From Amycolatopsis jejuensis (GTDB lineage Bacteria > Actinomycetota > Actinomycetes > Mycobacteriales > Pseudonocardiaceae): a stretch of 64,000 nt of DNA. Below are positions 1 through 64,000 of the stretch, one piece after another. How positions within the stretch are numbered: the first letter of the stretch is position 1; every line of letters starts with the position of its first letter. Made by a program: the position numbers and the translations under genes. The stretch spans positions 62,001 through 126,000 of the forward strand of contig NZ_JNYZ01000006.1 in the NCBI RefSeq assembly GCF_000717335.1. The letters run 5' to 3'. Under the pieces are notes generated by a model. That model worked only from the letters and a program-made list of their open reading frames with translations. It was not told where the DNA came from and did not search any database.

Positions 1-422
1 GGGACACCACGGGTCGAGCTGGCCGGGGCGTCAAACGGAGCAGGATGATGCAGGGCGCGCAGGAAACCGGCGAGCGTGTCGGCGGCGTCGGGGCGGGTGA
101 TCGGGGCACGGTCGGCCGGTTCGCCCGCGACCCAGTGCGCGATCGTCCACGGGTGGGCGAACCGCGGGGACGGTTCGCCGACGCGTACCGGAGTGGGGAC
201 CGGCAGCGGCAGCCGCTCGGCCAGCACCGGCAGCCAGGCCTGTTCCGTGCGCAGGAGACCGGGGGCCCGGTCGCTGCGGGGGAGGCGGACCGCGAGATCC
301 GGGCCGAGGCGCCATTGCTGGTTGTCCCAGCCGCCTTCGACGTCGCGGAGTTCGAGAGCGGCGAGGTCGGGGTGTTGCTCGTGCAGTAACGCGCGGACCA
401 GATCCTGTTCGTACCTCACCAT
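1..422 (-). CDS. Aminoglycoside phosphotransferase (APH)-family kinase, 3' end outside window
   Basis: Reading the minus strand from the ATG at 422 gives an open frame of 140 residues that runs off the left edge, so the catalytic C-terminal half is not visible. The N-terminal lobe shows GGWDNQQWRLG (residues 29-39), then LAVRLPR (43-49), and HPWTIAHWVAGE (90-101), the usual order of ATP-binding-lobe motifs in APH/choline-kinase-like proteins. The family phosphorylates small alcohols, including antibiotics and sugars, using ATP in the cytoplasm; the substrate here cannot be told. It is followed upstream on the same strand by two membrane-protein genes. Confidence 0.75.
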   Translation of the reverse strand, partial: MVRYEQDLVRALLHEQHPDLAALELRDVEGGWDNQQWRLGPDLAVRLPRSDRAPGLLRTEQAWLPVLAERLPLPVPTPVRVGEPSPRFAHPWTIAHWVAGEPADRAPITRPDAADTLAGFLRALHHPAPFDAPASSTRGV

Positions 423-441
423 CGCACGCTAGCAGCCTGCC

Positions 442-810
442 TCAGTGGGTGACCGGCAGCCCGAACGCCTCGGGGTCCTTGTTCTTGGCCTTCTCCAGGA
501 GATCGGGCACCGCCGAGCTGTCGAGGACGCCCGCGAGTTTGCGCTGGGCCTTGTCCGCGTCGTGCTTGGCCTGGTCGGCTTTGCGTTCGGCCTGCTGCCG
601 CCCGGCCGAGCCGAACCAGTACCCGAGCGCGGTGGTCAGCAAGGGGAGCACGACGAGCAAGATGTCCTTGGCCCGCTGGAACTCGTCGAAGGCAGTGCCA
701 TCGGTGCTTGGCGTCCCCAGCCGGGTGTACACCACCAGCAGCCACAGCGCGGCGATCACCAGCAGTACCAAGGTGATCGCCGCCCTGATCCAGGTTCCGA
801 GTGATTTCAT
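442..810 (-). CDS. Small membrane protein with two TM helices and a charged coiled-coil-like tail
   Basis: A 122-residue protein of no family I recognise. Residues about 8-29 and 47-66 are hydrophobic and look like two transmembrane helices. They are followed by an Ala/Lys/Asp/Gln-rich stretch (about 69-94) that could form a short coiled coil. I chose the ATG at 810 because an AGGAGC ribosome site lies just upstream, inside the 3' end of the preceding gene; a longer in-frame version from 993 would run through that neighbouring gene. Only 8 bases separate it from the upstream membrane protein, so the two are probably co-transcribed and may act together. Function unknown. Confidence 0.6.
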   Translation of the reverse strand: MKSLGTWIRAAITLVLLVIAALWLLVVYTRLGTPSTDGTAFDEFQRAKDILLVVLPLLTTALGYWFGSAGRQQAERKADQAKHDADKAQRKLAGVLDSSAVPDLLEKAKNKDPEAFGLPVTH

Positions 811-818
811 GACGGCTC

Positions 819-1787
819 CTATTCGCCGCAGTTCCCTTTCGTGGGAACGGGTTTCGCGGGGTCGTACCGTCCAGGGTCCGGCGAGACCGACGGGCCGTCG
901 AAGGACGGTTCCCCGAATTCCGGCATGAGAAACCCGCTCTTGCTGGCCGAGCACGCGATGTTGGTGTCGAACGCGTGGTACGCCTCCAGCCACAGGCCGC
1001 GGCTCGCCGGTGCCCAGGAGTTCCCGATGCGCTCGATGTAGTCGGCCTCGACGCGGACGAACGGTTCGATGTCCGACGGGCCCTCGATCGACTGCGTACC
1101 CGGGTCGAAGGCGTAGGCGACCACGTACGACACGTGCAGCACCAGCTCACCGGTTTTGCCCGGCTGGACGGTCAGCGTCCCGTTGAGGCGGGGGGCGACG
1201 GGCAGGAGGTGGTAGCCGTCGGCGAGGTAGGTGACGTAGCCCTGGACGCCGGATTGCAGGTCCGTCCTGGCGTCCGGGGCGAAGAGGGCCAGGTAGGCAT
1301 CGGGGTGGTGCCCGTCGAGGGTGCCGTGATCGAGGTGAGCGGCCGTGATCGCCTTCTTGACCTGGTCCTCGGCCTGCGCGACCTGCGCCGCGGAGAACGA
1401 GCCGACCTTCGCCGCGGGTGCGGTTTTCAGGCCCGCGATGCCTTCGGCCCAGTTCTGCGCGGGAGTCTTGTCGAACGGCCGGGTGAGGTCGACGTGCGCG
1501 TAGTCCGGCAGCTCGGTCGGAGCGGACCCGGTCGTGGTGGTCGTCGTTGCCGTGGTGGCGGCAGGCGCCGCGGGGACGCCGGACGAGGAGTCCGGCCGCC
1601 TCGCCAGGTACACCGCGATCCCGGCCGCCGCGAGAGCGACCAGCCCGGCCACCGACAGGGTGACCCAGGTCCGCACCCGCGCCCGCCGCCGGGTTGCGCG
1701 CAGCCCGACCCAGGCCTCCTTCTCGGCGTGCCGCTGCCACTCCGGGTCCATCAGGTCCGGATGATCCTCAATGCCGTGGTCGTCCAC
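819..1787 (-). CDS. Single-pass membrane protein with Ser/Thr-rich linker and extracellular domain
   Basis: A 322-residue protein starting at a GTG. The first 40 residues are charged and cytoplasmic. One transmembrane helix follows at about 42-64, then a low-complexity Ser/Pro/Ala/Thr linker (about 67-92), then a soluble domain of some 230 residues outside the membrane that ends in a Cys-containing tail. This layout is common in actinomycete cell-envelope proteins of unknown role. It is the first gene of a pair with the small two-helix membrane protein 8 bases downstream. I do not recognise the extracellular domain. Confidence 0.65.
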   Translation of the reverse strand: MDDHGIEDHPDLMDPEWQRHAEKEAWVGLRATRRRARVRTWVTLSVAGLVALAAAGIAVYLARRPDSSSGVPAAPAATTATTTTTTGSAPTELPDYAHVDLTRPFDKTPAQNWAEGIAGLKTAPAAKVGSFSAAQVAQAEDQVKKAITAAHLDHGTLDGHHPDAYLALFAPDARTDLQSGVQGYVTYLADGYHLLPVAPRLNGTLTVQPGKTGELVLHVSYVVAYAFDPGTQSIEGPSDIEPFVRVEADYIERIGNSWAPASRGLWLEAYHAFDTNIACSASKSGFLMPEFGEPSFDGPSVSPDPGRYDPAKPVPTKGNCGE

Positions 1788-1886
1788 AATGTACCGTCCT
1801 GGTTCGTCGATCCTGCACCGGAATCGGCAATGGGAGACGGTCGTTACGGCGAAACGATCACCGCAACCGTTTCGGAATATCCTGGC

Positions 1887-2582
1887 TCAGCCGTTCACCG
1901 AGGGATCGTGCGCGAAGTACGTCGCGCTGAGCTCCCCCAGCAGTTCGTCACCTGCGCCCTCCAGCACGCACGAACCGTGGTTCAGCACGTAAGCCCGGTC
2001 ACACAGTTCCAGCGCCAGGTGCACGTGCTGCTCCACGAACAGCACCGCGACCCCGTCCGCCGCGACCTGTTTGATCACCTCCGCCAGGTCGAGGACCACG
2101 GCCGGGGACAGGCCCATGGTCATTTCGTCCACGAGCAGCAGTTCCGCGTTCAGGCTCAGCGCGCACATGAGCGCCAGCAACGGCTGCTCACCGCCGGAAA
2201 GCAGGGCCGTCTGCCGGTTCCGCAGGCGGCCGATGGTGGGAAACCGTTCGTACAGCTCCCCGGCCGCGGCGCGGGTCCGGCTGCGCAGGCGCAAGTTCTC
2301 GTCCACCGTCAGGCTGCGGAACAACCCGCGGTTCTCCGGTACGTACGCCAGCCGCCGCCGCGCGGCTTCACGCAGGGACTTCACCGGGCGCCCGAAAACC
2401 TGCACCGCACCGCCGAGCGCGGGTAACGCGCCGCACACCGTGTCGAGCGTCGTCGTTTTCCCGGCTCCGTTCGGTCCCAGCAGGGCCACGATTTCGCCGG
2501 GCGACACGGTGAGATCGAGGTCGCGGACGACCGGGACGCTCTGGTGGCCCGCGGTCAGGCCGCGGATTTCGAGGGCAGGCAT
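1887..2582 (-). CDS. livF: Branched-chain-type ABC transporter ATP-binding protein LivF
   Basis: A 231-residue ATPase of the high-affinity branched-chain amino acid transport (LivF) family. It energises import through the LivH/LivM channel at the inner face of the membrane. Walker A is GPNGAGKT (about 36-43), the signature is LSGGEQ, and Walker B is LLLVDEMTMGL with the catalytic Glu present. Its ATG overlaps the TGA of the upstream LivM-LivG gene (TGATG), so the two are translationally coupled. The much longer in-frame ORF reaching 3053 only runs through the neighbouring gene in the wrong frame. It is the last gene of the transporter operon. Many family members carry aromatic acids, amides or urea instead of leucine, so the substrate is open. 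Confidence 0.9.
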   Translation of the reverse strand: MPALEIRGLTAGHQSVPVVRDLDLTVSPGEIVALLGPNGAGKTTTLDTVCGALPALGGAVQVFGRPVKSLREAARRRLAYVPENRGLFRSLTVDENLRLRSRTRAAAGELYERFPTIGRLRNRQTALLSGGEQPLLALMCALSLNAELLLVDEMTMGLSPAVVLDLAEVIKQVAADGVAVLFVEQHVHLALELCDRAYVLNHGSCVLEGAGDELLGELSATYFAHDPSVNG

Positions 2583-4366
2583 CACGCGGTCTCCTGGCCG
2601 AGGTAAGCGCTGAGCACGGCAGGTTCGGTCCGGATCGCCTCCGGCGGCCCGGACGCGATCAGCCTGCCCTGGTCCAGCACATGGATCCGGTCGCACACGG
2701 CGAGCACGAGCGCGAGGTCGTGTTCGATGAGCAGCACCCCGACCCCGGCGCCGGCAATCGCCTTCAGCCGCGTGCCGAGCTGCCTGCTCTCGAAGCTGTC
2801 CAGCCCGGCCGCCGGTTCGTCGGCGAGCAGCACGCTCGGCCGGCTCGCCAGCGCCCGCGCCAGGCTGACCAGTTTCCGTTGCCCGCCACTGAGTTCCGCC
2901 GGGCGGCGCGCGGCCAGCCCGGTGATCCCGGCCAGGTGCAGGGCCCACGCGACCGCGGCGTCGTCGGCCGCGGCGACCCGGACGTTGTCCACCACCGGCA
3001 GATCCTCGAAGAGCTGCCCGGCCTGCCACGTGCGGGCAAGCCCGGCGCGGCACCGGGCGTGCGGCTTCAGCCCGGCCAGCTCCCGGCCACCCAGCACCAC
3101 CGGGCCCTGTGCCGCGCTGAACCCGGTGAGCGCGTCGAGCAGCGACGTCTTCCCGGCTCCGTTCGGGCCGATCAGACCGGCGATCTCACCCGGCGCGACC
3201 TCGATCCGCACGTCCTCGACGGCGGTCACCCCGCCATAGCGGACAGTCAGCGGCCCGGCCTGGAGCGCGGCGCGCGAAACCGGGAGATCCGGCGGCTCGG
3301 GCAGCACCACGGGACGTTCCGGCGCCCGGCGGAACACCTTGAGCCGCAACCGTTCCAGCGTCACCCGCACCGCATCGCTGACGCCCTGCGGGTTGAACAG
3401 CGCCACCAGGATCAGCACGATTGCCGCAATGGTCCCGTACGTCGTCGACGCCACATTCCAGTGCTGGCTGATCAGCACGTACACGATCCCGGCCGGAGCG
3501 AGGATCCCGGCGTACAGCGCGCCGCCGATCCCGGTGATGCCGCCGATGTAGGCGAACACCAGCAGCCCGATGCTGGAGAACACGTCGAACGAGCTCCCGG
3601 ACACCGCCTGGTTGTTGTAGGCGAGCAGGCCTCCGCCGATCCCGGCGATCAGGCCCGCCACCGCGAGCGCGGCGACCTTCGTGGCGGCGACGTTGATTCC
3701 CACGCTCGCCGCAGCCTGTTCGTTGTTGCGTACCGCGAGAAAACGCCGGCCGAGCGAGCCACCGATGGTGCGTGACGTCGTCACCGCGACGAGCACCAGC
3801 ACCACCAGCAGCGTGATCGTGAACGGAAGCCGCGCGATGGTGTCGCCCTGCTGCGCCGCGAGGTCGAGGCCCGCGAGGCGCGGTGGTGCCACGGCCGGAG
3901 TGCTGGCCGTGGTGAACACGACCGCCTGGACCGCTGCCGCCCCGGCCAGCGTCACCACCGCCAGCTGCGCACCCCGCACTCGCAGCGCCGGAAGTCCCAC
4001 CAGCACCGCGATCGCCGTGCTCACGAACCCGGCCACCAGCAGTCCCAGCGGGAACGGCCAGCCGCCGAGGTACCGCGCCAGGGCGAACGCGGCCAGCCCG
4101 GCGATCGCGAGCTGGCCGAGCGAGATCTGGCCCACCAGCCCGACGAGCACCACCAGCGACAGCGCGAGGATCGCGAAGACGATGCTGAGGTTGAGCCCGA
4201 GCCGGATCGTCGGGCTCACGAGCGCGGCCAGCCCGGCGGCGGCGAGTGCCAGCCCCGCGATCGTCGCGGGCCGCATCGGCCGCGGCACCCGCGGCAATGG
4301 TTCGAGCACGACCCCGGCCCGCGTCGGCAGCGCCCGGCCGCCGAGCGCGAGCACCGCGACGATCAC
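2582..4366 (-). CDS. LivM permease fused to LivG ATPase (downstream part of a frameshifted LivH-LivM-LivG gene)
   Basis: The open frame encodes 594 residues from a GTG at 4366. Residues about 30-335 are a LivM-type permease of many hydrophobic helices, including SLGQLAIAGLAAF. From about 365 a LivG-type ATPase begins, with Walker A GPNGAGKT, signature LSGGQ and Walker B VLLADEPAAGLD. No ribosome site clearly supports the GTG. The same frame stays open upstream and encodes the missing end of LivH. I therefore read this as the downstream two thirds of one 890-residue LivH-LivM-LivG polypeptide (2582-5255) interrupted by a one-base insertion at 4409-4411. Whether this part is made on its own is unclear. 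Confidence 0.8.
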   Translation of the reverse strand: MIVAVLALGGRALPTRAGVVLEPLPRVPRPMRPATIAGLALAAAGLAALVSPTIRLGLNLSIVFAILALSLVVLVGLVGQISLGQLAIAGLAAFALARYLGGWPFPLGLLVAGFVSTAIAVLVGLPALRVRGAQLAVVTLAGAAAVQAVVFTTASTPAVAPPRLAGLDLAAQQGDTIARLPFTITLLVVLVLVAVTTSRTIGGSLGRRFLAVRNNEQAAASVGINVAATKVAALAVAGLIAGIGGGLLAYNNQAVSGSSFDVFSSIGLLVFAYIGGITGIGGALYAGILAPAGIVYVLISQHWNVASTTYGTIAAIVLILVALFNPQGVSDAVRVTLERLRLKVFRRAPERPVVLPEPPDLPVSRAALQAGPLTVRYGGVTAVEDVRIEVAPGEIAGLIGPNGAGKTSLLDALTGFSAAQGPVVLGGRELAGLKPHARCRAGLARTWQAGQLFEDLPVVDNVRVAAADDAAVAWALHLAGITGLAARRPAELSGGQRKLVSLARALASRPSVLLADEPAAGLDSFESRQLGTRLKAIAGAGVGVLLIEHDLALVLAVCDRIHVLDQGRLIASGPPEAIRTEPAVLSAYLGQETA

Positions 4367-4409
4367 GACCAGCGGGATCGCGTCGGTGAGCCCGCCGCCG
4401 GACAGCGCG

Positions 4410-5255
4410 GGCGGCCACCAGGGACGTGGTCTGCATGAAGGTGAGCTCGGACTGCAGCACGCCGAGCCCCAGCCCGGCTGCGGCCGCCCCGGTGACGCTG
4501 GCCAGCCTGCCGACCAGCATCGCGGTGAGCCCCGGAACCACCAGCTGCGGCACCGATTCCGGGTTCAGCGGGCTGATCGACGAAGCCAGGATCATCACCA
4601 CGGTCGTCACGGTGATCCCGCCCGCGACGTTCACCACCGCCAGCCGGGTCGGCGACCACCGGCTCAGTGTGAGCGCCGCCTCGTCCTCCAGCGCCGCCCG
4701 CGTCGCCGCGCCGAGCAGGGTCCGCCGGTACGCCCACGAGATCGCCACCGCCAGCGCGAGCACCGTACCGGCCAGCCAGAACCGGTCCTGCGGGACGCTG
4801 AGCCCGGCGATGTCCACCGGGCCGTCCGGGAACAATGGCTGTTCGGAGCGGGCGTCGTGGCCGAAGTGGTCGAAGATGCCGTTCTGCAGGTATGTCATCA
4901 GCCCCAGCGACGCAATGAGCTTCGCGACCAGCGGCGCGTGCCGCAGCGACCGGAAGATCAGCAGCTGCACGAGCATTCCGAGCACCGCGGCGAGCACGAC
5001 TGCCACCACCGCGGCGGCCCACCCCGGCAGCGGGTCACCGAGCGGCACCCGCGCCGGGATCACCACGAGCGGCAGCACGAGGTCGCCGGTGGTGTGCAGT
5101 TCGGCGAACGCGAACGCACCCCACATCGCCAGCGCCGCATGCGCGAAGTTGATGATCCCGGCGCCCTGGTAGGTCATCACGAGACCGACTCCGAGACCGG
5201 CGCTGACCGCGCCGGCGCCGAGGCCGAGCATCGCGAAAACGAGGAACTGGTCCAT
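4410..5255 (-). pseudogene. LivH permease part, cut from LivM-LivG by a +1 frameshift
   Basis: From the ATG at 5255 the frame encodes a good LivH permease for about 281 residues (NFAHAALAMWG near the start; a long run of membrane helices up to TTSLVAA). It then turns into Arg-rich nonsense that runs to a stop at 3186. In the +1 frame the protein resumes exactly where it should, with ALSGGGLTDAIPL, and continues into LivM. Removing one C from the CCC run at 4409-4411 joins both parts into a single open frame of 891 codons. Triple LivH-LivM-LivG fusions are, as far as I know, common in actinomycetes. This could be a real mutation, a programmed shift or a sequencing error in a GC-rich run. Confidence 0.8.
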
Positions 5256-5259
5256 GGCG

Positions 5260-6468
5260 TTACTTGATGTCCGCGGCGTAGGTGAACTTGCCGCCGACGA
5301 CCTGCTGCGTACCGTCGCTGTTGGCCTTCAGCACGGCGATGCCGGTTCCGCAGGTCGCACCCGGCATCGGCCGCTGTGCGCAGTCGACGGTGCCGCCCAT
5401 GTAGTACTCCCCGCGGAACTTCGCGATCGCGTCACCGAGACTCGTCGCGGTCACCTCGCCCTTGAGGTCCTTCGCGATGGCGGCGAGCGTCATCACGATG
5501 GAGAACCCGGCCGGGGCGTTGGTGTTGACGTTCTTGGCTTGCTTCGCCGCGGTCATCACGTCGTTGTATTCCGCGAGCTGTGCCTTCGCCTTCGGGTCGG
5601 AGACCGACGCGAGGCCGTTGTACGGGTAGACCAGCGAAGTGGTGTACACACCGGCCGCCTGCGACCCGAGTGTCGGCAGGAACTTCTGGCAGGCGACCGC
5701 GTACACGACCCCGGTGAACCCGGTGCTGCGTGCCGCGCGGATGGCGTTCGTACAGTCGTTTTCCGCGTACAGCAGGAAAACGCCGTCTGCGTTGGCCGCC
5801 TTCGCCGCGGTGAACGCCGAGGTGACGTCCGGGTTCACCGGTGCGGTGCTGGTGAGCGTGGAGGTGATGCCGAACTGCTCCGCCAGCGGTTTGATGCCCT
5901 CGTCGAACTGCTGCTTGAAGGCCGCACCCGCGTTCGGCAGCATCGCCACCAGATGGTGCACGTTCGCGTTCTTCAAGGTGTACATGATGATTTTGAGGCT
6001 GAGCGCGAGCGGCGCGGACAGCATCACCGCTTTCGGATCGCGGTACACGTCGGGCACGGCCTGGTGGCCGAACACCGTGATCCCCGCCTGGTCGAGGATC
6101 GGCAGCGCGGCCGAAAGCGAGACCTCGATGCCGCTGAGGACGGCCGGGACCCTGTCGGCCACGAACTTGTTGGCACACTGGACCGCGCGGGCCGGGCTGC
6201 CGTCGGTGCTGCAGACGTCGAGCTTCAGCGGACGGCCGCCGATCCCGCCGGTCGCGTTCACCTGGTCGGCCGCGATCTGCGCGGCACTGCTGATCTCGGG
6301 GTAGGGCAGGGCGCCGGAATCGGTGTTGACGAACCCGACGGTGAGCGGCGGGCCGGTCAGTTTCGCCGCGGGATCGGTCCCGCCTCGGCTGCTCGAACAG
6401 CCGGTCACGACGGCGGCCATCGCCGCCAGCGCGGTCATCACCAGTGCGGATCGGGGGGTGCGTTTCAC
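5260..6468 (-). CDS. Branched-chain-type ABC transporter substrate-binding lipoprotein
   Basis: A 402-residue periplasmic-binding-protein-like (LivJ/type I fold) lipoprotein. The N-terminus is a typical lipoprotein signal: MKRTPR, a hydrophobic stretch, then the lipobox VTGC with the Cys at about 24. A Ser/Gly-rich linker and the binding domain follow. It captures the substrate outside the membrane for the LivH/M/G/F proteins encoded just downstream. The GTG start at 6468 has AGGAGT seven bases upstream. It lies 4 bases from the LivH start and 4 bases after the MFS gene stop, so all belong to one operon. Cys residues in the mature part may form a disulfide. Confidence 0.88.
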   Translation of the reverse strand: MKRTPRSALVMTALAAMAAVVTGCSSSRGGTDPAAKLTGPPLTVGFVNTDSGALPYPEISSAAQIAADQVNATGGIGGRPLKLDVCSTDGSPARAVQCANKFVADRVPAVLSGIEVSLSAALPILDQAGITVFGHQAVPDVYRDPKAVMLSAPLALSLKIIMYTLKNANVHHLVAMLPNAGAAFKQQFDEGIKPLAEQFGITSTLTSTAPVNPDVTSAFTAAKAANADGVFLLYAENDCTNAIRAARSTGFTGVVYAVACQKFLPTLGSQAAGVYTTSLVYPYNGLASVSDPKAKAQLAEYNDVMTAAKQAKNVNTNAPAGFSIVMTLAAIAKDLKGEVTATSLGDAIAKFRGEYYMGGTVDCAQRPMPGATCGTGIAVLKANSDGTQQVVGGKFTYAADIK

Positions 6469-6472
6469 CGGG

Positions 6473-7762
6473 TCACTCCTGTCGGTCGGCGGGGAGTCGG
6501 GGGAGAGGGTCGGCGGAAACCTGTTCTCCGCCAGGGGTTTCGTCCGTCATTTCGTCCTTTGTGGACTTGGTGCGGCTGGCGAGCAGGGCGGCCAGCCCGC
6601 CGGCGAGCAGGGTCGGCACCGCGACGCCGATGAGAATGGACCGGGCGCCGACCCCGGCGGCGAGCAGCAGGCCGCCCACCCCCGGGCCGATCACCGAACC
6701 GATCCGCCCGGCCGCCGCCGCGAAGCCGACGCCGGTGGCGCGGCTCGCCGAGTCGTACAGCGCCACCGCCAGCCCGGCCTGTCCGATCGGACCGGCGGCG
6801 AGCGCCGCGCCCAGCACCGCGAGAACCGCCAGCAGGAGCCCGGTGCTCATCGGCACCAGTCCGAGCACACCGAGCAGCAGGGCACCGGCCGCGCACCCGG
6901 CGACCATCATCCGCGGCGCGCCCACCGCCGCCGCGCCGAGCGCGAGCACCACGCCACCGGCCAGCCCGCCGAGGGCGATGAGTCCTGCGCCGAGCGGAGC
7001 ATCGGCCGGGGTGAAGCCGTATTCGAGCAGGAACGTCGGCAGCCACGACAGCACCACGTAGGTCACGATGAACACCAGGAATGCGTAGCTCCACAGCAAA
7101 ATCGTCGAGCCGCGCACTCCGGGGGCGAACAGCCGCCGGACGGCGCCTTCGGGCAGCGGGCCCGACGCGGTGACGGTGGTCCGCGGCAGCAGCAGGAACA
7201 GCGCAACCGCCAGCAGCAGCGCGGCGAGACCGGGCAGCCAGAAGATCGACGGCCAGCCCCAGCCGGTGAGCAGCTGCCCGCCGAGGAATCCGCCCAGCGT
7301 CGAGCCGACCGGAAGGCCGAGCGTCACCACGATGCCGATCCCGTCCCGTGCCCTGGCCGGTGCCACGTCCGCGGCCAGTGCGACCGCCGCGGGCAGCACG
7401 CAGCCGAACCCGGCTCCGGCGATCACCCGCAGCACGGTCATCGCCGGGATCGAACCGACCACCGCGATCGCCGCCGTGGCCACGGAAAACACCACGACCG
7501 ACGTCCCGACGACCGCCGCCCGCCCGAAGCGCGCGGCCAACCGTCCACTGAGGACGTACCCGAGGACGGCGCCGAGGTTCGTCGCGACCAGCGGCAGGGT
7601 GAACGCGGCCGGGGCGAGGTGCCATTCGCGGCTGAGGGTGGGGACCACGAGGCTCATCGCGGCCGTGTCGAACCCGTCCGCGACGATCGCCAGGAAGACC
7701 AGGGCGGTCGTGCGGACCCATCCCCGGGTCCCCGTCGCAGCGGGGGAAAAACGTTCGCGCAC
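6473..7762 (-). CDS. MFS transporter, aromatic acid:H+ symporter (AAHS)-like
   Basis: A 12-helix major facilitator protein of about 429 residues. The first helix carries ADGFD, and the DGFD motif is typical of the AAHS family (PcaK, BenK). GRLAARFGR between helices 2 and 3 is the MFS loop motif. The ORF can start at a GTG at 7780, but GGAGG lies six bases before the GTG at 7762, so I prefer 7762. It is the first gene of the operon and is followed by a complete ABC importer. Two importers in one operon suggest uptake of an aromatic or other organic acid, but no degradation enzyme is in the operon itself. Confidence 0.85.
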   Translation of the reverse strand: MRERFSPAATGTRGWVRTTALVFLAIVADGFDTAAMSLVVPTLSREWHLAPAAFTLPLVATNLGAVLGYVLSGRLAARFGRAAVVGTSVVVFSVATAAIAVVGSIPAMTVLRVIAGAGFGCVLPAAVALAADVAPARARDGIGIVVTLGLPVGSTLGGFLGGQLLTGWGWPSIFWLPGLAALLLAVALFLLLPRTTVTASGPLPEGAVRRLFAPGVRGSTILLWSYAFLVFIVTYVVLSWLPTFLLEYGFTPADAPLGAGLIALGGLAGGVVLALGAAAVGAPRMMVAGCAAGALLLGVLGLVPMSTGLLLAVLAVLGAALAAGPIGQAGLAVALYDSASRATGVGFAAAAGRIGSVIGPGVGGLLLAAGVGARSILIGVAVPTLLAGGLAALLASRTKSTKDEMTDETPGGEQVSADPLPRLPADRQE

Positions 7763-7801
7763 AGGATTCCTCCGATTCACGGTGCGGGAGAATCCGCAGA
7801 A

Positions 7802-7829
7802 TCTATAGCGCAGACATGACGACCGTCAA
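7802..7829 (-). promoter_or_regulatory. Sigma70-like promoter of the MFS/ABC transporter operon
   Basis: On the minus strand TTGACG (7829-7824) and TATAGA (7807-7802) are 16 bases apart. This is a good housekeeping-type promoter about 40 bases before the preferred GTG start at 7762. It is the only such match I noticed in this gap. Confidence 0.5.
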
Positions 7830-8136
7830 GACACGAGAATGCGTCACCGGAAACACGAAAAAGCGTCGGGATCGGTGGTATTCCGAGGTCGGCGAAAATG
7901 CGCCGTCACCTCGTGCTTCGCGGGGGTCGGCGACCTCGCTGTCCCGGTCGGGCAGTGGCAGGATCCTGCAGTTGATCTCCGGATTGGCCGAGAATGCTGC
8001 AAAGCGTGAGGTCATGGCGGCCGGACGCGGACAGTATCACTCACTTCGCCCGGCTCGTCACAACGGAGGGATGCCGACTGTCCATCGATCCCGTGAAAGG
8101 GGAACGGAGGTGCGTATTTCTGCGCGCCCGGGCGGA
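7830..8136. other. Intergenic stretch without a convincing gene
   Basis: Short frames exist here on both strands (for example 7803-8015 minus and 7816-8406 plus), but their translations are Arg/Ser-rich, have no recognisable motif and lack a ribosome site. The base composition is slightly less GC-rich than in the flanking genes. Apart from the promoter at its left end I see nothing in it. Confidence 0.4.
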
Positions 8137-8643
8137 TCAGGAATGGTGCGGCGTATTTTCGCGGGCGAGGATTTGCTCGCGAAGAATGTCGGCGTGCCCG
8201 CAATGCTGAGCCAATTCCCGGAGCACGTGCAGATATACCCATTGCAGCGGGAGCGGTCCGCGGCGATTGCCGGGCAGCAGGTCGTCCAGCCGGAGGGCCG
8301 CGGTGGCGCGGCGCGAGGCGGCGCACGCTTCCCGGTGGGCCGCTTGCAGGGTGCCGATCGTGTCGTTTTCGGTGAGCAGGAACGAATCCGCGGCGTCGGC
8401 GGGTAACCCGAGCTCGGTTCGCGGACGGCCGGTCACCGCCTCCTCGAACCACACCTTCTCGACGAACGTCGCGTGCTTCACGAGGCCGAGCAGCGTCGTG
8501 CGCGACGGCACCAGTGACGCGCGGGCCTGCTCCTCGGTTAGCCCGTCGAGACAGTCGTGCAAGGCGGCGCGGTGCCGGTCGAGGAACACCTCGAACTGGA
8601 CGGGGAGCGGGCTTCCTGCCGCGGCGAGTTCCGGTGAGCTCAT
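8137..8643 (-). CDS. DinB-superfamily (DUF664) protein
   Basis: A 168-residue all-helical protein. The opening hydrophobic/acidic helix, TLLGLVKHATFVEKVWFEE in the first half, and LPLQWVYLHVLRELAQHCGH near the end are typical of DUF664 members of the DinB/YfiT superfamily. In that superfamily three His residues bind a metal; matching His lie at about residues 59, 143 and 151. In actinomycetes relatives include mycothiol-dependent transferases such as maleylpyruvate isomerase and bacillithiol/mycothiol S-transferases, so a thiol-transfer role is possible but unproven. It is transcribed away from a TetR gene, with a long palindrome between them. Confidence 0.8.
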   Translation of the reverse strand: MSSPELAAAGSPLPVQFEVFLDRHRAALHDCLDGLTEEQARASLVPSRTTLLGLVKHATFVEKVWFEEAVTGRPRTELGLPADAADSFLLTENDTIGTLQAAHREACAASRRATAALRLDDLLPGNRRGPLPLQWVYLHVLRELAQHCGHADILREQILARENTPHHS

Positions 8644-8688
8644 GGCCCCAGTATCGCCCGGGCCGCGGCTGCGGTACTGTTAGGGCAG

Positions 8689-8714
8689 TTGTACAGGACG
8701 ATCGACCTGTACGA
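8689..8714. promoter_or_regulatory. 26-bp near-perfect palindrome, likely TetR operator
   Basis: Left half TTGTACAGGACGA and right half TCGACCTGTACGA form an inverted repeat in which only two base pairs of 13 fail to match. It lies between the divergent DinB and TetR genes, 22 bases before the TetR start. A TetR dimer binding here would repress its own gene and probably the DinB gene. Confidence 0.65.
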
Positions 8715-8735
8715 CTGACCGACAGGAGGGCGAGC

Positions 8736-9302
8736 GTGGGATCCCCGGCGGCGGAGCGCGGACGTGAGGTACGGCAGCGGTTGCTGGCGGCGGCGGTCGA
8801 GCTGGTGCCGGAACGGGGATGGGCGGCGGTGAGCACCCGCGTGCTGGCGGACCGGGCCGGGGTCACGCCGAGCGTGGTGCACTACCACTTCCCGTCGCTC
8901 CCGGCGCTGCTGCGTGAGGCGGTCACCGGGGCGATGCGGCAGGCGCTGGAGGCAGCGGGTCCGGCGCTGGAGGAGGCTCGCACGCCGGGTGCCGTGGTCG
9001 ACGCGATGCTCGGCTCGGTTGCGCCGTACCCCGGTGAGGACCCGTTGTCGTTGCTGTTCGTCGAGGCGTATCTGGCGGCCACCCGGGACGAAGAGCTGCG
9101 GGAGCAGCTGGCCGGGCTGCTCACGGATTTCCGGACGCGGCTGAGCCATTGGCTCGCCGAGCGCGGCGTCGCCGAACCGGACGCGACCGCCGAGGTGCTG
9201 GCGGCAACCGTCGACGGGTTGCTGCTGCACCGCGGTCTCGTACCGGGCGGGGACCTCGCGGCGGTGCTGCGAAGGCTGGTCACGGAGGGCGGGAAACGAT
9301 GA
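8736..9302 (+). CDS. TetR-family transcriptional regulator
   Basis: A 188-residue repressor starting at a GTG preceded by GGAGGG. The N-terminal helix-turn-helix runs from REVRQRLLAAAVEL to VTPSVVHYHFPSL (about residues 9-56). The rest is a ligand-binding domain of helices. Earlier in-frame starts would read through the palindrome and are rejected. A short ORF and an oxidoreductase gene follow with overlapping start/stop codons, so it probably heads a small operon and controls itself, that operon and the divergent DinB gene through the palindrome at 8689-8714. The inducer is unknown. Confidence 0.88.
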   Translation: MGSPAAERGREVRQRLLAAAVELVPERGWAAVSTRVLADRAGVTPSVVHYHFPSLPALLREAVTGAMRQALEAAGPALEEARTPGAVVDAMLGSVAPYPGEDPLSLLFVEAYLAATRDEELREQLAGLLTDFRTRLSHWLAERGVAEPDATAEVLAATVDGLLLHRGLVPGGDLAAVLRRLVTEGGKR

Positions 9303-9457
9303 GTGGGAATTGCCGGGCGGGGGCGTGTCGCTCGGCATCGGCGGTGCGCGCGTGCTTGCGGACCGAGCTGGAACTGGCCCGGCTGCCCGGAAGCGACCGT
9401 TACGCGGCCGGGAACATCACCGGCCTGCACCGGGAATTCGAAGGAGCGAACCGATGA
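9299..9457 (+). CDS. Small ORF coupled to both neighbours; possible NUDIX remnant
   Basis: A 52-residue frame whose ATG overlaps the TetR stop (ATGA) and whose TGA overlaps the start of the next gene (ATGA). That double coupling is the main reason to list it. In a neighbouring frame the same DNA reads DEWELPGGGVSLG, close to the start of a NUDIX box. The listed frame continues with SAVRACLRTELEL, which resembles the second half of that box. It could be the worn remains of a NUDIX hydrolase or chance. No full domain can be made from it. Confidence 0.3.
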   Translation: MSGNCRAGACRSASAVRACLRTELELARLPGSDRYAAGNITGLHREFEGANR

Positions 9458-9921
9458 ATCCTGTGCTGCGTGCGGTTTTCCGCGCACCGGCGAAACTGTA
9501 CGACCGCAACCTGGGCTGGCTGCTGGGTAAGCGCTTCCTGTGCGTGACCCACGTCGGCCGCAAGTCCGGGCGGCAGTACCGGACGGTGCTGGAGGTGATC
9601 GGCCTGCGGCCCGCCGCCGACGAGGTCTTGGTGATCGCCGGGCTCGGTGCGTCGTCGGACTGGTACCGCAACATCCAGGCCGCGCCCGCCGCCGAGGTCG
9701 CCATCGGCCGCCGGACGTTCGTGCCGGAGCACCGGGTGCTCGACCAGCCGGAAGCGCTGGCCGCGATCACCGACTACGAACGGCGGAACATCCTGCTGCG
9801 GCCGGTGTTGCGCCCGGTGCTGACCAAACTGCTGGGCTGGCGTTACGACGGTTCGGTGGAAGCCCGCCGCCGGCTGGTCGCGCAGCTGCCGATCATCGCG
9901 TTCCACCCGCGAGCGGCCTGA
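9454..9921 (+). CDS. Nitroreductase-family deazaflavin (F420)-dependent oxidoreductase, Ddn-like
   Basis: A 155-residue protein of the Ddn-like split beta-barrel family. FLCVTHVGRKSGRQYRTVL (about 26-44) is the family's phosphate-binding RKSG region. IAGLGASSDWYRNIQAAP (about 60-77) is the typical GxxSDWxxNL-type stretch. The C-terminus ends in a short basic tail. Members use reduced coenzyme F420 to reduce quinones, nitro compounds or other activated molecules. An AAGGAGCGAACC site precedes the ATG. It follows the TetR gene in the same small operon, which suggests a detoxification role under that repressor. Confidence 0.85.
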   Translation: MNPVLRAVFRAPAKLYDRNLGWLLGKRFLCVTHVGRKSGRQYRTVLEVIGLRPAADEVLVIAGLGASSDWYRNIQAAPAAEVAIGRRTFVPEHRVLDQPEALAAITDYERRNILLRPVLRPVLTKLLGWRYDGSVEARRRLVAQLPIIAFHPRAA

Positions 9922-9956
9922 ACGTCACCGGGCCGGTGACGCAGCACGATGCCAGA

Positions 9957-10013
9957 AGTCCGTGAAGGGAACCATGAGGGAATCTGATTCCGTGATGGTT
10001 CCCTTCACGGACT
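9957..10013. terminator. Long perfect hairpin between convergent genes (bidirectional terminator-like)
   Basis: A 19-bp arm at 9957-9975 (AGTCCGTGAAGGGAACCAT) pairs perfectly with 9995-10013. The loop contains a second small hairpin (GGAATC/GATTCC). The right arm ends one base before the stop codon of the XRE gene. The position between two converging genes suggests a two-way terminator. Similar GTGAAGGGAACC-type palindromes are, from memory, scattered in Amycolatopsis genomes. Confidence 0.65.
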
Positions 10014-10874
10014 TCACCCGGGAGCGGGGCGGGGAGCTGAACCGAATTCCTCGACCCCGACGACCGCCAGCAAGTCCAGCTGCTCCACCGCATCACTCCC
10101 CGGCGGTGCCGTGAACCACAGCAACCGCTGAGTACCGTCCTCGCTCAGCAGATTCAGGCAGTTCAGCTCCACCACCCCCAGCACCGGATGCACCAGCCGC
10201 TTCCGATCGGTCCGCCGGACCGCCACCTCCTGCCGCTCCCACAACTCCGCGAACTCCGCGCTACCACTCCTGAGCACCGAGAGCAGCTCGACAGCCAGCG
10301 GATCGTCCCCACGGCGCCCGATCGCTGCCCGCAGATCCGCGACGAACACCTCGGACTGATGCCGATGCTCATCCGGGTGATACCGCTCCCGCGCAGCCGG
10401 ATCGGTGAACCACTGATACACAAAGCTCGCCCGGACCCCGCGCGCCGCCGCCGGAGTACCCAGCAGCGCCTCGGCAAGACGATTCTGCACCAGCGTCACA
10501 CTGAGGTCCGTCATCACCTGCGCCGGAGTGTTCGGCAACCGCTCCAGCAGATCGAGCATTGCCGGATGAACGTGCGCACTGCTCCCGGATGCAGGCGGCA
10601 GCGGGCGCCCGGCCAGATGGTAGAGATGGTTGCGCTCGTCGACAGTCAGCCGCAACGCCCGGGCCAGCGCGGCCAGCATCTGCTCCGACGGCTGCACCCC
10701 CCGGCCCTGTTCGAGCTGCCCGTAGTAGTCCACCGAAGCACCGGCCAGCGTCGCGACCTCGTCCCGCCGCAGCCCCGGCACCCGGCGGCGCACCCCGGCG
10801 GTCAGCCCGACCTCCGCCGGGCTGATCCGGGCGCGCCGCGAATTCAGGTAACGGCCGAGTTCACGCAGATCCAT
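10014..10874 (-). CDS. XRE-family regulator with MmyB-like ligand-binding domain
   Basis: A 286-residue regulator. Residues about 1-85 hold a Cro/C1-type helix-turn-helix (VPGLRRDEVATLAGASVDYYGQLEQGR region). The remainder is a MmyB-like, PAS-related sensor domain with the usual VQNRLAEALLG and KRLVHPVLGVVEL stretches. In this family the sensor is thought to bind a fatty acid or related ligand and the gene usually controls a neighbouring oxidoreductase. Here the gene lies only 7 bases after an NADPH:quinone-type oxidoreductase on the same strand, so it probably regulates its own operon. Confidence 0.88.
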   Translation of the reverse strand: MDLRELGRYLNSRRARISPAEVGLTAGVRRRVPGLRRDEVATLAGASVDYYGQLEQGRGVQPSEQMLAALARALRLTVDERNHLYHLAGRPLPPASGSSAHVHPAMLDLLERLPNTPAQVMTDLSVTLVQNRLAEALLGTPAAARGVRASFVYQWFTDPAARERYHPDEHRHQSEVFVADLRAAIGRRGDDPLAVELLSVLRSGSAEFAELWERQEVAVRRTDRKRLVHPVLGVVELNCLNLLSEDGTQRLLWFTAPPGSDAVEQLDLLAVVGVEEFGSAPRPAPG

Positions 10875-10881
10875 CCCTCCA

Positions 10882-11838
10882 CTATGGCCGCGCCGACAGG
10901 CCCGAGCCAGGTGCCACCTGCACCACGCTCAGCAGGACCTTGCCCCGCGCGTGCCGCTGACTCAGGTACGCCAGCGCCCACTTGCCCTCGGCGAGCGGCA
11001 GGGTGCGGTCCACCAGGAGTTCGACCCCGTCGTCGATCTGCTTCGCGACCTTGGCCAGCCGCGGCCCGTCCGAGCTGTGGAACACGAACGCCGCGCGCCG
11101 TCCGGCAGCTTCGGCTCGCGCCTCGTCCGGCGGCATCGGCACCGCGACCAGCAGCCCGCCCGGCTTCAGCACCTCCAGCGACCGGGCCTCGTTCTCGCCG
11201 CCGACGGTGTCCACCACGACGTCGACCCCGCTGATTTCCTCCTCGAAGGCGACCTGCCGGTAGTCGAGAACCGTGTCGGCGCCGAGCTTTCTCGCGATGG
11301 CGACCCCCGAACCCGACGCCGTCGCCACCACCTGCGCGCCGAGCCGCTTCGCGAACTGCACCGCGAAGCTGCCCACGCCACCGGCCGCGGCATGCACGAG
11401 CACGGTCTGTCCGGATCGGACGTCCGCGATCTCGGTCAGCACCTGCCACGCGGTCGCGGCCGACGTCGGAATCCCGGCCGCGGCTTCGAGCGAAACGCTC
11501 CCCGGCGCGGGGACCAGCTGATCCGCGTCGATCACGGCCTGCTCGGCACAGGCGCCCCCGGCAACCGGGTCGAGGCGGCCGATCACCGCGTCCCCGACTT
11601 GCCAGCCGGTCACCTCGTCGCCGACTGCGCCGACCCGCCCGGAGAAATCGGTGCCGAGCGAATAGGGGAAGGTCACCGGGAAGAAATCGGTCACATATCC
11701 GGCCACGATCTTGAGGTCCAGTGGGTTCAGCGATGCCGCCGCGATGTCGACGACCACCTGGCGCGGCCCAGGGGACACCGCCGCGACCTCGGCGAGCGCG
11801 GGTTCCGCGCCGTATCCGGTGATCTGCAGTGCTTTCAC
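10882..11838 (-). CDS. NAD(P)H:quinone oxidoreductase-like MDR protein (zinc-independent)
   Basis: A 318-residue medium-chain reductase. It has SLNPLDLKIVAGY near residue 40, the N-terminal GroES-like fold, then VLVHAAAGGVGSFAVQFAKRLGAQV, the NADP-binding Rossmann start with AAGGVG. It lacks the zinc ligands of alcohol dehydrogenases and so belongs with quinone oxidoreductases/enone reductases. Likely role: NADPH-dependent reduction of quinones or alpha,beta-unsaturated carbonyls. The GTG start at 11838 overlaps the stop of the SnoaL-like gene (GTGA). The next gene downstream is an XRE regulator 7 bases away. Confidence 0.85.
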   Translation of the reverse strand: MKALQITGYGAEPALAEVAAVSPGPRQVVVDIAAASLNPLDLKIVAGYVTDFFPVTFPYSLGTDFSGRVGAVGDEVTGWQVGDAVIGRLDPVAGGACAEQAVIDADQLVPAPGSVSLEAAAGIPTSAATAWQVLTEIADVRSGQTVLVHAAAGGVGSFAVQFAKRLGAQVVATASGSGVAIARKLGADTVLDYRQVAFEEEISGVDVVVDTVGGENEARSLEVLKPGGLLVAVPMPPDEARAEAAGRRAAFVFHSSDGPRLAKVAKQIDDGVELLVDRTLPLAEGKWALAYLSQRHARGKVLLSVVQVAPGSGLSARP

Positions 11839-12095
11839 GAGGTGCGCTCCTGTCGTTCTGTCGCTTCGCCGAGCCAGAAATCGCCGACGTGTTTCCCGCA
11901 CATTGCCCCGTGGACGGCGACCAGGCCGTTGCCGCCCGCGGAGCGTCCGTCCACGATGTCGTGCACCTCGATCCGGAAATCCGCGAACGCCGCGGAGATT
12001 TCGTCGATGACCGGCGTGATCCCGCCGGGATGGCCGCTGAACGCCGCCCGGTGGAACGATTCGAGGAATTCCCGCAGCGGTGGTTGTCCTGGCAT
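11835..12095 (-). CDS. Short SnoaL-like (ester cyclase / NTF2-fold) protein, apparently truncated
   Basis: An 86-residue protein with a good AAGGAGC ribosome site. The stretch FADFRIEVHDIVDG followed by VAVHGAMCGKHVGDFWLG matches the central strands of SnoaL-like ester cyclases. Those proteins usually have 130-150 residues, so both the opening helices and the last strands are missing. Its stop overlaps the start of the oxidoreductase gene, which shows it is still translated as part of the operon or at least that the arrangement is fixed. It could be a decayed gene kept for coupling, or a minimal domain. Confidence 0.55.
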   Translation of the reverse strand: MPGQPPLREFLESFHRAAFSGHPGGITPVIDEISAAFADFRIEVHDIVDGRSAGGNGLVAVHGAMCGKHVGDFWLGEATERQERTS

Positions 12096-12178
12096 TCTGC
12101 TCCTTACGCGCGATAACCGGTGTTTTCAGGTTCCGGCTTTCGCGGCGAAGGGGCGAGGCGGCAGTTGTACTGGTGTCG

Positions 12179-13519
12179 TCAGTACCTGCCGGTGACCGAC
12201 CGGACCATCTCGGCACTGCTGCCCAGGTACCCGCCCGGATCGCACAACCGGCGGACCTGGTCCGCGCCGAGCAGGGCCGTGACGTCCGGGTTGCGGCACA
12301 GTTCCGCCGCCAGGTCGGCACCGGATTCGCGGACCCGCGCGCAGGCGGCGTACACGAGTTCGTGCGCCTGCCGGTGACCGAGCGCCGGGGCGAGCGCCAT
12401 CATCACGGCCTCCGCGGAGATCAGCCCGCCGGTGAGGTCGAGGTTGGCGCGCATCCGCCCGGCGTCGACCTGCAGCCCGGCAATGGTGTCCCCGGCCTGC
12501 GCGAGCGACGACGACAGCAGCAGGAACGCCTCCGGGAGCACCGCCCATTCGACGTGCCACGGCCCGGTGGCGCGTTCGAAGTCCTGCAGCATCGCACCCA
12601 GCATCGCGGATACCTTGTCCCGCAACAGGTTTGCCGCCGCAATCATCAGCTCGCTGGAGATCGGGTTGCGTTTCTGCGGCATGGTGGAACTGGCACCGCG
12701 GCCGGGGACGAACGGCTCGGCCAGCTCGCCGGTTTCGGTCGAGGACATCGCCGCGATGTCGAGGCCGATCTTGCCCACCGACGCACCGATCGCGGCCAGC
12801 AGCGCGACGATCTCGGTGAACCCGTCGCGGGTCACGTGCCAGGTGATCCCGGGATCGCGCAGGCCGAGCTCCGCGGCCAGTGCGGCTCGCACCCGCAGGC
12901 CGTCCTCGCCGAGCGACGCCAGGGTCCCCGCCGCGCCGCCGAACTGCACCATCAGGTTGCGCTCGCGGACGGACGCCAGCCGGTCGGCGTGCCGGTCCAG
13001 CGCCGACAGCCACACCGCGACCCGGTAGCCGAAGGTGATCGGCAGGGCGTGCTGGAGATGCGTCCGCCCGGCGGTGACGGTGCCGGCGTGCTCCTGCGCC
13101 AAGGTCCGCAGGTGGTCCCGGAGCCGGTCGAGCGCAGCGTCGATGAGGGTGAGGCCCTCGGCGACCTGCAGCATGGTCGCCGTGTCCATGATGTCCTGGG
13201 TCGTCGCGCCCCAGTGCAGGTACCCGCCCGCGTCGCCGCAGTGCTCGGCGAGCTGGGTGATGATCGGCAGGATCGGGTAGCCGACGTTCCCGGTGTCCCG
13301 CCGGAGCCGTTCACGATCCAGCCGCGCGGGATCGCCCGTCCTGGCGATGGCGTCGGCCGCCTCGCGCGGGATGACGCCGGTCCGCGCCTCCGCCCGCGCG
13401 AGGGCGACCTCCACCCGCACCACGGTGTCCACATAGGACTCGTCGCTGAAGACCGCCCGCATCTCGTGCGTACCGAAGAGATCGCGGAACAGGAACGAGT
13501 CGAAAACCGTGCTGCTCAC
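12179..13519 (-). CDS. Fumarase/aspartase-superfamily lyase, PcaB / adenylosuccinate-lyase-like
   Basis: A 446-residue enzyme with the superfamily signature GASSTMPQKRNP (near residue 285) and HWGATTQDIMDTA (near 100), the two conserved regions holding the catalytic Ser and the His/Thr that bind the leaving carboxylate. The length and the HWGATTQD form resemble 3-carboxy-cis,cis-muconate cycloisomerase (PcaB) and adenylosuccinate lyase. Purine genes are absent and a semialdehyde dehydrogenase lies next door, so a catabolic C-N or C-O lyase/cycloisomerase is more likely. The GTG start overlaps the stop of the dehydrogenase (GTGA). Confidence 0.82.
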   Translation of the reverse strand: MSSTVFDSFLFRDLFGTHEMRAVFSDESYVDTVVRVEVALARAEARTGVIPREAADAIARTGDPARLDRERLRRDTGNVGYPILPIITQLAEHCGDAGGYLHWGATTQDIMDTATMLQVAEGLTLIDAALDRLRDHLRTLAQEHAGTVTAGRTHLQHALPITFGYRVAVWLSALDRHADRLASVRERNLMVQFGGAAGTLASLGEDGLRVRAALAAELGLRDPGITWHVTRDGFTEIVALLAAIGASVGKIGLDIAAMSSTETGELAEPFVPGRGASSTMPQKRNPISSELMIAAANLLRDKVSAMLGAMLQDFERATGPWHVEWAVLPEAFLLLSSSLAQAGDTIAGLQVDAGRMRANLDLTGGLISAEAVMMALAPALGHRQAHELVYAACARVRESGADLAAELCRNPDVTALLGADQVRRLCDPGGYLGSSAEMVRSVTGRY

Positions 13520-14958
13520 CGGGATTCCTCGGCGAAGTCGATGGCGATGTACTTCTGCTCCAGGTACTCGTCGATCCCGCTGTCGCCGCCCTCGCGGCCG
13601 ATGCCGGACTGCTTCATCCCGCCGAACGGCGCACTGGGGTCGGACACGTACCCGCGGTTCAGGCCGACCATCCCGGTTTCGAGCCGCTCGCTCATCCGCA
13701 GCGCGCGCCCGAGGTCACCCGTGAAGAGGTAGCCGACCAGGCCGAACTCGGTGTCGTTGGCCTCGCGCAGCACCTCGGCCTCGGTCTCGAACGTCCGGAT
13801 CGCCGCCACCGGGCCGAAAATCTCCTCCCGGCCGATCCGCGCGCCCGCCGGGACGCCGGTGAGCACCGTCGGCGGGTAGAAGTACCCCGGACCCGCCGGG
13901 ACCCGGCCGCCGGTGCGGACCTGCGCCCCGGCGGCCACCGCGTCGTCGACCAGCCCGGCGACCTTGCTGCGCTGGCGTTCGTCGATCAGCGGCCCCAGGT
14001 CGGTGGCGGGGTCGGTGCCCGGCCCGACCGTGAGCGCGCTCATCCGCGCGGACAGCCTCGCGCTGAATTCCCCGGCGACGTCGGCGTGGACGTGAAAGCG
14101 GTTCGCCGCAATGCAGGCCTCGCCGATGTTGCGGAGCTTCGCGGTCATCGCGCCTTCGACGGCGGCGTCGAGGTCGGCGTCCGGAAAGACGATGAAGGGC
14201 GCGTTCCCGCCCAGTTCCATCGACGTGCGCAGGACGGTGCCCGCCGCCTGCGCCAGCAGCAGCCGCCCGACGGCGGTCGACCCGGTGAACCACAACTTGC
14301 GCAACCGCCCGTCTCGCAGCAGCGGCTCGGTGCACGCGGCCGCGTCGGCCGTCGGGATGACGTTGAGGACCCCGTCCGGCAGGCCCGCCTCGGCCAGCAC
14401 CCCGGCCAGCGCGGCGGTGGTCAGCGGCGCCTGCGGAGCCGGTTTGACGACCATGGTGCAGCCCGCCGCGACGGCCGGGCCGATCTTGCGCGCCGGCATG
14501 GCCAGCGGTGCGTTCCACGGCGTGATGAGCAGGCACGGCCCCACGGGCTGCCGGGTGACCAGCACGCGGGCCGTTCCGTCCTCGCTCACCTTCCAGCTGC
14601 CGTCGATCCGCACCGCCTCCTCGCCGAACCACCGCAGGTACCCGGCGCCGTAGCCGACCTCGGCCCGGGATTCGGCGAGCGATTTGCCCATTTCCCGCGT
14701 GATCAGCAGGGCGAACTCGTCCTCGCGCTCGATCAGCAGGTCGTGCGCCCGGCGCAGGATCTCGCCCCGGCGCCGCGGGGGAGTGGCGGCCCAGCTCGCC
14801 TGTGCCCGGGAGGCGGTGTCGAGGGCGGCCATCGCGTCCGCCGGGGTCGCGGACGCCACCTCGGCCAGCGGCTCGCCGGTCGCCGGGTTCTCCACGGGGA
14901 ACGTCGCGCCGCCGGTCGCGGCCCGCCATTTCCCGTCGATGAACAGGCCCTTGTCCAC
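13516..14958 (-). CDS. Aldehyde dehydrogenase, succinate-semialdehyde dehydrogenase-like
   Basis: A 480-residue NAD(P)-dependent aldehyde dehydrogenase. Catalytic Cys lies in GEACIAANRF, the general-base Glu in MELGGNAPF, and the NAD site in FTGSTAVGRLL. The NxGxxCxAxNR form around the Cys, rather than CxxxxR, is typical of succinate-semialdehyde dehydrogenases (GabD), so oxidation of a dicarboxylic semialdehyde to the diacid is likely. The preceding gene is a DJ-1 protein 22 bases upstream and the following gene is a fumarase-family lyase overlapping by 4 bases. The lyase could yield, or accept, the C4 product. Confidence 0.87.
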   Translation of the reverse strand: MDKGLFIDGKWRAATGGATFPVENPATGEPLAEVASATPADAMAALDTASRAQASWAATPPRRRGEILRRAHDLLIEREDEFALLITREMGKSLAESRAEVGYGAGYLRWFGEEAVRIDGSWKVSEDGTARVLVTRQPVGPCLLITPWNAPLAMPARKIGPAVAAGCTMVVKPAPQAPLTTAALAGVLAEAGLPDGVLNVIPTADAAACTEPLLRDGRLRKLWFTGSTAVGRLLLAQAAGTVLRTSMELGGNAPFIVFPDADLDAAVEGAMTAKLRNIGEACIAANRFHVHADVAGEFSARLSARMSALTVGPGTDPATDLGPLIDERQRSKVAGLVDDAVAAGAQVRTGGRVPAGPGYFYPPTVLTGVPAGARIGREEIFGPVAAIRTFETEAEVLREANDTEFGLVGYLFTGDLGRALRMSERLETGMVGLNRGYVSDPSAPFGGMKQSGIGREGGDSGIDEYLEQKYIAIDFAEESR

Positions 14959-14980
14959 GGGGTGCCTTCCTTTCCGGCCG

Positions 14981-15673
14981 TCAGCTGAGGGCGGCGATCA
15001 TCGCGTCGGCCATCGGGGCGCTCGACGCCGGATTCTGGCCGGTGAACAGGTTTCCGTCGCGCACGGTGTAGGCCTGGTACGCCGGTCCGCCGGAATGCTT
15101 CGCGCCCAGCTCGCGCAGCCGGGACGCGAGCAGCCACGGCGCACCTTCCGCGGTACCGAAAAGCTGTTCCTCCTCGTCGGTGAACGCCGTCATCTTCCGT
15201 CCGGCGAACAGCCATTTCCCGTCTTCGTCCACAGTGGACAGCAGAGCGGCCGGGCCGTGGCACACGGCACCGATGATCTTGTCCGCCGCGTCCGCCTTGG
15301 CGAGCAGGCGGCCGAGGTCGGCGTCCTCGTGCAGGTCGACGACCGGACCGTGCCCGCCGGGCAGGACGACGGCGGCGTAGCCGTCGATGTCGACCTCGCC
15401 GAGCTTGAGCAGCGGCCCGAACTCCCGCAGTGCCTTCTCGGCGTTCGCGACGTGCCGGGCACAGTCCTCGCCCGCGACGGCCGGGTCGGCGCTGTGCCGG
15501 TCGAGCGGCTGCAGCACGCCGCCGGGGGAGGCGAAGTCCACGGTGTACCCGGCCGCGACGAACCTCTCGTACGGCGCGGCGAGCTCCTCGGCCCAGTACC
15601 CGGTCGGGTAAGCCGAACCGTCGGTGCGCTCCCAGACGCTCGCGGCGGACATGACGATCAGGACTTTGCGCAT
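14981..15673 (-). CDS. DJ-1/PfpI-family (Hsp31-like) type 1 glutamine amidotransferase-fold protein
   Basis: A 230-residue protein with the nucleophilic elbow GAVCHGPAAL (Cys about 138) and VVLPGGHGPVVDL before it. This is the Glu/Cys/His arrangement of the DJ-1/Hsp31 group, whose members act as glyoxalase III, deglycase or chaperones and protect against reactive aldehydes. As first gene of an operon with an aldehyde dehydrogenase it may deal with reactive carbonyls. It is transcribed away from an XRE regulator. The ATG at 15673 gives a normal family length; longer in-frame extensions cross the regulator gene and are shadows. Confidence 0.85.
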   Translation of the reverse strand: MRKVLIVMSAASVWERTDGSAYPTGYWAEELAAPYERFVAAGYTVDFASPGGVLQPLDRHSADPAVAGEDCARHVANAEKALREFGPLLKLGEVDIDGYAAVVLPGGHGPVVDLHEDADLGRLLAKADAADKIIGAVCHGPAALLSTVDEDGKWLFAGRKMTAFTDEEEQLFGTAEGAPWLLASRLRELGAKHSGGPAYQAYTVRDGNLFTGQNPASSAPMADAMIAALS

Positions 15674-15817
15674 TTCTCGGATCCTTTGCCGGAATCGGTG
15701 ATTACCCCAGTGAGCCTGCCCGACGGGAAGCCGTTCCCGGGCCGGATCTCGCGCCCTGCGCAACCTAGGACGCGCAGACCCAGGCACGGATGGGGGACTT
15801 GGGGGAGGATGGGGTCC

Positions 15818-16690
15818 GTGACCGGTCTGAATCGTGAACTCGCCGACTTCCTGCGGCGTGCCCGGGCGCAGGTCGATCCGGCGCGCGCCGGGCTGCCGCC
15901 GGACGGTCGGGTCCGCCGGGTACCCGGTCTGCGCCGGGAGGAGGTCGCCCGGCTGGCGGGCGTGTCCACGGACTACTACGCGCGTCTCGAACAGGGCCGC
16001 CGCATCGTGCCGTCGGCGGCGGTGGTCGAGGCGATCGGCCGCGCGCTCGGCCTCGACGCCGCGGGTCGCGTGCACCTCGAAGACCTCGTCGGCCTCACCG
16101 CAGCTCCGGCCCGACGGCCGGCCCGCGGGGTGCAGCGGGTGCGGCCCGGGCTGTACCAGCTGCTCGACGCCCTCGACGGCGAGCCCGCGCTCATCCTCGG
16201 CCGCCGCACCGACATCCTCGCGGCCAACCGGATGGCGAAGGCCCTCTTCGCCGACTTCGACCGGATCCCCGCGCCGCGGCGCAACTACGCCCGCTGGATG
16301 TTCCTGGACGACGACGCCCGCGCCCTGTTCACCGACTGGCCAGACCAGGCGCGGGCGGCCGTCGAAAGCCTGCGGTTCGAAGTGGGCCGCGATCCGGACG
16401 ACCGCGCGACCGTCGCGCTGGTCGCCGAACTGCGTGCGCACAGCCCGGAGTTCGCCGAGTGGTGGGAGGAGCACCGGGTCCACCAGCGCACCCACGGTTC
16501 GAAACGGCTGCGCCACCCGCTGGTCGGACCACTGACGGTGGACTACGAAAGCCTGACCCTGCCCGGAGATCCGGACACCACGCTGTACGTCTACACCACC
16601 GAACCGGGCTCGCCGTCGCGGGAAGCCATGCATTTGCTGGCCGGATGGGCGGCGTCCGACAATGCACCGCCGGGTCAGAAAGCGCGATGA
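15818..16690 (+). CDS. XRE-family regulator with MmyB-like ligand-binding domain
   Basis: A 290-residue regulator of the same type as the one at 10014-10874. It has a helix-turn-helix around VPGLRREEVARLAGVSTDYY (about 30-50) and a MmyB-like sensor domain (ILAANRMAKALF; KRLRHPLVGPLTVDYE). I prefer the GTG at 15818 because GGGAGG lies nine bases before it; for the in-frame ATG at 15809 the same site would touch the start. It is divergent from the DJ-1/aldehyde dehydrogenase/lyase operon and probably controls it. It ends 2 bases before the stop of the convergent acyl-CoA synthetase. Confidence 0.86.
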   Translation: MTGLNRELADFLRRARAQVDPARAGLPPDGRVRRVPGLRREEVARLAGVSTDYYARLEQGRRIVPSAAVVEAIGRALGLDAAGRVHLEDLVGLTAAPARRPARGVQRVRPGLYQLLDALDGEPALILGRRTDILAANRMAKALFADFDRIPAPRRNYARWMFLDDDARALFTDWPDQARAAVESLRFEVGRDPDDRATVALVAELRAHSPEFAEWWEEHRVHQRTHGSKRLRHPLVGPLTVDYESLTLPGDPDTTLYVYTTEPGSPSREAMHLLAGWAASDNAPPGQKAR

Positions 16691-16692
16691 TC

Positions 16693-18222
<1,530 letters not shown>

Positions 18223-18307
18223 GACGTCGGCTCCCTATGTTGTGAACAGCAGGAAACGAGATGGCCACCAGGGTGGGCGTCGAAAACTACAGTGTCAAGG
18301 GTGTAGG

Positions 18308-18340
18308 TGCACGAAGTGAATGTCGGGTAACCTTCGTGCA
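18308..18340. promoter_or_regulatory. 9-bp perfect inverted repeat, likely operator of the double-TetR protein
   Basis: TGCACGAAG at 18308-18316 and CTTCGTGCA at 18332-18340 with 15 bases between them. It lies in the gap between the divergent acyl-CoA synthetase and regulator genes. A possible ATG for the regulator at 18320 falls inside it, which is one reason to prefer the later GTG start. Confidence 0.5.
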
Positions 18341-18358
18341 CTGGCGAAGGGAGTTGGC

Positions 18359-19516
18359 GTGGACCACGCAACGCGGGCCCGGCCGCGTAACCGGCGGGCG
18401 CTGATCGTTGCCGCGGCCACCGATCTGATGTACCGCCACGGGTACGACGACCTCGGGATGAGTGATTTCGCCAAGGCTGTCGAGATCGGCCCGTCCGCGC
18501 TGTACCGCCATTTCACCGGCAAGCAGGACCTGCTGCGCGAGGTCATCGCCACGAGCCTGGCCCCGGTCCGCGACCTGCTCGCCGGGCTGGACCCCCACGA
18601 TCCCTCGGCAGTCCGGGCGATGGCTTCCCTCGCCCTGGAACACCGCCACGTGGGCGTGTGCTGGCAACGCGAAGCCCGTAACCTCGCGCCCGCCGACCTG
18701 GCCACCCTGCGCAACGAGGTCCGCGAGATCGGCCGCCTGTTCACCGGGTACGTCCTGGCGGTCCGCCCCGGCCTGTCCGCGCCGACTGCGGACCTGCTGG
18801 CGTCCTCCGCACTCGCCGTGCTCACCAGCATCTCGTTCCACCGCCTCGACCTGCCCCGCCCGCAGTACGACGAGGAACTGGCCGGTCTGGTCGCCACCGT
18901 GGTCGGTGTACCGCTCCCCGGCACGATCACGCCGGCCGCGCGCGAGGAACGGCCTCGGCTGATCCCGCATTCCCGCCGCGAAGCCTTCCTCGCCGAAGCC
19001 ACGCGCAGGTTCGCCACCCACGGTTACCCGGGTGTGAGCATGGAGGACGTCGGCGCCGCGCTGGGCCTCAGCGGCCAGAGCATCTACAAGCACTTCCCGG
19101 CCAAACGAGACCTCCTCACCACCGCATTCGACCGGGGCGTCGCAGTGCTGTTCGCCGGAATCGCCACGATCTGCGACACCGCACCAACTCCGGCCGACGC
19201 CTTGCGCGCGCTGATCCGCGCGTACCTCACCTTCGCCCTGGACCACCACCACTTGGTGGGCCTGATGATCACGGAACTGAGACACCTCGACGATGCGCAC
19301 CGCCACTCCACCCGCCAGGCCCAGCACGACTACATCAGCGAATGGGTGCACCTGCTCCGCGAAGTCCATCCCGGCCTCGACGCCACCACCGCGCGGATCC
19401 GGGTGCAGGCGACTTTGAGTGTGATGAACAACATCGCGCGGACGCCGCATTTGTGTCGGGCTGTCGGGATTGTTCCGGTGCTCACGGGGTTGTGTGAGCC
19501 GTTGCTCCTCGGGTGA
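18359..19516 (+). CDS. Regulator with two tandem TetR DNA-binding domains
   Basis: A 385-residue protein in which two TetR-type helix-turn-helix domains occur one after the other. The first runs from about 10 to 60 (IGPSALYRHFTGKQDLL), the second from about 205 to 253 (LSGQSIYKHFPAKRDLL). Each is followed by a helical domain, so it looks like two TetR monomers joined head to tail. The GTG at 18359 has AAGGGAG six bases upstream; the ATG at 18320 would place the operator inside the gene. Such proteins could bind an inverted repeat as a single chain. The divergent acyl-CoA synthetase suggests control of acid activation. The last codons lie in a duplicated segment. Confidence 0.85.
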   Translation: MDHATRARPRNRRALIVAAATDLMYRHGYDDLGMSDFAKAVEIGPSALYRHFTGKQDLLREVIATSLAPVRDLLAGLDPHDPSAVRAMASLALEHRHVGVCWQREARNLAPADLATLRNEVREIGRLFTGYVLAVRPGLSAPTADLLASSALAVLTSISFHRLDLPRPQYDEELAGLVATVVGVPLPGTITPAAREERPRLIPHSRREAFLAEATRRFATHGYPGVSMEDVGAALGLSGQSIYKHFPAKRDLLTTAFDRGVAVLFAGIATICDTAPTPADALRALIRAYLTFALDHHHLVGLMITELRHLDDAHRHSTRQAQHDYISEWVHLLREVHPGLDATTARIRVQATLSVMNNIARTPHLCRAVGIVPVLTGLCEPLLLG

Positions 19517-19578
19517 AGGCAGCGCGGTATTCGCGGGGGCTGGCGGCGAAGCGTTCCCGGAAGCGCCGGTTGAAGTTT
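19452..19578 (+). repeat. 127-bp direct repeat, copy 1 (over the end of the double-TetR gene)
   Basis: This segment is repeated at 19624-19750 with only three differences that I can count. Copy 1 supplies the last codons and stop of the regulator. On the other strand it still encodes the C-terminal residues of the AraC gene. Confidence 0.9.
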
Positions 19579-19607
19579 AGCGTTCCCGGAAGCGCCGGTT
19601 GAAGTTT
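19579..19607 (+). repeat. 29-bp third partial copy of the repeat end
   Basis: The last 29 bases of copy 1 (from AGCGTTCCCGG to GAAGTTT) occur again immediately after it. There are therefore two repeats back to back, plus a third occurrence at the end of copy 2. Confidence 0.9.
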
Positions 19608-19623
19608 GTGCGTGCGCCGTGTC

Positions 19624-19750
19624 TGTGTTGGGCTGTCGGGATTGTTCCCGCGCTCACGGGGTTGTGTGAGCCGTTGCTCCTCGGGTGAAGGCAGCGCGGT
19701 ATTCGCGGGGGCTGGCGGCGAAGCGTTCCCGGAAGCGCCGGTTGAAGTTT
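19624..19750 (+). repeat. 127-bp direct repeat, copy 2 (over the end of the AraC gene)
   Basis: Second copy, 172 bases downstream of the first. It carries the true 3' end of the AraC gene on the minus strand. On the plus strand it keeps the last codons and stop of the TetR-type gene without the rest of it. Confidence 0.9.
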
Positions 19751-20421
19751 ACGTAGGCGGTGAAGCTCTGTCCGGTGGTTCGGCGGAACGATCGGCTGAG
19801 CGCGCCCGGCGTCATTGCCGTCTCGGCTGCGACGTCGTCGAGGGACAGGGAATCGCCGTACCTGCAATGGATGATGTCGATCGCGTCGTGGATGCGGTGT
19901 CGTGATTTCTCGTGCCGGCGGTGGTCGACGACTGTGCTGAGGCGGGTGGCCGGGCGGGGCGCGAGCAGGCTGAGTGCGGTGAGCAGGTCGAGTGTGCGCC
20001 GCACCGGGGGGTGGCCGGGCAGGGCGGCGACCAGTTCCGCGACGTCCGCGTTCTCCTGCGCGCAGAACCGCAGGCCGCCTGCTGACCGGTCGAGCATGGC
20101 TTTGACCTGGGCGAACTCGACGGTCTCGAAGAACGACGTGCCCAGGAACTCCCGCTTGAACTGGCACACGATCGCGCGGTGCGGGCCGGGGGAGTCCGAC
20201 CGCCATGTGTGTGGCACGTCGGAGCCGACCAGTACCAGGTCGCCCGGTGCGTACCGTTCCACCGAGCTGCCGACGTACCGCTGCCCGGAGCCCTCTTCGA
20301 TGAGGACGAGCTCCAGTTCCTCGTGGTAATGCCATTCGAACGCGAAGCTCGGCTGCGACCGGACGTAGCACGCCCAGGACGACGTGGGCGGCTCCGGGAC
20401 CACCTCCAGCAGCGCTTGCAT
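19654..20421 (-). CDS. AraC-family regulator with cupin sensor domain
   Basis: A 255-residue regulator. The first half is a cupin (FEWHYHEELELVLIEEGSG, about 23-41, then APGDLVLVGSDVPHTW). The C-terminal 100 residues are the double helix-turn-helix of AraC/XylS proteins (YGDSLSLDDVAAETAMTPGALSRSFRR; FTAYVNFNRRFRERFAASP). The C-terminal region is slightly shorter and less regular than usual. It is divergent from the P450 operon and is the natural candidate to activate it. I take the ATG at 20421; an upstream GTG is possible. Its 3' end lies in the 127-bp duplication. Confidence 0.83.
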   Translation of the reverse strand: MQALLEVVPEPPTSSWACYVRSQPSFAFEWHYHEELELVLIEEGSGQRYVGSSVERYAPGDLVLVGSDVPHTWRSDSPGPHRAIVCQFKREFLGTSFFETVEFAQVKAMLDRSAGGLRFCAQENADVAELVAALPGHPPVRRTLDLLTALSLLAPRPATRLSTVVDHRRHEKSRHRIHDAIDIIHCRYGDSLSLDDVAAETAMTPGALSRSFRRTTGQSFTAYVNFNRRFRERFAASPREYRAAFTRGATAHTTP

Positions 20422-20529
20422 CCCCCGATGGTACTCCGAATCCGCGATTTTCCCCACGATCACCACAATTCGGCCCTCTGAGTACCAGAACGGGTGCTGA
20501 GCGACGTAGTGGCGCGGCCCCGGGGCTGG

Positions 20530-20543
20530 TTGAGTTTCCTCAA
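20530..20543. promoter_or_regulatory. Short inverted repeat upstream of the P450 operon
   Basis: TTGAG and CTCAA are separated by four bases, 33 bases before the P450 start. It may be a regulator site or the stem of a leader hairpin. It is weak on its own. Confidence 0.25.
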
Positions 20544-20576
20544 TCCGACCGGCTCTCTGTCGAGGAGGCAGCCGAA

Positions 20577-21746
20577 ATGACCGAAACCGCACGGCGCGGC
20601 AAGGAAGAAATCTGCGGGTACCACGCGGTCCGCGCCGCCGCCCGCGACCACCGCACGTACTCCAGCGACTTCCTCGGCGACACCGACGTCCGGACGTACC
20701 GGCATCTGCCTCTCGAAGCCGATCCGCCGCGGCACACCGACCTCCGGATGGCGATCCAGCCGCTGGTCTCCGACGAGCAGGTCGGTGCCAAACGACCCAA
20801 CTTCCGCGCGGTGGCAACCGGGTTGCTGGCGGACGCCGTCGCGAAGGGCAGCATCGAAGTGGGGCGGGATCTCGCGTTTCCGTTCGTACAGGGCTGTCTC
20901 GCCGAGCTTTTCGGGCGTCAGCAGGACCTCGACGAATGGATCTCGTGGGGACCTTCGGTGTGGATGGCCGGGGCGTACCTGGCCGGGGACCCGCTGTGGG
21001 AGTCCACGAAAGAAGCCGAACGCAACCGCGACTACACCATGCACACCCAGCGTTCGCCGCGCGTCATGGACGATTACCTGCACCGGGTCCTCGACGAAGC
21101 GGACCGCCGCCAAGGCGCCGAGGCCGAACCGCGCGATGCCTGGGACTTCCTTGCGGCACTGCGGATCGACGGACGGCGGCTGCCGAGGCACGACCTCATG
21201 GGCATTGCCGGGGTCCTGCTCGCCGGCGGCCGAGACACGGTGATGAAGCTGATCACCGGCCTCGTCTGGCACCTCGTGAACAGCCCCGAGGACCGCGCGT
21301 ACCTCACCGAAAACCCCGACGCGCGCGCGGCCGCGGTGACCGAGCTCGCACGTTACCTGAGCCCGTTGCCGAGGATGGAACGGTCGCGGACCACGGATGG
21401 GAAAATCCCGCCGCCCGAGCTCGACGGCGCGCATCGCGTGCTGCTGAGCTTCGTGTCCGCCAACTTCGACGACGAGGTGTGGGACGAGCCGGAGCGGATC
21501 GATATCCGGCGCGCGCCGAAAGCGAACCTCGCCTTCGGCTTCGGCAGGCATTCCTGCCTGGGTACCAAAATCACCGAGCACGAATCGCAGGTCTTCCTCG
21601 ACGTCCTGCTCGGCGCCTGGCCGGGCTGGGAGTTCGCGGAGGAACCGGTGCTGATCTGGGACGAGATCACCACCGGCGCGGGACGCCCGGTCCGCGTGCT
21701 CGACGAGTTCGAATCCGTCCGGCTGACCACGCGGAGTGCGCAATGA
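20577..21746 (+). CDS. Cytochrome P450 monooxygenase
   Basis: A 389-residue soluble P450. Heme loop FGFGRHSCLG (320-329, Cys327), ExxR pair in TELAR (Glu256/Arg259), and the oxygen-activating helix LLAGGRDT (214-221). It inserts one oxygen atom into an organic substrate using electrons from a redox partner. The partner gene follows with an ATGA overlap, and GAGGAGG lies before the ATG. The stretch between the heme loop and the C-terminus ends in a short tail. Context (reductase, zinc dehydrogenase, esterase, transporter) suggests catabolism, for example O-demethylation or hydroxylation, not antibiotic synthesis. Confidence 0.93.
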   Translation: MTETARRGKEEICGYHAVRAAARDHRTYSSDFLGDTDVRTYRHLPLEADPPRHTDLRMAIQPLVSDEQVGAKRPNFRAVATGLLADAVAKGSIEVGRDLAFPFVQGCLAELFGRQQDLDEWISWGPSVWMAGAYLAGDPLWESTKEAERNRDYTMHTQRSPRVMDDYLHRVLDEADRRQGAEAEPRDAWDFLAALRIDGRRLPRHDLMGIAGVLLAGGRDTVMKLITGLVWHLVNSPEDRAYLTENPDARAAAVTELARYLSPLPRMERSRTTDGKIPPPELDGAHRVLLSFVSANFDDEVWDEPERIDIRRAPKANLAFGFGRHSCLGTKITEHESQVFLDVLLGAWPGWEFAEEPVLIWDEITTGAGRPVRVLDEFESVRLTTRSAQ

Positions 21747-22663
21747 CCACCGACCTGGCCGTGTCGATCGCGGCCAAACGCGCCATCGCGGACGGCGTCG
21801 TGGAGCTGACGCTGGCTCCGCTGGACGGAGCGCCGCTGCCGCCGTGGGAACCGGGCGCGCACGTGGACCTGATCCTGGAGAACGACCTCGTCCGCCAGTA
21901 TTCCCTGTGTGGGGACGGGCGGCTCGCGGTCCTGCTGGAGGAGGCCGGGCGCGGCGGGTCGGCGTATGTCCACAAGCGACTCAACGCGGGGGATGTCGTC
22001 CGGATCCGGGGGCCACGCAACAACTTCCGGCTGCACCAGGCACCCGAGTACGTCTTCCTGGCCGGAGGAATCGGGATCACGCCGATTCTGCCGATGGTGC
22101 ATTACGCGGCGAACAGTGGCGCGAAATGGCACCTGTATTACGGCGGTCGCACTTTGGCGGCGATGGCATTCCGCGACGAGTTGGCGCGGTACGGCGAAAA
22201 CGTCACCTATCTGCCGCAGGACATTTACGGCCTCCCGGACCTCGAAGCAATTCTCAGCCCGGTCGAATGCGGCATCTATTGCTGTGGTCCGGCGCCGATG
22301 CTCGACGCCGTGGCCGAAGTGTGCGGGCGGCTCGGCAAGAAAGACCTGCACGTCGAGCGGTTCACCCCGCGGGCCGAGGAACGGACCGAGGCGGACCGGC
22401 CGATCACCGTGCAGCTCGACCAAAGCGGTCAGACCATTCAGGTGCCGCCGGGAACGTCCATTCTGCAAGCAGTCCGGGACGCGGGAATCAGCGCGCTTTC
22501 CTCCTGCGGCGAGGGAACGTGCGGTACTTGCGAAACGGCGGTGCTCAAGGGAATCCCCGAGCACCGCGACTCCGTCCTGGACGAAATCGAACGGGAAACG
22601 GGGGACTGCATGATGATCTGCGTTTCCCGGGCCAAGACCGACACGCTGGTACTGGATCTTTGA
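21743..22663 (+). CDS. Phthalate-dioxygenase-reductase-type flavin / 2Fe-2S reductase (P450 redox partner)
   Basis: A 306-residue reductase. Flavin-binding RQYSL (51-55), the nucleotide site GGIGITP (108-114), CGPAPML (181-187), and a C-terminal plant-type 2Fe-2S cluster with Cys255, Cys260, Cys263 and Cys293. This is the single-chain PDR/VanB design in which electrons pass from NAD(P)H through flavin to the iron-sulfur domain. It very likely feeds the P450 encoded just upstream, giving a two-component system. RxYS and the overall order suggest FMN. Start and stop overlap the P450 stop (ATGA). Confidence 0.92.
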   Translation: MTTDLAVSIAAKRAIADGVVELTLAPLDGAPLPPWEPGAHVDLILENDLVRQYSLCGDGRLAVLLEEAGRGGSAYVHKRLNAGDVVRIRGPRNNFRLHQAPEYVFLAGGIGITPILPMVHYAANSGAKWHLYYGGRTLAAMAFRDELARYGENVTYLPQDIYGLPDLEAILSPVECGIYCCGPAPMLDAVAEVCGRLGKKDLHVERFTPRAEERTEADRPITVQLDQSGQTIQVPPGTSILQAVRDAGISALSSCGEGTCGTCETAVLKGIPEHRDSVLDEIERETGDCMMICVSRAKTDTLVLDL

Positions 22664-22675
22664 GGAGGTCGTGCC

Positions 22676-23761
22676 GTGCGGGCACTTTCGGCCGTGGCAC
22701 TCGCCCCGGACAAGTTCGACATCGTGCAGCTGCAGGTGGAATCCCCGGCGCCGGACGAAATCGTGGTCGAAATGCGAGCGGCGGGGGTGTGTCACACCGA
22801 TGCCGACGAGTTGGCGGTAGCCGACACCCCGTACGTCATGGGGCACGAAGGCGCCGGTGTCGTCCGGGAGGTGGGCGCGGCGGTCGAGCATGTCGCGGTG
22901 GGGGACCGGGTGCTGCTGACCTGGGCCATCGCATGCGGAACCTGCAGGCAATGCTCGCGGGGAGCCGCGACGCTGTGCGAACGGTATGGCTACCAGGCCG
23001 GGCACGCGCGGCCCGGGTCCACCCGCGACGAACGGGGCGCCTCGGTGGGCCGGTCGTTCTCGCTCGGCACGATGGCCGAAGTGGCGATCGTGCGCCGGGA
23101 AGCCGTGGTGAAGCTGCCGGAGGACATCCCGTTAGCGTCGGCCTGCCTGCTCGGCTGCGCGGTGATGACCGGGTTCGGTTCGGTGGTGAATGCCGCGAAG
23201 GTCGGCGCCGGGTCGACGGTGGTCGTGCTCGGGTGCGGCGGGGTCGGGCTGAATGTGGTGCAAGCCGCGCGAATCGTGGGTGCGGCCCGGATTGTCGCGG
23301 TGGACATCGAGCCGTCCCGGCTCGAAATGGCGGTGCGGATGGGGGCGACCGACCCGGTCCTTGCCCCGGAGGATGACCGGTTTCTCGCGGCCACCGCCGA
23401 AGAAGTCACCCGAATGCTGGGCGGCGGCGCGGATTACGCCTTCGAATGCTCGGGCGTACCCGACCTCGGGCTGTCACCGCTCCGCTTCGTGCGCAACGGC
23501 GGGACTGCGGTACCGGTGAGCGGGGTGGAAAGCGTGGTCGAGGCGGATCTGTCGCTTTTCGAATGGGACAAGACCTACCTCACCCCGCTGTACGGCCAAT
23601 GCCGTCCGGGCCGGGATTTCCCGCGCCTGTTCGAGCTTTACCGCCGCGGCCTCCTGCTGCTGGACGAACTCGTCACGCACCGGTATTCCTTGATCGAGTT
23701 ACCGGCAGCACTGGCCGACCTGGCCGGGCGCCGCACTGCCAAGGGAGTGGTCGTCCTGTGA
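22676..23761 (+). CDS. Zinc-dependent alcohol dehydrogenase, class III/MscR-like
   Basis: A 361-residue medium-chain dehydrogenase. Catalytic zinc ligands Cys39 in GVCHTD and His57/Glu58 in GHEGAG; structural zinc Cys87, Cys90, Cys93 and Cys101; NAD site GCGGVG (186-191). Length and the sequence near the end (LTPLYGQCRPGRDFPRLFELY) resemble glutathione- or mycothiol-dependent formaldehyde dehydrogenases. If that is right, it would remove formaldehyde released by the P450; a plain alcohol dehydrogenase acting on the hydroxylated product is the alternative. GGAGG precedes the GTG start. Confidence 0.87.
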   Translation: MRALSAVALAPDKFDIVQLQVESPAPDEIVVEMRAAGVCHTDADELAVADTPYVMGHEGAGVVREVGAAVEHVAVGDRVLLTWAIACGTCRQCSRGAATLCERYGYQAGHARPGSTRDERGASVGRSFSLGTMAEVAIVRREAVVKLPEDIPLASACLLGCAVMTGFGSVVNAAKVGAGSTVVVLGCGGVGLNVVQAARIVGAARIVAVDIEPSRLEMAVRMGATDPVLAPEDDRFLAATAEEVTRMLGGGADYAFECSGVPDLGLSPLRFVRNGGTAVPVSGVESVVEADLSLFEWDKTYLTPLYGQCRPGRDFPRLFELYRRGLLLLDELVTHRYSLIELPAALADLAGRRTAKGVVVL

Positions 23762-24516
23762 AGTTCTTCAGCCTCGAAACCGCGGATTTCGCCGACGGCC
23801 TCACAGTCGCGACCGGGTACAGCGCTGCGTTGCAGCGGAGAACGGACGTCACCCTGTACCACACCGGTCCGGGACCGCTCGTCATCCTGCTGCACGGGGT
23901 CTACGGCAGCCACTGGGCGTGGACCGGGAACGGCAGCGCGCACCGCATCCTCGACCGGCTCCAGGCCAGCGGCGAAGTCCCGCCGATGACCTTCGCCATG
24001 CCGTCGGACGGCGGGTTCGGCATCGGCAGCGGGTACCTCACGCGACCCGGCGAAGACGTCGAAAGCTGGGTGGTCGACGAGCTCCCGGCCCTCGCCGCCG
24101 AGGTGTGCCCGTCGGTGGACCGCTCCCGGATCGCGATCGCCGGGTTGTCCATGGGTGGCTGGGGCGCCCTCCGCCTCGCCGGACGCCACCCCGGCACGTT
24201 CGTTGCCGCGTCGGGGATGTCGCCGCTCACCGAACTGGGGCAGATCACCGATTTCGCCCCCATCGGCGACCACGCCCGCCACACCCCGGCCGCCGAACCT
24301 CTGGCCGAAATCCTGACGAGGAAGGGAATCCCGCCGTTCCGCATCGCCTGCGGGACCGGGGACGACCTGATCACCCCCGTCCGCGCGCTCCACCAGCAGC
24401 TCAGCGACGCCGGGGTAGCGCATGAGTACGACGAAGCGCCCGGCGAGCACGACTGGACGTACTGGCGCAGCGAACTCGCCGAGACGCTGCGATTCCTGGC
24501 CCGGCACGTGAAATGA
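23758..24516 (+). CDS. Alpha/beta-hydrolase esterase (S-formylglutathione hydrolase-like)
   Basis: A 252-residue esterase. Oxyanion-region LLHGVYG (44-50), nucleophile Ser131 in GLSMGGWG, acid in CGTGDDL, and His in APGEHDWTYW. The esterase-D/formylglutathione hydrolase family has the same GxSMGG elbow and HDWxxW ending. In the same operon as a class III-type dehydrogenase it may hydrolyse the formyl-thiol ester made by that enzyme; a sugar or aryl ester is also possible. The GTG start overlaps the dehydrogenase stop (GTGA). Confidence 0.87.
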   Translation: MKFFSLETADFADGLTVATGYSAALQRRTDVTLYHTGPGPLVILLHGVYGSHWAWTGNGSAHRILDRLQASGEVPPMTFAMPSDGGFGIGSGYLTRPGEDVESWVVDELPALAAEVCPSVDRSRIAIAGLSMGGWGALRLAGRHPGTFVAASGMSPLTELGQITDFAPIGDHARHTPAAEPLAEILTRKGIPPFRIACGTGDDLITPVRALHQQLSDAGVAHEYDEAPGEHDWTYWRSELAETLRFLARHVK

Positions 24517-24527
24517 GGGAGAAATCC

Positions 24528-25211
24528 ATGCAGGTTACCGTGTTCGCGCCGCATCCCGACGACGAGATCATCGGCTGCGGCGGCAGTGTGGTCAACTGGC
24601 TGCGTTCCGGCGCCGAAGTGTCCTTTGTGTACTTGTGCAACGGCGACGCGGGCTCACAGGCGATGAGCCGCGCGGAACTCGGTGCGGTGCGGAAAGCCGA
24701 AGCCACCGCCGGGGCCGCGCACCTCGGCGTCACCGATCTCGTCTTCCTCGACCAGACCGACGGCTGCCTCGCCGAGACCCGCACGCTCCTGACCACGCTC
24801 ATCGACCTCATCCGCGAGAAACGGCCGGACGTCGCGTACCTCCCGCACGCGACCGACGGCCATCCGGACCACATCGTCACGCACCAGCTCGTCACGAAGG
24901 CCGCCGGGATCGCCGCGGGACCGTGGTGGCCCGAGTCGACCGGCGCCCCGTGGGCGATCGACCTGCAGCTCGCGTACGAGGTCTGGACCCCCATTCAACG
25001 CCCGACGCACCTCGAAGACACCACCGACGCCCTCGACCTGCAGCTGGAAGCCTTGTCCCACCACGGTTCCCAGCTCGACACCATGCCGTACGACGCCTTC
25101 ATCCGCGGCCTCGGCTCCTACCGCGGCGCCACGCTCGGCGCAGGCCGCTCCGCCGAGGCTTTCGAAGTCCTGCGCCTCGGCACGCTGCCCGGCCGGACAC
25201 CGGTTTCCTAG
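24528..25211 (+). CDS. PIG-L (LmbE)-family N-deacetylase
   Basis: A 227-residue zinc hydrolase with HPDDE (9-13) at the end of the first strand and HPDH near residue 115, the conserved metal ligands. The family includes GlcNAc-PI deacetylase, the mycothiol enzymes MshB and Mca, and LmbE-like proteins. It removes acyl groups from amino sugars or cleaves mycothiol conjugates. It is shorter than Mca or MshB (about 290-300). I use the ATG at 24528 with GAGGGAG before it; another ATG at 24513 overlaps the upstream stop. Next gene: a sugar-type MFS transporter. Confidence 0.85.
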   Translation: MQVTVFAPHPDDEIIGCGGSVVNWLRSGAEVSFVYLCNGDAGSQAMSRAELGAVRKAEATAGAAHLGVTDLVFLDQTDGCLAETRTLLTTLIDLIREKRPDVAYLPHATDGHPDHIVTHQLVTKAAGIAAGPWWPESTGAPWAIDLQLAYEVWTPIQRPTHLEDTTDALDLQLEALSHHGSQLDTMPYDAFIRGLGSYRGATLGAGRSAEAFEVLRLGTLPGRTPVS

Positions 25212-25226
25212 CAACGGGAAGTGAAC

Positions 25227-26675
25227 ATGAACGAGCAGTTACGGGTCCCTGCAACGACGTCGGCCGTAACGCGGTCCGGGTTGTCCCGGGTCACCCTGCG
25301 CATCGTCGCCGGTGCGCTGATGGTCGGCTTCGTCTACGGCTACGACCAAGGCTCGATTGCCGGAGCGGCGCTCTTCCTCACCGCGCAGTTCGGCCTCACG
25401 CCGTTCGACATCTCGGTGATCGTCACCGCCGTTCCGGTCGGCACGTTCGCCGGCGCGATCGTGGCCGGGAAGGTGACCAACCGGATCGGGCGGAAGCGTT
25501 CGATCATGGCCATTGCGGTGGGCTTCGCGGTTTTCTCCGCGCTGCAAGGGTTTGCGGTGGACATGTGGACCCTTGCCGCGGTCCGGATGGGGCTCGGCCT
25601 CGTGGTGGGCATTTCCCTGGTCGCCGCACCGCAGTTCATCGCCGAGTCCACCACCACCCGCGTCCGCGGGTCCGCGCTGGTCAGCTTCCAGATCGCCGGG
25701 GCGGTCGGTCTGGTCGTGTCGTACCTGGTGTCCGTCGCGCTCGCCCCGGGCGAGAACTGGCGGCTGATCCTCGGCCTCGCGGCCATCCCCGGCGTGCTCG
25801 CGGTCTTCGTGCTCCGGCCGCTGCCCGACACCCCGCACTGGTACCTGGCGAAGGGCCGCCGGAGCGACGCTGCCCGCGTGCTGCGTGCCGTCGAACCGGG
25901 CGATGACCCCGAAACCCACCTCGGACGGATCGAGGAAGACCTGAAATCGGTCGGCTCCGATACGTACAAGCAGCTGCTCAAGCCGCCGATGCGGCGCGCC
26001 GGGATCTTTGCCGTGGGCCTCGGTCTGCTCGTGCAGGTGACCGGTATCAACGCAATCGTGTACTACAGCCCGGCAATCCTCACCGACATCGGCTTCGGCA
26101 GCGCCCAAGGCGCGCTCCTCGGTTCGGCCGTGCTGCAGATGATCGGCCTGGCCGCGGTCTGCGTGGCGTTCCTGGTCGTGGACCGGTGGGGCCGCCGTCC
26201 GGTGCTGATGAGCGGCATCACCGTGATGATCGTGGCGAACGCGGTCCTGATGATCGCGTTCACCATCGGTGACGCGAAATTCCTCGGTGCGGTGGGCGTG
26301 GCGTTGTTCCTCATCGGGTTCCAGTTCGGCTACGGCGCGCTGGTGTGGGTTTACGCCGCGGAAAGCCTGCCTGCGCAGCTGCGCGCGGTGGGTGCGTCCG
26401 TGCTGATGGCCGCCGACCTCTTCGGCAACATCGTCGTCGGCATTTTCTTCCCCAACGCGATGGCCGCGATGGGCGGCACCGCGACGTTCGGGCTTTTCCT
26501 GGTGATGTCGGTGATCGCGCTCGCCTTCATCGCGAAGCTGGCGCCCGAGGTGAAAGGCCGCCAGCTGGAGGAAATCCGCGAGTACTGGGAGCGGGGTGGC
26601 CGCTGGGCTCAGCGGCCCGAACGGCGTCCCGCCCAGTCCGAAGTGGACTCCCGGACGCGCAGCTCCGACGGGTAG
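25227..26675 (+). CDS. MFS sugar porter-family transporter
   Basis: A 482-residue, 12-helix transporter. Sugar-porter signatures are present: GYDQGSIAGA in helix 1, NRIGRKR in loop 2-3, WRLILGLAAIPG and PDTPHWYLAKGR in the middle, QVTGINAIVYYSP in helix 7, and DRWGRRP in loop 8-9. It imports a sugar, cyclitol or similar polar compound with protons. It closes the P450 operon and so may bring in its substrate (perhaps a glycoside). The last 67 bases overlap the 3' end of the convergent LacI gene. The ATG at 25227 is preferred over the GTG at 25221. Confidence 0.88.
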   Translation: MNEQLRVPATTSAVTRSGLSRVTLRIVAGALMVGFVYGYDQGSIAGAALFLTAQFGLTPFDISVIVTAVPVGTFAGAIVAGKVTNRIGRKRSIMAIAVGFAVFSALQGFAVDMWTLAAVRMGLGLVVGISLVAAPQFIAESTTTRVRGSALVSFQIAGAVGLVVSYLVSVALAPGENWRLILGLAAIPGVLAVFVLRPLPDTPHWYLAKGRRSDAARVLRAVEPGDDPETHLGRIEEDLKSVGSDTYKQLLKPPMRRAGIFAVGLGLLVQVTGINAIVYYSPAILTDIGFGSAQGALLGSAVLQMIGLAAVCVAFLVVDRWGRRPVLMSGITVMIVANAVLMIAFTIGDAKFLGAVGVALFLIGFQFGYGALVWVYAAESLPAQLRAVGASVLMAADLFGNIVVGIFFPNAMAAMGGTATFGLFLVMSVIALAFIAKLAPEVKGRQLEEIREYWERGGRWAQRPERRPAQSEVDSRTRSSDG

Positions 26676-27622
26676 ACCACCTCCCGCGGCTTGTCCGAGG
26701 GCTGCGCAATGCGTTCGAGCAGCAGGTCCACGGCCAGCTCACCCTGCCGCTCCGGGAACGTGGCGGCACTGGTGAGCGGGGTCGGCTGGAGCGCGGCCTC
26801 GCTGATGTCGTCGAAGCTCGCCAGCGCGACGCCGCGGCCGGGCTCGATGCCCCGGCGGCGCAGCGCGCTGACCACCCCGAGCGCGACCACATCGCTGTAC
26901 GCGACGATCGCGTCCGGGAGCGCACCCAGATCGAGCAGTTCCTCGGCGGCCCGGGTGCCCCCGGCGTGTTCGCCGTCGGTGGCGATCGACCAGTCCGGGC
27001 GCAGGGTGAGCCCGGGCGCGCGCAGCCCCGCCTCGCGCGCGGCGCGGACCGTGCAGCCGGGTAACCCGCCGAGGAAGGCGACCGAACGCACGCCCAGCCC
27101 GGCCAGGTGCTCCGCGACCTGGCGGGCCGCGTTCTCGTGGTCGACCAGCACGCAGTCGGCGGTGAGCCCGGGGACGCGACGGTCGATGAGCACATGCGGG
27201 ATCGCCGAGAGGCTGCGGGCGAGGGAGTCGGCCGGGGTTTCGGTGGCCGGCAGCAGCACGACCCCGTCGACCCGCTGCTCGACCATCGCCGACAGCAGCT
27301 TGTCCTGCCGGTCCAGCATGTCGCGGCTGTACCCGGTGAGCAGCGTGCAGCCGGCGCGGTGCGCGTGCTCCTCGACGGCCATCGTGACGTCGGCGTACCA
27401 CGGGTCGCGCACCCCGGTGAGCACCAGGCCGACCGTCATCGTGCGCTGCGTGCGGAGGTTGGCGGCCTGCCGGTTGTACACGTAACCGAGCCGGACCATC
27501 GTGTCCAGCACCCGCTGCTTCGTCGGCTCCGAAATCTTGGTGCTGCCACGGAGAACCAGGGAAACCGTCGCGCGCGAGACATTGCTTTCGGCCGCCACGT
27601 CGTTGATGGTCACCCGTGGCAT
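26609..27622 (-). CDS. LacI-family repressor (copy A)
   Basis: A 337-residue repressor. The helix-turn-helix INDVAAESNVSRATVSLVL (about 5-23) and hinge helix LGYVYNRQAANL are followed by a periplasmic-binding-protein-like domain (GLVLTGVRDPWYADVTMAVEE; VLLPATETP; ASFDDI). It binds a sugar-like inducer and a palindromic operator. A perfect palindrome lies between this gene and the divergent GMC/permease operon. The recognition helix SRATVSLVL is identical to that of the second LacI protein at 32723-33733, next to which the same operator sequence occurs. The 3' end overlaps the transporter gene by 67 bases. Confidence 0.92.
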   Translation of the reverse strand: MPRVTINDVAAESNVSRATVSLVLRGSTKISEPTKQRVLDTMVRLGYVYNRQAANLRTQRTMTVGLVLTGVRDPWYADVTMAVEEHAHRAGCTLLTGYSRDMLDRQDKLLSAMVEQRVDGVVLLPATETPADSLARSLSAIPHVLIDRRVPGLTADCVLVDHENAARQVAEHLAGLGVRSVAFLGGLPGCTVRAAREAGLRAPGLTLRPDWSIATDGEHAGGTRAAEELLDLGALPDAIVAYSDVVALGVVSALRRRGIEPGRGVALASFDDISEAALQPTPLTSAATFPERQGELAVDLLLERIAQPSDKPREVVYPSELRVRESTSDWAGRRSGR

Positions 27623-27673
27623 GCGCCCCTCCGTCTCCGCTGTCTGCCCGCGAGTGTAGCCGGGCGTCCGCCG

Positions 27674-27702
27674 TTGACACCCGGGTGGCGCGGGCGTATG
27701 GT
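27674..27702 (+). promoter_or_regulatory. Strong promoter of the GMC/permease operon
   Basis: Perfect -35 TTGACA at 27674-27679 and TATGGT at 27697-27702, separated by 17 bases. The LacI-type operator starts 7 bases after the -10 element and so covers the likely start of transcription, which is the classic position for repression. Confidence 0.7.
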
Positions 27703-27709
27703 TCCCCGT

Positions 27710-27729
27710 CAGGTAGATCGATCTACCAA
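27710..27729. promoter_or_regulatory. LacI-type operator, copy 1
   Basis: The 20-base sequence CAGGTAGATCGATCTACCAA contains the perfect 16-bp palindrome GGTAGATCGATCTACC (27712-27727). The same 20 bases occur once more at 32692-32711. It lies between repressor A and the operon it faces. Confidence 0.85.
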
Positions 27730-27813
27730 CGTAGTACCAAGGAAAACGGGCGGGCCGCTTCGAGGCCGCGATCATCCGGAAAACACATCACTGGACAGGC
27801 GAGGGTTGAGTCA

Positions 27814-29397
27814 ATGACGAGCAACGGCCTGCCGGACCACGGCACAGCTTCCCGCGGCGGGAGCCCGCCCCGGGAAGCGGACATCATCGTCATCGGGGCC
27901 GGGATGGGCGGTGGCACCCTCGCCTACGCGCTGCGCGACGCGGGCGCGAAGGTGCTGCTGGTCGAGCGCGGTGGGTACCTGCCTGCCGAACGGCAGAACT
28001 GGGAACCGAAAGCCGTGTTCTCCGGCCGGTACAAACCTGCCGAGTCCTGGGTGGACAGTGCCGGGCGCGCGTACACCCCGGGCATGCACTACTTCGTCGG
28101 CGGCAACACGAAAATGTACGGCGCCGCGCTGACCCGGTTCCGCGAGGAGGACTTCGGGGAGCTCACCCACCACGGCGGCGAATCCCCGGCGTGGCCGGTC
28201 GGCTACCGCGAGCTCGAGCCGTACTACACGGCGGCGGAATCGCTGTACCGCGTGCACGGCGAGGTGGGACAGGATCCCACCGAACCCCGGCATTCCCGGG
28301 ATTTCCCGTATCCGCCGCTGCCGCACGAGGCCGCGGTCGCCCGGCTCGGCGACCGGCTGCGCGCACAGGGCCTGCACCCGTTCCACCTGCCGATGGGCAT
28401 CGACTACCGGCCCGGCGGAAAATGCGTCTGGTGCGCGACGTGCGACGGATTCCCGTGCCTGGTCCAGGCGAAGAGCGACGCCGAGGTGTGCGCGATCCGG
28501 CCGGCGCTGGAGTCCGGGAACGTCGAAATCAGCACGCACACCAAGGTCCTCCGGCTGAAGACCGGGCCGGACGGCAAGCGCGTGGTGGCCGCGGAGGTCG
28601 AGCGCGACGGCGAACGGTTCGAGCTGCGCGCGGACACCTTCGTGGTGGCCGCCGGTGCCGCGAACACGACCGCAATTCTGTTGCGCAGCGGGGAAAACGG
28701 CCTCGCGAACGGGTCGGACCAGCTCGGCCGCAACTACATGCAGCACCACATGTCCGCGGTGATGGCCGTGGCCGCCCGGCCGGGGCAGACCGTGTTCCAG
28801 AAGACCATCGGGGTCAACGATTTCTACCTCGGCGGCGCGCACTGGCAGTACCCGATGGGCAGCGCGGCCACGTTCGGCAAGCTCACCGGCGAGATCCTGC
28901 ACCAGGCCCGGCGCGCCGTCCCGGCCGCGGTGCTCGACCAGCTCGGCCGCCGCAGCGTCGACTGGTGGCTGATGACCGAAGACCTGCCCGACCCGGAGAA
29001 CCGCGTCACGCTCGATGCGTCCGGCCGGATCGCGGTCCGGCGGACCCTGAACAACCACGAGCCGCACACCCGGCTGATCCGCGCGGTGAAGAAGATGCTG
29101 GCCAAGGCCGGGTACCCGGTGGCGTTCCACCAGGAGTTCGGCCTCGAGACCAACTCACACCACTGCGGTACCGCCCGGATGGGCACCGACCCGGCGGTCT
29201 CGGTCGTCGACGCCCACGGCAAGGCACACGACCTGGAGAACCTGTACGTCGCGGACTCCTCCGTCTTCCCGGCGTCCGGCGCGAACAACCCGTCGCTCAC
29301 CATCGCCGCGCTCGCGTTGCGGATGGCCCACCAGCGGTTCGGCGTCACGGACCTGCTCGACCGCATGCATTCCCCGCTCTCCCCTGCAACCCGCTGA
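27814..29397 (+). CDS. GMC-family flavoprotein oxidoreductase
   Basis: A 527-residue FAD enzyme. Dinucleotide site IVIGAGMGGGTLAY (about 27-40), VGGNTKMYGAALTRFR in the substrate region, and the C-terminal GMC signature with SHHCGTARMGTDP and SVFPASGANNPSLTIAALALR. A pair of adjacent His and the ANNP motif mark the active site. Members oxidise alcohols or sugars to aldehydes, ketones or lactones. The form without a signal peptide resembles the membrane-linked choline/gluconate dehydrogenase group. It is the first gene of the operator-controlled operon, 9 bases before a permease. Confidence 0.9.
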   Translation: MTSNGLPDHGTASRGGSPPREADIIVIGAGMGGGTLAYALRDAGAKVLLVERGGYLPAERQNWEPKAVFSGRYKPAESWVDSAGRAYTPGMHYFVGGNTKMYGAALTRFREEDFGELTHHGGESPAWPVGYRELEPYYTAAESLYRVHGEVGQDPTEPRHSRDFPYPPLPHEAAVARLGDRLRAQGLHPFHLPMGIDYRPGGKCVWCATCDGFPCLVQAKSDAEVCAIRPALESGNVEISTHTKVLRLKTGPDGKRVVAAEVERDGERFELRADTFVVAAGAANTTAILLRSGENGLANGSDQLGRNYMQHHMSAVMAVAARPGQTVFQKTIGVNDFYLGGAHWQYPMGSAATFGKLTGEILHQARRAVPAAVLDQLGRRSVDWWLMTEDLPDPENRVTLDASGRIAVRRTLNNHEPHTRLIRAVKKMLAKAGYPVAFHQEFGLETNSHHCGTARMGTDPAVSVVDAHGKAHDLENLYVADSSVFPASGANNPSLTIAALALRMAHQRFGVTDLLDRMHSPLSPATR

Positions 29398-29406
29398 GAG
29401 GTCGTC

Positions 29407-30849
29407 ATGGGATTTTCCTCCAGAACCGGCAAGACCGACCTGCATCCGGGTTTCGAGCGGCAGATCGGCCCGATGCAGGCCACCGCCATCAACATGACCC
29501 AGATGTGCGGCATCGGGCCGTTCCTCACGATCCCGCTGATGGTCGCCGCGATGGGCGGTCCGCAGGCGATGTTCGGCTGGGTGGTCGGCGCGCTGATCGT
29601 GCTCGCCGACGGCCTGATCTGGGCCGAGCTCGGCGCGGCGATGCCCGGCGCCGGCGGCACCTACCTGTACCTGCGCGAGGCGTTCCAGTACCGCACCGGG
29701 CGGCTGATGCCGTTCCTCTTCGCCTGGAGCGCGGTGCTGTTCATCCCGCTGATCATGGCGACCGGCGTGATCGGGCTCGTGCAGTACCTCGGGTTCCTGG
29801 TACCGGGCCTGGTCGACGCGGACGGCAACACCACGACGGTGGGTCACCTCGTCGGGATCGGCGTGGTCGCGCTGGTGGTCTTCGCGCTGTATCGCCGGAC
29901 CCGGCAGATCAGCAAGTTCACCACGGTGCTGTTCGCGATCATGGTGTTCACCGTTCTCACGGTGATCGTGGCGGCCTTCGCCGACTTCCACGCGAGCTAC
30001 GCGTTCGCCTTCACCCCGGGTGCGTTCGAGCTTTTCGGCGGCCCGTTCTGGACCGGCCTCGGCGCCGGTCTCGTGATCGCGATCTACGACTACCTCGGGT
30101 ACAACACGAGTGCGTACCTCGGCGCGGAAATCCGCAATCCCGGCCGCACGATCCCGCGGTCCATCGTGGCGTCGATCGTCGGGATCATGTCGTTCTACCT
30201 GGTGCTGCAGATCGGCGTGCTCGGCGCGATGCCGTGGGAAGAGCTCTCGAAGTCGACCTCGATGGCGTCGCAGATCCTGCAGCTGGCCTGGGGGACCACC
30301 GCGGCGAAGATTCTCACCGTGGCGATCGTGATCACCGCATTCGGCGCCATTTTCGCCGGTCTGCTCGGCGGTTCGCGAGTGCCCTACGAAGCGGCGCGGG
30401 ACAAGCTTTTCCTGCCCTGGTTCGGCCGGCTGCACCCGCGGCTGAAGCTCCCGACTGTCGGCCTGCTCGCGATGGGCGTCGTCACGGCGATCGGCTCGCT
30501 GTTCGACCTGTCCGACGTGATCGCCATGCTCACCGCGGTCTTCGTCCTCGTGCAGTCGATTTCGCAGGTCGTCGCCCTCACCGTGCTGCGCCGCCGCCAG
30601 CCCGGCCTGCACCGCCCGTACCGGCAGTGGCTGTACCCGGTGCCCAGCGTGGTCGCGCTCGCCGGATGGGTCTTCATCTACACCCAGTCCGGTACCCAGG
30701 CGATCCTGCTGTCGCTGCTGTGGGTCGCCGCGGGCGGGATCGCGTTCCTGATCTGGGCTCGGTTCGAACGCACCTGGCCGTTCGGGCCGAAGGAGATCAA
30801 GGAGCAGTTCCTGACGGAAACCAGCCGGGCGACGGAGAGTGCCGGATGA
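29407..30849 (+). CDS. APC-family permease
   Basis: A 480-residue, roughly 12-helix transporter of the amino acid-polyamine-organocation family. Helix 1 region INMTQMCGIGPFLTIPLM and the following GGPQAMFGWVVGALIVLADGLIWAELGAAMPGAGGTYLYL stretch are typical. It moves an amine, amino acid or related compound across the membrane, probably by proton symport. Located between a GMC oxidoreductase and an SDR in one transcription unit, it is the best candidate for the uptake step of the pathway. Its stop overlaps the SDR start (ATGA). Confidence 0.88.
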   Translation: MGFSSRTGKTDLHPGFERQIGPMQATAINMTQMCGIGPFLTIPLMVAAMGGPQAMFGWVVGALIVLADGLIWAELGAAMPGAGGTYLYLREAFQYRTGRLMPFLFAWSAVLFIPLIMATGVIGLVQYLGFLVPGLVDADGNTTTVGHLVGIGVVALVVFALYRRTRQISKFTTVLFAIMVFTVLTVIVAAFADFHASYAFAFTPGAFELFGGPFWTGLGAGLVIAIYDYLGYNTSAYLGAEIRNPGRTIPRSIVASIVGIMSFYLVLQIGVLGAMPWEELSKSTSMASQILQLAWGTTAAKILTVAIVITAFGAIFAGLLGGSRVPYEAARDKLFLPWFGRLHPRLKLPTVGLLAMGVVTAIGSLFDLSDVIAMLTAVFVLVQSISQVVALTVLRRRQPGLHRPYRQWLYPVPSVVALAGWVFIYTQSGTQAILLSLLWVAAGGIAFLIWARFERTWPFGPKEIKEQFLTETSRATESAG

Positions 30850-31559
30850 GGCTCGCGGGGAAGGTCGCGGTGGTGACCGGCGGCGGGTCCGGGATCGGCC
30901 GGGCGATCGCCGAGGAGTTCACCCGGGCCGGGGCGCAGGTCGTGGTGGTCGACCGGACAGGCGAATCCGGGGTCATCGGCGATGTCGGCCGTGCGGAAAC
31001 CTGGGACGAGGTCCGGGAAACGGTCCTTGAGCGGTGGGGCCGCTGGGATGTACTGGTCAACAATGCGGGGTACGGAATCCGCGCCACCGCGGAGAAAACC
31101 TCGCTGGACGAGTGGCAGGCAATTCTGCAAACCAATGTCACGAGCGTATTCCTCGGCTCCCGCGCGGCAGTTCCGGTGATGCGGGAAAACGGCGGCGGGA
31201 GCGTGGTGAACATGGCTTCGGTGGCCGGGACGATCGGCATGGCGGAACGTGCGGCTTACTGCGCAACGAAAGCAGCGGTGGTCGGCCTCACGAAAGCGAT
31301 GTCGGTGGACCACGCGGCCGACGGTATCCGGTTCAACTGCGTGGCCCCCGGAACCATCGACACGCCGTATTTCACGAAAATCGCCGCTGAAGTGGACGAC
31401 GTCGAAGCCTTCCGGGCCGGGCTCGCCGCGCGGCAGCCGCTCGGCCGTCTCGGGCAACCGGCGGAGGTCGCTGCGGCGGCATTGTTCCTGGCGTCGGCGG
31501 AATCGTCGTTCGCCACCGGTTCGGTCGTGACCGTCGACGGAGGGATGAGCGTATGGTGA
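30846..31559 (+). CDS. Short-chain dehydrogenase/reductase (SDR)
   Basis: A 237-residue classical SDR. TGGGSGIGRAI (about 11-21) binds NAD(P); NNAGYG, the catalytic Ser in NMASVAG, and YCATK with Tyr and Lys complete the active site. The Asp after the second strand (VVDRTG) favours NAD over NADP. It oxidises or reduces a secondary alcohol/ketone. It overlaps both neighbours, the APC permease and the DUF993 gene, so it belongs to the same operon. The longer frame through this region is only a shadow. Confidence 0.92.
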   Translation: MRLAGKVAVVTGGGSGIGRAIAEEFTRAGAQVVVVDRTGESGVIGDVGRAETWDEVRETVLERWGRWDVLVNNAGYGIRATAEKTSLDEWQAILQTNVTSVFLGSRAAVPVMRENGGGSVVNMASVAGTIGMAERAAYCATKAAVVGLTKAMSVDHAADGIRFNCVAPGTIDTPYFTKIAAEVDDVEAFRAGLAARQPLGRLGQPAEVAAAALFLASAESSFATGSVVTVDGGMSVW

Positions 31560-32698
31560 TCCATCTTCCGGACGGGATCGGCGAGTACCGGCTCGGTTCG
31601 CCGGGCTGCTTCTTGCCGCCCGCAGCCCCGTTCCGATCGCGGATCGCTTACGCCGCAGCGCACGTCGTCCCGGACGCGGCGGCGGACAACACGCCCGGCG
31701 CTCCGCCGAAACTGGACTGGGACCGCACGCTCGCGTTCCGGCACGAGCTGTGGCGCTGGGGTTTCGGCGTCGCCGAGGCCATGGACACCGCGCAACGCGG
31801 AATGGGTCTCGACTGGCCCACCGCGGCCGAGTTGATCCGCCGTTCGGCCGCCGAGGCCAGGTCGGCCGGCGCCCGGATTGCTGTCGGTGTCGGCACCGAC
31901 CAGGTGACCGACCCGTCGCTCCCGCAGGTGATGGCGGCGTACCGGGAACAGCTCGCGGTGGCGGAAGACGCGGGTGCCACGCCGATCCTCATGGCCAGCC
32001 GGGCGCTCGCCCAAGTGGCGCGGTCCGCGGACGACTACGCCGAGGTGTACGACTCCCTGCTGGCCGAGGTGTCCCGTCCAGTGATCCTGCACTGGCTGGG
32101 CGACGCGTTCGACCCGCAGCTCGCCGGATACTGGGGCTCGGCCGACCTGGACGACGCGGCCGAAACGGTGTTGTCCCTGATCAGCCGCCACGCGAAGCGG
32201 ATCGACGGGATCAAGCTGTCGCTCCTCGACGCCGACCGCGAACGGTCCCTGCGGCAACGGCTGCCGGCCGGAGTGCGGATGTACACCGGCGACGATTTCC
32301 ACTACAGCGAGCTGATCGAGGGCGACGGCACCGGGTACAGCGATGCCTTGCTCGGCGTGTTCGCCGCGATCGCGCCGGCCGCGTCGCATGCCTTGCAGGC
32401 TCTCGACAACGGTGACGCCGCCACGTATCGCAAGGTGCTGGCGCCGACCGTGCCGCTCGCCCGGCAGCTGTTCGCGGCCCCGACGTATCACTACAAGACC
32501 GGAATCGTCTTCCTGGCCTGGCTCAACGGCCACCAGGACCACTTCGGCATGGTGAACGGCGCCCAGCACGGGCGGAGCCGAGCACACCTGACCGAGGTGT
32601 TCCGGCTGGCTGACCAGGCCGGGCTGCTGCGCGATCCCGAGCTGGCCGTCCACCGGATGCAGACGTTTCTGGCCGAGTCGGCTACGCTACGCAGGTAG
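31553..32698 (+). CDS. DUF993-family (dihydrodipicolinate synthase-like TIM barrel) protein
   Basis: A 381-residue protein that I assign to DUF993, annotated in databases as dihydrodipicolinate synthase family. The alternating pattern of a TIM barrel is clear: IAVGVGTDQVTD, GATPILMASRAL, VILHWLGDAFDP, IDGIKLSLLDAD with a Lys at the place of the Schiff-base Lys, and MYTGDDFHYSELI. An aldolase-type reaction through that Lys (about residue 221) is plausible but unproven. The family typically occurs beside Gfo/Idh/MocA and LacI genes, as here. Its stop codon lies inside operator copy 2. Confidence 0.82.
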   Translation: MVIHLPDGIGEYRLGSPGCFLPPAAPFRSRIAYAAAHVVPDAAADNTPGAPPKLDWDRTLAFRHELWRWGFGVAEAMDTAQRGMGLDWPTAAELIRRSAAEARSAGARIAVGVGTDQVTDPSLPQVMAAYREQLAVAEDAGATPILMASRALAQVARSADDYAEVYDSLLAEVSRPVILHWLGDAFDPQLAGYWGSADLDDAAETVLSLISRHAKRIDGIKLSLLDADRERSLRQRLPAGVRMYTGDDFHYSELIEGDGTGYSDALLGVFAAIAPAASHALQALDNGDAATYRKVLAPTVPLARQLFAAPTYHYKTGIVFLAWLNGHQDHFGMVNGAQHGRSRAHLTEVFRLADQAGLLRDPELAVHRMQTFLAESATLRR

Positions 32699-32711
32699 AT
32701 CGATCTACCAA
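32692..32711. promoter_or_regulatory. LacI-type operator, copy 2
   Basis: Identical over 20 bases to the operator at 27710-27729. It overlaps the stop codon of the DUF993 gene and lies 11 bases before the second LacI gene, just ahead of that gene's GGAGG ribosome site. Binding here could shut an internal promoter or block read-through of the upstream operon. Confidence 0.85.
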
Positions 32712-32722
32712 TAGGAGGGGAA

Positions 32723-33733
32723 GTGGCACGCGTCCGGCTCAAGGACATCGCGGCGGCTTGCGGTGTTTCGCGGGCGACGGTCTCGCTGGTGCTGCAGGAC
32801 AGCGGGCGGGTGTCGCACGGGACGAAGGAGCGCGTGCGGGAGGCCATGCACCGGATGGGATACGTCTACGACCGGCGGGCGGCACTCCGCGCGAGCCGGA
32901 CGATGATCGTCGGGCTTGTGACCACCCACGTCCGCAATCCGTACTTCGCCGAGCTGTCCATGGCGATCGAAGGCGCGCTGTACGACCAGGGGTACACCCT
33001 GCTGCTCGGCTACAGCCGGGACGACGCCGCTCAGCAGGCCCGGCTGCTCGAAGGCATGATCGAGCACCGCGTCGACGGCCTGCTGATCGTCCCGGCGTAC
33101 CAGACCGACCGTGCCGCCCTCGAACGCACGCTGGCCGCTTCCGCGACGCCGCACGTGCTTGTCGCGAGGCATGTCGAGGGGTTCGACGCGGATTACGTCG
33201 GGGTGGACAACGTCCGCGCGGCCGAGCTCGTGGGCGCGCATCTGGCCGAGCAGGGGTACCAGCGCGTCGCCTTCCTCGGCGGCCCGGCGGGTTCGACGGC
33301 CCGCGCCGAGCGGGAGTACGGGCTGCGGAAAGCGCTGGAGGCGCACGGCCGCGAGCTGGACCCGGCGTTGTCCATCGCCACCAGCGCCGACCGTGACGGC
33401 GGCGCGGCGGCCGTGCAGCACCTGCTCGCGGCGGGGCAGGTACCGGACGCGGTCGTCTGCTACAGCGACGTCACCGCGTTCGGTGCGATGGCGGCGTTGC
33501 GGTCTGCCGGGACCATCGCGGTGGCGAGCTTCGACGATCTTCCCGCGGCCGCGCAGCACCAGCCGCCGCTCACCTCGGTCGCCACTTTCCCTGCCCAGAC
33601 CGGCCTCGACGCCGCCCTGCTGCTGCAGGCGCGGATCGACGACCCGGCTCTTCCGTCCCGCAGCGTCCTGCTCACCCCGCGGCTGCATGCGCGGGAATCG
33701 ACGCTCGGCCCGAACGAACGGAGTACGACATGA
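32723..33733 (+). CDS. LacI-family repressor (copy B)
   Basis: A 336-residue repressor. The helix-turn-helix LKDIAAACGVSRATVSLVL and hinge MGYVYDRRAALRA match copy A, with an identical SRATVSLVL recognition helix; the sensor domain differs more (MAIEGALYDQGYTLLLGYSR; NVRAAELVGAHLAEQGY). It begins with GTG after a GGAGG site. The operator copy 2 just upstream implies self-control. Two repressors with different sensors but one operator would let the pathway answer to two different inducers. Its stop overlaps the Gfo/Idh/MocA start. Confidence 0.92.
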   Translation: MARVRLKDIAAACGVSRATVSLVLQDSGRVSHGTKERVREAMHRMGYVYDRRAALRASRTMIVGLVTTHVRNPYFAELSMAIEGALYDQGYTLLLGYSRDDAAQQARLLEGMIEHRVDGLLIVPAYQTDRAALERTLAASATPHVLVARHVEGFDADYVGVDNVRAAELVGAHLAEQGYQRVAFLGGPAGSTARAEREYGLRKALEAHGRELDPALSIATSADRDGGAAAVQHLLAAGQVPDAVVCYSDVTAFGAMAALRSAGTIAVASFDDLPAAAQHQPPLTSVATFPAQTGLDAALLLQARIDDPALPSRSVLLTPRLHARESTLGPNERSTT

Positions 33734-34713
33734 GCACCCTGCGCTGGGGCCTCGTCGGCGCGAGTGACATCGCCGCCACCCGGATGATCCCCGCCATGCG
33801 GCGGCTCGGGCATCCGGTGACCGCGGTGTGCAGCTCGTCGGCGGCGCATGCGGCGGATTACGCCGACCGCAACGAAATCCCGTACCACACCACCGATCTC
33901 GACGCCTTCCTGAACCGGGACGACATCGACGCCGTCTACCTCAGCTCCACCAATGAACGGCACTGTCCACAAGCGATTGCGGCTGCGGCGGCGGGTAAAC
34001 ACGTGCTCTGTGAGAAGCCGCTCGCGCTGACGATCGAGGATGCCGAGTCGATGGTCGCGGCTTGCGTCAAGGCAGGCGTGACCTTCGCGGTGAACCATCA
34101 TCTTCCCGGCGCGGCAACGCATCGGGAGATCCGGCGGCTGGTTGCCGGGGGAGCGGTCGGGCGGCCCCTTGCAGTGCGGGTGTTTCACGCGGTGTCGTTG
34201 CCGGAGCGGCTTCGTGGCTGGCGGCTGCAGGATTCGACCGCGGGTGCCGGGGTTGTCCTCGACATCACCTGTCACAGCGCATCGGTGGTCAACGCGTTGC
34301 TGGGATCGCCGCAAGCGGTCACCGCGCTTTCGGTGCGGCAGGGCGAGTGGGACAGCGTGGTCGACGACGCCGCGATGTCGGTGGTGCGTTACGAAGGCGA
34401 CGTTCTGGCGCAGCTGCACGACGCGTTCACCGTCGGCTACGCCAGCACAGGCTTCGAAGTCCACGGCACCGAAGGGTCGATCGTCGCCACCGACGTGATG
34501 ACGCAGGATCCGGTCGGGCGGGTGGTGCTCCGCGATTCCGCCGGGGTTCGGGAGATCGAGATCCCGGACCGGCCGGATCTGTACGAGACCGTCCTGACCG
34601 CCTTCGCCGCGGACGAACCCTCCGTCACCGCGGCGGACGGCATCGACGCGCTGTCAGTGGCGCTGGCCGTGCGGCGGTCGGCCGAAACCGGCCAGACGGT
34701 CGACCTGACCTAG
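33730..34713 (+). CDS. Gfo/Idh/MocA-family oxidoreductase
   Basis: A 327-residue NAD(P)-dependent enzyme. N-terminal Rossmann fold GLVGASDIAATRMIPA (about 7-22), the conserved EKPLAL (about 96-101) with the catalytic Lys, and a C-terminal mixed-sheet domain ending in TVDLT. Asp/His residues in LDITCHSASVVNALLG (about 177-192) are the usual proton-relay positions. The family oxidises or epimerises sugars, inositols and related polyols. Its ATG overlaps the repressor B stop (ATGA), placing it in the second half of the pathway cluster. Confidence 0.9.
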   Translation: MSTLRWGLVGASDIAATRMIPAMRRLGHPVTAVCSSSAAHAADYADRNEIPYHTTDLDAFLNRDDIDAVYLSSTNERHCPQAIAAAAAGKHVLCEKPLALTIEDAESMVAACVKAGVTFAVNHHLPGAATHREIRRLVAGGAVGRPLAVRVFHAVSLPERLRGWRLQDSTAGAGVVLDITCHSASVVNALLGSPQAVTALSVRQGEWDSVVDDAAMSVVRYEGDVLAQLHDAFTVGYASTGFEVHGTEGSIVATDVMTQDPVGRVVLRDSAGVREIEIPDRPDLYETVLTAFAADEPSVTAADGIDALSVALAVRRSAETGQTVDLT

Positions 34714-34721
34714 GAGACATC

Positions 34722-36308
34722 ATGCGCAAAGTACCTGTTCTGTCCGCATTGGACGCCGCAGCGCTGATCCCGGACGAGTCCGTCGTGTCGGTCAGCTCGT
34801 CGTCTGCGCTCGGCTGCCCGGACTTCGTCTTGAAGGGCATCGGCGAACGGTTCACCGAAACCGGGTCACCCCGCAATCTCACCACCGTGCATCCCATTGC
34901 CGCGGGCGACATGTACGGCGTCGCGGGGGTCGATCACGTTGCGGTGCCGGGACTTCTCCGCCGGATCATCGCCGGTTCGTACCCGAGCGGGCCGTCCTCG
35001 GCGGAACCGCCGCTGATCTGGCAGCTGATCGAGCAGGACGCGATCGAGGCGTACAACCTCCCGTCCGGCGTGCTCTTCCAGATGCACCGCGCCGGGGCGA
35101 CGGGCCAGCCCGGCGTGCTGACCGAGGTCGGCCTGGACACTTTCGCCGACCCGCGGCACGACGGCGGCCGGATGAACGACCGCACCACCGGCGACCTGGT
35201 CGAGGTCGAGGAACGCGACGGCAAGGAATGGCTGTTCTACCCGGCGGTGCGGCCGGACGTCGCGATCATCCGCGCCACCACGGCCGACGAATGGGGCAAC
35301 CTGACCTTCGAGGACGAGGGGTCGACGCTGGGTGCGCTCGACCAGGCCTACGCCGCGCACAACCACGGCGGCATCGTGATCGCGCAGGTCAAGCGGCTCG
35401 CGGCGGGCGGGTCGCTGCCGCCGCAGCAGGTCCGGGTACCGGGTATTCTCGTCGACGCGCTGGTGATCCACGAGGACCAGCTGCAGACCACCCAGACCGC
35501 GTACGACCCGGCGATCAGCGGCCAGATCCGGCGTCCGCTCGACGTGATCGGACCGGCGCCGTGGGGGGTCGAGAAGGTGATCGCCCGGCGGGCCGCGGCC
35601 GAGCTGGCGCCGGACGAGATCGTGAACCTCGGGTTCGGGATTTCCGCGCTGGTGCCGCGGATTCTGGTGGAACAAGGCCACGCGGACGCGGTCACCTGGG
35701 TGATCGAACAGGGCGCGGTCGGCGGCACCCCGCTCACCGGGTTCGCGTTCGGCTGCGCGCTCGACCCGCAGGCGCTGATGCCGAGCATCGACCAGTTCAC
35801 CCTCCTGCAGGGTGGCGGGTTCGACCAGGCCTTGCTGTCGTTCCTGGAAATCGACGAGCAGGGCAGTGTCAACGTGCATCACCTGCCGGGGCGACGGCAC
35901 GTGACGGCCGGGGTCGGCGGGTTCGCCGACATCACGTCGCACGCGAAAAGCATTGTGTTCAGCGGCAATTTCACCGCCGGGCGCCGGGAAATCAGCGCCG
36001 AGGACGGCCGGTTGGTGATCGCCCGCGACGGTACGGTGCCGAAGCTGGTCGAGCGCGTGAGTGCAGTGACGTTCTCCGGGCCGCGCGCGCTCGCGAACGG
36101 CCAGCAGGTCCGGTACGTCACCGAGCGGTGCGTGCTCGAACTGCGGCCCGAGGGCATGACGGTGATCGAGGTCGCCCCGGGCGCCGACCTGCAGCGCGAC
36201 GTCCTGGACCAGGCCGCGGGCAAGCTGCGCGTCGCCGATGACGTGCGCGAAATGGACAGTCACCTGTTCCGTCCCGAGCCGCTTCCGACGATCTTCCGCA
36301 AGGACTGA
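34722..36308 (+). CDS. Family I CoA-transferase, fused alpha-beta (acetate/propionate/3-oxoacid type)
   Basis: A 528-residue enzyme in which both halves of a family I CoA transferase are joined, as in YdiF and propionate CoA-transferase. Catalytic Glu329 in WVIEQGAVGG forms the gamma-glutamyl-CoA intermediate; GFGISALVPR (304-313) precedes it. It moves CoA from acetyl- or succinyl-CoA onto a carboxylic acid made by the pathway. It starts 8 bases after the Gfo/Idh/MocA stop with GGAGA before the ATG, and is followed 5 bases later by a second GMC oxidoreductase. Confidence 0.9.
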   Translation: MRKVPVLSALDAAALIPDESVVSVSSSSALGCPDFVLKGIGERFTETGSPRNLTTVHPIAAGDMYGVAGVDHVAVPGLLRRIIAGSYPSGPSSAEPPLIWQLIEQDAIEAYNLPSGVLFQMHRAGATGQPGVLTEVGLDTFADPRHDGGRMNDRTTGDLVEVEERDGKEWLFYPAVRPDVAIIRATTADEWGNLTFEDEGSTLGALDQAYAAHNHGGIVIAQVKRLAAGGSLPPQQVRVPGILVDALVIHEDQLQTTQTAYDPAISGQIRRPLDVIGPAPWGVEKVIARRAAAELAPDEIVNLGFGISALVPRILVEQGHADAVTWVIEQGAVGGTPLTGFAFGCALDPQALMPSIDQFTLLQGGGFDQALLSFLEIDEQGSVNVHHLPGRRHVTAGVGGFADITSHAKSIVFSGNFTAGRREISAEDGRLVIARDGTVPKLVERVSAVTFSGPRALANGQQVRYVTERCVLELRPEGMTVIEVAPGADLQRDVLDQAAGKLRVADDVREMDSHLFRPEPLPTIFRKD

Positions 36309-36313
36309 GGTAC

Positions 36314-37909
36314 ATGCCTGACAACCGATTCGACTACATCGTGGTGGGCGCGGGCGCGGCGGGCTGCGTCGTCGCGAACCGGCTGGCGCAGGACCCCGGC
36401 ACCCGCGTGCTGCTGCTGGAGGCGGGCGGGCGCGACTGGTCGCCGCTGATCCACCTTCCGGTCGGGTTCACGAAACTGACCAGCCCGGCGGTGAACTGGG
36501 GCTTCGAAACCGTGCCGCAGCCGCAGCTGAACGACCGCCGGATGTGGTACCCGCAGGGCCGCACGCTCGGCGGGAGCACGTCGATCAATGCGATGATCTA
36601 CATCCGCGGGCACGCCGAGGACTACGAGACGTGGAAGAAGCTCGGCAACAAGGACTGGGGGTACGAGGAGGTCCTGCCGTTCTTCCGGCGCGCCGAGCAC
36701 AACGAACGGCTCGCCGACGCCTACCACGGCACCGACGGCCCGATGAACGTCACCGAGCAGGTGCAGCACAACGAGCTGAGCAAGGCTTTCGTCCGTGCCG
36801 CGCAGGAGCTCGGGCTGCCGTTCAACCACGATTTCAACGGGGCGCGGCAGGACGGCGTCGGCTATTACGACGTGACCCAGCGGAATGTGCGGCGGGAAAG
36901 CTCGGCGACGGCGTACCTGAAACCAGTGCGGCGCAACGGGAATCTCACCATTGTCACGCATGCGCTGGCGACGAAGGTGCTGGTTTCCTCGGGGAAAGCG
37001 GTCGGGGTCCGGTATCTGCACAAGAACACGCCTGCGGTGGCTTATGCCGATCGAGAGGTTGTGCTGAGCGGCGGCGCGGTCAACTCGCCGCGGTTGCTGC
37101 TGCTGTCCGGGATCGGGCCTGCCGACGAGCTCCGTCCACTCGGGATCGACGTGGTGCACGATCTGCCCGGGGTCGGCAAGAACTTCCAGGACCACATGGA
37201 CGTTTATCTCACCGCCGAGACGGTTCCGGTGAGCTACAACGAATCCGACCGGCCCGATCGTGCATTGCGGTACGGTCTTCAGTATCTGCTCACGAAAACC
37301 GGTCCGGTCACCGCCTGCGTGTGCGAGGCCGGGGCGTTCGTGCGCAGCAGTGACGAGGTGGTGTCGCCGGACATCCAGATCCACTGCCTGCCCGCGTTCG
37401 TCATCGACCACGGCCGCCGCCGGGTGAAGGGGCACGGCCTCACCATCAACACGTGCAATCTCCGGCCCCGCAGCATCGGGGAGGTCCGGCTGCATTCTTC
37501 CGATCCCGGCCGGGCGCCGGCGATCAACCCGAACTACCTGGCCGATCCGTACGACTGGCAGGTTTCGATGGCCGGCTTCCGCTGGGGCCGGAAACTGTTG
37601 CAGTCGGAGGCTTTCGCGCCTTATGTGAGGCAGGAGCACCTGCCCGGCGCGCAGGTGCAGACCGATGATGAGCTGCGTACGTATATCCGCGAATGGGCCA
37701 AGACCGATTACCATCCGGTCGGTTCCTGCAAAATGGGGACCGACGAGATGGCGGTGGTGGACGGCGAACTGCGCGTGCACGGATTGGACGGGCTGCGGGT
37801 CGTCGATGCTTCGATCATGCCTACCTTGATCAGCGGGAACACACAGGCGACGTCGATCATGATCGGGGAGAAGGGTGCGCACCACCTGCTTGCGGGGCCT
37901 GCGCGATGA
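36314..37909 (+). CDS. GMC-family oxidoreductase, choline/alcohol dehydrogenase-like
   Basis: A 531-residue FAD enzyme of the BetA/AlkJ type. FAD site VVGAGAAGCVVANRLA (about 11-26), GMC signature 1 GRTLGGSTSINAMIYIRG (about 82-99), signature 2 SGGAVNSPRLLLLSGIG (about 255-271), and the active-site YHPVGSCKMGTD plus SGNTQATSIMIGEKGA. It oxidises a primary alcohol to the aldehyde and passes electrons to a quinone or oxygen. An aldehyde dehydrogenase is encoded two genes later, so alcohol to acid is likely. Its stop overlaps the hydratase start (ATGA). Confidence 0.92.
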   Translation: MPDNRFDYIVVGAGAAGCVVANRLAQDPGTRVLLLEAGGRDWSPLIHLPVGFTKLTSPAVNWGFETVPQPQLNDRRMWYPQGRTLGGSTSINAMIYIRGHAEDYETWKKLGNKDWGYEEVLPFFRRAEHNERLADAYHGTDGPMNVTEQVQHNELSKAFVRAAQELGLPFNHDFNGARQDGVGYYDVTQRNVRRESSATAYLKPVRRNGNLTIVTHALATKVLVSSGKAVGVRYLHKNTPAVAYADREVVLSGGAVNSPRLLLLSGIGPADELRPLGIDVVHDLPGVGKNFQDHMDVYLTAETVPVSYNESDRPDRALRYGLQYLLTKTGPVTACVCEAGAFVRSSDEVVSPDIQIHCLPAFVIDHGRRRVKGHGLTINTCNLRPRSIGEVRLHSSDPGRAPAINPNYLADPYDWQVSMAGFRWGRKLLQSEAFAPYVRQEHLPGAQVQTDDELRTYIREWAKTDYHPVGSCKMGTDEMAVVDGELRVHGLDGLRVVDASIMPTLISGNTQATSIMIGEKGAHHLLAGPAR

Positions 37910-38667
37910 CCGTTATCCTGCGTTGGGCAGGTTTGGTCGCCGAGATTCTGCTCGACCGTCCGGAGAAACGTAATGCGCTGACTCCGGAAATGCTCGACTC
38001 ATTGGGTTTGGTGCTGGCGGAAATTGCGTCGTCGGACGCTCGGGTCGCGGTGATTCGCGGTGCGGGGGACAAGGCGTTCTGTGCCGGGGCGGATATCACG
38101 CGATTCGCCGGGTTGTCGCCGGAACTCATGTGGCGGGACTGGACCGCGCGCGGGCACCGGGTTTTCGACGCACTGGCCGCGCTGCCGCAGCCGACCGTAG
38201 CGGTGGTGCACGGCAATGCCTTCGGGGGAGGGCTGGAGCTGGCGCTGGCGTGCGATTTCCGTTTGCTCGCCCCGGAAGTGACGCTCGGACTGCCCGAGGT
38301 AGGGCTGGGTACGGTCCCGGGTTGGGGTGGTACGGAGCGGCTCACCCAGCTGGTCGGACCGGCGCGGGCCAAGGAGATCATCCTTTCGCGCAGGCTGGTG
38401 GACGCTGACACCGCCGTCGCCTGGGGCCTGGCCACTGCGGTTTCCGGTTCGCTGGATGCCGCTGTCGACGAGCTGGTGACCCGGCTGACCGGTGGCGCGC
38501 CCATTGCCGTTCAGGTGGCGAAACAGCTCATCGACGCTGCGGCCGCGGGCGCTCCGGCTCGGGTGCTGGAACCCCTTGCCGGGGCACTGAGCTCGGCGAC
38601 CAGCGATCTCGCCGAGGGAGTCGCGGCGTTCCGGGAACGCCGCGATCCCGTTTTCACCGGACATTGA
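37906..38667 (+). CDS. Enoyl-CoA hydratase/isomerase-family protein
   Basis: A 253-residue crotonase-fold protein. DRPEKRNALTPEML (about 18-31), the oxyanion region AFCAGADITRF (about 57-67) and VVHGNAFGGGLELALACDFRLL (about 100-121) are well preserved, as is LPEVGLGTVPGWGGTERL with the Glu typical of hydratases. It adds water to an enoyl-CoA or carries out a related CoA-thioester reaction. With the CoA transferase two genes upstream it forms the CoA-dependent arm of the pathway. Confidence 0.9.
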   Translation: MTVILRWAGLVAEILLDRPEKRNALTPEMLDSLGLVLAEIASSDARVAVIRGAGDKAFCAGADITRFAGLSPELMWRDWTARGHRVFDALAALPQPTVAVVHGNAFGGGLELALACDFRLLAPEVTLGLPEVGLGTVPGWGGTERLTQLVGPARAKEIILSRRLVDADTAVAWGLATAVSGSLDAAVDELVTRLTGGAPIAVQVAKQLIDAAAAGAPARVLEPLAGALSSATSDLAEGVAAFRERRDPVFTGH

Positions 38668-38688
38668 TCAGCATCGAGAGGTATTGTC

Positions 38689-40173
38689 ATGACAATTCCC
38701 AGCCATCACCGGATGGTCATTGACGGCGAGGACGTAGAAGCTCTTGCCGGGGATCGCTTCTCGCGCACGAGCCCGGCGCACGACACGGTCGTGACGAGTT
38801 ATCCGCGCGCGGATGCCGACGACGTCGACCGTGCGGCCCGCGCGGCGCGGCGAGCCTTCGACGAGGGCCCGTGGCCGAAACTGGCGGCGGTCGACCGTTC
38901 CCGCGTGCTGCTGCGGGTCGCCGCGCTGATCCGCCGGGATGCCGCGGCACTGGCCCGGCTCGAGGTGCTGGAGAGCGGGAAGCCGATCGACCAGGCGCTC
39001 GGCGAGGTCGCGACCGCCGCGGAATTGTGGGACTACGCCGCGGCGTTGGCCCGGCACGCCCACGGCGACGCGCACAACACGCTGGGGGAGGACGTGCTCG
39101 CGATGGTGCTGCGCGAGCCGGTCGGGGTGGTCGCGATGATCACGCCGTGGAACTTCCCGCTGCTGATCGTGAGCCAGAAACTGCCGTTCGCCCTGGCGGT
39201 CGGCTGTACCGCGATCGTGAAGCCGAGCGAGCTGACGCCCGGAACCACCGTGGCGCTGGCCGGGCTCCTGCGGGAAGCCGGGCTGCCGGACGGCGTCGTG
39301 AACGTGGTGACCGGCGCCGGTGGCATCGGCTCCGCGATGACCTGCCACGACGCCGTCGACATGGTTTCGTTCACCGGCTCGACCGAGGTCGGGCGCGCAG
39401 TCGCCAGTGCAGCCGGGCAGCGGCTCAAGAAGGCCGAACTGGAACTGGGCGGCAAAAACCCGCAAATCGTCTGCGCCGACGCCGACCTGGACGCGGCTCT
39501 GGATGCAGTCGTGTTCGGCGTCTACTTCAATGCGGGGGAATGCTGTAACAGCGGCAGCCGGGTCCTCGTCGACCGGCGCATTGCGGCAGATTTCCAAGCC
39601 GCGGTGATACGGCGATCGAAGGAGGTCCCCGTCGGCGATCCCCTGGACCCGGCCACCCGGATCGGCGCGATCACCAGCCAGGAACAACTGGACACCATCG
39701 AACGCTACGTCGCGGAAGGCACCGCCGCCGGCGCGAGCCTGGCCCTTGGCGGCAGCCGCCTCCCGACCCCCACCGGCCGGTTCTACCACCCCACGGTCTT
39801 CACCGACGTACGCCGGGAAATGTCGATCGCCCGAGAGGAAATCTTCGGCCCGGTCTTGTCGATGCTGACTTTCTCCAGTTTGGACGAAGCAGTCTCCATC
39901 GCGAACGACACGGTGTACGGCCTGTCGGCAGGAATCTGGACGTCGGACGTGAACGCCGCGCTGACCGCGTCCCGGACCCTCCGCGCCGGAACAATCTGGG
40001 TCAACCGCTGGATGGACGGCTACCCGGAACTCCCCTTCGGCGGCTTCGGCGCAAGCGGCCTGGGCCGCGAACTGGGCCGGCACGCCATCGGCGAGTTCAC
40101 GGAGACCAAGACGGTGCAACTTCAGGTGGGCCCGCGCACAACCCGCTGGCTGACTGACCCGGTGGCGGGGTAA
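38689..40173 (+). CDS. NAD-dependent aldehyde dehydrogenase (betaine-aldehyde/aminoaldehyde type)
   Basis: A 494-residue enzyme. Catalytic Cys in FNAGECCNSGSR, base Glu in LELGGKNPQ, NAD site FTGSTEVGRAV and TPWNFPLL are intact. The arrangement NxGECCxxGSR is typical of betaine/aminoaldehyde and other broad aldehyde dehydrogenases. It converts the aldehyde made by the GMC enzyme into a carboxylate that the CoA transferase could activate. It starts 21 bases after the hydratase stop and is the last gene of the cluster. Confidence 0.92.
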   Translation: MTIPSHHRMVIDGEDVEALAGDRFSRTSPAHDTVVTSYPRADADDVDRAARAARRAFDEGPWPKLAAVDRSRVLLRVAALIRRDAAALARLEVLESGKPIDQALGEVATAAELWDYAAALARHAHGDAHNTLGEDVLAMVLREPVGVVAMITPWNFPLLIVSQKLPFALAVGCTAIVKPSELTPGTTVALAGLLREAGLPDGVVNVVTGAGGIGSAMTCHDAVDMVSFTGSTEVGRAVASAAGQRLKKAELELGGKNPQIVCADADLDAALDAVVFGVYFNAGECCNSGSRVLVDRRIAADFQAAVIRRSKEVPVGDPLDPATRIGAITSQEQLDTIERYVAEGTAAGASLALGGSRLPTPTGRFYHPTVFTDVRREMSIAREEIFGPVLSMLTFSSLDEAVSIANDTVYGLSAGIWTSDVNAALTASRTLRAGTIWVNRWMDGYPELPFGGFGASGLGRELGRHAIGEFTETKTVQLQVGPRTTRWLTDPVAG

Positions 40174-40266
40174 GGTCCGGGGTATCGGGGTAGAAACGTG
40201 CCCCCCGGGCACGCGTACACACGGCATCGCACGATCCGTCACTCCTTCACCTCGAAGGAGTGCACT

Positions 40267-41958
40267 GTGGGTCCCCGCATCGATCGCAAATCCAGTGAGA
40301 GTTCCCCCGTTCCGCCCAGCCCGGACGACGCTTCTCCCGTCCCACCTCTACCCGGCGGCGATTCTCCGGCTCCGCTGGCGGGTGGTTCCGCCGTTCCGCC
40401 CCTGCGCGGCGGCGGGTCCGCCATCCCGGGTCCGCCGGGCGGTGACTCTCCCGTGGTTCCCCCGTCGGGTGGCGATTCCGTCATCGTCCATCCGCCGGGT
40501 GGCGGCTCTCCCGTTTGGCCCCAGGAGGGTGGCCATTCCGCCGTCCCGCATTCACCGGGCGGCGATTCCCCCAACAACCCGCGCTCCCTCCGCGCCGTGT
40601 GGCCCGCGCTCACCGGGCTCTCCGCTGTCTTTCTCGTCGAGATGCTCGACAACTCCATCCTCAACGTCGCCCTTCCCACCATCGGACGCCAGTTCGCGGC
40701 CTCCGCGACCACCCTCCAATGGGTCACCGGTGCGTATTCCGTCGTGTTCGGTGGGCTCATGCTTGCGTTCGGGGCGCTCGCCGACCGGGTCGGCCGCCGC
40801 AAGGTCATGCTTACCGGGCTCGTGCTGCTCGGGCTTGCGAGCCTGGCCACGGTGGCCGTCACCGCGGCGTGGCAGCTCATTGCCGTGCGGGCGTTGATGG
40901 GCGTCGCTGCGGCGATGACCACTCCTGGGTCGCTTGCGCTTGCGTTCCGGCTCTTTCCCGGCGACCGGCTGCGCGTCCGTGCGACCACCCTCATCTCCAC
41001 CGTCGGGATCGTCGGCCTTGCGGTCGGTCCTACGGCGGGTGGTCTCGTGCTCGCCATCGCGCCGTGGCAGGTACTCCTGCTGGTCAACGTGCCGATTGCG
41101 GCGCTCGCGTTCGTCGGGATCCGCGCCGGTATCCCCGCTGACGACCCCGGCGGCCTCCACCGTGACCCCATCGACGGCATCGGCGCAGCGCTCGGTACCG
41201 CAACGATCGTCCTCGCCCTGCTTGCTCCCACGTTCTTCGTCGAGGCGGGCGCCGCGGCGGTTCTGCCCTGGCTCACCATTGCCGCCGCGCTGATCGCCGG
41301 AGCCGGGTTCGTCGTCCGCCAGCGGACTGCCCGGTACCCGCTGCTGGACCTGCACCTCATCGCCCGCCCCCTCGTGTCCAGCGGACTCGCGCTCAAGGCC
41401 GCCGCCACGCTCGCGACCGCCGGGCTCGGCTACCTCGTCACCCTGCACCTGCAGTTCGGCCTCGGCTGGAGCCCGGCGGAGGCGGCGCTCGGCATGCTGC
41501 CGCAGGTCGTCGTCCTGATCGCGGGCGGCGCGGTCATCACCCCGCTGATCACCCGTGTCGGCCTGACGAAAGCCGCATGGCTGAGCGCAACCGCCGTCGT
41601 GTGCGGACTTGCCGTCTACTCCGCACTCGGCCCCTTCGGGTACGCCGGGATCGCCCTCGCGTTGGCCCTCGTCGCCGCGGGGATGCGCGTGGTCGGGGTC
41701 GTCGCGGGCAACAACGTGATGCGCGGCCTGCCGGAGAACCGGACCACGATCGGTGCCGCCCTCATCGACACCGCCGGAGAGGTCACCACCGGCATCGGCA
41801 TCGCACTGAGCGGCACCATCCTGGCCGCCATCGCCCCCGGCGCCCTGACCGCACCGCCGATCCTCGCCTTCACCTACGCCGGGGTGGCCCTCACCGTGCT
41901 GTCCGCGGCGCTGGTCGGCTGGGGCATCCTCCGCAGCCGTCGGCCGGAGCCGTCCTGA
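40267..41958 (+). CDS. MFS drug exporter (DHA2, 14 TM) with decapeptide-repeat N-terminus
   Basis: A 563-residue transporter. From about 112 onward it is a DHA2/QacA-like drug:H+ antiporter: VEMLDNSILNVALPTIG in helix 1, GALADRVGRRKVML in loop 2-3, RALMGVAAAMTTPGSLAL with the antiporter motif C. The first 100 residues are unusual: nine Pro/Gly/Ser-rich decapeptides (one shortened) of the kind SPVVPPSGGD. They are cytoplasmic and disordered. I use the GTG at 40267 because GAAGGAG lies seven bases before it. Neighbours give no hint of the exported compound. Confidence 0.87.
   Translation: MGPRIDRKSSESSPVPPSPDDASPVPPLPGGDSPAPLAGGSAVPPLRGGGSAIPGPPGGDSPVVPPSGGDSVIVHPPGGGSPVWPQEGGHSAVPHSPGGDSPNNPRSLRAVWPALTGLSAVFLVEMLDNSILNVALPTIGRQFAASATTLQWVTGAYSVVFGGLMLAFGALADRVGRRKVMLTGLVLLGLASLATVAVTAAWQLIAVRALMGVAAAMTTPGSLALAFRLFPGDRLRVRATTLISTVGIVGLAVGPTAGGLVLAIAPWQVLLLVNVPIAALAFVGIRAGIPADDPGGLHRDPIDGIGAALGTATIVLALLAPTFFVEAGAAAVLPWLTIAAALIAGAGFVVRQRTARYPLLDLHLIARPLVSSGLALKAAATLATAGLGYLVTLHLQFGLGWSPAEAALGMLPQVVVLIAGGAVITPLITRVGLTKAAWLSATAVVCGLAVYSALGPFGYAGIALALALVAAGMRVVGVVAGNNVMRGLPENRTTIGAALIDTAGEVTTGIGIALSGTILAAIAPGALTAPPILAFTYAGVALTVLSAALVGWGILRSRRPEPS
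40303..40566 (+). repeat. About nine 30-bp in-frame tandem repeats in the exporter gene
   Basis: The DNA encodes decapeptides at residues 13-100, with units of 30 bases except one of 24. Typical units are SPVVPPSGGD, SVIVHPPGGG, SPVWPQEGGH and SAVPHSPGGD; GGNGAYTC-like sequence recurs at each unit end. The copies differ enough to be old. Confidence 0.8.
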
Positions 41959-41994
41959 ACTGTCCACATCGGACACCCGGAATGAGCGTCCGGC

Positions 41995-42474
41995 TCACCG
42001 GGTCCGCTCGTAATGCCGACGGGCCTTGGCCCGGTTACCGCACACCGCCATCGAGCACCAGCGGGCGCGGTTGGCGCGGCTGCGGTCGAGCAGGAACAAC
42101 CGGCACTCGTCGTTCGCGCACGGACGCAACCGGCCGGGTAGCTCCTTCTCGACCGCGGCCCACGCCAGCACGATCTCCACGGCCAGCCGGGCATGTGGCA
42201 GCGTCCAGACTGTCCACTGCAGACCGTCCGAAGTGACCTCCGGGACCTGCTGCACCCCGTCGAGCAGCGGCCGTACCGCGGTGGCCGGGCGATCGCCGCA
42301 CACCACGGCCCGCAGGACGTCCCGCGTTTCGCGCAGCAGGGTCAGTTCCGCGAGGCTGCCGTCGCCGCCGCGGTCACGCGCCCAGCGGCGTCCGTCAGCT
42401 GGGATGGCGAGTGCGTCCTGCTCCTCGCCGTCGACGATCGGCCTGCTGTTGAGCAGGGCCAGCAGCTTGTCCAT
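41995..42474 (-). CDS. CGNR zinc-finger (ABATE-domain) regulator
   Basis: A 159-residue protein. The C-terminus is a zinc finger ending in MAVCGNRAKARRHYER, with Cys also in RPCANDECRLFLLDRSR and RWC; the four Cys and the CGNR motif define this actinomycete family. The N-terminal helical domain (ABATE) probably senses a ligand or partner. It is transcribed away from an alpha/beta hydrolase with repeated sequences between them, so it likely controls that gene. ATG at 42474 is used; another at 42492 is possible. Confidence 0.85.
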   Translation of the reverse strand: MDKLLALLNSRPIVDGEEQDALAIPADGRRWARDRGGDGSLAELTLLRETRDVLRAVVCGDRPATAVRPLLDGVQQVPEVTSDGLQWTVWTLPHARLAVEIVLAWAAVEKELPGRLRPCANDECRLFLLDRSRANRARWCSMAVCGNRAKARRHYERTR

Positions 42475-42481
42475 CGGATCC

Positions 42482-42495
42482 CCTAACCACATCGA
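42482..42495 (+). repeat. Direct repeat 1 in the CGNR/hydrolase gap
   Basis: CCTAACCACATCGA, repeated with one change at 42540-42553. Each copy is followed by an oppositely oriented GGTTAG (42508-42513 and 42565-42570). It is a likely binding site of the CGNR regulator. Confidence 0.5.
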
Positions 42496-42539
42496 ACTCT
42501 TTGACAGGTTAGCTCGTCCGTGCTTCCATGGCGAGCACA

Positions 42540-42553
42540 CCTAACCGCATCGA
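42540..42553 (+). repeat. Direct repeat 2 in the CGNR/hydrolase gap
   Basis: CCTAACCGCATCGA, 58 bases after repeat 1. It lies between a TTGACA (42501-42506) and the ribosome site of the hydrolase. Confidence 0.5.
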
Positions 42554-42572
42554 CAACGCAAAGGGGTTAGAC

Positions 42573-43433
42573 ATGGGCTCGGTGCACCACCGGACCGCGA
42601 CGGTCGACGGGCACGAGATCTTCTACCGCGAGGCCGGGCCGTCCGGCGCGCCCGCCATCGTCCTCCTGCACGGGTACCCGACCAGCTCGTTCATGTTCCG
42701 CGAGCTCATCCCGCTGCTGGCGGGCGACTACCACGTCATCGCGCCCGACCACCTCGGCTTCGGCCGGTCCGCCGCCCCCGCGGACTTCACCTACACCTTC
42801 GACGCCCTCGCCGACCTCACCGCCGGTCTCCTCGACCAGCTGGGCCTCGACCGCTACGCGATCTACGTGCAGGACTACGGCGCCCCGATCGGCTGGCGGC
42901 TCGCGCTCAAGCACCCCGAGCGGATTTCCGCCGTCGTCACGCAGAACGGCAACGGGTACGAGGACGGTTTCGTCGAGTCGTTCTGGACCGACGTCTGGGC
43001 GTACGGCGACAATCCCGGCCCCGAAACCGAGCCGGCGGTCCGCGCCGCGCTGGGGATCGACGCCATCCGCTGGCAGTACCTGCACGGCGTGCCCGACCCG
43101 AGCGTGGTCAGCCCGGACACCTGGGAGCACGACTTCGCGCTCGTCTCCCGCGAGGGCAACGACCGGATCCAGCTCGCCCTGTTCCGCGACTACCGCACCA
43201 ACCGCCCGCTTTACCCGCAGCTGCACGAGTTCCTGCGCACCAGGGAGGTCCCGGTGCTCGCGGTGTGGGGCCGCAACGACGAGATCTTCGGCCCGGCCGG
43301 AGCGGAGGCGTTCGCACGGGACGCCGAAGACGCCGAGGTACACCTGATCAACGGCGGCCATTTTCTCCTGGAGAGCCACCTGGACGTGGTCGCCGGGTAT
43401 CTGCGCGGGTTCCTCGGCCGCGTGCTCGGCTGA
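42573..43433 (+). CDS. Alpha/beta hydrolase of the haloalkane-dehalogenase/epoxide-hydrolase type
   Basis: A 286-residue hydrolase. Oxyanion LLHGYPTSSFMFRELIP (about 31-47), and the nucleophile elbow VQDYGAPIGW (about 107-116) with Asp rather than Ser, as in haloalkane dehalogenases and epoxide hydrolases. VLAVWGRNDEIF gives the acid and NGGHFLLE the His. It likely opens an epoxide or removes a halide or ester group. The start at 42573 has AAGGGG nine bases upstream. It ends directly against the stop of the next gene, which reads in the opposite direction. Confidence 0.87.
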   Translation: MGSVHHRTATVDGHEIFYREAGPSGAPAIVLLHGYPTSSFMFRELIPLLAGDYHVIAPDHLGFGRSAAPADFTYTFDALADLTAGLLDQLGLDRYAIYVQDYGAPIGWRLALKHPERISAVVTQNGNGYEDGFVESFWTDVWAYGDNPGPETEPAVRAALGIDAIRWQYLHGVPDPSVVSPDTWEHDFALVSREGNDRIQLALFRDYRTNRPLYPQLHEFLRTREVPVLAVWGRNDEIFGPAGAEAFARDAEDAEVHLINGGHFLLESHLDVVAGYLRGFLGRVLG

Positions 43434-44258
43434 TCAGCGCCCGGTGTGCCGAAGCAGCGCCGGGACGAACACGTCCCACAGCGGCTTCGGCAGATCGTGC
43501 CCGGCGCCTTCGAGGACCAGCAGCTCCGCACCCGGGATCGCGTCGCGCAGGGCTTTGCCGTGGGGGAGCGGGAGAGCCGGGTCGTGGTCGCCGTGCACGA
43601 CGAGGGTCGGCGCGGTGAGGTCGCGGAAGTCGTGGGACGGGCCGTCGAAGCTCATCGCGTAGTGGTTGGTGAGCGTGGCCGCGATGTCACGGGCGCGGGC
43701 GACGTCCTGTTCGACGAGCGCCCGGGTGGCGGCCTCGTCGAAGTACGGCGAGCCGCCCGAGTACGCCTGTACCGCCGCGACGAAGTAGTCCACCACCGCG
43801 GCGTGGTTCGTGAAGTCCGGCTCGGCGGGCACGGCGAGGTCGGCCGAGGGCGGGAGCCCGGCTTCGCCGGTGGTGGTGGAGACGAAGGTGAGCGACGCGA
43901 CCCGGCCGGGGTGCTCGGCGCCGAGGATCAGCCCGATCCCACCGGCCATCGACCGGCACACGACGTGTGCGCGGCCGACTCCGAGCGCATCGAGGATGCC
44001 GAGTGCGTCGCGGGCGAGGTCGGGGTAGGCGTAACCGGGGCGGCCCGGCGGATAGCTGGTGGACCGGCCGGTGTCGCGGTTGTCGTAGCGGATCACGAAC
44101 CGCCCGCCGTCCGCAATCCGCCGGCACAGCCCGGTTTCCCACCACAGCATCGACGCGGACGCGCCGTCGATGAACAGAATCGCCGGGTGCGCCGGATCGC
44201 CGAAGGTCTCGACGCACAGCTCGGCACCGTTGACCGGGAACAGCTTCTCCGCACTCAT
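43434..44258 (-). CDS. Alpha/beta hydrolase (methylesterase-like)
   Basis: A 274-residue hydrolase with a Ser nucleophile in CRSMAGGIG (about 100), ILFIDGASASMLWWE for the oxyanion region, VVHGDHDPALPL for the acid, and GAGHDLP for the His. YDNRDTGRS is typical of the RdmC/aclacinomycin-methylesterase group. Last gene of a four-gene operon after a flavin monooxygenase, an SDR and a CoA ligase; it is well placed to hydrolyse the ester or lactone made by the monooxygenase. The ATG at 44258 lies 10 bases after the ligase stop. Confidence 0.87.
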   Translation of the reverse strand: MSAEKLFPVNGAELCVETFGDPAHPAILFIDGASASMLWWETGLCRRIADGGRFVIRYDNRDTGRSTSYPPGRPGYAYPDLARDALGILDALGVGRAHVVCRSMAGGIGLILGAEHPGRVASLTFVSTTTGEAGLPPSADLAVPAEPDFTNHAAVVDYFVAAVQAYSGGSPYFDEAATRALVEQDVARARDIAATLTNHYAMSFDGPSHDFRDLTAPTLVVHGDHDPALPLPHGKALRDAIPGAELLVLEGAGHDLPKPLWDVFVPALLRHTGR

Positions 44259-44268
44259 GACCAGCACG

Positions 44269-45768
44269 CTAGGCCAATTCGCGGAGCACCTGCGCACGGA
44301 GCGCCGAGCGGTTGACCTTCCCGGTCGCCATCCGCGGGATCTCGGCCACCACGCGGTACTCCCGTGGCCGCTTGAACTTCGCCAGCCGGGCCTCGGTGTA
44401 CGCCGCCAGCTCGCCGGGCAGCGCCGCCCGATCCGCCCCGGCGGCCGGTTGCACGACGGCGACCACCCGCTGTCCCCACTCGTCGTCCGGCAGCCCGACC
44501 ACCGCGAGGTCGACGACCAGCGGGTGGCCGAGCAACGCGGACTCGACCTCGGCCGGGTACACGTTGACGCCCCCGCTCAGGATCAGGTCGGTCCGCCGGT
44601 CGAGGACGAACAACCGGCCCTGCTCGTCCAGGCGCCCGACGTCGCCGAGCACGAGCGCATCGCCGGACCGGCTGTCCCGGGTCTTGCCGGGATCGCCGAG
44701 GTACTCGAACGGCGGGCTGCCCGAGATGTGGATCAGCCCTTCCGCCCCGGCCGGCACCGGCGCGCCGGCCGCGTCCCGGATCTCGATCGTGTACCCGGGC
44801 CGCGCGCGGCCGACGGTTCCCGGCGCCTCGAGCCACTCCCGGCTGTGCACCGTGGTGGTCACGGCGCTTTCGGTGGAGCCGTAGAACTCTTCGAGCACCG
44901 GGCCCCACCACTCGATCATCCGATGTTTGACCGGCGGCGGGCACGGCGCCCCGGCATGCACAACCGCCCGCAACCGCCCGGGGTCGAACGCGGCCCGCTC
45001 CTCGCCGGGCAGCTGCAGCAGCCGCACGAACATCGTCGGGACCAGGAACGACTCCGTCATGCCGGACTCGCCCGCGAACCGCAAGAACCTGCTCGCGTCG
45101 AAGCGGCCGCCGGGCGCGAACGTGACGGTGACCCCGCGGGCCAGCGCGCCGAGGACCATGCTGTTCGGAGCCGGGTGGTACAGCGGCGCGACGGCCACGT
45201 GGATTCCCGGACCCGGCGTGAGCCCCAGCAACGGCCAGGTCGCGCGCGACAGCTCGACGTCCTGCTCCGGCGTCGCACCACTCAGCGCGCGGTGGACGCC
45301 TTTGGGACGGCCGGTCGTCCCGGAGCTGTAGTACGTGACCGAACCGGCGCGCCGGTCCCGCGGATCGGCGTCCGGCAGATGCGCCCACGCCCGCTCGAAG
45401 CCAGGTCCGGTGGTGAAGACCCGGATCCCGGCCGCCGCTGCCTCGACCACCGGGAGCAGCTCGTCATTCGTGACCACCAGCGACGGACCGCAATTCCCGA
45501 GAATGTAAGCGATTTCCGGAGCCGTGAGATGGCGGTTGACCGGCACGAAGTAGCGCTCGGTGCTGAGCGCGGCGAGCTCGATCGCCAGCAGCTCCGAGCA
45601 GTTCGGCAGCACCACGGCGACGCTGCCGCCGCGGGGCACCCCGGCCTCGTCCCAGCTCGCCGCGATCCGGGCGACGACCGACCGGAGCTCGCCGAAGGTG
45701 ATCGACTGCGTCCCGTCGACGAGCGCGGGCGTGCCCGGCTCGCGCTGCGCGACCTCGAACCAGCTCAT
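44269..45768 (-). CDS. Acyl-CoA synthetase / acid-CoA ligase
   Basis: A 499-residue adenylate-forming enzyme. P-loop SSGTTGRPKGV (about 155-165), FYGSTESAVT (about 295), hinge region GDVGRLDEQGRLFVLDRRTDL, SGGVNVYPAEVE and the C-terminal Lys in ATGKVNRSAL are all present. It activates a carboxylic acid as a CoA thioester. The ATG at 45768 is followed by MSWFEVAQREPG; a longer version from 45843 overlaps the SDR gene and is less likely. It would act on the acid freed by the hydrolase encoded downstream. Confidence 0.9.
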   Translation of the reverse strand: MSWFEVAQREPGTPALVDGTQSITFGELRSVVARIAASWDEAGVPRGGSVAVVLPNCSELLAIELAALSTERYFVPVNRHLTAPEIAYILGNCGPSLVVTNDELLPVVEAAAAGIRVFTTGPGFERAWAHLPDADPRDRRAGSVTYYSSGTTGRPKGVHRALSGATPEQDVELSRATWPLLGLTPGPGIHVAVAPLYHPAPNSMVLGALARGVTVTFAPGGRFDASRFLRFAGESGMTESFLVPTMFVRLLQLPGEERAAFDPGRLRAVVHAGAPCPPPVKHRMIEWWGPVLEEFYGSTESAVTTTVHSREWLEAPGTVGRARPGYTIEIRDAAGAPVPAGAEGLIHISGSPPFEYLGDPGKTRDSRSGDALVLGDVGRLDEQGRLFVLDRRTDLILSGGVNVYPAEVESALLGHPLVVDLAVVGLPDDEWGQRVVAVVQPAAGADRAALPGELAAYTEARLAKFKRPREYRVVAEIPRMATGKVNRSALRAQVLRELA

Positions 45769-45796
45769 GTTTCGTTGCCTGCCTTCCGGAAGCGGG

Positions 45797-46645
45797 TCAG
45801 CTGAACCCGGGTACCTGACCGCCGTGCACCGGCAGCACCGCACCGTTGATGAACGTCGAGGCGGGACCGGCCAGCCACGTCACCGCTTCGGCGACATCGT
45901 CGGGTACGCCGAGACGGCCGATCGGGATCGACCCGGCGATCGACTCGGCGGCCTCGTCGATCGTGACCCCGGAAGACTGGGCCACCATGGCTTGTTCGGC
46001 CAGGCCCATGTCGGTGACGACGTAGCCGGGAGCCACCGCGTTGACCCGGATCCCCGACGGCGCCAGCTCCTGCGAGAGCAGCCGGGTCAGCCCGACGACG
46101 GCGTGCTTGGAGACGACATATGCGCCGTACTCGGGAAGTGCGGCGAGGCCGAGGGTCGAAGCGACGTTCACGATCGCGCCGGTACGAGCGGCGCGCATGC
46201 CGGGCAGGACCGCGCGGATCACGCCGATCGGGCCGAGAACGTTGACGCGCAACGAGGTTTCCCAAGCGGCGTCGTCGACCTCGTCGAAGGGAGCGGTGCC
46301 GACCGCGGTACCCGCATTGTTCACGAGAATCGTGACCGGGCCCAGACTTTCGGCGACGGAGGCAACGCCTGCGCCCACGCCGGCCGCGTCGGAGATGTCC
46401 ATCGGCACGGCCACACTGCGGCGCCCGATCTTTCGGACCAGTTCGGCCGTCGCCTCCAGCTCATCGGGATTGTCGCCGACTCCGACCCCGGCGAGGTCCA
46501 GGTGTGGCGCCGGACGCGCGAGATCGGACACGGCCACGTCGGCACCGGCGCGGGCCAGGCACAGGGCGATGGCCCGGCCGATTCCCCGTGCCCGTCCCGC
46601 TCCGGTGACGAGCGCGACGCTTCCGGCGAGTGGCTGCGTGGTCAT
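45797..46645 (-). CDS. SDR-family oxidoreductase (alcohol dehydrogenase type)
   Basis: A 282-residue classical SDR. TGAGRARGIGRAIA (about 14-27) is a slightly long glycine loop; NNAGTA, VASTLG, and YVVSK with Tyr and Lys complete the site; the SDLARP after strand 2 suggests NAD. The insertion around residues 45-65 (DNPDELEATAEL) is typical of actinomycete mycofactocin-linked and catabolic SDRs. It likely oxidises a secondary alcohol to the ketone used by the monooxygenase whose gene overlaps its start by 4 bases. Confidence 0.9.
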   Translation of the reverse strand: MTTQPLAGSVALVTGAGRARGIGRAIALCLARAGADVAVSDLARPAPHLDLAGVGVGDNPDELEATAELVRKIGRRSVAVPMDISDAAGVGAGVASVAESLGPVTILVNNAGTAVGTAPFDEVDDAAWETSLRVNVLGPIGVIRAVLPGMRAARTGAIVNVASTLGLAALPEYGAYVVSKHAVVGLTRLLSQELAPSGIRVNAVAPGYVVTDMGLAEQAMVAQSSGVTIDEAAESIAGSIPIGRLGVPDDVAEAVTWLAGPASTFINGAVLPVHGGQVPGFS

Positions 46646-47967
46646 CGGGCCACCTCCGTCAGCTCGGGTACGCCGAATTTCTCCCGGATCTCCCGCAACG
46701 CGTCTTGATAGGCAAACGTGTTCACGTAGCTGGCGTGGCGGGGCGAGTCGAGGTACTGCTTTCCGCCCGTCAGATCCGGGTCATGGCTGCGTTTCATCTC
46801 CGCGAAAGTGGCTTTGTCCCCGCCCTGCAACGTCAAATCCATCGCGATGAGCTGCGCCATCTCCTCGAAGCGCTGGTACGCCGCGTCCGCGAACTCGATG
46901 AAACCGAGCACGTACAGCGAATCGACGGAGCGGTTGAAAATGTTCAGATACAGCTGCGGATGCCCGCTTTTCCACTCGAACAAGGCTTCGTCGACGAACG
47001 GGATCTTGTAGTCGTAGCCGGTCGCGAGGAGCAGCAGGTCGATTTCCTCGCGGGTGCCGTCGGCGAACACGACGTCCGAGCCGTCGAGCCGGTCGACGTC
47101 CGGTTTCGCGGTGATGTCGCCGTGGTTGAAGTGATGGATGATCTGGTCGTTGACGATCGGGTGGGACGAGAGCGCGTCGTGGTCGGGCGCCGGGAGCCCG
47201 AACCTCGTCACGTCGCCGACGAGCGCGTCCAGCAGCTGGTTCAGGTCGCCGGGGAGGCTGACCCCGGCGGGCAGTTTCCCGCCGGAGCGCGAGAAGACGT
47301 CGAGCGGGACCCCGAAGATGTGCTTGGGCAGGAACCGGTAACCGCGCCGGACGCTGAGGAACGCCTTGTCCGCGGTCGTCGCGGCGTCGCAGGCGATGTC
47401 GACCCCCGAGTTCCCGGCCCCGACGATGAGCACCTTCTTGCCGCGGAAGGACGCACTGTCGAAGTACTCCGACGAATGCCGGATCTCGCCGGTGAACGTG
47501 TCCTGCCCGGCGAGTTCGGGCTTGCTGGGGTGCCAGGTGACGCCGGGTGCGACCACGAGTGCGCGGTAGTGCTTCCGCGTCCCGCCTGCGGTGACCTGCC
47601 AGGTGCCGTCCGGCTGGAGGTCGGCCTGTTCGACGGCGGTGCCGAAAGTGATGTGATCGGACAGCTTTTCCGCGGTGGCGAACTGCCGGATGTACGCGCA
47701 GATCTGGGACCACGACGGGTAGTCCGGGTAGGTGCCGGGCATCGGATGCCCGTAGAAGCCGCTGCGGTGGCGCGAGCTGATGAAGTGCGCCGTGCGGTAG
47801 ATCGGGCTGCCTTCGTTGGCGGGATCCCAGATGCCGCCCACGTCCGAGTGTTTCTCGTAGTGGTCGAAGGGAATGCCGGCGGCCCGCAGCTGCCGCGCGG
47901 CGACCAGCCCGGACGGACCGGCCCCGACGATGCAGACCCGCTCGGGGCGTTCGGTGGTGGCTGTCAT
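46642..47967 (-). CDS. Flavin-containing monooxygenase (FMO / Baeyer-Villiger-like)
   Basis: A 441-residue monooxygenase. FAD site GAGPSGLVAARQL (about 14-26), NADP site VGAGNSGVDIA (about 196), and the fingerprint FTGEIRHSSEY (about 172-182), which follows FxGxxxHxxxY/F of FMOs (type I Baeyer-Villiger enzymes usually end in W). LLLATGYDYKIPF is the FMO ATGY motif. It oxidises a nitrogen, sulfur or carbonyl group using NADPH and oxygen. Heading an operon with SDR, hydrolase and CoA ligase genes, a ketone-to-ester step is most likely. Confidence 0.9.
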   Translation of the reverse strand: MTATTERPERVCIVGAGPSGLVAARQLRAAGIPFDHYEKHSDVGGIWDPANEGSPIYRTAHFISSRHRSGFYGHPMPGTYPDYPSWSQICAYIRQFATAEKLSDHITFGTAVEQADLQPDGTWQVTAGGTRKHYRALVVAPGVTWHPSKPELAGQDTFTGEIRHSSEYFDSASFRGKKVLIVGAGNSGVDIACDAATTADKAFLSVRRGYRFLPKHIFGVPLDVFSRSGGKLPAGVSLPGDLNQLLDALVGDVTRFGLPAPDHDALSSHPIVNDQIIHHFNHGDITAKPDVDRLDGSDVVFADGTREEIDLLLLATGYDYKIPFVDEALFEWKSGHPQLYLNIFNRSVDSLYVLGFIEFADAAYQRFEEMAQLIAMDLTLQGGDKATFAEMKRSHDPDLTGGKQYLDSPRHASYVNTFAYQDALREIREKFGVPELTEVAR

Positions 47968-48091
47968 GCGCAGGTACCCCCTGGGTGGTTTTCCGGATGA
48001 GGTGGCCCGCTTGCCGGCGGAGCGGGATGCCTCCACACTGTCACAGTCAGCCGACTTAGGCAAACGCCCGATTCGAATGACCTAGACTGTC

Positions 48092-48105
48092 CCGGACCGG
48101 TCCGG
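48092..48105. promoter_or_regulatory. 14-bp perfect palindrome, likely operator of the TetR gene
   Basis: CCGGACCGGTCCGG, 38 bases before the TetR start and in the gap between the divergent FMO operon and TetR gene. A second, imperfect GACGGACCGGAC follows directly. Confidence 0.5.
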
Positions 48106-48142
48106 ACGGACCGGACGGCGGAGCCCGGAACGAGGAGAGCAA

Positions 48143-48742
48143 GTGGCACGAGTACCCGTGGAACAGCGGCGGCGGGACCTGATCGAGGCCGCGTTCCAGG
48201 TGATGGCCCGCGACGGCATCGCGGCGGCGACGACCCGCGCGATCTGCGCCGAGGCCGGGGTCCACCAGAGTGTGTTCCACTACTCGTTCGGGTCGAAGAA
48301 GGAGCTGCTGCAGGAGCTGATCCGGATCACCATCGGCGACATGATCGAGGCCTCGATCGACGCGAGAAAAGTGACCAAGGACATCGGGGAGTCGTTCCGC
48401 AACGGCATGCGGAGTGCGTGGGCCAAGGCGAAGGCGCATCCCGAACGGCAGCTCGTGGCGTACGAGTTCACGACGCACGTCCTGCGCGATCCCGAACTCG
48501 CGGCGCTCGCGGCCTGGCAGTACGAGCAGTACTACGCCGAAACCGAGCGATCCGTCCTCGTGATGGAGGAGGTGGCCGGGGTCGGGTGGACGGTGCCGCG
48601 GGCCGTCCTGGTCCGCACGCTGACCTCGGCGATAGACGGGCTCGTCCTCGGCTGGCTGGCCGATCGCGACACGGAAGCGGCCGAGGCGTCCCTCGGCCTG
48701 CTCGCCGATTACTTCACCACCCTCGCCGTTCCTGCTCGTTGA
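48143..48742 (+). CDS. TetR-family transcriptional regulator
   Basis: A 199-residue repressor with GTG start and GAGGAGAGC before it. The helix-turn-helix lies at about 9-55 (ARDGIAAATTRAICAEAGVHQSVFHYSFGSKKELL). The rest is a helical ligand domain with several Tyr/Trp/Phe residues (WQYEQYYAE), suggesting a hydrophobic ligand. It is divergent from the monooxygenase/SDR/ligase/hydrolase operon, so that operon is its probable target, and a pathway ketone or ester its probable inducer. It ends 9 bases before the stop of a convergent permease gene. Confidence 0.9.
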   Translation: MARVPVEQRRRDLIEAAFQVMARDGIAAATTRAICAEAGVHQSVFHYSFGSKKELLQELIRITIGDMIEASIDARKVTKDIGESFRNGMRSAWAKAKAHPERQLVAYEFTTHVLRDPELAALAAWQYEQYYAETERSVLVMEEVAGVGWTVPRAVLVRTLTSAIDGLVLGWLADRDTEAAEASLGLLADYFTTLAVPAR

Positions 48743-48751
48743 GGGGAACGG

Positions 48752-50182
48752 TCATTCGCCGAATTCGCCGTACGTGCCGATTCGCGCGTATTTCTCCGGG
48801 CGGCGCGAGCGGAGCCACCAGCCACGGAGGCCGCCGATTACCGCCGCGCCGAGCAGGGCGTAGGGGAGGACGTTGATCCAGTCGGACGTCGCGCCGGAGA
48901 GGGTTTTGAAGTTCTGCACGATCAGCACCGCGGCCGCGACGAAGGCGATCAGGCCGATCGCCGACCCGATCAGCACGCCCGCGCCGGACCTCGCCGTCCG
49001 CCAGAAGTACGCGATGATCGCCGCGGCGGCGAGCGCTTGCAGGACCACGATGCCGAGCGTGCCGATGCCGGTCATGATCGTGAGCATGTTCAGGTAGGGG
49101 TCGGCTCCGATCACGGCGAACACCAGCGAAACCAGTACGCACACGGCGGTGACGGTGAGACTCGCCCGCGCGGGGGTGTCGTGCTTGGGATGCGTGCGGC
49201 CGAGCGACACCGGCAGCAGCGCCCCCTCGCGGCTGATCGAGAAGAGGTACCGGCTGGTGGCGTTGTGGAGGGCGAGCAGCGCGGAGAACAGGCTCGTGAG
49301 GGTGGCGACGTACATGATCTTGGTGAGCAGCCCGGTCGCGAACTCGTTGCTCAGCCCGAAAACCAGGCCGCTCAGCTTCTTGCTCGCGACGGCTTCGACG
49401 TTGCCGGTCCCGACGGCGCCCACGACGACCCAGGTCGTGAGCGCATAGAAACCGGCGATGACGAGGACGGCGATGTACGTCGCCCGCGGGACCGACCGCC
49501 GCGAATCCTGTGACTCCTCGGAGTAGATCGCGGCGGATTCGAAGCCGATGAACGTCGTGAGGGCGAACATGAATCCGAGGCCGAACGAACCCGGCGTGAA
49601 CAAGTGCGCCGGATTCATTGCCTGCGCGGGGAAAGCGCCGGCGCCGCGGTGCACGATGATCGCGACGACGAGGACGAGAATCGCCAGCAGTTCGACGCCG
49701 AGCATCACCGCCAGCACGTTGCCGGCAATGGTGATCTCCCGGACCCCCATCACCGCGACGCACGCCAGCGCCACCCCCGCGAACACCCACCACGGAATCT
49801 CGTGCCCGATGAGCAGCGTGGCGACGATGGTGCCGAAGTTCCCGACGCTGGCCACGAGAAGCAGCGTCAGCGCCAGGTACGCGCCGATCGCGACGACGGC
49901 GGCGGCCAGCGCGGCAGGACGGCCGAGCCCTTGTGCGACGTAGGTGTAGAAACCACCGGCGGCCGACATCCGCCGGGCCATCGCCGCGTAACCGACGGCG
50001 AAGCACAGCAGCAAAACCCCGGTGAGGACGAACACTGCGGGCATCGAGGAACCGCTCCCGATCGCCATCGCGATCGGGATGATCCCGACGACCGCCCCCA
50101 GCGGCGCGGCGGCCGCGACGACCATCATGACGATCTTGAACGTGCTCAGGTTGCCACTCAACCGCTCGGTACTCGTGCTCAC
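48752..50182 (-). CDS. APC-family permease
   Basis: A 476-residue, roughly 12-helix transporter. Helix 1 contains AAAAPLGAVVGIIPIAMAIGSG, then SAAGGFYTYVAQGLGRP and TFIGFESAAIYSEESQD, all typical of amino acid/amine permeases of the APC family. The GTG at 50182 has GAAGGAGG seven bases upstream, so it is chosen over the ATG at 50209. A strong promoter and a palindrome lie upstream. The C-terminus ends about RIGTYGEFGE. The substrate is unknown. Confidence 0.88.
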   Translation of the reverse strand: MSTSTERLSGNLSTFKIVMMVVAAAAPLGAVVGIIPIAMAIGSGSSMPAVFVLTGVLLLCFAVGYAAMARRMSAAGGFYTYVAQGLGRPAALAAAVVAIGAYLALTLLLVASVGNFGTIVATLLIGHEIPWWVFAGVALACVAVMGVREITIAGNVLAVMLGVELLAILVLVVAIIVHRGAGAFPAQAMNPAHLFTPGSFGLGFMFALTTFIGFESAAIYSEESQDSRRSVPRATYIAVLVIAGFYALTTWVVVGAVGTGNVEAVASKKLSGLVFGLSNEFATGLLTKIMYVATLTSLFSALLALHNATSRYLFSISREGALLPVSLGRTHPKHDTPARASLTVTAVCVLVSLVFAVIGADPYLNMLTIMTGIGTLGIVVLQALAAAAIIAYFWRTARSGAGVLIGSAIGLIAFVAAAVLIVQNFKTLSGATSDWINVLPYALLGAAVIGGLRGWWLRSRRPEKYARIGTYGEFGE

Positions 50183-50237
50183 TGCGGCCTCCTTCGATGG
50201 GGACGGCATCACGTGACTCGGGTCACAGGCTCGTGGT

Positions 50238-50266
50238 ACCTTAAACCGGTCGTTAGAATTAGTCAA
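50238..50266 (-). promoter_or_regulatory. Promoter of the APC permease gene
   Basis: On the minus strand TTGACT (50266-50261) and TAAGGT (50243-50238) are 17 bases apart, 55 bases before the GTG start. The -35 box lies within the palindrome at 50259-50274. Confidence 0.6.
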
Positions 50267-50274
50267 TCGACTAA
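50259..50274. promoter_or_regulatory. Palindromic operator over the permease promoter
   Basis: TTAGTC-AATC-GACTAA, a 16-base inverted repeat with perfect 6-bp arms covering the -35 box. The region is AT-rich compared with its surroundings. The cognate regulator is not obvious; the nearest unpaired one is the LysR protein at 50794-51705. Confidence 0.6.
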
Positions 50275-50793
50275 GTTTCGGTGGAGTGGCTTACCGGGAC
50301 TCGTCAGGGATCGGTAAGGATTCTGCTCAAGTCCGTGGTGGCGGTGTTCCGGGTGGTTGCCGCGTTGGTGATTCCGGTGGAGAAATGTTGTGCGGCAATG
50401 ATGTTCGGCCGCCGGTTATGACCTGAGTGGACGGTCGTGGCCTGCCGTCTCAGCGGTGAGACGGGCGAACAGGCGCGCTTGACCGTCTGGGCTGGGGTAC
50501 TGGCATTCGGCTCCGCCGCGGTGCCGACGGTCGTCGCGCTGCTGGTCTTCTCCTCCTTTGCTGGACGTGGCTGCGTCCCTCATCGACGCATGCGTCAACC
50601 GCGGGACGCCGTCTGCTCGGATTCAGCGGTACAACGCCGTCGTGAGTGGGGCAACCGCAGTCGCGGCGGCAATGCTCGGCGTGTTCGGCGCCTGGGCGTT
50701 GTTTCTCGGGGGCAGCTATGGGTGGCGCTGCGCATTCAGCGGGCCACGGCCGATGCTCGCCAGCGGCGCCCTGACCGCGGCAGCAGAGGCAGG
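50275..50793. other. Region of about 520 bp without a convincing gene
   Basis: No protein family is recognisable on either strand. Two weak possibilities: a 46-codon frame at 50281-50421 (plus, GTG start, no ribosome site) encoding a hydrophobic stretch (VVAVFRVVAALVIPVEKCC) with a rare TTA codon near its end; and a frame at 50558-50869 with one hydrophobic helix (AVAAAMLGVFGAWALFLGG). The GC content is lower than in neighbouring genes. It may hold the remains of a lost gene. Confidence 0.4.
50445..50464. terminator. Perfect 8-bp hairpin
   Basis: CCGTCTCA-GCGG-TGAGACGG. It follows the small hydrophobic frame at 50281-50421 by 24 bases and could be a terminator, though no T run follows. Confidence 0.4.
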
Positions 50794-51705
50794 TCAGTGC
50801 TCGCCGTCCGGGGTGAGTGCGTGGCGGACCACGGTCCGGAGCCAGGTGTGTGCCCGGTCGGTGTCGTAACGCCGATGCCACGCGAGGATCAGCGGGACCG
50901 GCGGCACTGGCAGGGGCAGGGCGCGGGTTCCGAGGCCGGTCTCCCGGACCAGCGCCGCACCCATCCGCTCCGGCATGGCAACGAGAACGTCGTTGCGGCG
51001 GGCGAACTGCAGTGCGGCGGCGAGGGTGGGGACGGCGGCGATGACCCGGCGGGTGGTGCCGCGTTCGTGGAGTGCGTCGTCGATCGGGTCGCGTAGGCGG
51101 CCGCGGCGGGAGACCGTGAGGTGGTCGGCTGCGATGTAGCGCTTGAGGGTGAGCGGGCCGCGGGCCAGCGGGTGGTGCGGCCGGAGTGCGACCACGAGCC
51201 GGTCCTGCGCGGCCGTTTCGGCCTGGATATCCGGCAGGGCGGGCTCGTCGGCGCCGAGTTCGAGGTCGACTCGCCCGTGGCGCAGGTCGTTGTCGTCCGC
51301 TTCGGATTCGGCCAGGAACCGCAGCCGCACGCCGGGGGCCTGGTCCCGGACGGCGGCGAGGACTGCCGGGCCGGCGCCGGCCGTGACGGCGTCGTGCCAG
51401 CGCAGGGTGAAGGTCCGTTCGAGGGTGGTCAGGTCGAGGTCGACGTCGGGGGCGAGGACCGCATGCGCCTGCTGCACGAGCGCGTGGACCTTGCCGCGGA
51501 TGGCCAGCGCGTGCGGCGTGGGGGTCATCGTCCGGCCGGTGCGGACCAGGATCTGGTCCCCGGTGACGCGCCGGATCCGGCTCAGTGCCCGGCTCATCGC
51601 CGGTGCGGTGAGGTGCAGGCGGTCGGCCGCACCCGCGACGCTGCCTTCCTCCAGTAAGGCGTCGAGCGACGTCAGGAGATTCAGATCCAAGTGCATGGGA
51701 GTCAT
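50794..51705 (-). CDS. LysR-family transcriptional regulator
   Basis: A 303-residue regulator. The N-terminal winged helix LNLLTSLDALLEEGSVAGAADRLHLTAPAMSRALSRIRR (about 7-45, given here as a region) is typical, followed by LVRTGRTMTPTPHAL. The remaining part is the substrate-binding-like sensor domain. NLLTSLDALLEE at the start is seen in NodD/PcpR-like members. It is divergent from an IMPase-family gene; between them ATGCA (51722-51726) and TGCGT (51737-51741) make an imperfect inverted repeat that may be its site. A second ATG at 51696 is possible. Confidence 0.88.
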   Translation of the reverse strand: MTPMHLDLNLLTSLDALLEEGSVAGAADRLHLTAPAMSRALSRIRRVTGDQILVRTGRTMTPTPHALAIRGKVHALVQQAHAVLAPDVDLDLTTLERTFTLRWHDAVTAGAGPAVLAAVRDQAPGVRLRFLAESEADDNDLRHGRVDLELGADEPALPDIQAETAAQDRLVVALRPHHPLARGPLTLKRYIAADHLTVSRRGRLRDPIDDALHERGTTRRVIAAVPTLAAALQFARRNDVLVAMPERMGAALVRETGLGTRALPLPVPPVPLILAWHRRYDTDRAHTWLRTVVRHALTPDGEH

Positions 51706-51763
51706 CTTATCCGTGCCTGACATGCAGTTGAAGTTATGCGTCGATGTTCCTAGCGTGGACCTC

Positions 51764-52552
51764 ATGTCAGAAGTCTTGCTACCGACGGTCGTCGCCGCGG
51801 TGAAAGCCGCCGGTACCCACCTGCTCGATCGCTTCCGCCCGGGTGCCCGGCCGGACAGCCTCGACGAGGTCGTCGCTGCCATCTACGCCAACGACTCGGC
51901 CTCGCTGGCGTACCTGCGCCCTGCGCTGGAGCGGGCCCGCCCGGGCGCCGGGTGGGTCGAGGACGAACTGGAAGGCGGTGCGCTCCCGGACGGCGAATGG
52001 TGGGTCACCGACCCGGTCGAGGGGAACATCAACCACATCCACGGCTTGCCCGGCTGGGCTGTCAGCGCCACCCTGGTCCGGGACAACCAGCCGGTGCTCA
52101 CCGCGGTGCACGTGCCGCTGACCGGTGAGACCTACACCGCGGTCCGCGGCGGCGGCGCCCACCTCGACGGGGTCCGGCTGCATCCGTCGGCGAAAGCCCG
52201 GCTGGACGGCGCGCTGGTCGGCACCGGGCAGGCGAAGCCCGGCGAGAGCACGCAGACCTTCGCCCGGATGGGCCGGTCGCTCACCGCGATGCTGGACAAT
52301 GCCCTCGTCACCTGGGTTTCAGTACCCGCGACGCTGCAGCTGATCCACGTCGCGGCCGGGCGGATGGATGCGTTCTGGCAGTACAGCGAGGTGCGCTCGG
52401 GATTGGTGGCGGGTGCGCTGCTGGTGGCCGAGGCGGGCGGGACCGTGACCGACATCCAGGGTGCCCCGTGGAGCGTCGCGAGCCGGGATTTCCTCGCCGC
52501 CGCACCGGCTCTGCATCGCGCCGCCGTCGAAGTCCTTGCCACTGTTGCCTGA
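51764..52552 (+). CDS. Inositol-monophosphatase-family protein with altered metal ligands
   Basis: A 262-residue protein of the IMPase/FBPase fold. The strand WWVTDPVEGNINHIHGLPGW (79-98) lines up with the family's WIDPIDGTxNF, but the second Asp is Glu and the Thr is Asn. WVEDEL (64-69) takes the place of the GEE metal motif. The last motif, normally WDxAAG, reads SEVRSGLVAGALLVAEAGG, without the Asp. The enzyme may use a changed metal site, a different phosphate ester, or have lost phosphatase activity. It is divergent from a LysR gene, which probably controls it. Confidence 0.82.
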   Translation: MSEVLLPTVVAAVKAAGTHLLDRFRPGARPDSLDEVVAAIYANDSASLAYLRPALERARPGAGWVEDELEGGALPDGEWWVTDPVEGNINHIHGLPGWAVSATLVRDNQPVLTAVHVPLTGETYTAVRGGGAHLDGVRLHPSAKARLDGALVGTGQAKPGESTQTFARMGRSLTAMLDNALVTWVSVPATLQLIHVAAGRMDAFWQYSEVRSGLVAGALLVAEAGGTVTDIQGAPWSVASRDFLAAAPALHRAAVEVLATVA

Positions 52553-52577
52553 CCACCCTGATATGACAAGGAAACCT

Positions 52578-53186
52578 ATGCACACCATCGGAATTCTCGG
52601 CTCCGGACGGGTCGGTACCACGCTGGCTGCCGGACTCGCCGGAGCCGGGCATCACGTCGTCGTCGGCACCCGCACCGGGGCCCGGCCGGGGGAGTGGGCC
52701 GGGCCGGAGCTCGGTTTCGCCGACCACGAAACGACTGCGCGGCAAGCGGCGATCGTCATCAATGCCACGCCCGGGGACGGCACCCTGGAACGGCTCACCG
52801 CGCTGCGCGAACCCTTGTCCGGCAAGATCCTCGTCGACGTGTCGAATGCGGCGGTGCACCGGCCGGACGCCCAGCCCCACGCGGAGAGGCTGCAGGAAGC
52901 CCTTCCCCGCACTCAGGTCGTGAAGACGCTGAACACGATGTTCCACTCCGTGATGACCGATCCGCACCGCTTGTCGGTGCCGCCAACGGCGTTCCTGTCC
53001 GGTGACGACGCCGATGCCAAGGCCACCGTCCGCACGCTGCTCGCCGGCTTGGGCTGGCCGCCGGAGTGGATTCTGGATCTGGGTGGCATCAGCACTGCCG
53101 AGGGTACGGAGGCGTTGGTCGCCTTGGTGCCGCACGTGATGCGCAGCCGCGGGTTCGCTCCGTTCGCCCTCACTCTGGCAAGCTGA
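52578..53186 (+). CDS. F420H2:NADP reductase-like / NAD(P)-binding domain protein
   Basis: A 202-residue Rossmann protein. GILGSGRVGTTLAAGLAGAGH (about 5-25, region) is the nucleotide loop; VVVGTRTGAR after strand 2 favours NADP through Arg; INATPGD and ILVDVSNAAV are typical of the NADP_Rossmann/F420-dependent NADP reductase (NpdG-like, COG2085) family. It lacks a long C-terminal domain. The ATG at 52578 has AAGGA six bases upstream. It follows the IMPase gene by 25 bases and precedes an amidase by 3. Confidence 0.85.
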   Translation: MHTIGILGSGRVGTTLAAGLAGAGHHVVVGTRTGARPGEWAGPELGFADHETTARQAAIVINATPGDGTLERLTALREPLSGKILVDVSNAAVHRPDAQPHAERLQEALPRTQVVKTLNTMFHSVMTDPHRLSVPPTAFLSGDDADAKATVRTLLAGLGWPPEWILDLGGISTAEGTEALVALVPHVMRSRGFAPFALTLAS

Positions 53187-53189
53187 CGC

Positions 53190-54494
53190 ATGGACACCAC
53201 GTCGCTGGCCGAATGGCAACGCCGCACCGTGACCGAACGCCGGGGTCTGGTCGCTTCCTCCGCCGAGCATGCACAGGCGTCCGAGGGAGTGTGGATCACC
53301 GTCGCCGAGCCTGCTGCCGCTGGGTCTGGGCCGCTGGCCGGAATCGCCTTTGCCGTCAAGGACAACATCGACGTCGCCGGGCTCGCCACCACCGCCGGTA
53401 CGCCGCTGCTGCGTGACCACATCGCCGACCTCGACGCCGACGTCGTCAACGTCCTCCGGGACGCCGGTGCTGTGGTACTGGGCAAGACGAACATGCACGA
53501 GCTCGCGTTCGGCGTCACCAGTGACAACGCCACCTTCGGGGCGGTGCGCAACCCGCAAGCGCCCGGCCTGTCGGCAGGCGGATCGAGCGGCGGGAGTGCG
53601 GCGGCGGTCGCGCTGGGTACCGTGCCGTTCAGCCTGGGCACCGACACCGGCGGGTCGGTGACCGTGCCCGCGGCGTTCTGCGGCATCGCCGGGTTCCGCC
53701 CGTCGACCGGCCGCTATCCGCCGACCGGGGTGGTGTCCCTGTCCACGAGCCGCGACACGATCGGCATCCACGCCCGTACGGTCGAGGACATCCGGATCGT
53801 CGACGAGATCATCACCCGGGAGCCCCGCGGCCCGGAGCCCGGCGAGGTGGTGCTGGGGGTGCCGCGAAACCGGTACCAGGACGTCGCCCCCGAGGTTGCC
53901 GAGGCGGCCGGCGCCGCTCTTGCGGTGCTCACGAACGCGGGGGTCCGCCTGGAGGACGTCGTCGTGCCGGACGACCTCGCCCTCGGCGCGGGCCCTGGTC
54001 TCGACCTGGCCCTGTTCGAGGCCCCCCGCTCCCTGCTGCGGCATCTGGCGGCCATCGGCTCGCGGTACGCCGGGGTGCCGCTCGCCGGGCTCACGCCGCA
54101 CATCGCGTCGCCGGACGTCCGCGCGATCTTCGAAGGCCTGGCCGAATCCCCGGTGCCGGTGCCGCGTTACGCTGCCGCCCGGCAGGCCCGGTGGCAGCTC
54201 CGCCGGTCCTACGCCGACGTTTTCACCCAGGTGGACGCCCTCCTCTGGCCGACGTCCCCCGTTCTGCCGCCCCGTCTCGGCGACGCCGGTCCGATTGTCC
54301 TCAATGGACGTTCGGTACCGCTGTTCCACACCGTGATCAGGAACGTGGGACCGGGCACGGTGGCCGGGCAGCCGATGGTGTCGCTCCCGGTCGGGGACGG
54401 GGTGGGGTTGTGCTTGGAGGGTCCGGTTTTCGGTGATGAACGGTTGTTGCGGATCGCCCGGAGGGTGGAGGGGCTGCTGGCGGCGGTGGCGTAG
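53190..54494 (+). CDS. Amidase (amidase-signature family)
   Basis: A 434-residue Ser-cisSer-Lys amidase. Catalytic Lys in FAVKDNID (about 54-61), cis-Ser in SAGGSSGGSAAAVA (about 128-141) and nucleophile Ser in GTDTGGSVTVPAAFCG (about 149-164). It hydrolyses an amide to the acid and ammonia. The length and the GGSSGGS form resemble AtzF/indoleacetamide-hydrolase-type enzymes. With the preceding reductase-like and IMPase-like genes it forms a small operon; the substrate is open. Confidence 0.9.
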   Translation: MDTTSLAEWQRRTVTERRGLVASSAEHAQASEGVWITVAEPAAAGSGPLAGIAFAVKDNIDVAGLATTAGTPLLRDHIADLDADVVNVLRDAGAVVLGKTNMHELAFGVTSDNATFGAVRNPQAPGLSAGGSSGGSAAAVALGTVPFSLGTDTGGSVTVPAAFCGIAGFRPSTGRYPPTGVVSLSTSRDTIGIHARTVEDIRIVDEIITREPRGPEPGEVVLGVPRNRYQDVAPEVAEAAGAALAVLTNAGVRLEDVVVPDDLALGAGPGLDLALFEAPRSLLRHLAAIGSRYAGVPLAGLTPHIASPDVRAIFEGLAESPVPVPRYAAARQARWQLRRSYADVFTQVDALLWPTSPVLPPRLGDAGPIVLNGRSVPLFHTVIRNVGPGTVAGQPMVSLPVGDGVGLCLEGPVFGDERLLRIARRVEGLLAAVA

Positions 54495-54504
54495 TTCTCC
54501 GGCG

Positions 54505-55101
54505 TCAGTCCGGCCGGAAGGCGTTGTGCACAGCCGTATGCAGGGAGGATCGGCGGCGCCGGTGGGCCCGGGGTGGCTCGGAGGTGGTCGCTGTGGTGGT
54601 GATGCTGGCGGCTGACCACGTCAGGGCCATCGCGATCACCAGGGAGTGGATGTCGTGCGGGTCGATGGCGGACGTGACGGTTCCCGCGGCCTGGCAGGCT
54701 GCGATCGCGGCCGTTTTCGGGGAGTCGTCGCTGTCCGGGAAGAGCCGGCCGGCCGGGCGCCGTTCCAGGCGGTTCCAGGTTGCGAGCCGGACGAGATCCG
54801 GGGTGGCCAGGTAGGCGTCGTAGAGGCGGACGGCGTAGCCGGGCAGGTCGTGCGGGGTGAGCGGGGTCGCGTCGGTCAGTGCGGTGACGTGTTCGTCCAG
54901 CACTGCCTCGAACAGCGTCTCTTTGCTCGAGAAGTGGGAATACAGCTGGGATTTGTTCGCCCGGGCCTGTGCCACGATGCGGTCGACCCGCGCACCCGCG
55001 ACGCCGTGGTCCGCGAATTCCCTGGCTGCGGCGTCGAGCAGGCGCCGCCGGGTGGCCCGGCCGTCGCTGCGGATCCGGCGGTCTTGGCGTTCATCCGTCA
55101 C
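54505..55101 (-). CDS. TetR-family transcriptional regulator
   Basis: A 198-residue repressor with GTG start. The helix-turn-helix lies at about 14-62 (ATRRRLLDAAAREFADHGV; VDRIVAQARANKSQLYSHFSSKETLF). The C-terminal helices end in a long Arg-rich tail (PPRAHRRRRSSLH). It is divergent from an alpha/beta hydrolase with a palindrome between them, so it controls that gene and itself. The stop lies 11 bases after the convergent amidase gene. Confidence 0.88.
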   Translation of the reverse strand: MTDERQDRRIRSDGRATRRRLLDAAAREFADHGVAGARVDRIVAQARANKSQLYSHFSSKETLFEAVLDEHVTALTDATPLTPHDLPGYAVRLYDAYLATPDLVRLATWNRLERRPAGRLFPDSDDSPKTAAIAACQAAGTVTSAIDPHDIHSLVIAMALTWSAASITTTATTSEPPRAHRRRRSSLHTAVHNAFRPD

Positions 55102-55115
55102 GCCTCGATTCTAGA

Positions 55116-55131
55116 TGAACCAGTTGGTCCA
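55116..55131. promoter_or_regulatory. TetR operator between the divergent regulator and hydrolase
   Basis: TGAACCA-GT-TGGTCCA, an inverted repeat with one mismatch. It lies 15 bases before the TetR gene and 44 before the hydrolase. Confidence 0.6.
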
Positions 55132-55174
55132 AGTACGTGCTACCGTGGGGGTACTTCGCCCTCGGGAGACACAG

Positions 55175-56008
55175 ATGACGACGGACAGCTGCCGGTCGGC
55201 GGACGGGACGACGATCGCGTACGAGACGTCGGGGAGGGGACCGGGGCTGGTCTTCCTTTCCGGCGCGATCGTGCCGCCGGGCGGCTACGCGAAGATGGTC
55301 GACCTGCTGGCCGCGGACTACACGGTGCATTACGTGCATCGCCGGGGCCGCGGCGAGAGCGGCCCGCAAGGCGCGAGCTACTCGATCGCGCGGGAGTGCG
55401 AGGACGCGGAGGCAGTCGCGCAGCAGACGGGCGCCCGGCTGCTGTCCGCGCACAGCTTCGGCGGGTTCATCGCGGTGAACGCAGCACTGCGGCCGCAATC
55501 CCCGTGGTCGGCCATCGCGGTCTACGACGCGGCCGTGCCGGTGGACGGGTCCGTACCCATGGAATTCCTGCCCGGCTACGAGAAAGCGCTCCGCGAAGGC
55601 CGTACGATCCGAGCGTTCACCATGATGCAGCGCGGGCTCCAGGTCGCCCCCGGGCTGGGCCGGCTGCCCGCGGGCGTGCATCGGCTCGTGAGCGCAGCGC
55701 TGCTGGCGACCGTCGGCCGGGACATCCGGGCCACCCTGCCGACGCTGATCGCCGAGGGCGACGCGGCGGCCGAACTGGACGGGCCGATCGAGCGCTACCG
55801 GCCCATCGCGACCCCGCTGCTGCTGATGACCGGCGAACACAGCGCGGCCTACTTCCGGACCGCCGCCCGTGGGATCGCGGACGTGACCGGGAACGCGAAA
55901 CTGATCGAGCTGGCCGGGCACGACCACAACAGCCCGCTGCTGAAACCGGACCGGATCGTCGCGGAAACCAGGGCGTTCCTGGCCCAGGTCCCGGAGGCGA
56001 CCGCCTGA
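55175..56008 (+). CDS. Alpha/beta hydrolase
   Basis: A 277-residue hydrolase. SGRGPGLVFLSGAIVPPGGY (about 18-37, region) gives the oxyanion part, VHRRGRGESGPQG follows, and the Ser nucleophile lies in SAHSFGGFIA (about 91-100). LLLMTGEHS supplies the acid and LAGHDHNSPL the His. GGGAG precedes the ATG; earlier in-frame starts overlap the operator. It probably hydrolyses a small ester or amide and is under the divergent TetR gene. Confidence 0.88.
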   Translation: MTTDSCRSADGTTIAYETSGRGPGLVFLSGAIVPPGGYAKMVDLLAADYTVHYVHRRGRGESGPQGASYSIARECEDAEAVAQQTGARLLSAHSFGGFIAVNAALRPQSPWSAIAVYDAAVPVDGSVPMEFLPGYEKALREGRTIRAFTMMQRGLQVAPGLGRLPAGVHRLVSAALLATVGRDIRATLPTLIAEGDAAAELDGPIERYRPIATPLLLMTGEHSAAYFRTAARGIADVTGNAKLIELAGHDHNSPLLKPDRIVAETRAFLAQVPEATA

Positions 56009-56010
56009 TC

Positions 56011-56331
56011 TCGGTGGGGGACCGCGGAAGCCGGCTGTCCGAAGTGGACAGTCCGGGCCGGCCGATCGGCTGGGTGTCCAGGACGAATCGGGCCGGGACG
56101 GCCACGCGGGCACCCACGTCGGCATGGTCGCCGATCCGGCCCGGGAACGACAGGACGTCTTCCTTGACGTCGGAGCCTTGGCCGAGCCGGAAGATCGCTT
56201 GCGAGTCGAGCCGGTGCGCGTCCCACGGGCTGTCCGCCCCAGCATCGACCACAGGTCACGGATCATCGTCGTGGTGACGGCGTCGAGCTTGTCCGGCCGG
56301 TTCAGCGTGATCGAGCTGGGTGACCAGTGTG
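56011..56331 (-). pseudogene. Remains of an enoyl-CoA hydratase gene (internal deletion)
   Basis: On the minus strand one frame reads SSITLNRPDKLDAVTTTMIRDLW, the exact start of an enoyl-CoA hydratase. About 10 codons later, in another frame, follows SPWDAHRLDSQAIFRLGQG then SDVKEDVLSF, which is the family's C-terminal region (DAHRLESRAI, DAxEGVxSFLEKR). Roughly 170 residues in between are missing and the frames do not match. I conclude that a gene of about 270 codons has been reduced to its two ends. No start codon is evident. Confidence 0.6.
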
Positions 56332-56345
56332 TATAGTTGCTCTCA

Positions 56346-56353
56346 GGTATACC
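56346..56353. promoter_or_regulatory. GGTATACC motif upstream of the TetR gene
   Basis: A perfect 8-bp palindrome, 26 bases before the TetR start, preceded by GTGTATA. A copy with the last base changed occurs before the amidohydrolase operon (57131-57138). Confidence 0.45.
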
Positions 56354-56379
56354 AACGTGCCCGGGGGAGGGTTGTCGTC

Positions 56380-57003
56380 ATGGTGGAGGTCCCGCCGGAT
56401 ACGCGGCTCGACCGGCGGCAGCGCCGCTGGCTCCAGGTGCACGACGCGATTTACGACGCCGCGTGCGAACTGTTCGGGGAATCGGGTTTCGACGAGACCT
56501 CGTTCGGCCAGATCGCCGAGCGTGCCGACGTCGCCCGCAAGACGGTTTTCAACCACTTCCCGCGCAAGCGTGACTTCGTGTCCGAATGGGGCAGGCGCCG
56601 CCGGGCGCAGGTCCTCGCGCACCTCTCCGACGAGCTGCTCGCCCAGCCGAGCCTGGACACCGTGCTCCGGCATTACTACACCGAACTGGCGAAACTCTAC
56701 GAGACCGAACGCGCGTTCTCGATCCGGATGCTGCTCGGCTGGCGTTCGCTGGGCGGTCCGTTCGACGACGACCCGCACCGGATGATCGGCCAGGTCGGGG
56801 AGTTCATCGTCGCCGCGCAGAAACGGGGCGAGGTCGGGAAGGACATCAACCCCGGCTGGATCGCGACGATGCTCTACAGCACCTACTTCGGCCTGCTCTA
56901 CGACTGGTGCAAGGGCGACGTCGACAAGCCGCCGTTCAATCTGCGCAAGGCATTCCTGCAGGCGGTCGGCGTCGTCGTCGACGGCGTGCAGGTGAAGCGC
57001 TGA
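56380..57003 (+). CDS. TetR-family transcriptional regulator
   Basis: A 207-residue repressor. The helix-turn-helix is at about 22-69 (HDAIYDAACELFGESGF; IAERADVARKTVFNHFPRKRDFV). The ligand domain is rich in Tyr/Trp/Phe (HYYTELAKLYETERAF; YSTYFGLLYDWCKG). The ATG at 56380 has GGGGGAGGG nine bases before it. It is upstream of and in line with the amidohydrolase-ABC transporter operon, and both are preceded by a GGTATAC motif, so it probably controls that operon. Confidence 0.88.
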   Translation: MVEVPPDTRLDRRQRRWLQVHDAIYDAACELFGESGFDETSFGQIAERADVARKTVFNHFPRKRDFVSEWGRRRRAQVLAHLSDELLAQPSLDTVLRHYYTELAKLYETERAFSIRMLLGWRSLGGPFDDDPHRMIGQVGEFIVAAQKRGEVGKDINPGWIATMLYSTYFGLLYDWCKGDVDKPPFNLRKAFLQAVGVVVDGVQVKR

Positions 57004-57130
57004 CGAGGCGCGCCGTTCCATCCTGCGCTCATCCGCCGTCCGTGTGGTGGTGACGAGGATTCGCCGCAGCCGGTGAAGTAATCCCGCGGCCCGTCCGGGG
57101 CTCGAGTGCATTGCGATACTCGCGGCCATA

Positions 57131-57138
57131 GGTATACT
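57131..57138. promoter_or_regulatory. GGTATACT motif upstream of the amidohydrolase operon
   Basis: Same core as at 56346-56353, here 83 bases before the amidohydrolase start, with GATACT shortly before it. The surrounding 57004-57220 gap holds no gene. Confidence 0.45.
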
Positions 57139-57220
57139 CCGGTGTAATCTCAGATCCGAGTGTAACCGAGCCGTTCGTACGGCGTCCCAGTGCCCCTCCG
57201 AGCCAAGGGAGAAGGTCCAC

Positions 57221-58642
57221 GTGAGTCAGGCGACGGTCTACAGCGGCGCGATGGTGCTGGTCGGCGATCCCCGGCTGCGAAAGGTCGAGCGGGTCGACCT
57301 GCGGGTACGGGACGGCGTCATCGAGGAAATCGGTCCCCGGCTCGACCCGGCGGGCGCGACCGTCGCCGACGTCTCGTGGGCGTGGATCATGCCGGGCCTG
57401 GTGGACACGCACCATCACCTGTGGCAGGCGACGATGCTCGCGCTCACCTCGGACTTCACTCTCGACGACTACTTCTGGACCATCCGCCGCAATCATTCCA
57501 CCGTGCATCGCGCCGTCGACGTGTACAACGGAACTTTCGGCGGGGCAGTGGCACAACTGGAAGCCGGTACGACGTCCACAGTGGACTTCTCGCACTGCAT
57601 CCTGACCCCGGAGCACGCCGACGCGGGCATCACCGGTTTCCTGGATGCCGGTATCCGCGGCGTGTGGTGCTACGGCTTCTACCACCAGCCGATGGACGAC
57701 CCCTGGTTCACGAATCCCGGCCGGCGCTACGCCGACGCGCGCCGGGTCCGGTCGGCCTACTTCCCTGCCGACGACGGCCTGGTCCGGTTCGGTGTCGCAC
57801 CAACGGAAAGCGCCCGCGTCCCGGCCAAGCAGATCGGCGACGAGCTGCGGGTCGGCCGGGAGCTCGGCGCGCTCATCCACCCGCACACGAACACGCGCCA
57901 CCGGCTCGGGCATCCGTCGGACATCCGGTCGTGGAACTCACAGGGCCTGATCTGGGAACACCAGCTGCACTCGCATTGCAACGTCGTCGACGAGACGGAC
58001 CTGAAGATCCTGGCCGACCACGGGGCGGCAGTCAGCTCGACGCCGGAGACCGAACTCGGGATGGGACTGGGCAAACTCGTGCTGGCCGCGGCGGATCGGG
58101 CCGGGGTCACCGCGGGCATCGGCGCCGACATCCAATCGAACAACAGTCCCGACCTGTTCACCCAGATGCGGATCGCGCTCGCCGCGGAACGCTACCGATA
58201 CCACCAGCCGATCGTCGAGGAGCGGGGTACGTCCGGCCTTCCTGCCGTTGCACTGCGCACCGAGGACGTGCTGCACTTTGCCACGCTGGGCGGAGCACGC
58301 GGTCTGGGAATCGGCGACGTGACCGGGTCGATCGAAGTGGGCAAGGCCGCCGATCTCCTGTTCATCCGCACGGACAGCCCGCGGCTGCGCGCGGCCACGG
58401 ACATCGTGAACGCGATCGTCATGCACGTCACGGTTTCCGACCTCGACACCGTGCTGGTCGGCGGGACCGCGGTGAAGGAATACGGCCGGCTGCGCGAGGA
58501 TCTGCACCGCCGCGCGGTCTGCGCACTCGACGAATCCGGCGCCCACCTCGCCGAGGCCGTCAAGGCCCACGGGGGCTGGACCCCGGCGAAGCCGGAATGG
58601 ATGGGCACCCCCGACGAGCATCGGCGCCAGACGAACCACTGA
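57221..58642 (+). CDS. TrzA/AtzA-type metal-dependent amidohydrolase (deaminase/chlorohydrolase family)
   Basis: A 473-residue amidohydrolase. Metal ligands THHHLW (63-68) after a beta-sandwich start, HPHTNTRH and WEHQLHSHCN in the middle, and the Asp in GIGADIQSNN. VGKAADLLFIRTDSPR closes the barrel, followed by the second half of the sandwich. The family includes guanine deaminase, cytosine deaminase, SsnA and triazine hydrolases; it removes an amino or chloro group from a ring. It is the first gene of an operon with a complete ABC importer, so its substrate is likely imported by that transporter. GTG start, GAGAAGG before it. Confidence 0.87.
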   Translation: MSQATVYSGAMVLVGDPRLRKVERVDLRVRDGVIEEIGPRLDPAGATVADVSWAWIMPGLVDTHHHLWQATMLALTSDFTLDDYFWTIRRNHSTVHRAVDVYNGTFGGAVAQLEAGTTSTVDFSHCILTPEHADAGITGFLDAGIRGVWCYGFYHQPMDDPWFTNPGRRYADARRVRSAYFPADDGLVRFGVAPTESARVPAKQIGDELRVGRELGALIHPHTNTRHRLGHPSDIRSWNSQGLIWEHQLHSHCNVVDETDLKILADHGAAVSSTPETELGMGLGKLVLAAADRAGVTAGIGADIQSNNSPDLFTQMRIALAAERYRYHQPIVEERGTSGLPAVALRTEDVLHFATLGGARGLGIGDVTGSIEVGKAADLLFIRTDSPRLRAATDIVNAIVMHVTVSDLDTVLVGGTAVKEYGRLREDLHRRAVCALDESGAHLAEAVKAHGGWTPAKPEWMGTPDEHRRQTNH

Positions 58643-58693
58643 TCCGCGTATCTCGCCCCCGGTGGCGAAAGCCTTGGCAAAGGAGCAAAGTCC

Positions 58694-59869
58694 ATGATTC
58701 GTCATCGTCTGCGGATCGTCGTGGCCGTTGCCGCGCTCGCCGCGCTCACCACACTGTCCGGCTGCTCGGCCACCGCCGGTGGCGGCGAGTCCGCCGCGGG
58801 CTCCACCTCCGCGGCGGATCTCGCCTGGGCGAAGGAGCTCACCGACCGGCATCTGGCCGGAACGGACCGCGCCCTTCCGGCGTCGGGCCCGAAAGCCGTG
58901 CCGGGCAAGAATGTCTGGGTCGTCTCGTGCTCGTCCACCGGCGCCGGCTGCAACCTCCCGGCACAGGGCGTCGCCGAGGCGGGGGCCAAGCTCGGCTGGC
59001 GGGTGACCGTGGTCGACGGCAAGATCAATCCGGCGGTCTACAACTCCGGGATCCGCAACGCGATCGCGGCGAAAGCGGACGCGGTCGTGCTGACCGGGGT
59101 GGACTGCGCGTCGACCCAGGCCGCCATCAAGGACGCCAAAGCCGCCGGGATCAAGGTGTTCGGTGTCAACGCACTCGACTGTGACGACAAATATGCCGGT
59201 GGCGGCACGAAACTGTTCTCCGGCGCCATGCCATGGGGACCGGAAAACCAGGCGTACGGCGAATTTCTCGACACCCACGTCGGACCGGCGATCGCGGCCT
59301 GGGTCATCACCAAGACCAACGGGACCGGGAACATCCTGCTGATGACCGAGGCGGACAACGCGGCAACGCGGCATGTCGGCGACGCCGAGGCGGCCACCCT
59401 TGCCCAGCGGTGCCGGGGCTGCACCGTCAACACCGTCGCGTTCACCGGAGCCGACCTGCTGGCCGGGCTCCAGGCAAAAGTGAGTGCCGCCCTGGGCAAA
59501 TACCCGAAGGCCGACGTCGTCATGGTGCCGATCGACGCGGCGGTCTCGCTCGGGACGTCCGCGGCGGTCCAGCAGGCGAGGGCGAGCGGCCGCCGGATTC
59601 TCCTGGTGGGCCAGGAAGGAGTCCCGGCGAGCGTCGGGCTCGTCAAGCAGGGGATACAGGACTACGCCGCCGGACGGCCGATGACCTGGGCAGGCTGGGC
59701 CGCGGCGGACGAGCTGAACCGGCTCTTCGCCGGGCAGCCGTTGGTCGACGAGGGCATCGGTTTCGGTGCCATGGACCAGGATCACCGCCCCGCCGGCGAC
59801 AGCTACGACGGCAACCCGAAGTCCTCGGGATACCGGGCCAACCTCCAGCGGATCTGGGGAGTTTCCTGA
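58694..59869 (+). CDS. Ribose/sugar-type ABC transporter substrate-binding lipoprotein
   Basis: A 391-residue type I (RbsB-like) binding protein. The signal is MIRHRLR, then a hydrophobic stretch, then the lipobox LSGC with the Cys at about 24; a Gly/Ser-rich linker follows. The mature part has KNVWVVSCSSTGAGCNLPAQ and VVDGKINPAVYNSGIRNAI, the N-terminal strand pattern of the family, and several extra Cys residues (four or five) that could form disulfides. It feeds the double ATPase and permease encoded next. Substrate unknown; the amidohydrolase suggests a heterocycle. Confidence 0.87.
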   Translation: MIRHRLRIVVAVAALAALTTLSGCSATAGGGESAAGSTSAADLAWAKELTDRHLAGTDRALPASGPKAVPGKNVWVVSCSSTGAGCNLPAQGVAEAGAKLGWRVTVVDGKINPAVYNSGIRNAIAAKADAVVLTGVDCASTQAAIKDAKAAGIKVFGVNALDCDDKYAGGGTKLFSGAMPWGPENQAYGEFLDTHVGPAIAAWVITKTNGTGNILLMTEADNAATRHVGDAEAATLAQRCRGCTVNTVAFTGADLLAGLQAKVSAALGKYPKADVVMVPIDAAVSLGTSAAVQQARASGRRILLVGQEGVPASVGLVKQGIQDYAAGRPMTWAGWAAADELNRLFAGQPLVDEGIGFGAMDQDHRPAGDSYDGNPKSSGYRANLQRIWGVS

Positions 59870-59870
59870 C

Positions 59871-61430
59871 ATGACAGCCACCTCGGCACTCGCGGACCGG
59901 ACGCAGCGCACCGCGGTCGCCTTCCGCGACATCAGCAAGACCTTTCCCGGCATGCGGGCGCTGGACTCGGTTTCCTTCGAGATCGGGCCAGGTGAGTTCC
60001 ACGCGTTGGCCGGTGGCAACGGTTCCGGCAAATCGACGCTGATCAAGATTCTCGCCGGGGTCTACCACGCGGACCCTGGGGGAGAGATCAGCGCCGGCGC
60101 CGACACGGTCGCCGCCGACAGCGTCACCCCGAAGTGGTCCGAGGCGCACGCAATCCACTTCGTACACCAAGATCTGGGTCTCTTCGCGGCCATGTCCGTC
60201 GCGGAAAACCTGTTCGCCGGGCGGCATTACCCGCGCACCCCGTTCGGCAGCGTCGACTGGCCCGCGCTGCACCGGAAGGCCCAGCAGGTGCTCGACAGCC
60301 GCCGGATCGGCGTCGATGCCAGGACCACCCTCGGCACGCTGCGCCCGGCCGAACAGACCCTGATCGCCATCGCGCGCTGCCTCTTCGACGCGGACGAGGA
60401 AGCGGGCGGGCTTCTCGTGCTGGACGAGCCGACCGCCCGGCTGCCCCATTCCGAGACCGCCGAACTGCTCGACCGGCTCGACGAGTTCGCCGCGGAGGGC
60501 CAGAGCATCCTCTATGTGTCGCACCGGCTCGACGAGATCCTCGGGCACGCGCACCGGGTCACGGTCCTGCGCGACGGGCGGCACGTCGGCACGCGGCCCG
60601 TGGCCGGGCTCGACCGCGGCGGGCTGACCGCGTTGATCGTCGGCTCGCACCAGGACATCGTGACCCGGCGGGAAATCCGGCCGGCGGGCACCGAAACGGT
60701 ACTGCGGATCGAGGGTCTCACCGGCGGCCGGTTGCGCGGGGTCGATCTGGACCTGAACCGAGGCGAGATCCTCGGCATCGCCGGACTGGTCGGAAGCGGC
60801 CGGACGTCGTTGCTGGAGTTCACGTTCGGCGCCCGGCGGCCGGCGCGCGGACGCGTCATCCTCGGCGGCCGGGTACTGCGGCCCGGGCGGATCGGCGACG
60901 CGGTGAAGGCGGGAATCGCCTACGTACCGGAGGATCGGGCCCGCGACAGCGGGTTCCCCGGCCTCGGTCTGGACCGCAACCTTTCGGCGGCCAGCCTCGA
61001 AAACCATGCCCGGGCGGCGGTCCTCCGGCTCCGCGCCGAACTCGCCGCCGCGCGGGCGGACGTCCGGCGGTTCCGCATCCGGACCCCGGGGGTGCGGGCG
61101 CCGTTCTCCCAGCTTTCCGGGGGCAACCAGCAGAAGGCGGTCCTCGCGCGCTGGCTGCGGCGGCAACCGGAGGTACTGCTGCTCGACGAGCCGACGCAGG
61201 GGGTGGATGTCGCGGCGCGCGCCGAGATCTACCGCCAGATCGAGGAGACGGTGCAGGCGGGAGCGGCCGTGCTGCTGGTCTCGTCCGACCTCGACGAGCT
61301 CGTGCACCTGTCGGACCGTGTGGTGGTGCTGGCCGGTGGCCGGATCGCCGACTGCGCCGAGCACCGGCAGATCACCCGTGACTGGGTGGCGACCCGCATG
61401 TTCGACGCCGACCAGGAGGCCGGGAAATGA
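59871..61430 (+). CDS. Sugar-type ABC transporter double ATPase (RbsA/MglA-like)
   Basis: A 519-residue protein with two ATPase halves. First half: Walker A GGNGSGKST (about 47-55), a poor signature (LRPAEQTLIAIARC) and Walker B LLVLDEPTARL. Second half: GLVGSGRTSLLE in place of Walker A, signature LSGGNQQKAV, Walker B LLLDEPTQGVDVAAR. RbsA-type proteins share this asymmetry, but here the first signature has lost the usual LSxGxxQ. The first Walker A has Gly instead of Glu before Asn. It energises import by the neighbouring permease. Confidence 0.92.
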   Translation: MTATSALADRTQRTAVAFRDISKTFPGMRALDSVSFEIGPGEFHALAGGNGSGKSTLIKILAGVYHADPGGEISAGADTVAADSVTPKWSEAHAIHFVHQDLGLFAAMSVAENLFAGRHYPRTPFGSVDWPALHRKAQQVLDSRRIGVDARTTLGTLRPAEQTLIAIARCLFDADEEAGGLLVLDEPTARLPHSETAELLDRLDEFAAEGQSILYVSHRLDEILGHAHRVTVLRDGRHVGTRPVAGLDRGGLTALIVGSHQDIVTRREIRPAGTETVLRIEGLTGGRLRGVDLDLNRGEILGIAGLVGSGRTSLLEFTFGARRPARGRVILGGRVLRPGRIGDAVKAGIAYVPEDRARDSGFPGLGLDRNLSAASLENHARAAVLRLRAELAAARADVRRFRIRTPGVRAPFSQLSGGNQQKAVLARWLRRQPEVLLLDEPTQGVDVAARAEIYRQIEETVQAGAAVLLVSSDLDELVHLSDRVVVLAGGRIADCAEHRQITRDWVATRMFDADQEAGK

Positions 61431-62467
61431 CCGACGTCAAGCCCTCTCGCCGAGCCGATCGCGCGGCGCCCGCCGAACTGACGGCTGCCGTCGCCGGGCC
61501 GCGGCGCAGCCCGGTTCTCGAGTTCACGGAACGATTCGGGCTGGTCATCCTGCTCGTGGCGATCGTGCTGTTCTTCAGCTTCTGGGGACCGACGTCGGCA
61601 CTCTTCCCGACCGCCGCCAACCTGCGGAACGTCGTGGCCAACGAGTCGATCCTCGTCATCGTCGCGATGGCCGCGCTCGTCCCGCTGGTGGCGGAGCGCT
61701 TCGACCTGTCGGTCGGCGCAGTGGTGGCGACGTCCTCGGTGGTGTCGGCCAAACTGCTGACCCAGCTGCACTGGCCGGCGGCGGCCGGGGTACTGGCGGG
61801 CGTCCTCGTCGGGGCGGTCATCGGCCTGGTCCAGGGCGTCGTCATCCCGTACTTCAAAGCCAACTCGCTCGTGATCACGCTCGGCATGTCGACCCTTCTC
61901 GCCGGGGTGGGGACCGCGTTGACCAGCGACACCACGCTGCTCGGGGTACCGCAGAGCCTTGTCGACTTCGGCAACCTGTCCTGGCTGGGAATCCCGCGGC
62001 CGGTGTGGCTGTTCGTGGCGGTCTGCGCCGCGGTGGCCTTCGTGCTGGGCCTCACCGTCTTCGGACGGCGGCTGCTGGCGATCGGGTCCAACGGCTCCGC
62101 CTCGCGGCTGGTCGGGATCCCGGTCGCGAGAACCGTGCTCCTCTCCTTCGTGATCTCCGGTGCGCTTGCCGGTCTGGCCGGGGTGCTGCAGCTGGCGCGC
62201 ACCGGCAGCGCGGCGGCCAACATCGGCGCGGGTTACACGCTTCCTGCGCTCGCCGCGGTGTTCCTCGGATCGACAACGATCCGGCCCGGCCGCTTCACGG
62301 TTCTGGGGTCACTGGTGGGTGTTTTCTTCGTGGCGGTCAGCGTCAACGGCTTGACGCTCGCCGGTGCCAAGGACTGGGTCGAGCCGGTCTTCAACGGGGC
62401 CGCAGTCGTGATTGCGGTTGCGGTGGCCGCGGTACTGGCGAAACGACGACTCGGTGCGGAACGGTGA
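61427..62467 (+). CDS. Sugar-type ABC transporter permease (RbsC-like)
   Basis: A 346-residue permease with about 8-10 hydrophobic helices. LVAERFDLSVGAVVATSSVVSA (about 82-103, region) matches the RbsC sequence following helix 2. IPYFKANSLVITLGMSTLLAG and FGRRLLAIGSNGSASRLVGIPV, the family's ATPase contact loop, follow. It forms the channel for the binding protein and double ATPase encoded upstream. Its start overlaps the ATPase stop (ATGA) and its stop overlaps the next gene (GTGA). Confidence 0.92.
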   Translation: MTDVKPSRRADRAAPAELTAAVAGPRRSPVLEFTERFGLVILLVAIVLFFSFWGPTSALFPTAANLRNVVANESILVIVAMAALVPLVAERFDLSVGAVVATSSVVSAKLLTQLHWPAAAGVLAGVLVGAVIGLVQGVVIPYFKANSLVITLGMSTLLAGVGTALTSDTTLLGVPQSLVDFGNLSWLGIPRPVWLFVAVCAAVAFVLGLTVFGRRLLAIGSNGSASRLVGIPVARTVLLSFVISGALAGLAGVLQLARTGSAAANIGAGYTLPALAAVFLGSTTIRPGRFTVLGSLVGVFFVAVSVNGLTLAGAKDWVEPVFNGAAVVIAVAVAAVLAKRRLGAER

Positions 62468-63417
62468 GCGAAGTGGATTACCCGGGGGATGGCTGCGGCG
62501 TCGAGGACGCCGAATTGATCGAGGTCGCCGACGGCGTCCACGCGTGGATTCAGCCGGATGGAACGTGGTGGATCAACAACGCCGGGTACATCAGCGGCGA
62601 CGATTTCGGCATCCTGGTGGACACCTCCTCGACCGAGCTGCGCACGCGGGCTTTCCTCGATGCGGTGGCGGGTGTCTCGGGCGGCAAGCCGCTGCGGTAT
62701 GCGATCAACACCCACCACCACGGCGATCACACTTTCGGCAATTCCCTGCTGCCTGCCGAGACCGTGCTGATCGGCCACGGCAACATGCGCGCCGGGCTAC
62801 TGGCCGACCGCACGCTCGAGCAGTTTCCGCCGTATTTCTCCCCGCGCCCGCACTTCGGCGCAGTGACCCGGCGCCTGCCCGACCTGACGATCAGCACCGC
62901 GACGGAACTCCATCCCGGAGGCAGGCAGGTGCACGTCGTCCCGGTGGGTTTCACGGCCCACACGGAGGGCGACGTCGGGATCTGGATCCCGGACGTCCGC
63001 GTCCTCTTCGCCGGCGACCTCCTGTTCCCCGGCCACACTCCGATGATCATGGCAGGCTCGCCGAGCGGGGCGATCCGGGTACTGGACTGGATCGCGTCGT
63101 TCGGCGCGGAGCTGGTGGTTGCGGGCCATGGGCTTCCGGTCGCCGCGGACGGTCTGCCCGGGATCCTGGACCAGCATCGGCGCTATTACGAGTTCGTCCT
63201 CGAACAAGCCCGGCGGGGAGTGGCGGACGGCCTGACGCAGCTGGAGGTCGCGCAGACGGCCGACCTCGGCGAGTACGGCGAACTCCCGGACCCGGAGAGG
63301 TTCGTCCTGAATGTGCACAGCGCGTACGCCGAGCTGGCGGGCGGTTCGACCGACCGGGCAGCGGCACTTGCGGACGCGGTCGCGTGGCTGGGGCGGCCCA
63401 TCCGGACGAAGGCGTGA
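62464..63417 (+). CDS. Metallo-beta-lactamase-fold hydrolase
   Basis: A 317-residue enzyme with the zinc motif HHHGDH (84-89), TAHTEGD, FAGDLLFPGHTPMI and VVAGHG. The C-terminal 80 residues are helical. The family cleaves lactones, thioesters or amide rings, or acts as a sulfatase. As the last gene of an uptake/amidohydrolase operon it may open the ring left by the amidohydrolase (for example a lactone or lactam). The GTG start at 62464 overlaps the permease stop. Confidence 0.87.
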   Translation: MSEVDYPGDGCGVEDAELIEVADGVHAWIQPDGTWWINNAGYISGDDFGILVDTSSTELRTRAFLDAVAGVSGGKPLRYAINTHHHGDHTFGNSLLPAETVLIGHGNMRAGLLADRTLEQFPPYFSPRPHFGAVTRRLPDLTISTATELHPGGRQVHVVPVGFTAHTEGDVGIWIPDVRVLFAGDLLFPGHTPMIMAGSPSGAIRVLDWIASFGAELVVAGHGLPVAADGLPGILDQHRRYYEFVLEQARRGVADGLTQLEVAQTADLGEYGELPDPERFVLNVHSAYAELAGGSTDRAAALADAVAWLGRPIRTKA

Positions 63418-63446
63418 CGGGGTGAGCACGCGGTCCGGGGGCACCC

Positions 63447-63463
63447 CGCCCACATAGTGGGCG
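63447..63463. promoter_or_regulatory. 17-base perfect inverted repeat before the ROK gene
   Basis: CGCCCAC-ATA-GTGGGCG, 7-bp arms. It lies 38 bases before the ROK start and 29 after the hydrolase stop. Either a terminator of the upstream operon or the ROK protein's own site. Confidence 0.45.
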
Positions 63464-63501
63464 CGCGGGAGTCCGGGCCGGTGGTCTGTCACGATCCCCT
63501 C

Positions 63502-64000
63502 ATGACCTCCCGGCGAGTGGGGGCCGAGGATTTACCAGGAACACTGTCGCGCGGGCCCCGGCGCGGTGCCAGCGCGAGCGTGGTCCTGCGCGCGGTGCTC
63601 GATCACGGACCGATCGCCCGGAGTGCCATCGCCCGGCGGACCGGGCTGTCCGCGGCTGCGGTCACCGGGCACACCGTCGAGCTGATCCGGCTCGGTCTCC
63701 TGCGTGAACTGCCGGAGGAGCCCGGTCCGAAGGGGCCGGGCCGTCCGCACGTCCCGGTCGATCTCGACACCGGGCGGCACGTCGTCTGCGGGGTGCACCT
63801 CGCCGTGCACCATGCCACGGTCGCGCTGCTCGACCTGCGCGGCAATGTCCTGGTACAGCACGAAGAACCGCACGCCGGGCTCGGTGCGGAGGAGCTGCTC
63901 GCCCGTACCACCGAGATCCTCGACGACCTGCTGCTGGAGCACGCGCCGGACCGGACGCCGCTCGGGCTCGGCGTGGCCACCGGCGGCTGGGTGGACCGGG
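63502..64000 (+). CDS. ROK-family transcriptional regulator, 3' end outside window
   Basis: The first 166 residues are visible. An N-terminal winged helix (GASASVVLRAVLDHGPIARSAIARRTGLSAAAVTGHT, about 23-58, region) precedes GPGRPHVPVDLDTGRHVVCGVHLA, the linker and first strand of the ROK/ASKHA sugar-kinase-like domain, which runs off the right edge (GLGVATGGWVDR). NagC/XylR-type ROK regulators bind a sugar-related effector. It lies downstream of the ABC operon and may regulate it or the next gene. Confidence 0.87.
   Translation, partial: MTSRRVGAEDLPGTLSRGPRRGASASVVLRAVLDHGPIARSAIARRTGLSAAAVTGHTVELIRLGLLRELPEEPGPKGPGRPHVPVDLDTGRHVVCGVHLAVHHATVALLDLRGNVLVQHEEPHAGLGAEELLARTTEILDDLLLEHAPDRTPLGLGVATGGWVDR

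Follow-up and report, generated by a model that had tools for sequence, protein, structure and literature searches.

Organization of the locus

The window, by which we mean the whole 64,000-nucleotide stretch of Amycolatopsis jejuensis DNA analyzed here, carries a cluster of putative catabolic genes, two genes for LacI-family repressors (R1 and R2), and two copies of one 20-base sequence, CAGGTAGATCGATCTACCAA. The features are as follows.

26609..27622, − strand: R1, LacI-family repressor, 337 aa, divergent from GMC1 (PF00356, PF13377, and PF00532 over cut-off)
27674..27702, + strand: sigma-70-like promoter before GMC1, TTGACA-17-TATGGT (consensus scan, 10/12 matches)
27710..27729, no strand: predicted operator 1 (op1), CAGGTAGATCGATCTACCAA, palindrome 27712-27727, covering the predicted start site
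27814..29397, + strand: GMC1, GMC-family oxidoreductase (PF05199/PF00732)
29407..30849, + strand: amino acid permease, APC type (PF13520)
30846..31559, + strand: SDR oxidoreductase (PF13561)
31553..32698, + strand: DUF993 protein, dihydrodipicolinate synthase-like (PF06187, E 7.9e-180)
32692..32711, no strand: predicted operator 2 (op2), same 20 bases, palindrome 32694-32709, 11 bp upstream of the R2 start codon
32723..33733, + strand: R2, LacI-family repressor, 336 aa (PF00356, PF13377, and PF00532 over gathering scores)
33730..34713, + strand: Gfo/Idh/MocA dehydrogenase (PF01408; 68% identical in L065)
34719..36308, + strand: CoA transferase (PF01144; 80% identical in L065)
36314..37909, + strand: GMC2, choline-dehydrogenase-like GMC oxidoreductase (NF002550 over cut-off; 73% identical in L066)
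37906..38667, + strand: enoyl-CoA hydratase (ECH) family protein (68% identical in L065)
38689..40173, + strand: aldehyde dehydrogenase (ALDH) (PF00171; 72% identical in L065)

We divide the cluster into module 1 (GMC1-APC-SDR-DUF993) and module 2 (R2-Gfo-CoA transferase-GMC2-ECH-ALDH). On a Sagittula plasmid and on a Paracoccus plasmid, genes for CoA transferase, ECH, GMC, and DUF993 proteins are grouped, which indicates one pathway, and the two modules probably serve a single catabolic pathway here. The literature searched contained no mention of DUF993. An Rfam search of 26000-42000 returned nothing above gathering scores.

A repeated palindrome with two copies in the genome

A sequence-only reading of this DNA had reported identical 20-base stretches in two places, each beside a LacI gene, with one covering the start site of a strong promoter and the other straddling a stop codon. 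All of these points hold. The copies of CAGGTAGATCGATCTACCAA are exact and lie 4982 bp apart, and the pair arises in none of 100 shuffles of the window. The first is 87 bp from the start codon of the divergent R1 gene and 84 bp from GMC1. It follows the TTGACA-17-TATGGT promoter and therefore would cover the predicted start site; a scan of 16.7 kb found two promoters of this quality, compared with 0.9 in shuffles. The second is 11 bp from the R2 GTG and contains the TAG stop of the DUF993 gene (32696-32698), and the promoter upstream of it is weak by consensus (best 6/12).

Within the 20-mer is a perfect 16-bp palindrome, GGTAGATCGATCTACC, with CG at its center; the window holds four perfect 16-bp palindromes, two of which are op1 and op2. 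An even 16-bp palindrome with a central CG, the form seen here, is described in PMC4052901 as a common operator form of LacI-family regulons. Many unrelated copies, a prospect raised in the sequence-only reading, are not present: the 10.1-Mb genome has two exact occurrences of GGTAGATCGATCTACC, no site at 1 or 2 mismatches, and 12 sites at 3 mismatches, and a control scan with the pattern read backwards gave four sites in all. An order-0 model expects 0.0006 exact 16-mers per genome, which, together with the shuffles, leads us to reject a chance repeat. We likewise set aside a mobile-element end or dispersed repeat, as the scan gave no further copies. For the core of the operator, TAGATCGATCTA, no third exact copy was found genome-wide, and one site elsewhere has 1 mismatch.

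The operator in related loci

To follow the palindrome beyond this genome, 17 loci from relatives were chosen by LacI homology alone. Twelve of them have the core at ≤1 mismatch (seven exactly), and the other five lack it at that threshold; 150 rearranged palindromes used as a control reached a mean of 0.15 loci and a maximum of 4. In all 12 site-bearing loci, at least one site is no more than 3 kb away from the LacI gene, and in 10 of the 12 the distance is no more than 500 bp. By comparison, the other 18 LacI loci of this genome have no site at 1 mismatch in the ∼3 kb scanned around each. Among 80 congeneric genomes, three have the palindrome (≤1 mismatch), and these are also the three with a LacI relative (E ≤1e-60). 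Such a coincidence has a chance of 1 in 82,160, or of 1 in 3,081 if the genome in which the site came to notice is left out of the count, both figures ignoring relatedness.

Placement of the site is also shared. In L065 the operator stands before the R2 orthologue just as op2 stands before R2, and a Streptomyces-type relative has an R2 module without R1 and the operator at the same place. In G696, where an R2 orthologue (64%) precedes Gfo-CoAT-GMC-ECH-ALDH, cores start 33 and 197 bases upstream, counted to the end of the ATG, and the corresponding figure for the R2 GTG in the window is 30. In G055/G060, the same palindrome is found in the genome stretch that encodes LacI proteins with the R1-like helix SRATASLV(V/L)RG. 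The comparison thus supports use of the palindrome by the R2 type, as in L065, and by lineages with an R1-like helix, and by this comparison the repeat is the predicted operator of the LacI subfamily that includes R1 and R2. That the palindrome is some element other than a LacI operator, for example the end of a mobile element or a repeat that arose by chance, is highly improbable, as its link to this subfamily across genera contradicts it.

The operator of R1 itself is inferred from other lineages because the loci compared include none from the R1 clade. Relatives of R1 were found in 60 plasmid records, none of which was drawn from that search into the operator comparison. Searches with R1 matched only this genome among 390 genomes of the family (E ≤1e-62) and among 301 of the phylum (E ≤1e-58), and matched none of 327 genomes of another family, a guessed one searched with no positive control. 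Plasmid records examined numbered 4 of 109 with an R2 relative and 5 of 145 with DUF993. A search of genome contigs for related loci yielded seven; the three best (39-42% identity) lack the core at 1 mismatch, and the best matches in the other four (26-32% identity) have 2 mismatches. Outside the supplements of PMC4052901, the string TAGATCGATCTA was met in the literature searched only in an unrelated paper whose title concerns the beta1-adrenergic receptor.

Old paralogs, R1 and R2, that share a recognition helix

Both proteins have the LacI/GalR architecture of a LacI helix-turn-helix and a periplasmic-binding-protein-like sensor (Pfam, over gathering scores), and their AlphaFold2 models show a helix-turn-helix, a hinge helix, and a core (mean pLDDT 93.1 for R1 and 91.7 for R2). 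As the sequence-only reading had it, they share the recognition helix SRATVSLVL; among the 20 LacI loci detected in the genome, only these two encode it. R1 and R2 are thus two paralogs in one genome with the same recognition helix. A third LacI protein, L005, has the partly similar helix SRALVSLVM and may be a further binder of the operator. The paralogs are 50% identical throughout, and the earlier contrast between shared DNA-binding parts and differing sensor domains is not borne out: the sensor domains (49%) are no more unlike than residues 1–46 (52%). In a quick tree, R1 belongs to one clade of 13 rows and R2 to another of 18 (SH-aLRT 100 and 99), which argues against a recent duplication of the repressor and for old paralogs.

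The hinge helices, described earlier as similar, need correction because R2 lacks one residue there, between a conserved Ala-Ala and Leu. This residue is present in all 17 other clade members, and only two of 195 rows have a gap at that column; in one further row, a gap lies two columns earlier. It is possible, although we consider it somewhat unlikely, that R1 is the only strong repressor of both sites and that R2, weakened or specialized by its short hinge, persists as an antagonist, a weak autoregulator, or a decaying gene. The rarity of the gap and AlphaFold2 confidence below 50 at residues 54–56 are consistent with this idea. However, the hinge is still modeled as a helix (residues 51–58), the R2 reading frame is intact with ordinary codon-position GC, and the operator ahead of the R2 gene is perfect. 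Nor is R2 alone in having private gaps: it has another, of five residues, near 264, but R1 also carries them, after 138 and after 201.

A model for shared control

R1 and R2 probably control the same genes. Because op1 and op2 are identical over 20 bases, neither protein can distinguish them by the site itself, and we propose that both repressors recognize both copies. Bound at op1, a repressor would block initiation at the GMC1 promoter and keep module 1 off. At op2 it would block an internal start or stall read-through into module 2, and this site would place R2 under autoregulation. If each site can be occupied by either protein, release of both repressors should be required for full expression, and the pair might then integrate two related metabolic signals, the least certain step of the proposal. 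It is plausible that R1 and R2 both bind and that they respond to different ligands. Taken whole, with a LacI-subfamily operator, both repressors on both sites, two modules, and two signals, the scheme is one toward which we lean slightly. A stricter version is fairly doubtful: a natural two-input gate with separate sensors and identical operators, set within one catabolic operon, that opens the pathway only with two different metabolites, the short R2 hinge making for the weaker input. The "one regulon" of the sequence-only reading survives as a two-site local regulon, with two copies in the genome and a link to the subfamily by comparison.

The existence of R2-type modules without R1 (L065 and L066) shows that the modules have separate histories. 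It could also mean that each repressor serves its own module through unseen preferences, the identity of the sites reflecting recent copying or convergence on an ideal palindrome. We regard this as quite unlikely, as the recognition helices are identical and so are the sites over 20 bases. The most likely reading is that two catabolic modules, both equipped with a repressor and an operator, have been fused and cross-regulated here.

Repression through a 5-kb DNA loop, the other arrangement put forward earlier, would require a dimer pair or a tetramer to bridge op1 and op2, and it finds little support. A spacing of 4982 bp between two identical strong palindromes would suit such a loop, as would the second sites of two relatives, which are 3.1 kb (L066) and 6.7 kb (L041) away from the first, but 5 kb is long for a stable DNA loop. 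In addition, R1 and R2 leave no residues for the tetramer-forming tail of LacI: a C-terminal tetramerization helix beyond the core is absent, with R1 ending at 337 aa and R2 at 336. The best PDB alignments stop at residue 327 (R1) and 325 (R2), the match of R2 to LacI stops at LacI residue 336 of 360, and both models end in a disordered tail whose last three residues have pLDDT below 50. Sites in relatives are mostly close together (19 and 123 bp in L039, 32 in L040, 164 in L065, and 345 in L066), and the R2 orthologue in L065 has close sites only. Although GalR dimers are reported to associate over long distances (PMC5110547), we consider looping very unlikely.

Relation to known repressor pairs

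Paired LacI repressors on a shared operator are already known from AraQ/MalR1 and GalR/GalS. GalR and GalS share operators, respond to the same sugar, and are not encoded in a single operon. Like these isorepressors of Escherichia coli (so described in PMC5110547 and PMC13056197), R1 and R2 are paralogous LacI-family proteins predicted to bind one operator set, whereas their genes lie in one cluster and their ligands may differ. AraQ and MalR1 of Bifidobacterium breve are distinct LacI-type regulators with (near) identical operators and overlapping regulons (PMC6882875), and the predicted binding of R1 and R2 to one operator type resembles theirs. The AraQ/MalR1 regulon is dispersed around central carbon metabolism, as PMC6882875 describes it, whereas R1 and R2 have two sites in one catabolic cluster, each adjoining a repressor gene.

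The R1/R2 subfamily is represented in several genera of actinobacteria and on plasmids of alphaproteobacteria, and with its operator (core TAGATCGATCTA) assigned by comparison, its regulons become predictable. The pair would also offer a compact natural case of how repressors unable to tell operators apart divide the work, an arrangement of a type that engineers build on purpose. The engineered LacI/GalR chimeras described in PMC13056197 join a common DNA-binding domain to several sensors for multi-input control at one operator; unlike these man-made proteins, R1 and R2 are natural and have diverged over their whole length.

Two operator copies beside LacI genes

The sequence-only reading had placed the same 20 bases at 27710-27729 and 32692-32711, and the repeat is borne out: CAGGTAGATCGATCTACCAA is found at both positions, with no further copy in the window, and its inner 16 bases form a perfect palindrome with CG at the center. 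The two copies, op1 and op2, lie among the following features.

26609-27622, minus strand: R1, a LacI repressor, divergent from GMC1
27710-27729: op1, between R1 and GMC1, immediately 3' of a predicted TTGACA-17-TATGGT promoter
27814-29397, opposite strand to R1: GMC1, a GMC oxidoreductase
31553-32698: DUF993 protein
32692-32711: op2, 11 bp 5' of the R2 GTG
32723-33733: R2, a LacI repressor, start GTG

After op1 the order is GMC1, an amino acid permease, an SDR, and the DUF993 protein (module 1); R2 is followed on the same strand by Gfo/Idh/MocA, CoA transferase, a second GMC, enoyl-CoA hydratase (ECH), and aldehyde dehydrogenase (ALDH) genes, with which it makes up module 2. One copy had been said to straddle a stop codon in the cluster, and op2 does enclose the DUF993 TAG. 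The palindrome also proved scarce genome-wide: over the whole genome around the window (10.1 Mb, 136 contigs), the 16-mer occurs exactly twice, with 0 sites at 1 or 2 mismatches and 12 at 3. An order-0 model predicts 0.0006 exact copies per genome, and the control, the 16-mer pattern read backwards, has 4 sites in the genome. Exact copies of the 12-base core, TAGATCGATCTA, number only two genome-wide, with 1 site elsewhere at 1 mismatch.

Conservation of the palindrome

Among 80 genomes of the genus, a LacI relative (E 1e-60 or better) is present in 3 and the palindrome (≤1 mismatch) in 3, and these are the identical three: A. jejuensis and two congeners, G055 and G060. The chance of this coincidence is 1 in 82,160, or 1 in 3,081 without A. 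jejuensis, with relatedness ignored in both figures. The sites are 40 and 72 bp past the LacI gene in G060 and 2.8 kb past it in G055. Both loci are common to a second comparison, of 17 relatives' loci picked solely by LacI homology (8 and 2 from genome searches, 3 of 7 from a contig search, and 4 of 109 plasmid records). The core is exact in 7 of the 17 and within 1 mismatch in 12, lying ≤3 kb from the LacI gene in all 12 and ≤500 bp from it in 10; 150 rearranged palindromes averaged 0.00 loci for exact matches and 0.15 at 1 mismatch in the same set (maximum, 4). At ≤1 mismatch the core is absent from the other five loci, two of which hold a 2-mismatch form (TTTGGATCGATCCAAA or near), and from ∼3 kb scanned at each of the 18 other LacI loci of the genome; at 1 mismatch it is likewise absent from the remaining 4 of 7 contig-search loci. 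Comparison across genomes shows the palindrome to be the operator of the LacI subfamily containing R1 and R2.

Sulfatase-like and ABC transporter genes, named from their translations, adjoin the TAGATCGATCTA site in several relatives (L039, L042-L046). Three subfamily proteins named Solirubrobacter taibaiensis (P0086, P0143, P0165) come from contigs of a single length, as do two named Nonomuraea sp. NPDC049480 (P0136, P0150), so that sets of several such repressors may recur in other genomes.

Comparison of R1 and R2

R1 and R2 are 50% identical over their full length, 52% over residues 1-46, and 49% in the sensor, and R1 is the best genome match to R2 (270 bits; the next, 142 bits). Their common recognition helix, SRATVSLVL, stood up to comparison: 20 LacI loci were identified genome-wide, and none but these two encode it. 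A third LacI of the genome (L005, 1501-1635) has a partly similar helix, SRALVSLVM, and a different hinge. In a quick phylogeny with 195 rows (relatives' proteins, 185, and LacI proteins taken from loci, 10), R1 falls with 12 others in one clade (SH-aLRT 100) and R2 with 17 others in another (SH-aLRT 99); because the clades are separate, recent duplication was rejected as the origin of the pair.

The R2 hinge helix is one residue short at a position kept in 17 of 17 clade mates; this column is gapped in 2 of the 195 rows, and one further row is gapped two columns earlier. Genome searches with R1 turned up no locus of another member of its clade. Because of the hinge gap and related contrary results, the strongest alternative to joint control is that R1 alone acts as a strong repressor. 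A further five residues are missing from R2 near 264. Gaps after residues 138 and 201 are private to R1 versus all its clade mates. The private gaps of both proteins are all in-frame. Predicted structures show a complete LacI fold for R1 and R2 (mean pLDDT 93.1 and 91.7), with the hinge modeled alike as a helix (residues 51-58), at low confidence there.

Proposed control

We propose that R1 and R2 would each use both operator copies. Binding at op1 would stop initiation at the GMC1 promoter, and op2 would provide R2 autoregulation and hold module 2, via an internal start or as a roadblock; the best promoter hexamers for an internal start there are weak (6/12 consensus matches). DNA looping between op1 and op2 is unlikely, as R1 and R2 both lack the tail of LacI, although two relatives have a second site at a distance and one study reports GalR dimers associating at a distance (PMC5110547).

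GalR and GalS act on common operators. They are described as the classic isorepressors in one source (PMC13056197), and another reports that Bifidobacterium AraQ and MalR1 recognize near-identical operators (PMC6882875). R1/R2 resemble both pairs and would be a further predicted case of this already known kind, which is defined by binding of both proteins.

Modules in other genomes

An R2 orthologue, 64% identical, is the sole match at E 1e-66 in G696, a genome probably of a Streptomyces-type genus, since its congener G097 has 11 chaplin domains and two members of the R2 clade carry Streptomyces names. Downstream are Gfo (68% identity), CoA transferase (80%), a GMC, ECH (68%), and ALDH (72%) genes. 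One operator site is directly 5' of the start codon, placed as in the window, and a second is 164 bp further upstream. G567, of the same genus, has the same gene set, and a LacI 46% identical; its sites are related, and one lies 3.1 kb away from the rest. Thus, module 2 with its own operator is found without R1.

On a Sagittula plasmid and a Paracoccus plasmid, both alphaproteobacterial, DUF993 occurs together with CoA transferase, ECH, GMC, and SDR-type reductase genes, which points to modules 1 and 2 belonging to one pathway. On pAO1, a DUF993 gene lies alongside GMC, ALDH, Gfo, and glycerate kinase genes. The gene company on these plasmids suggests a catabolic pathway. None of five DUF993 loci examined has the core at ≤1 mismatch, and therefore the pathway genes there would run without an R1/R2-type operator. 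The word DUF993 was absent from the papers in the literature search.

Other features of the window

Genes in a row at 20577-25211 perhaps form an oxidative demethylation set. They encode a P450, an iron-sulfur flavoprotein reductase, an alcohol dehydrogenase whose nearest types are NDMA- and mycothiol-dependent (scores below their cut-offs), a protein that by eye resembles an esterase, and a PIG-L-like deacetylase. A direct repeat has copies ∼172 bp apart, at 19458 and 19630 (region 19458-19680), and a 29-bp unit is present as two exact repeats at 19550-19607.
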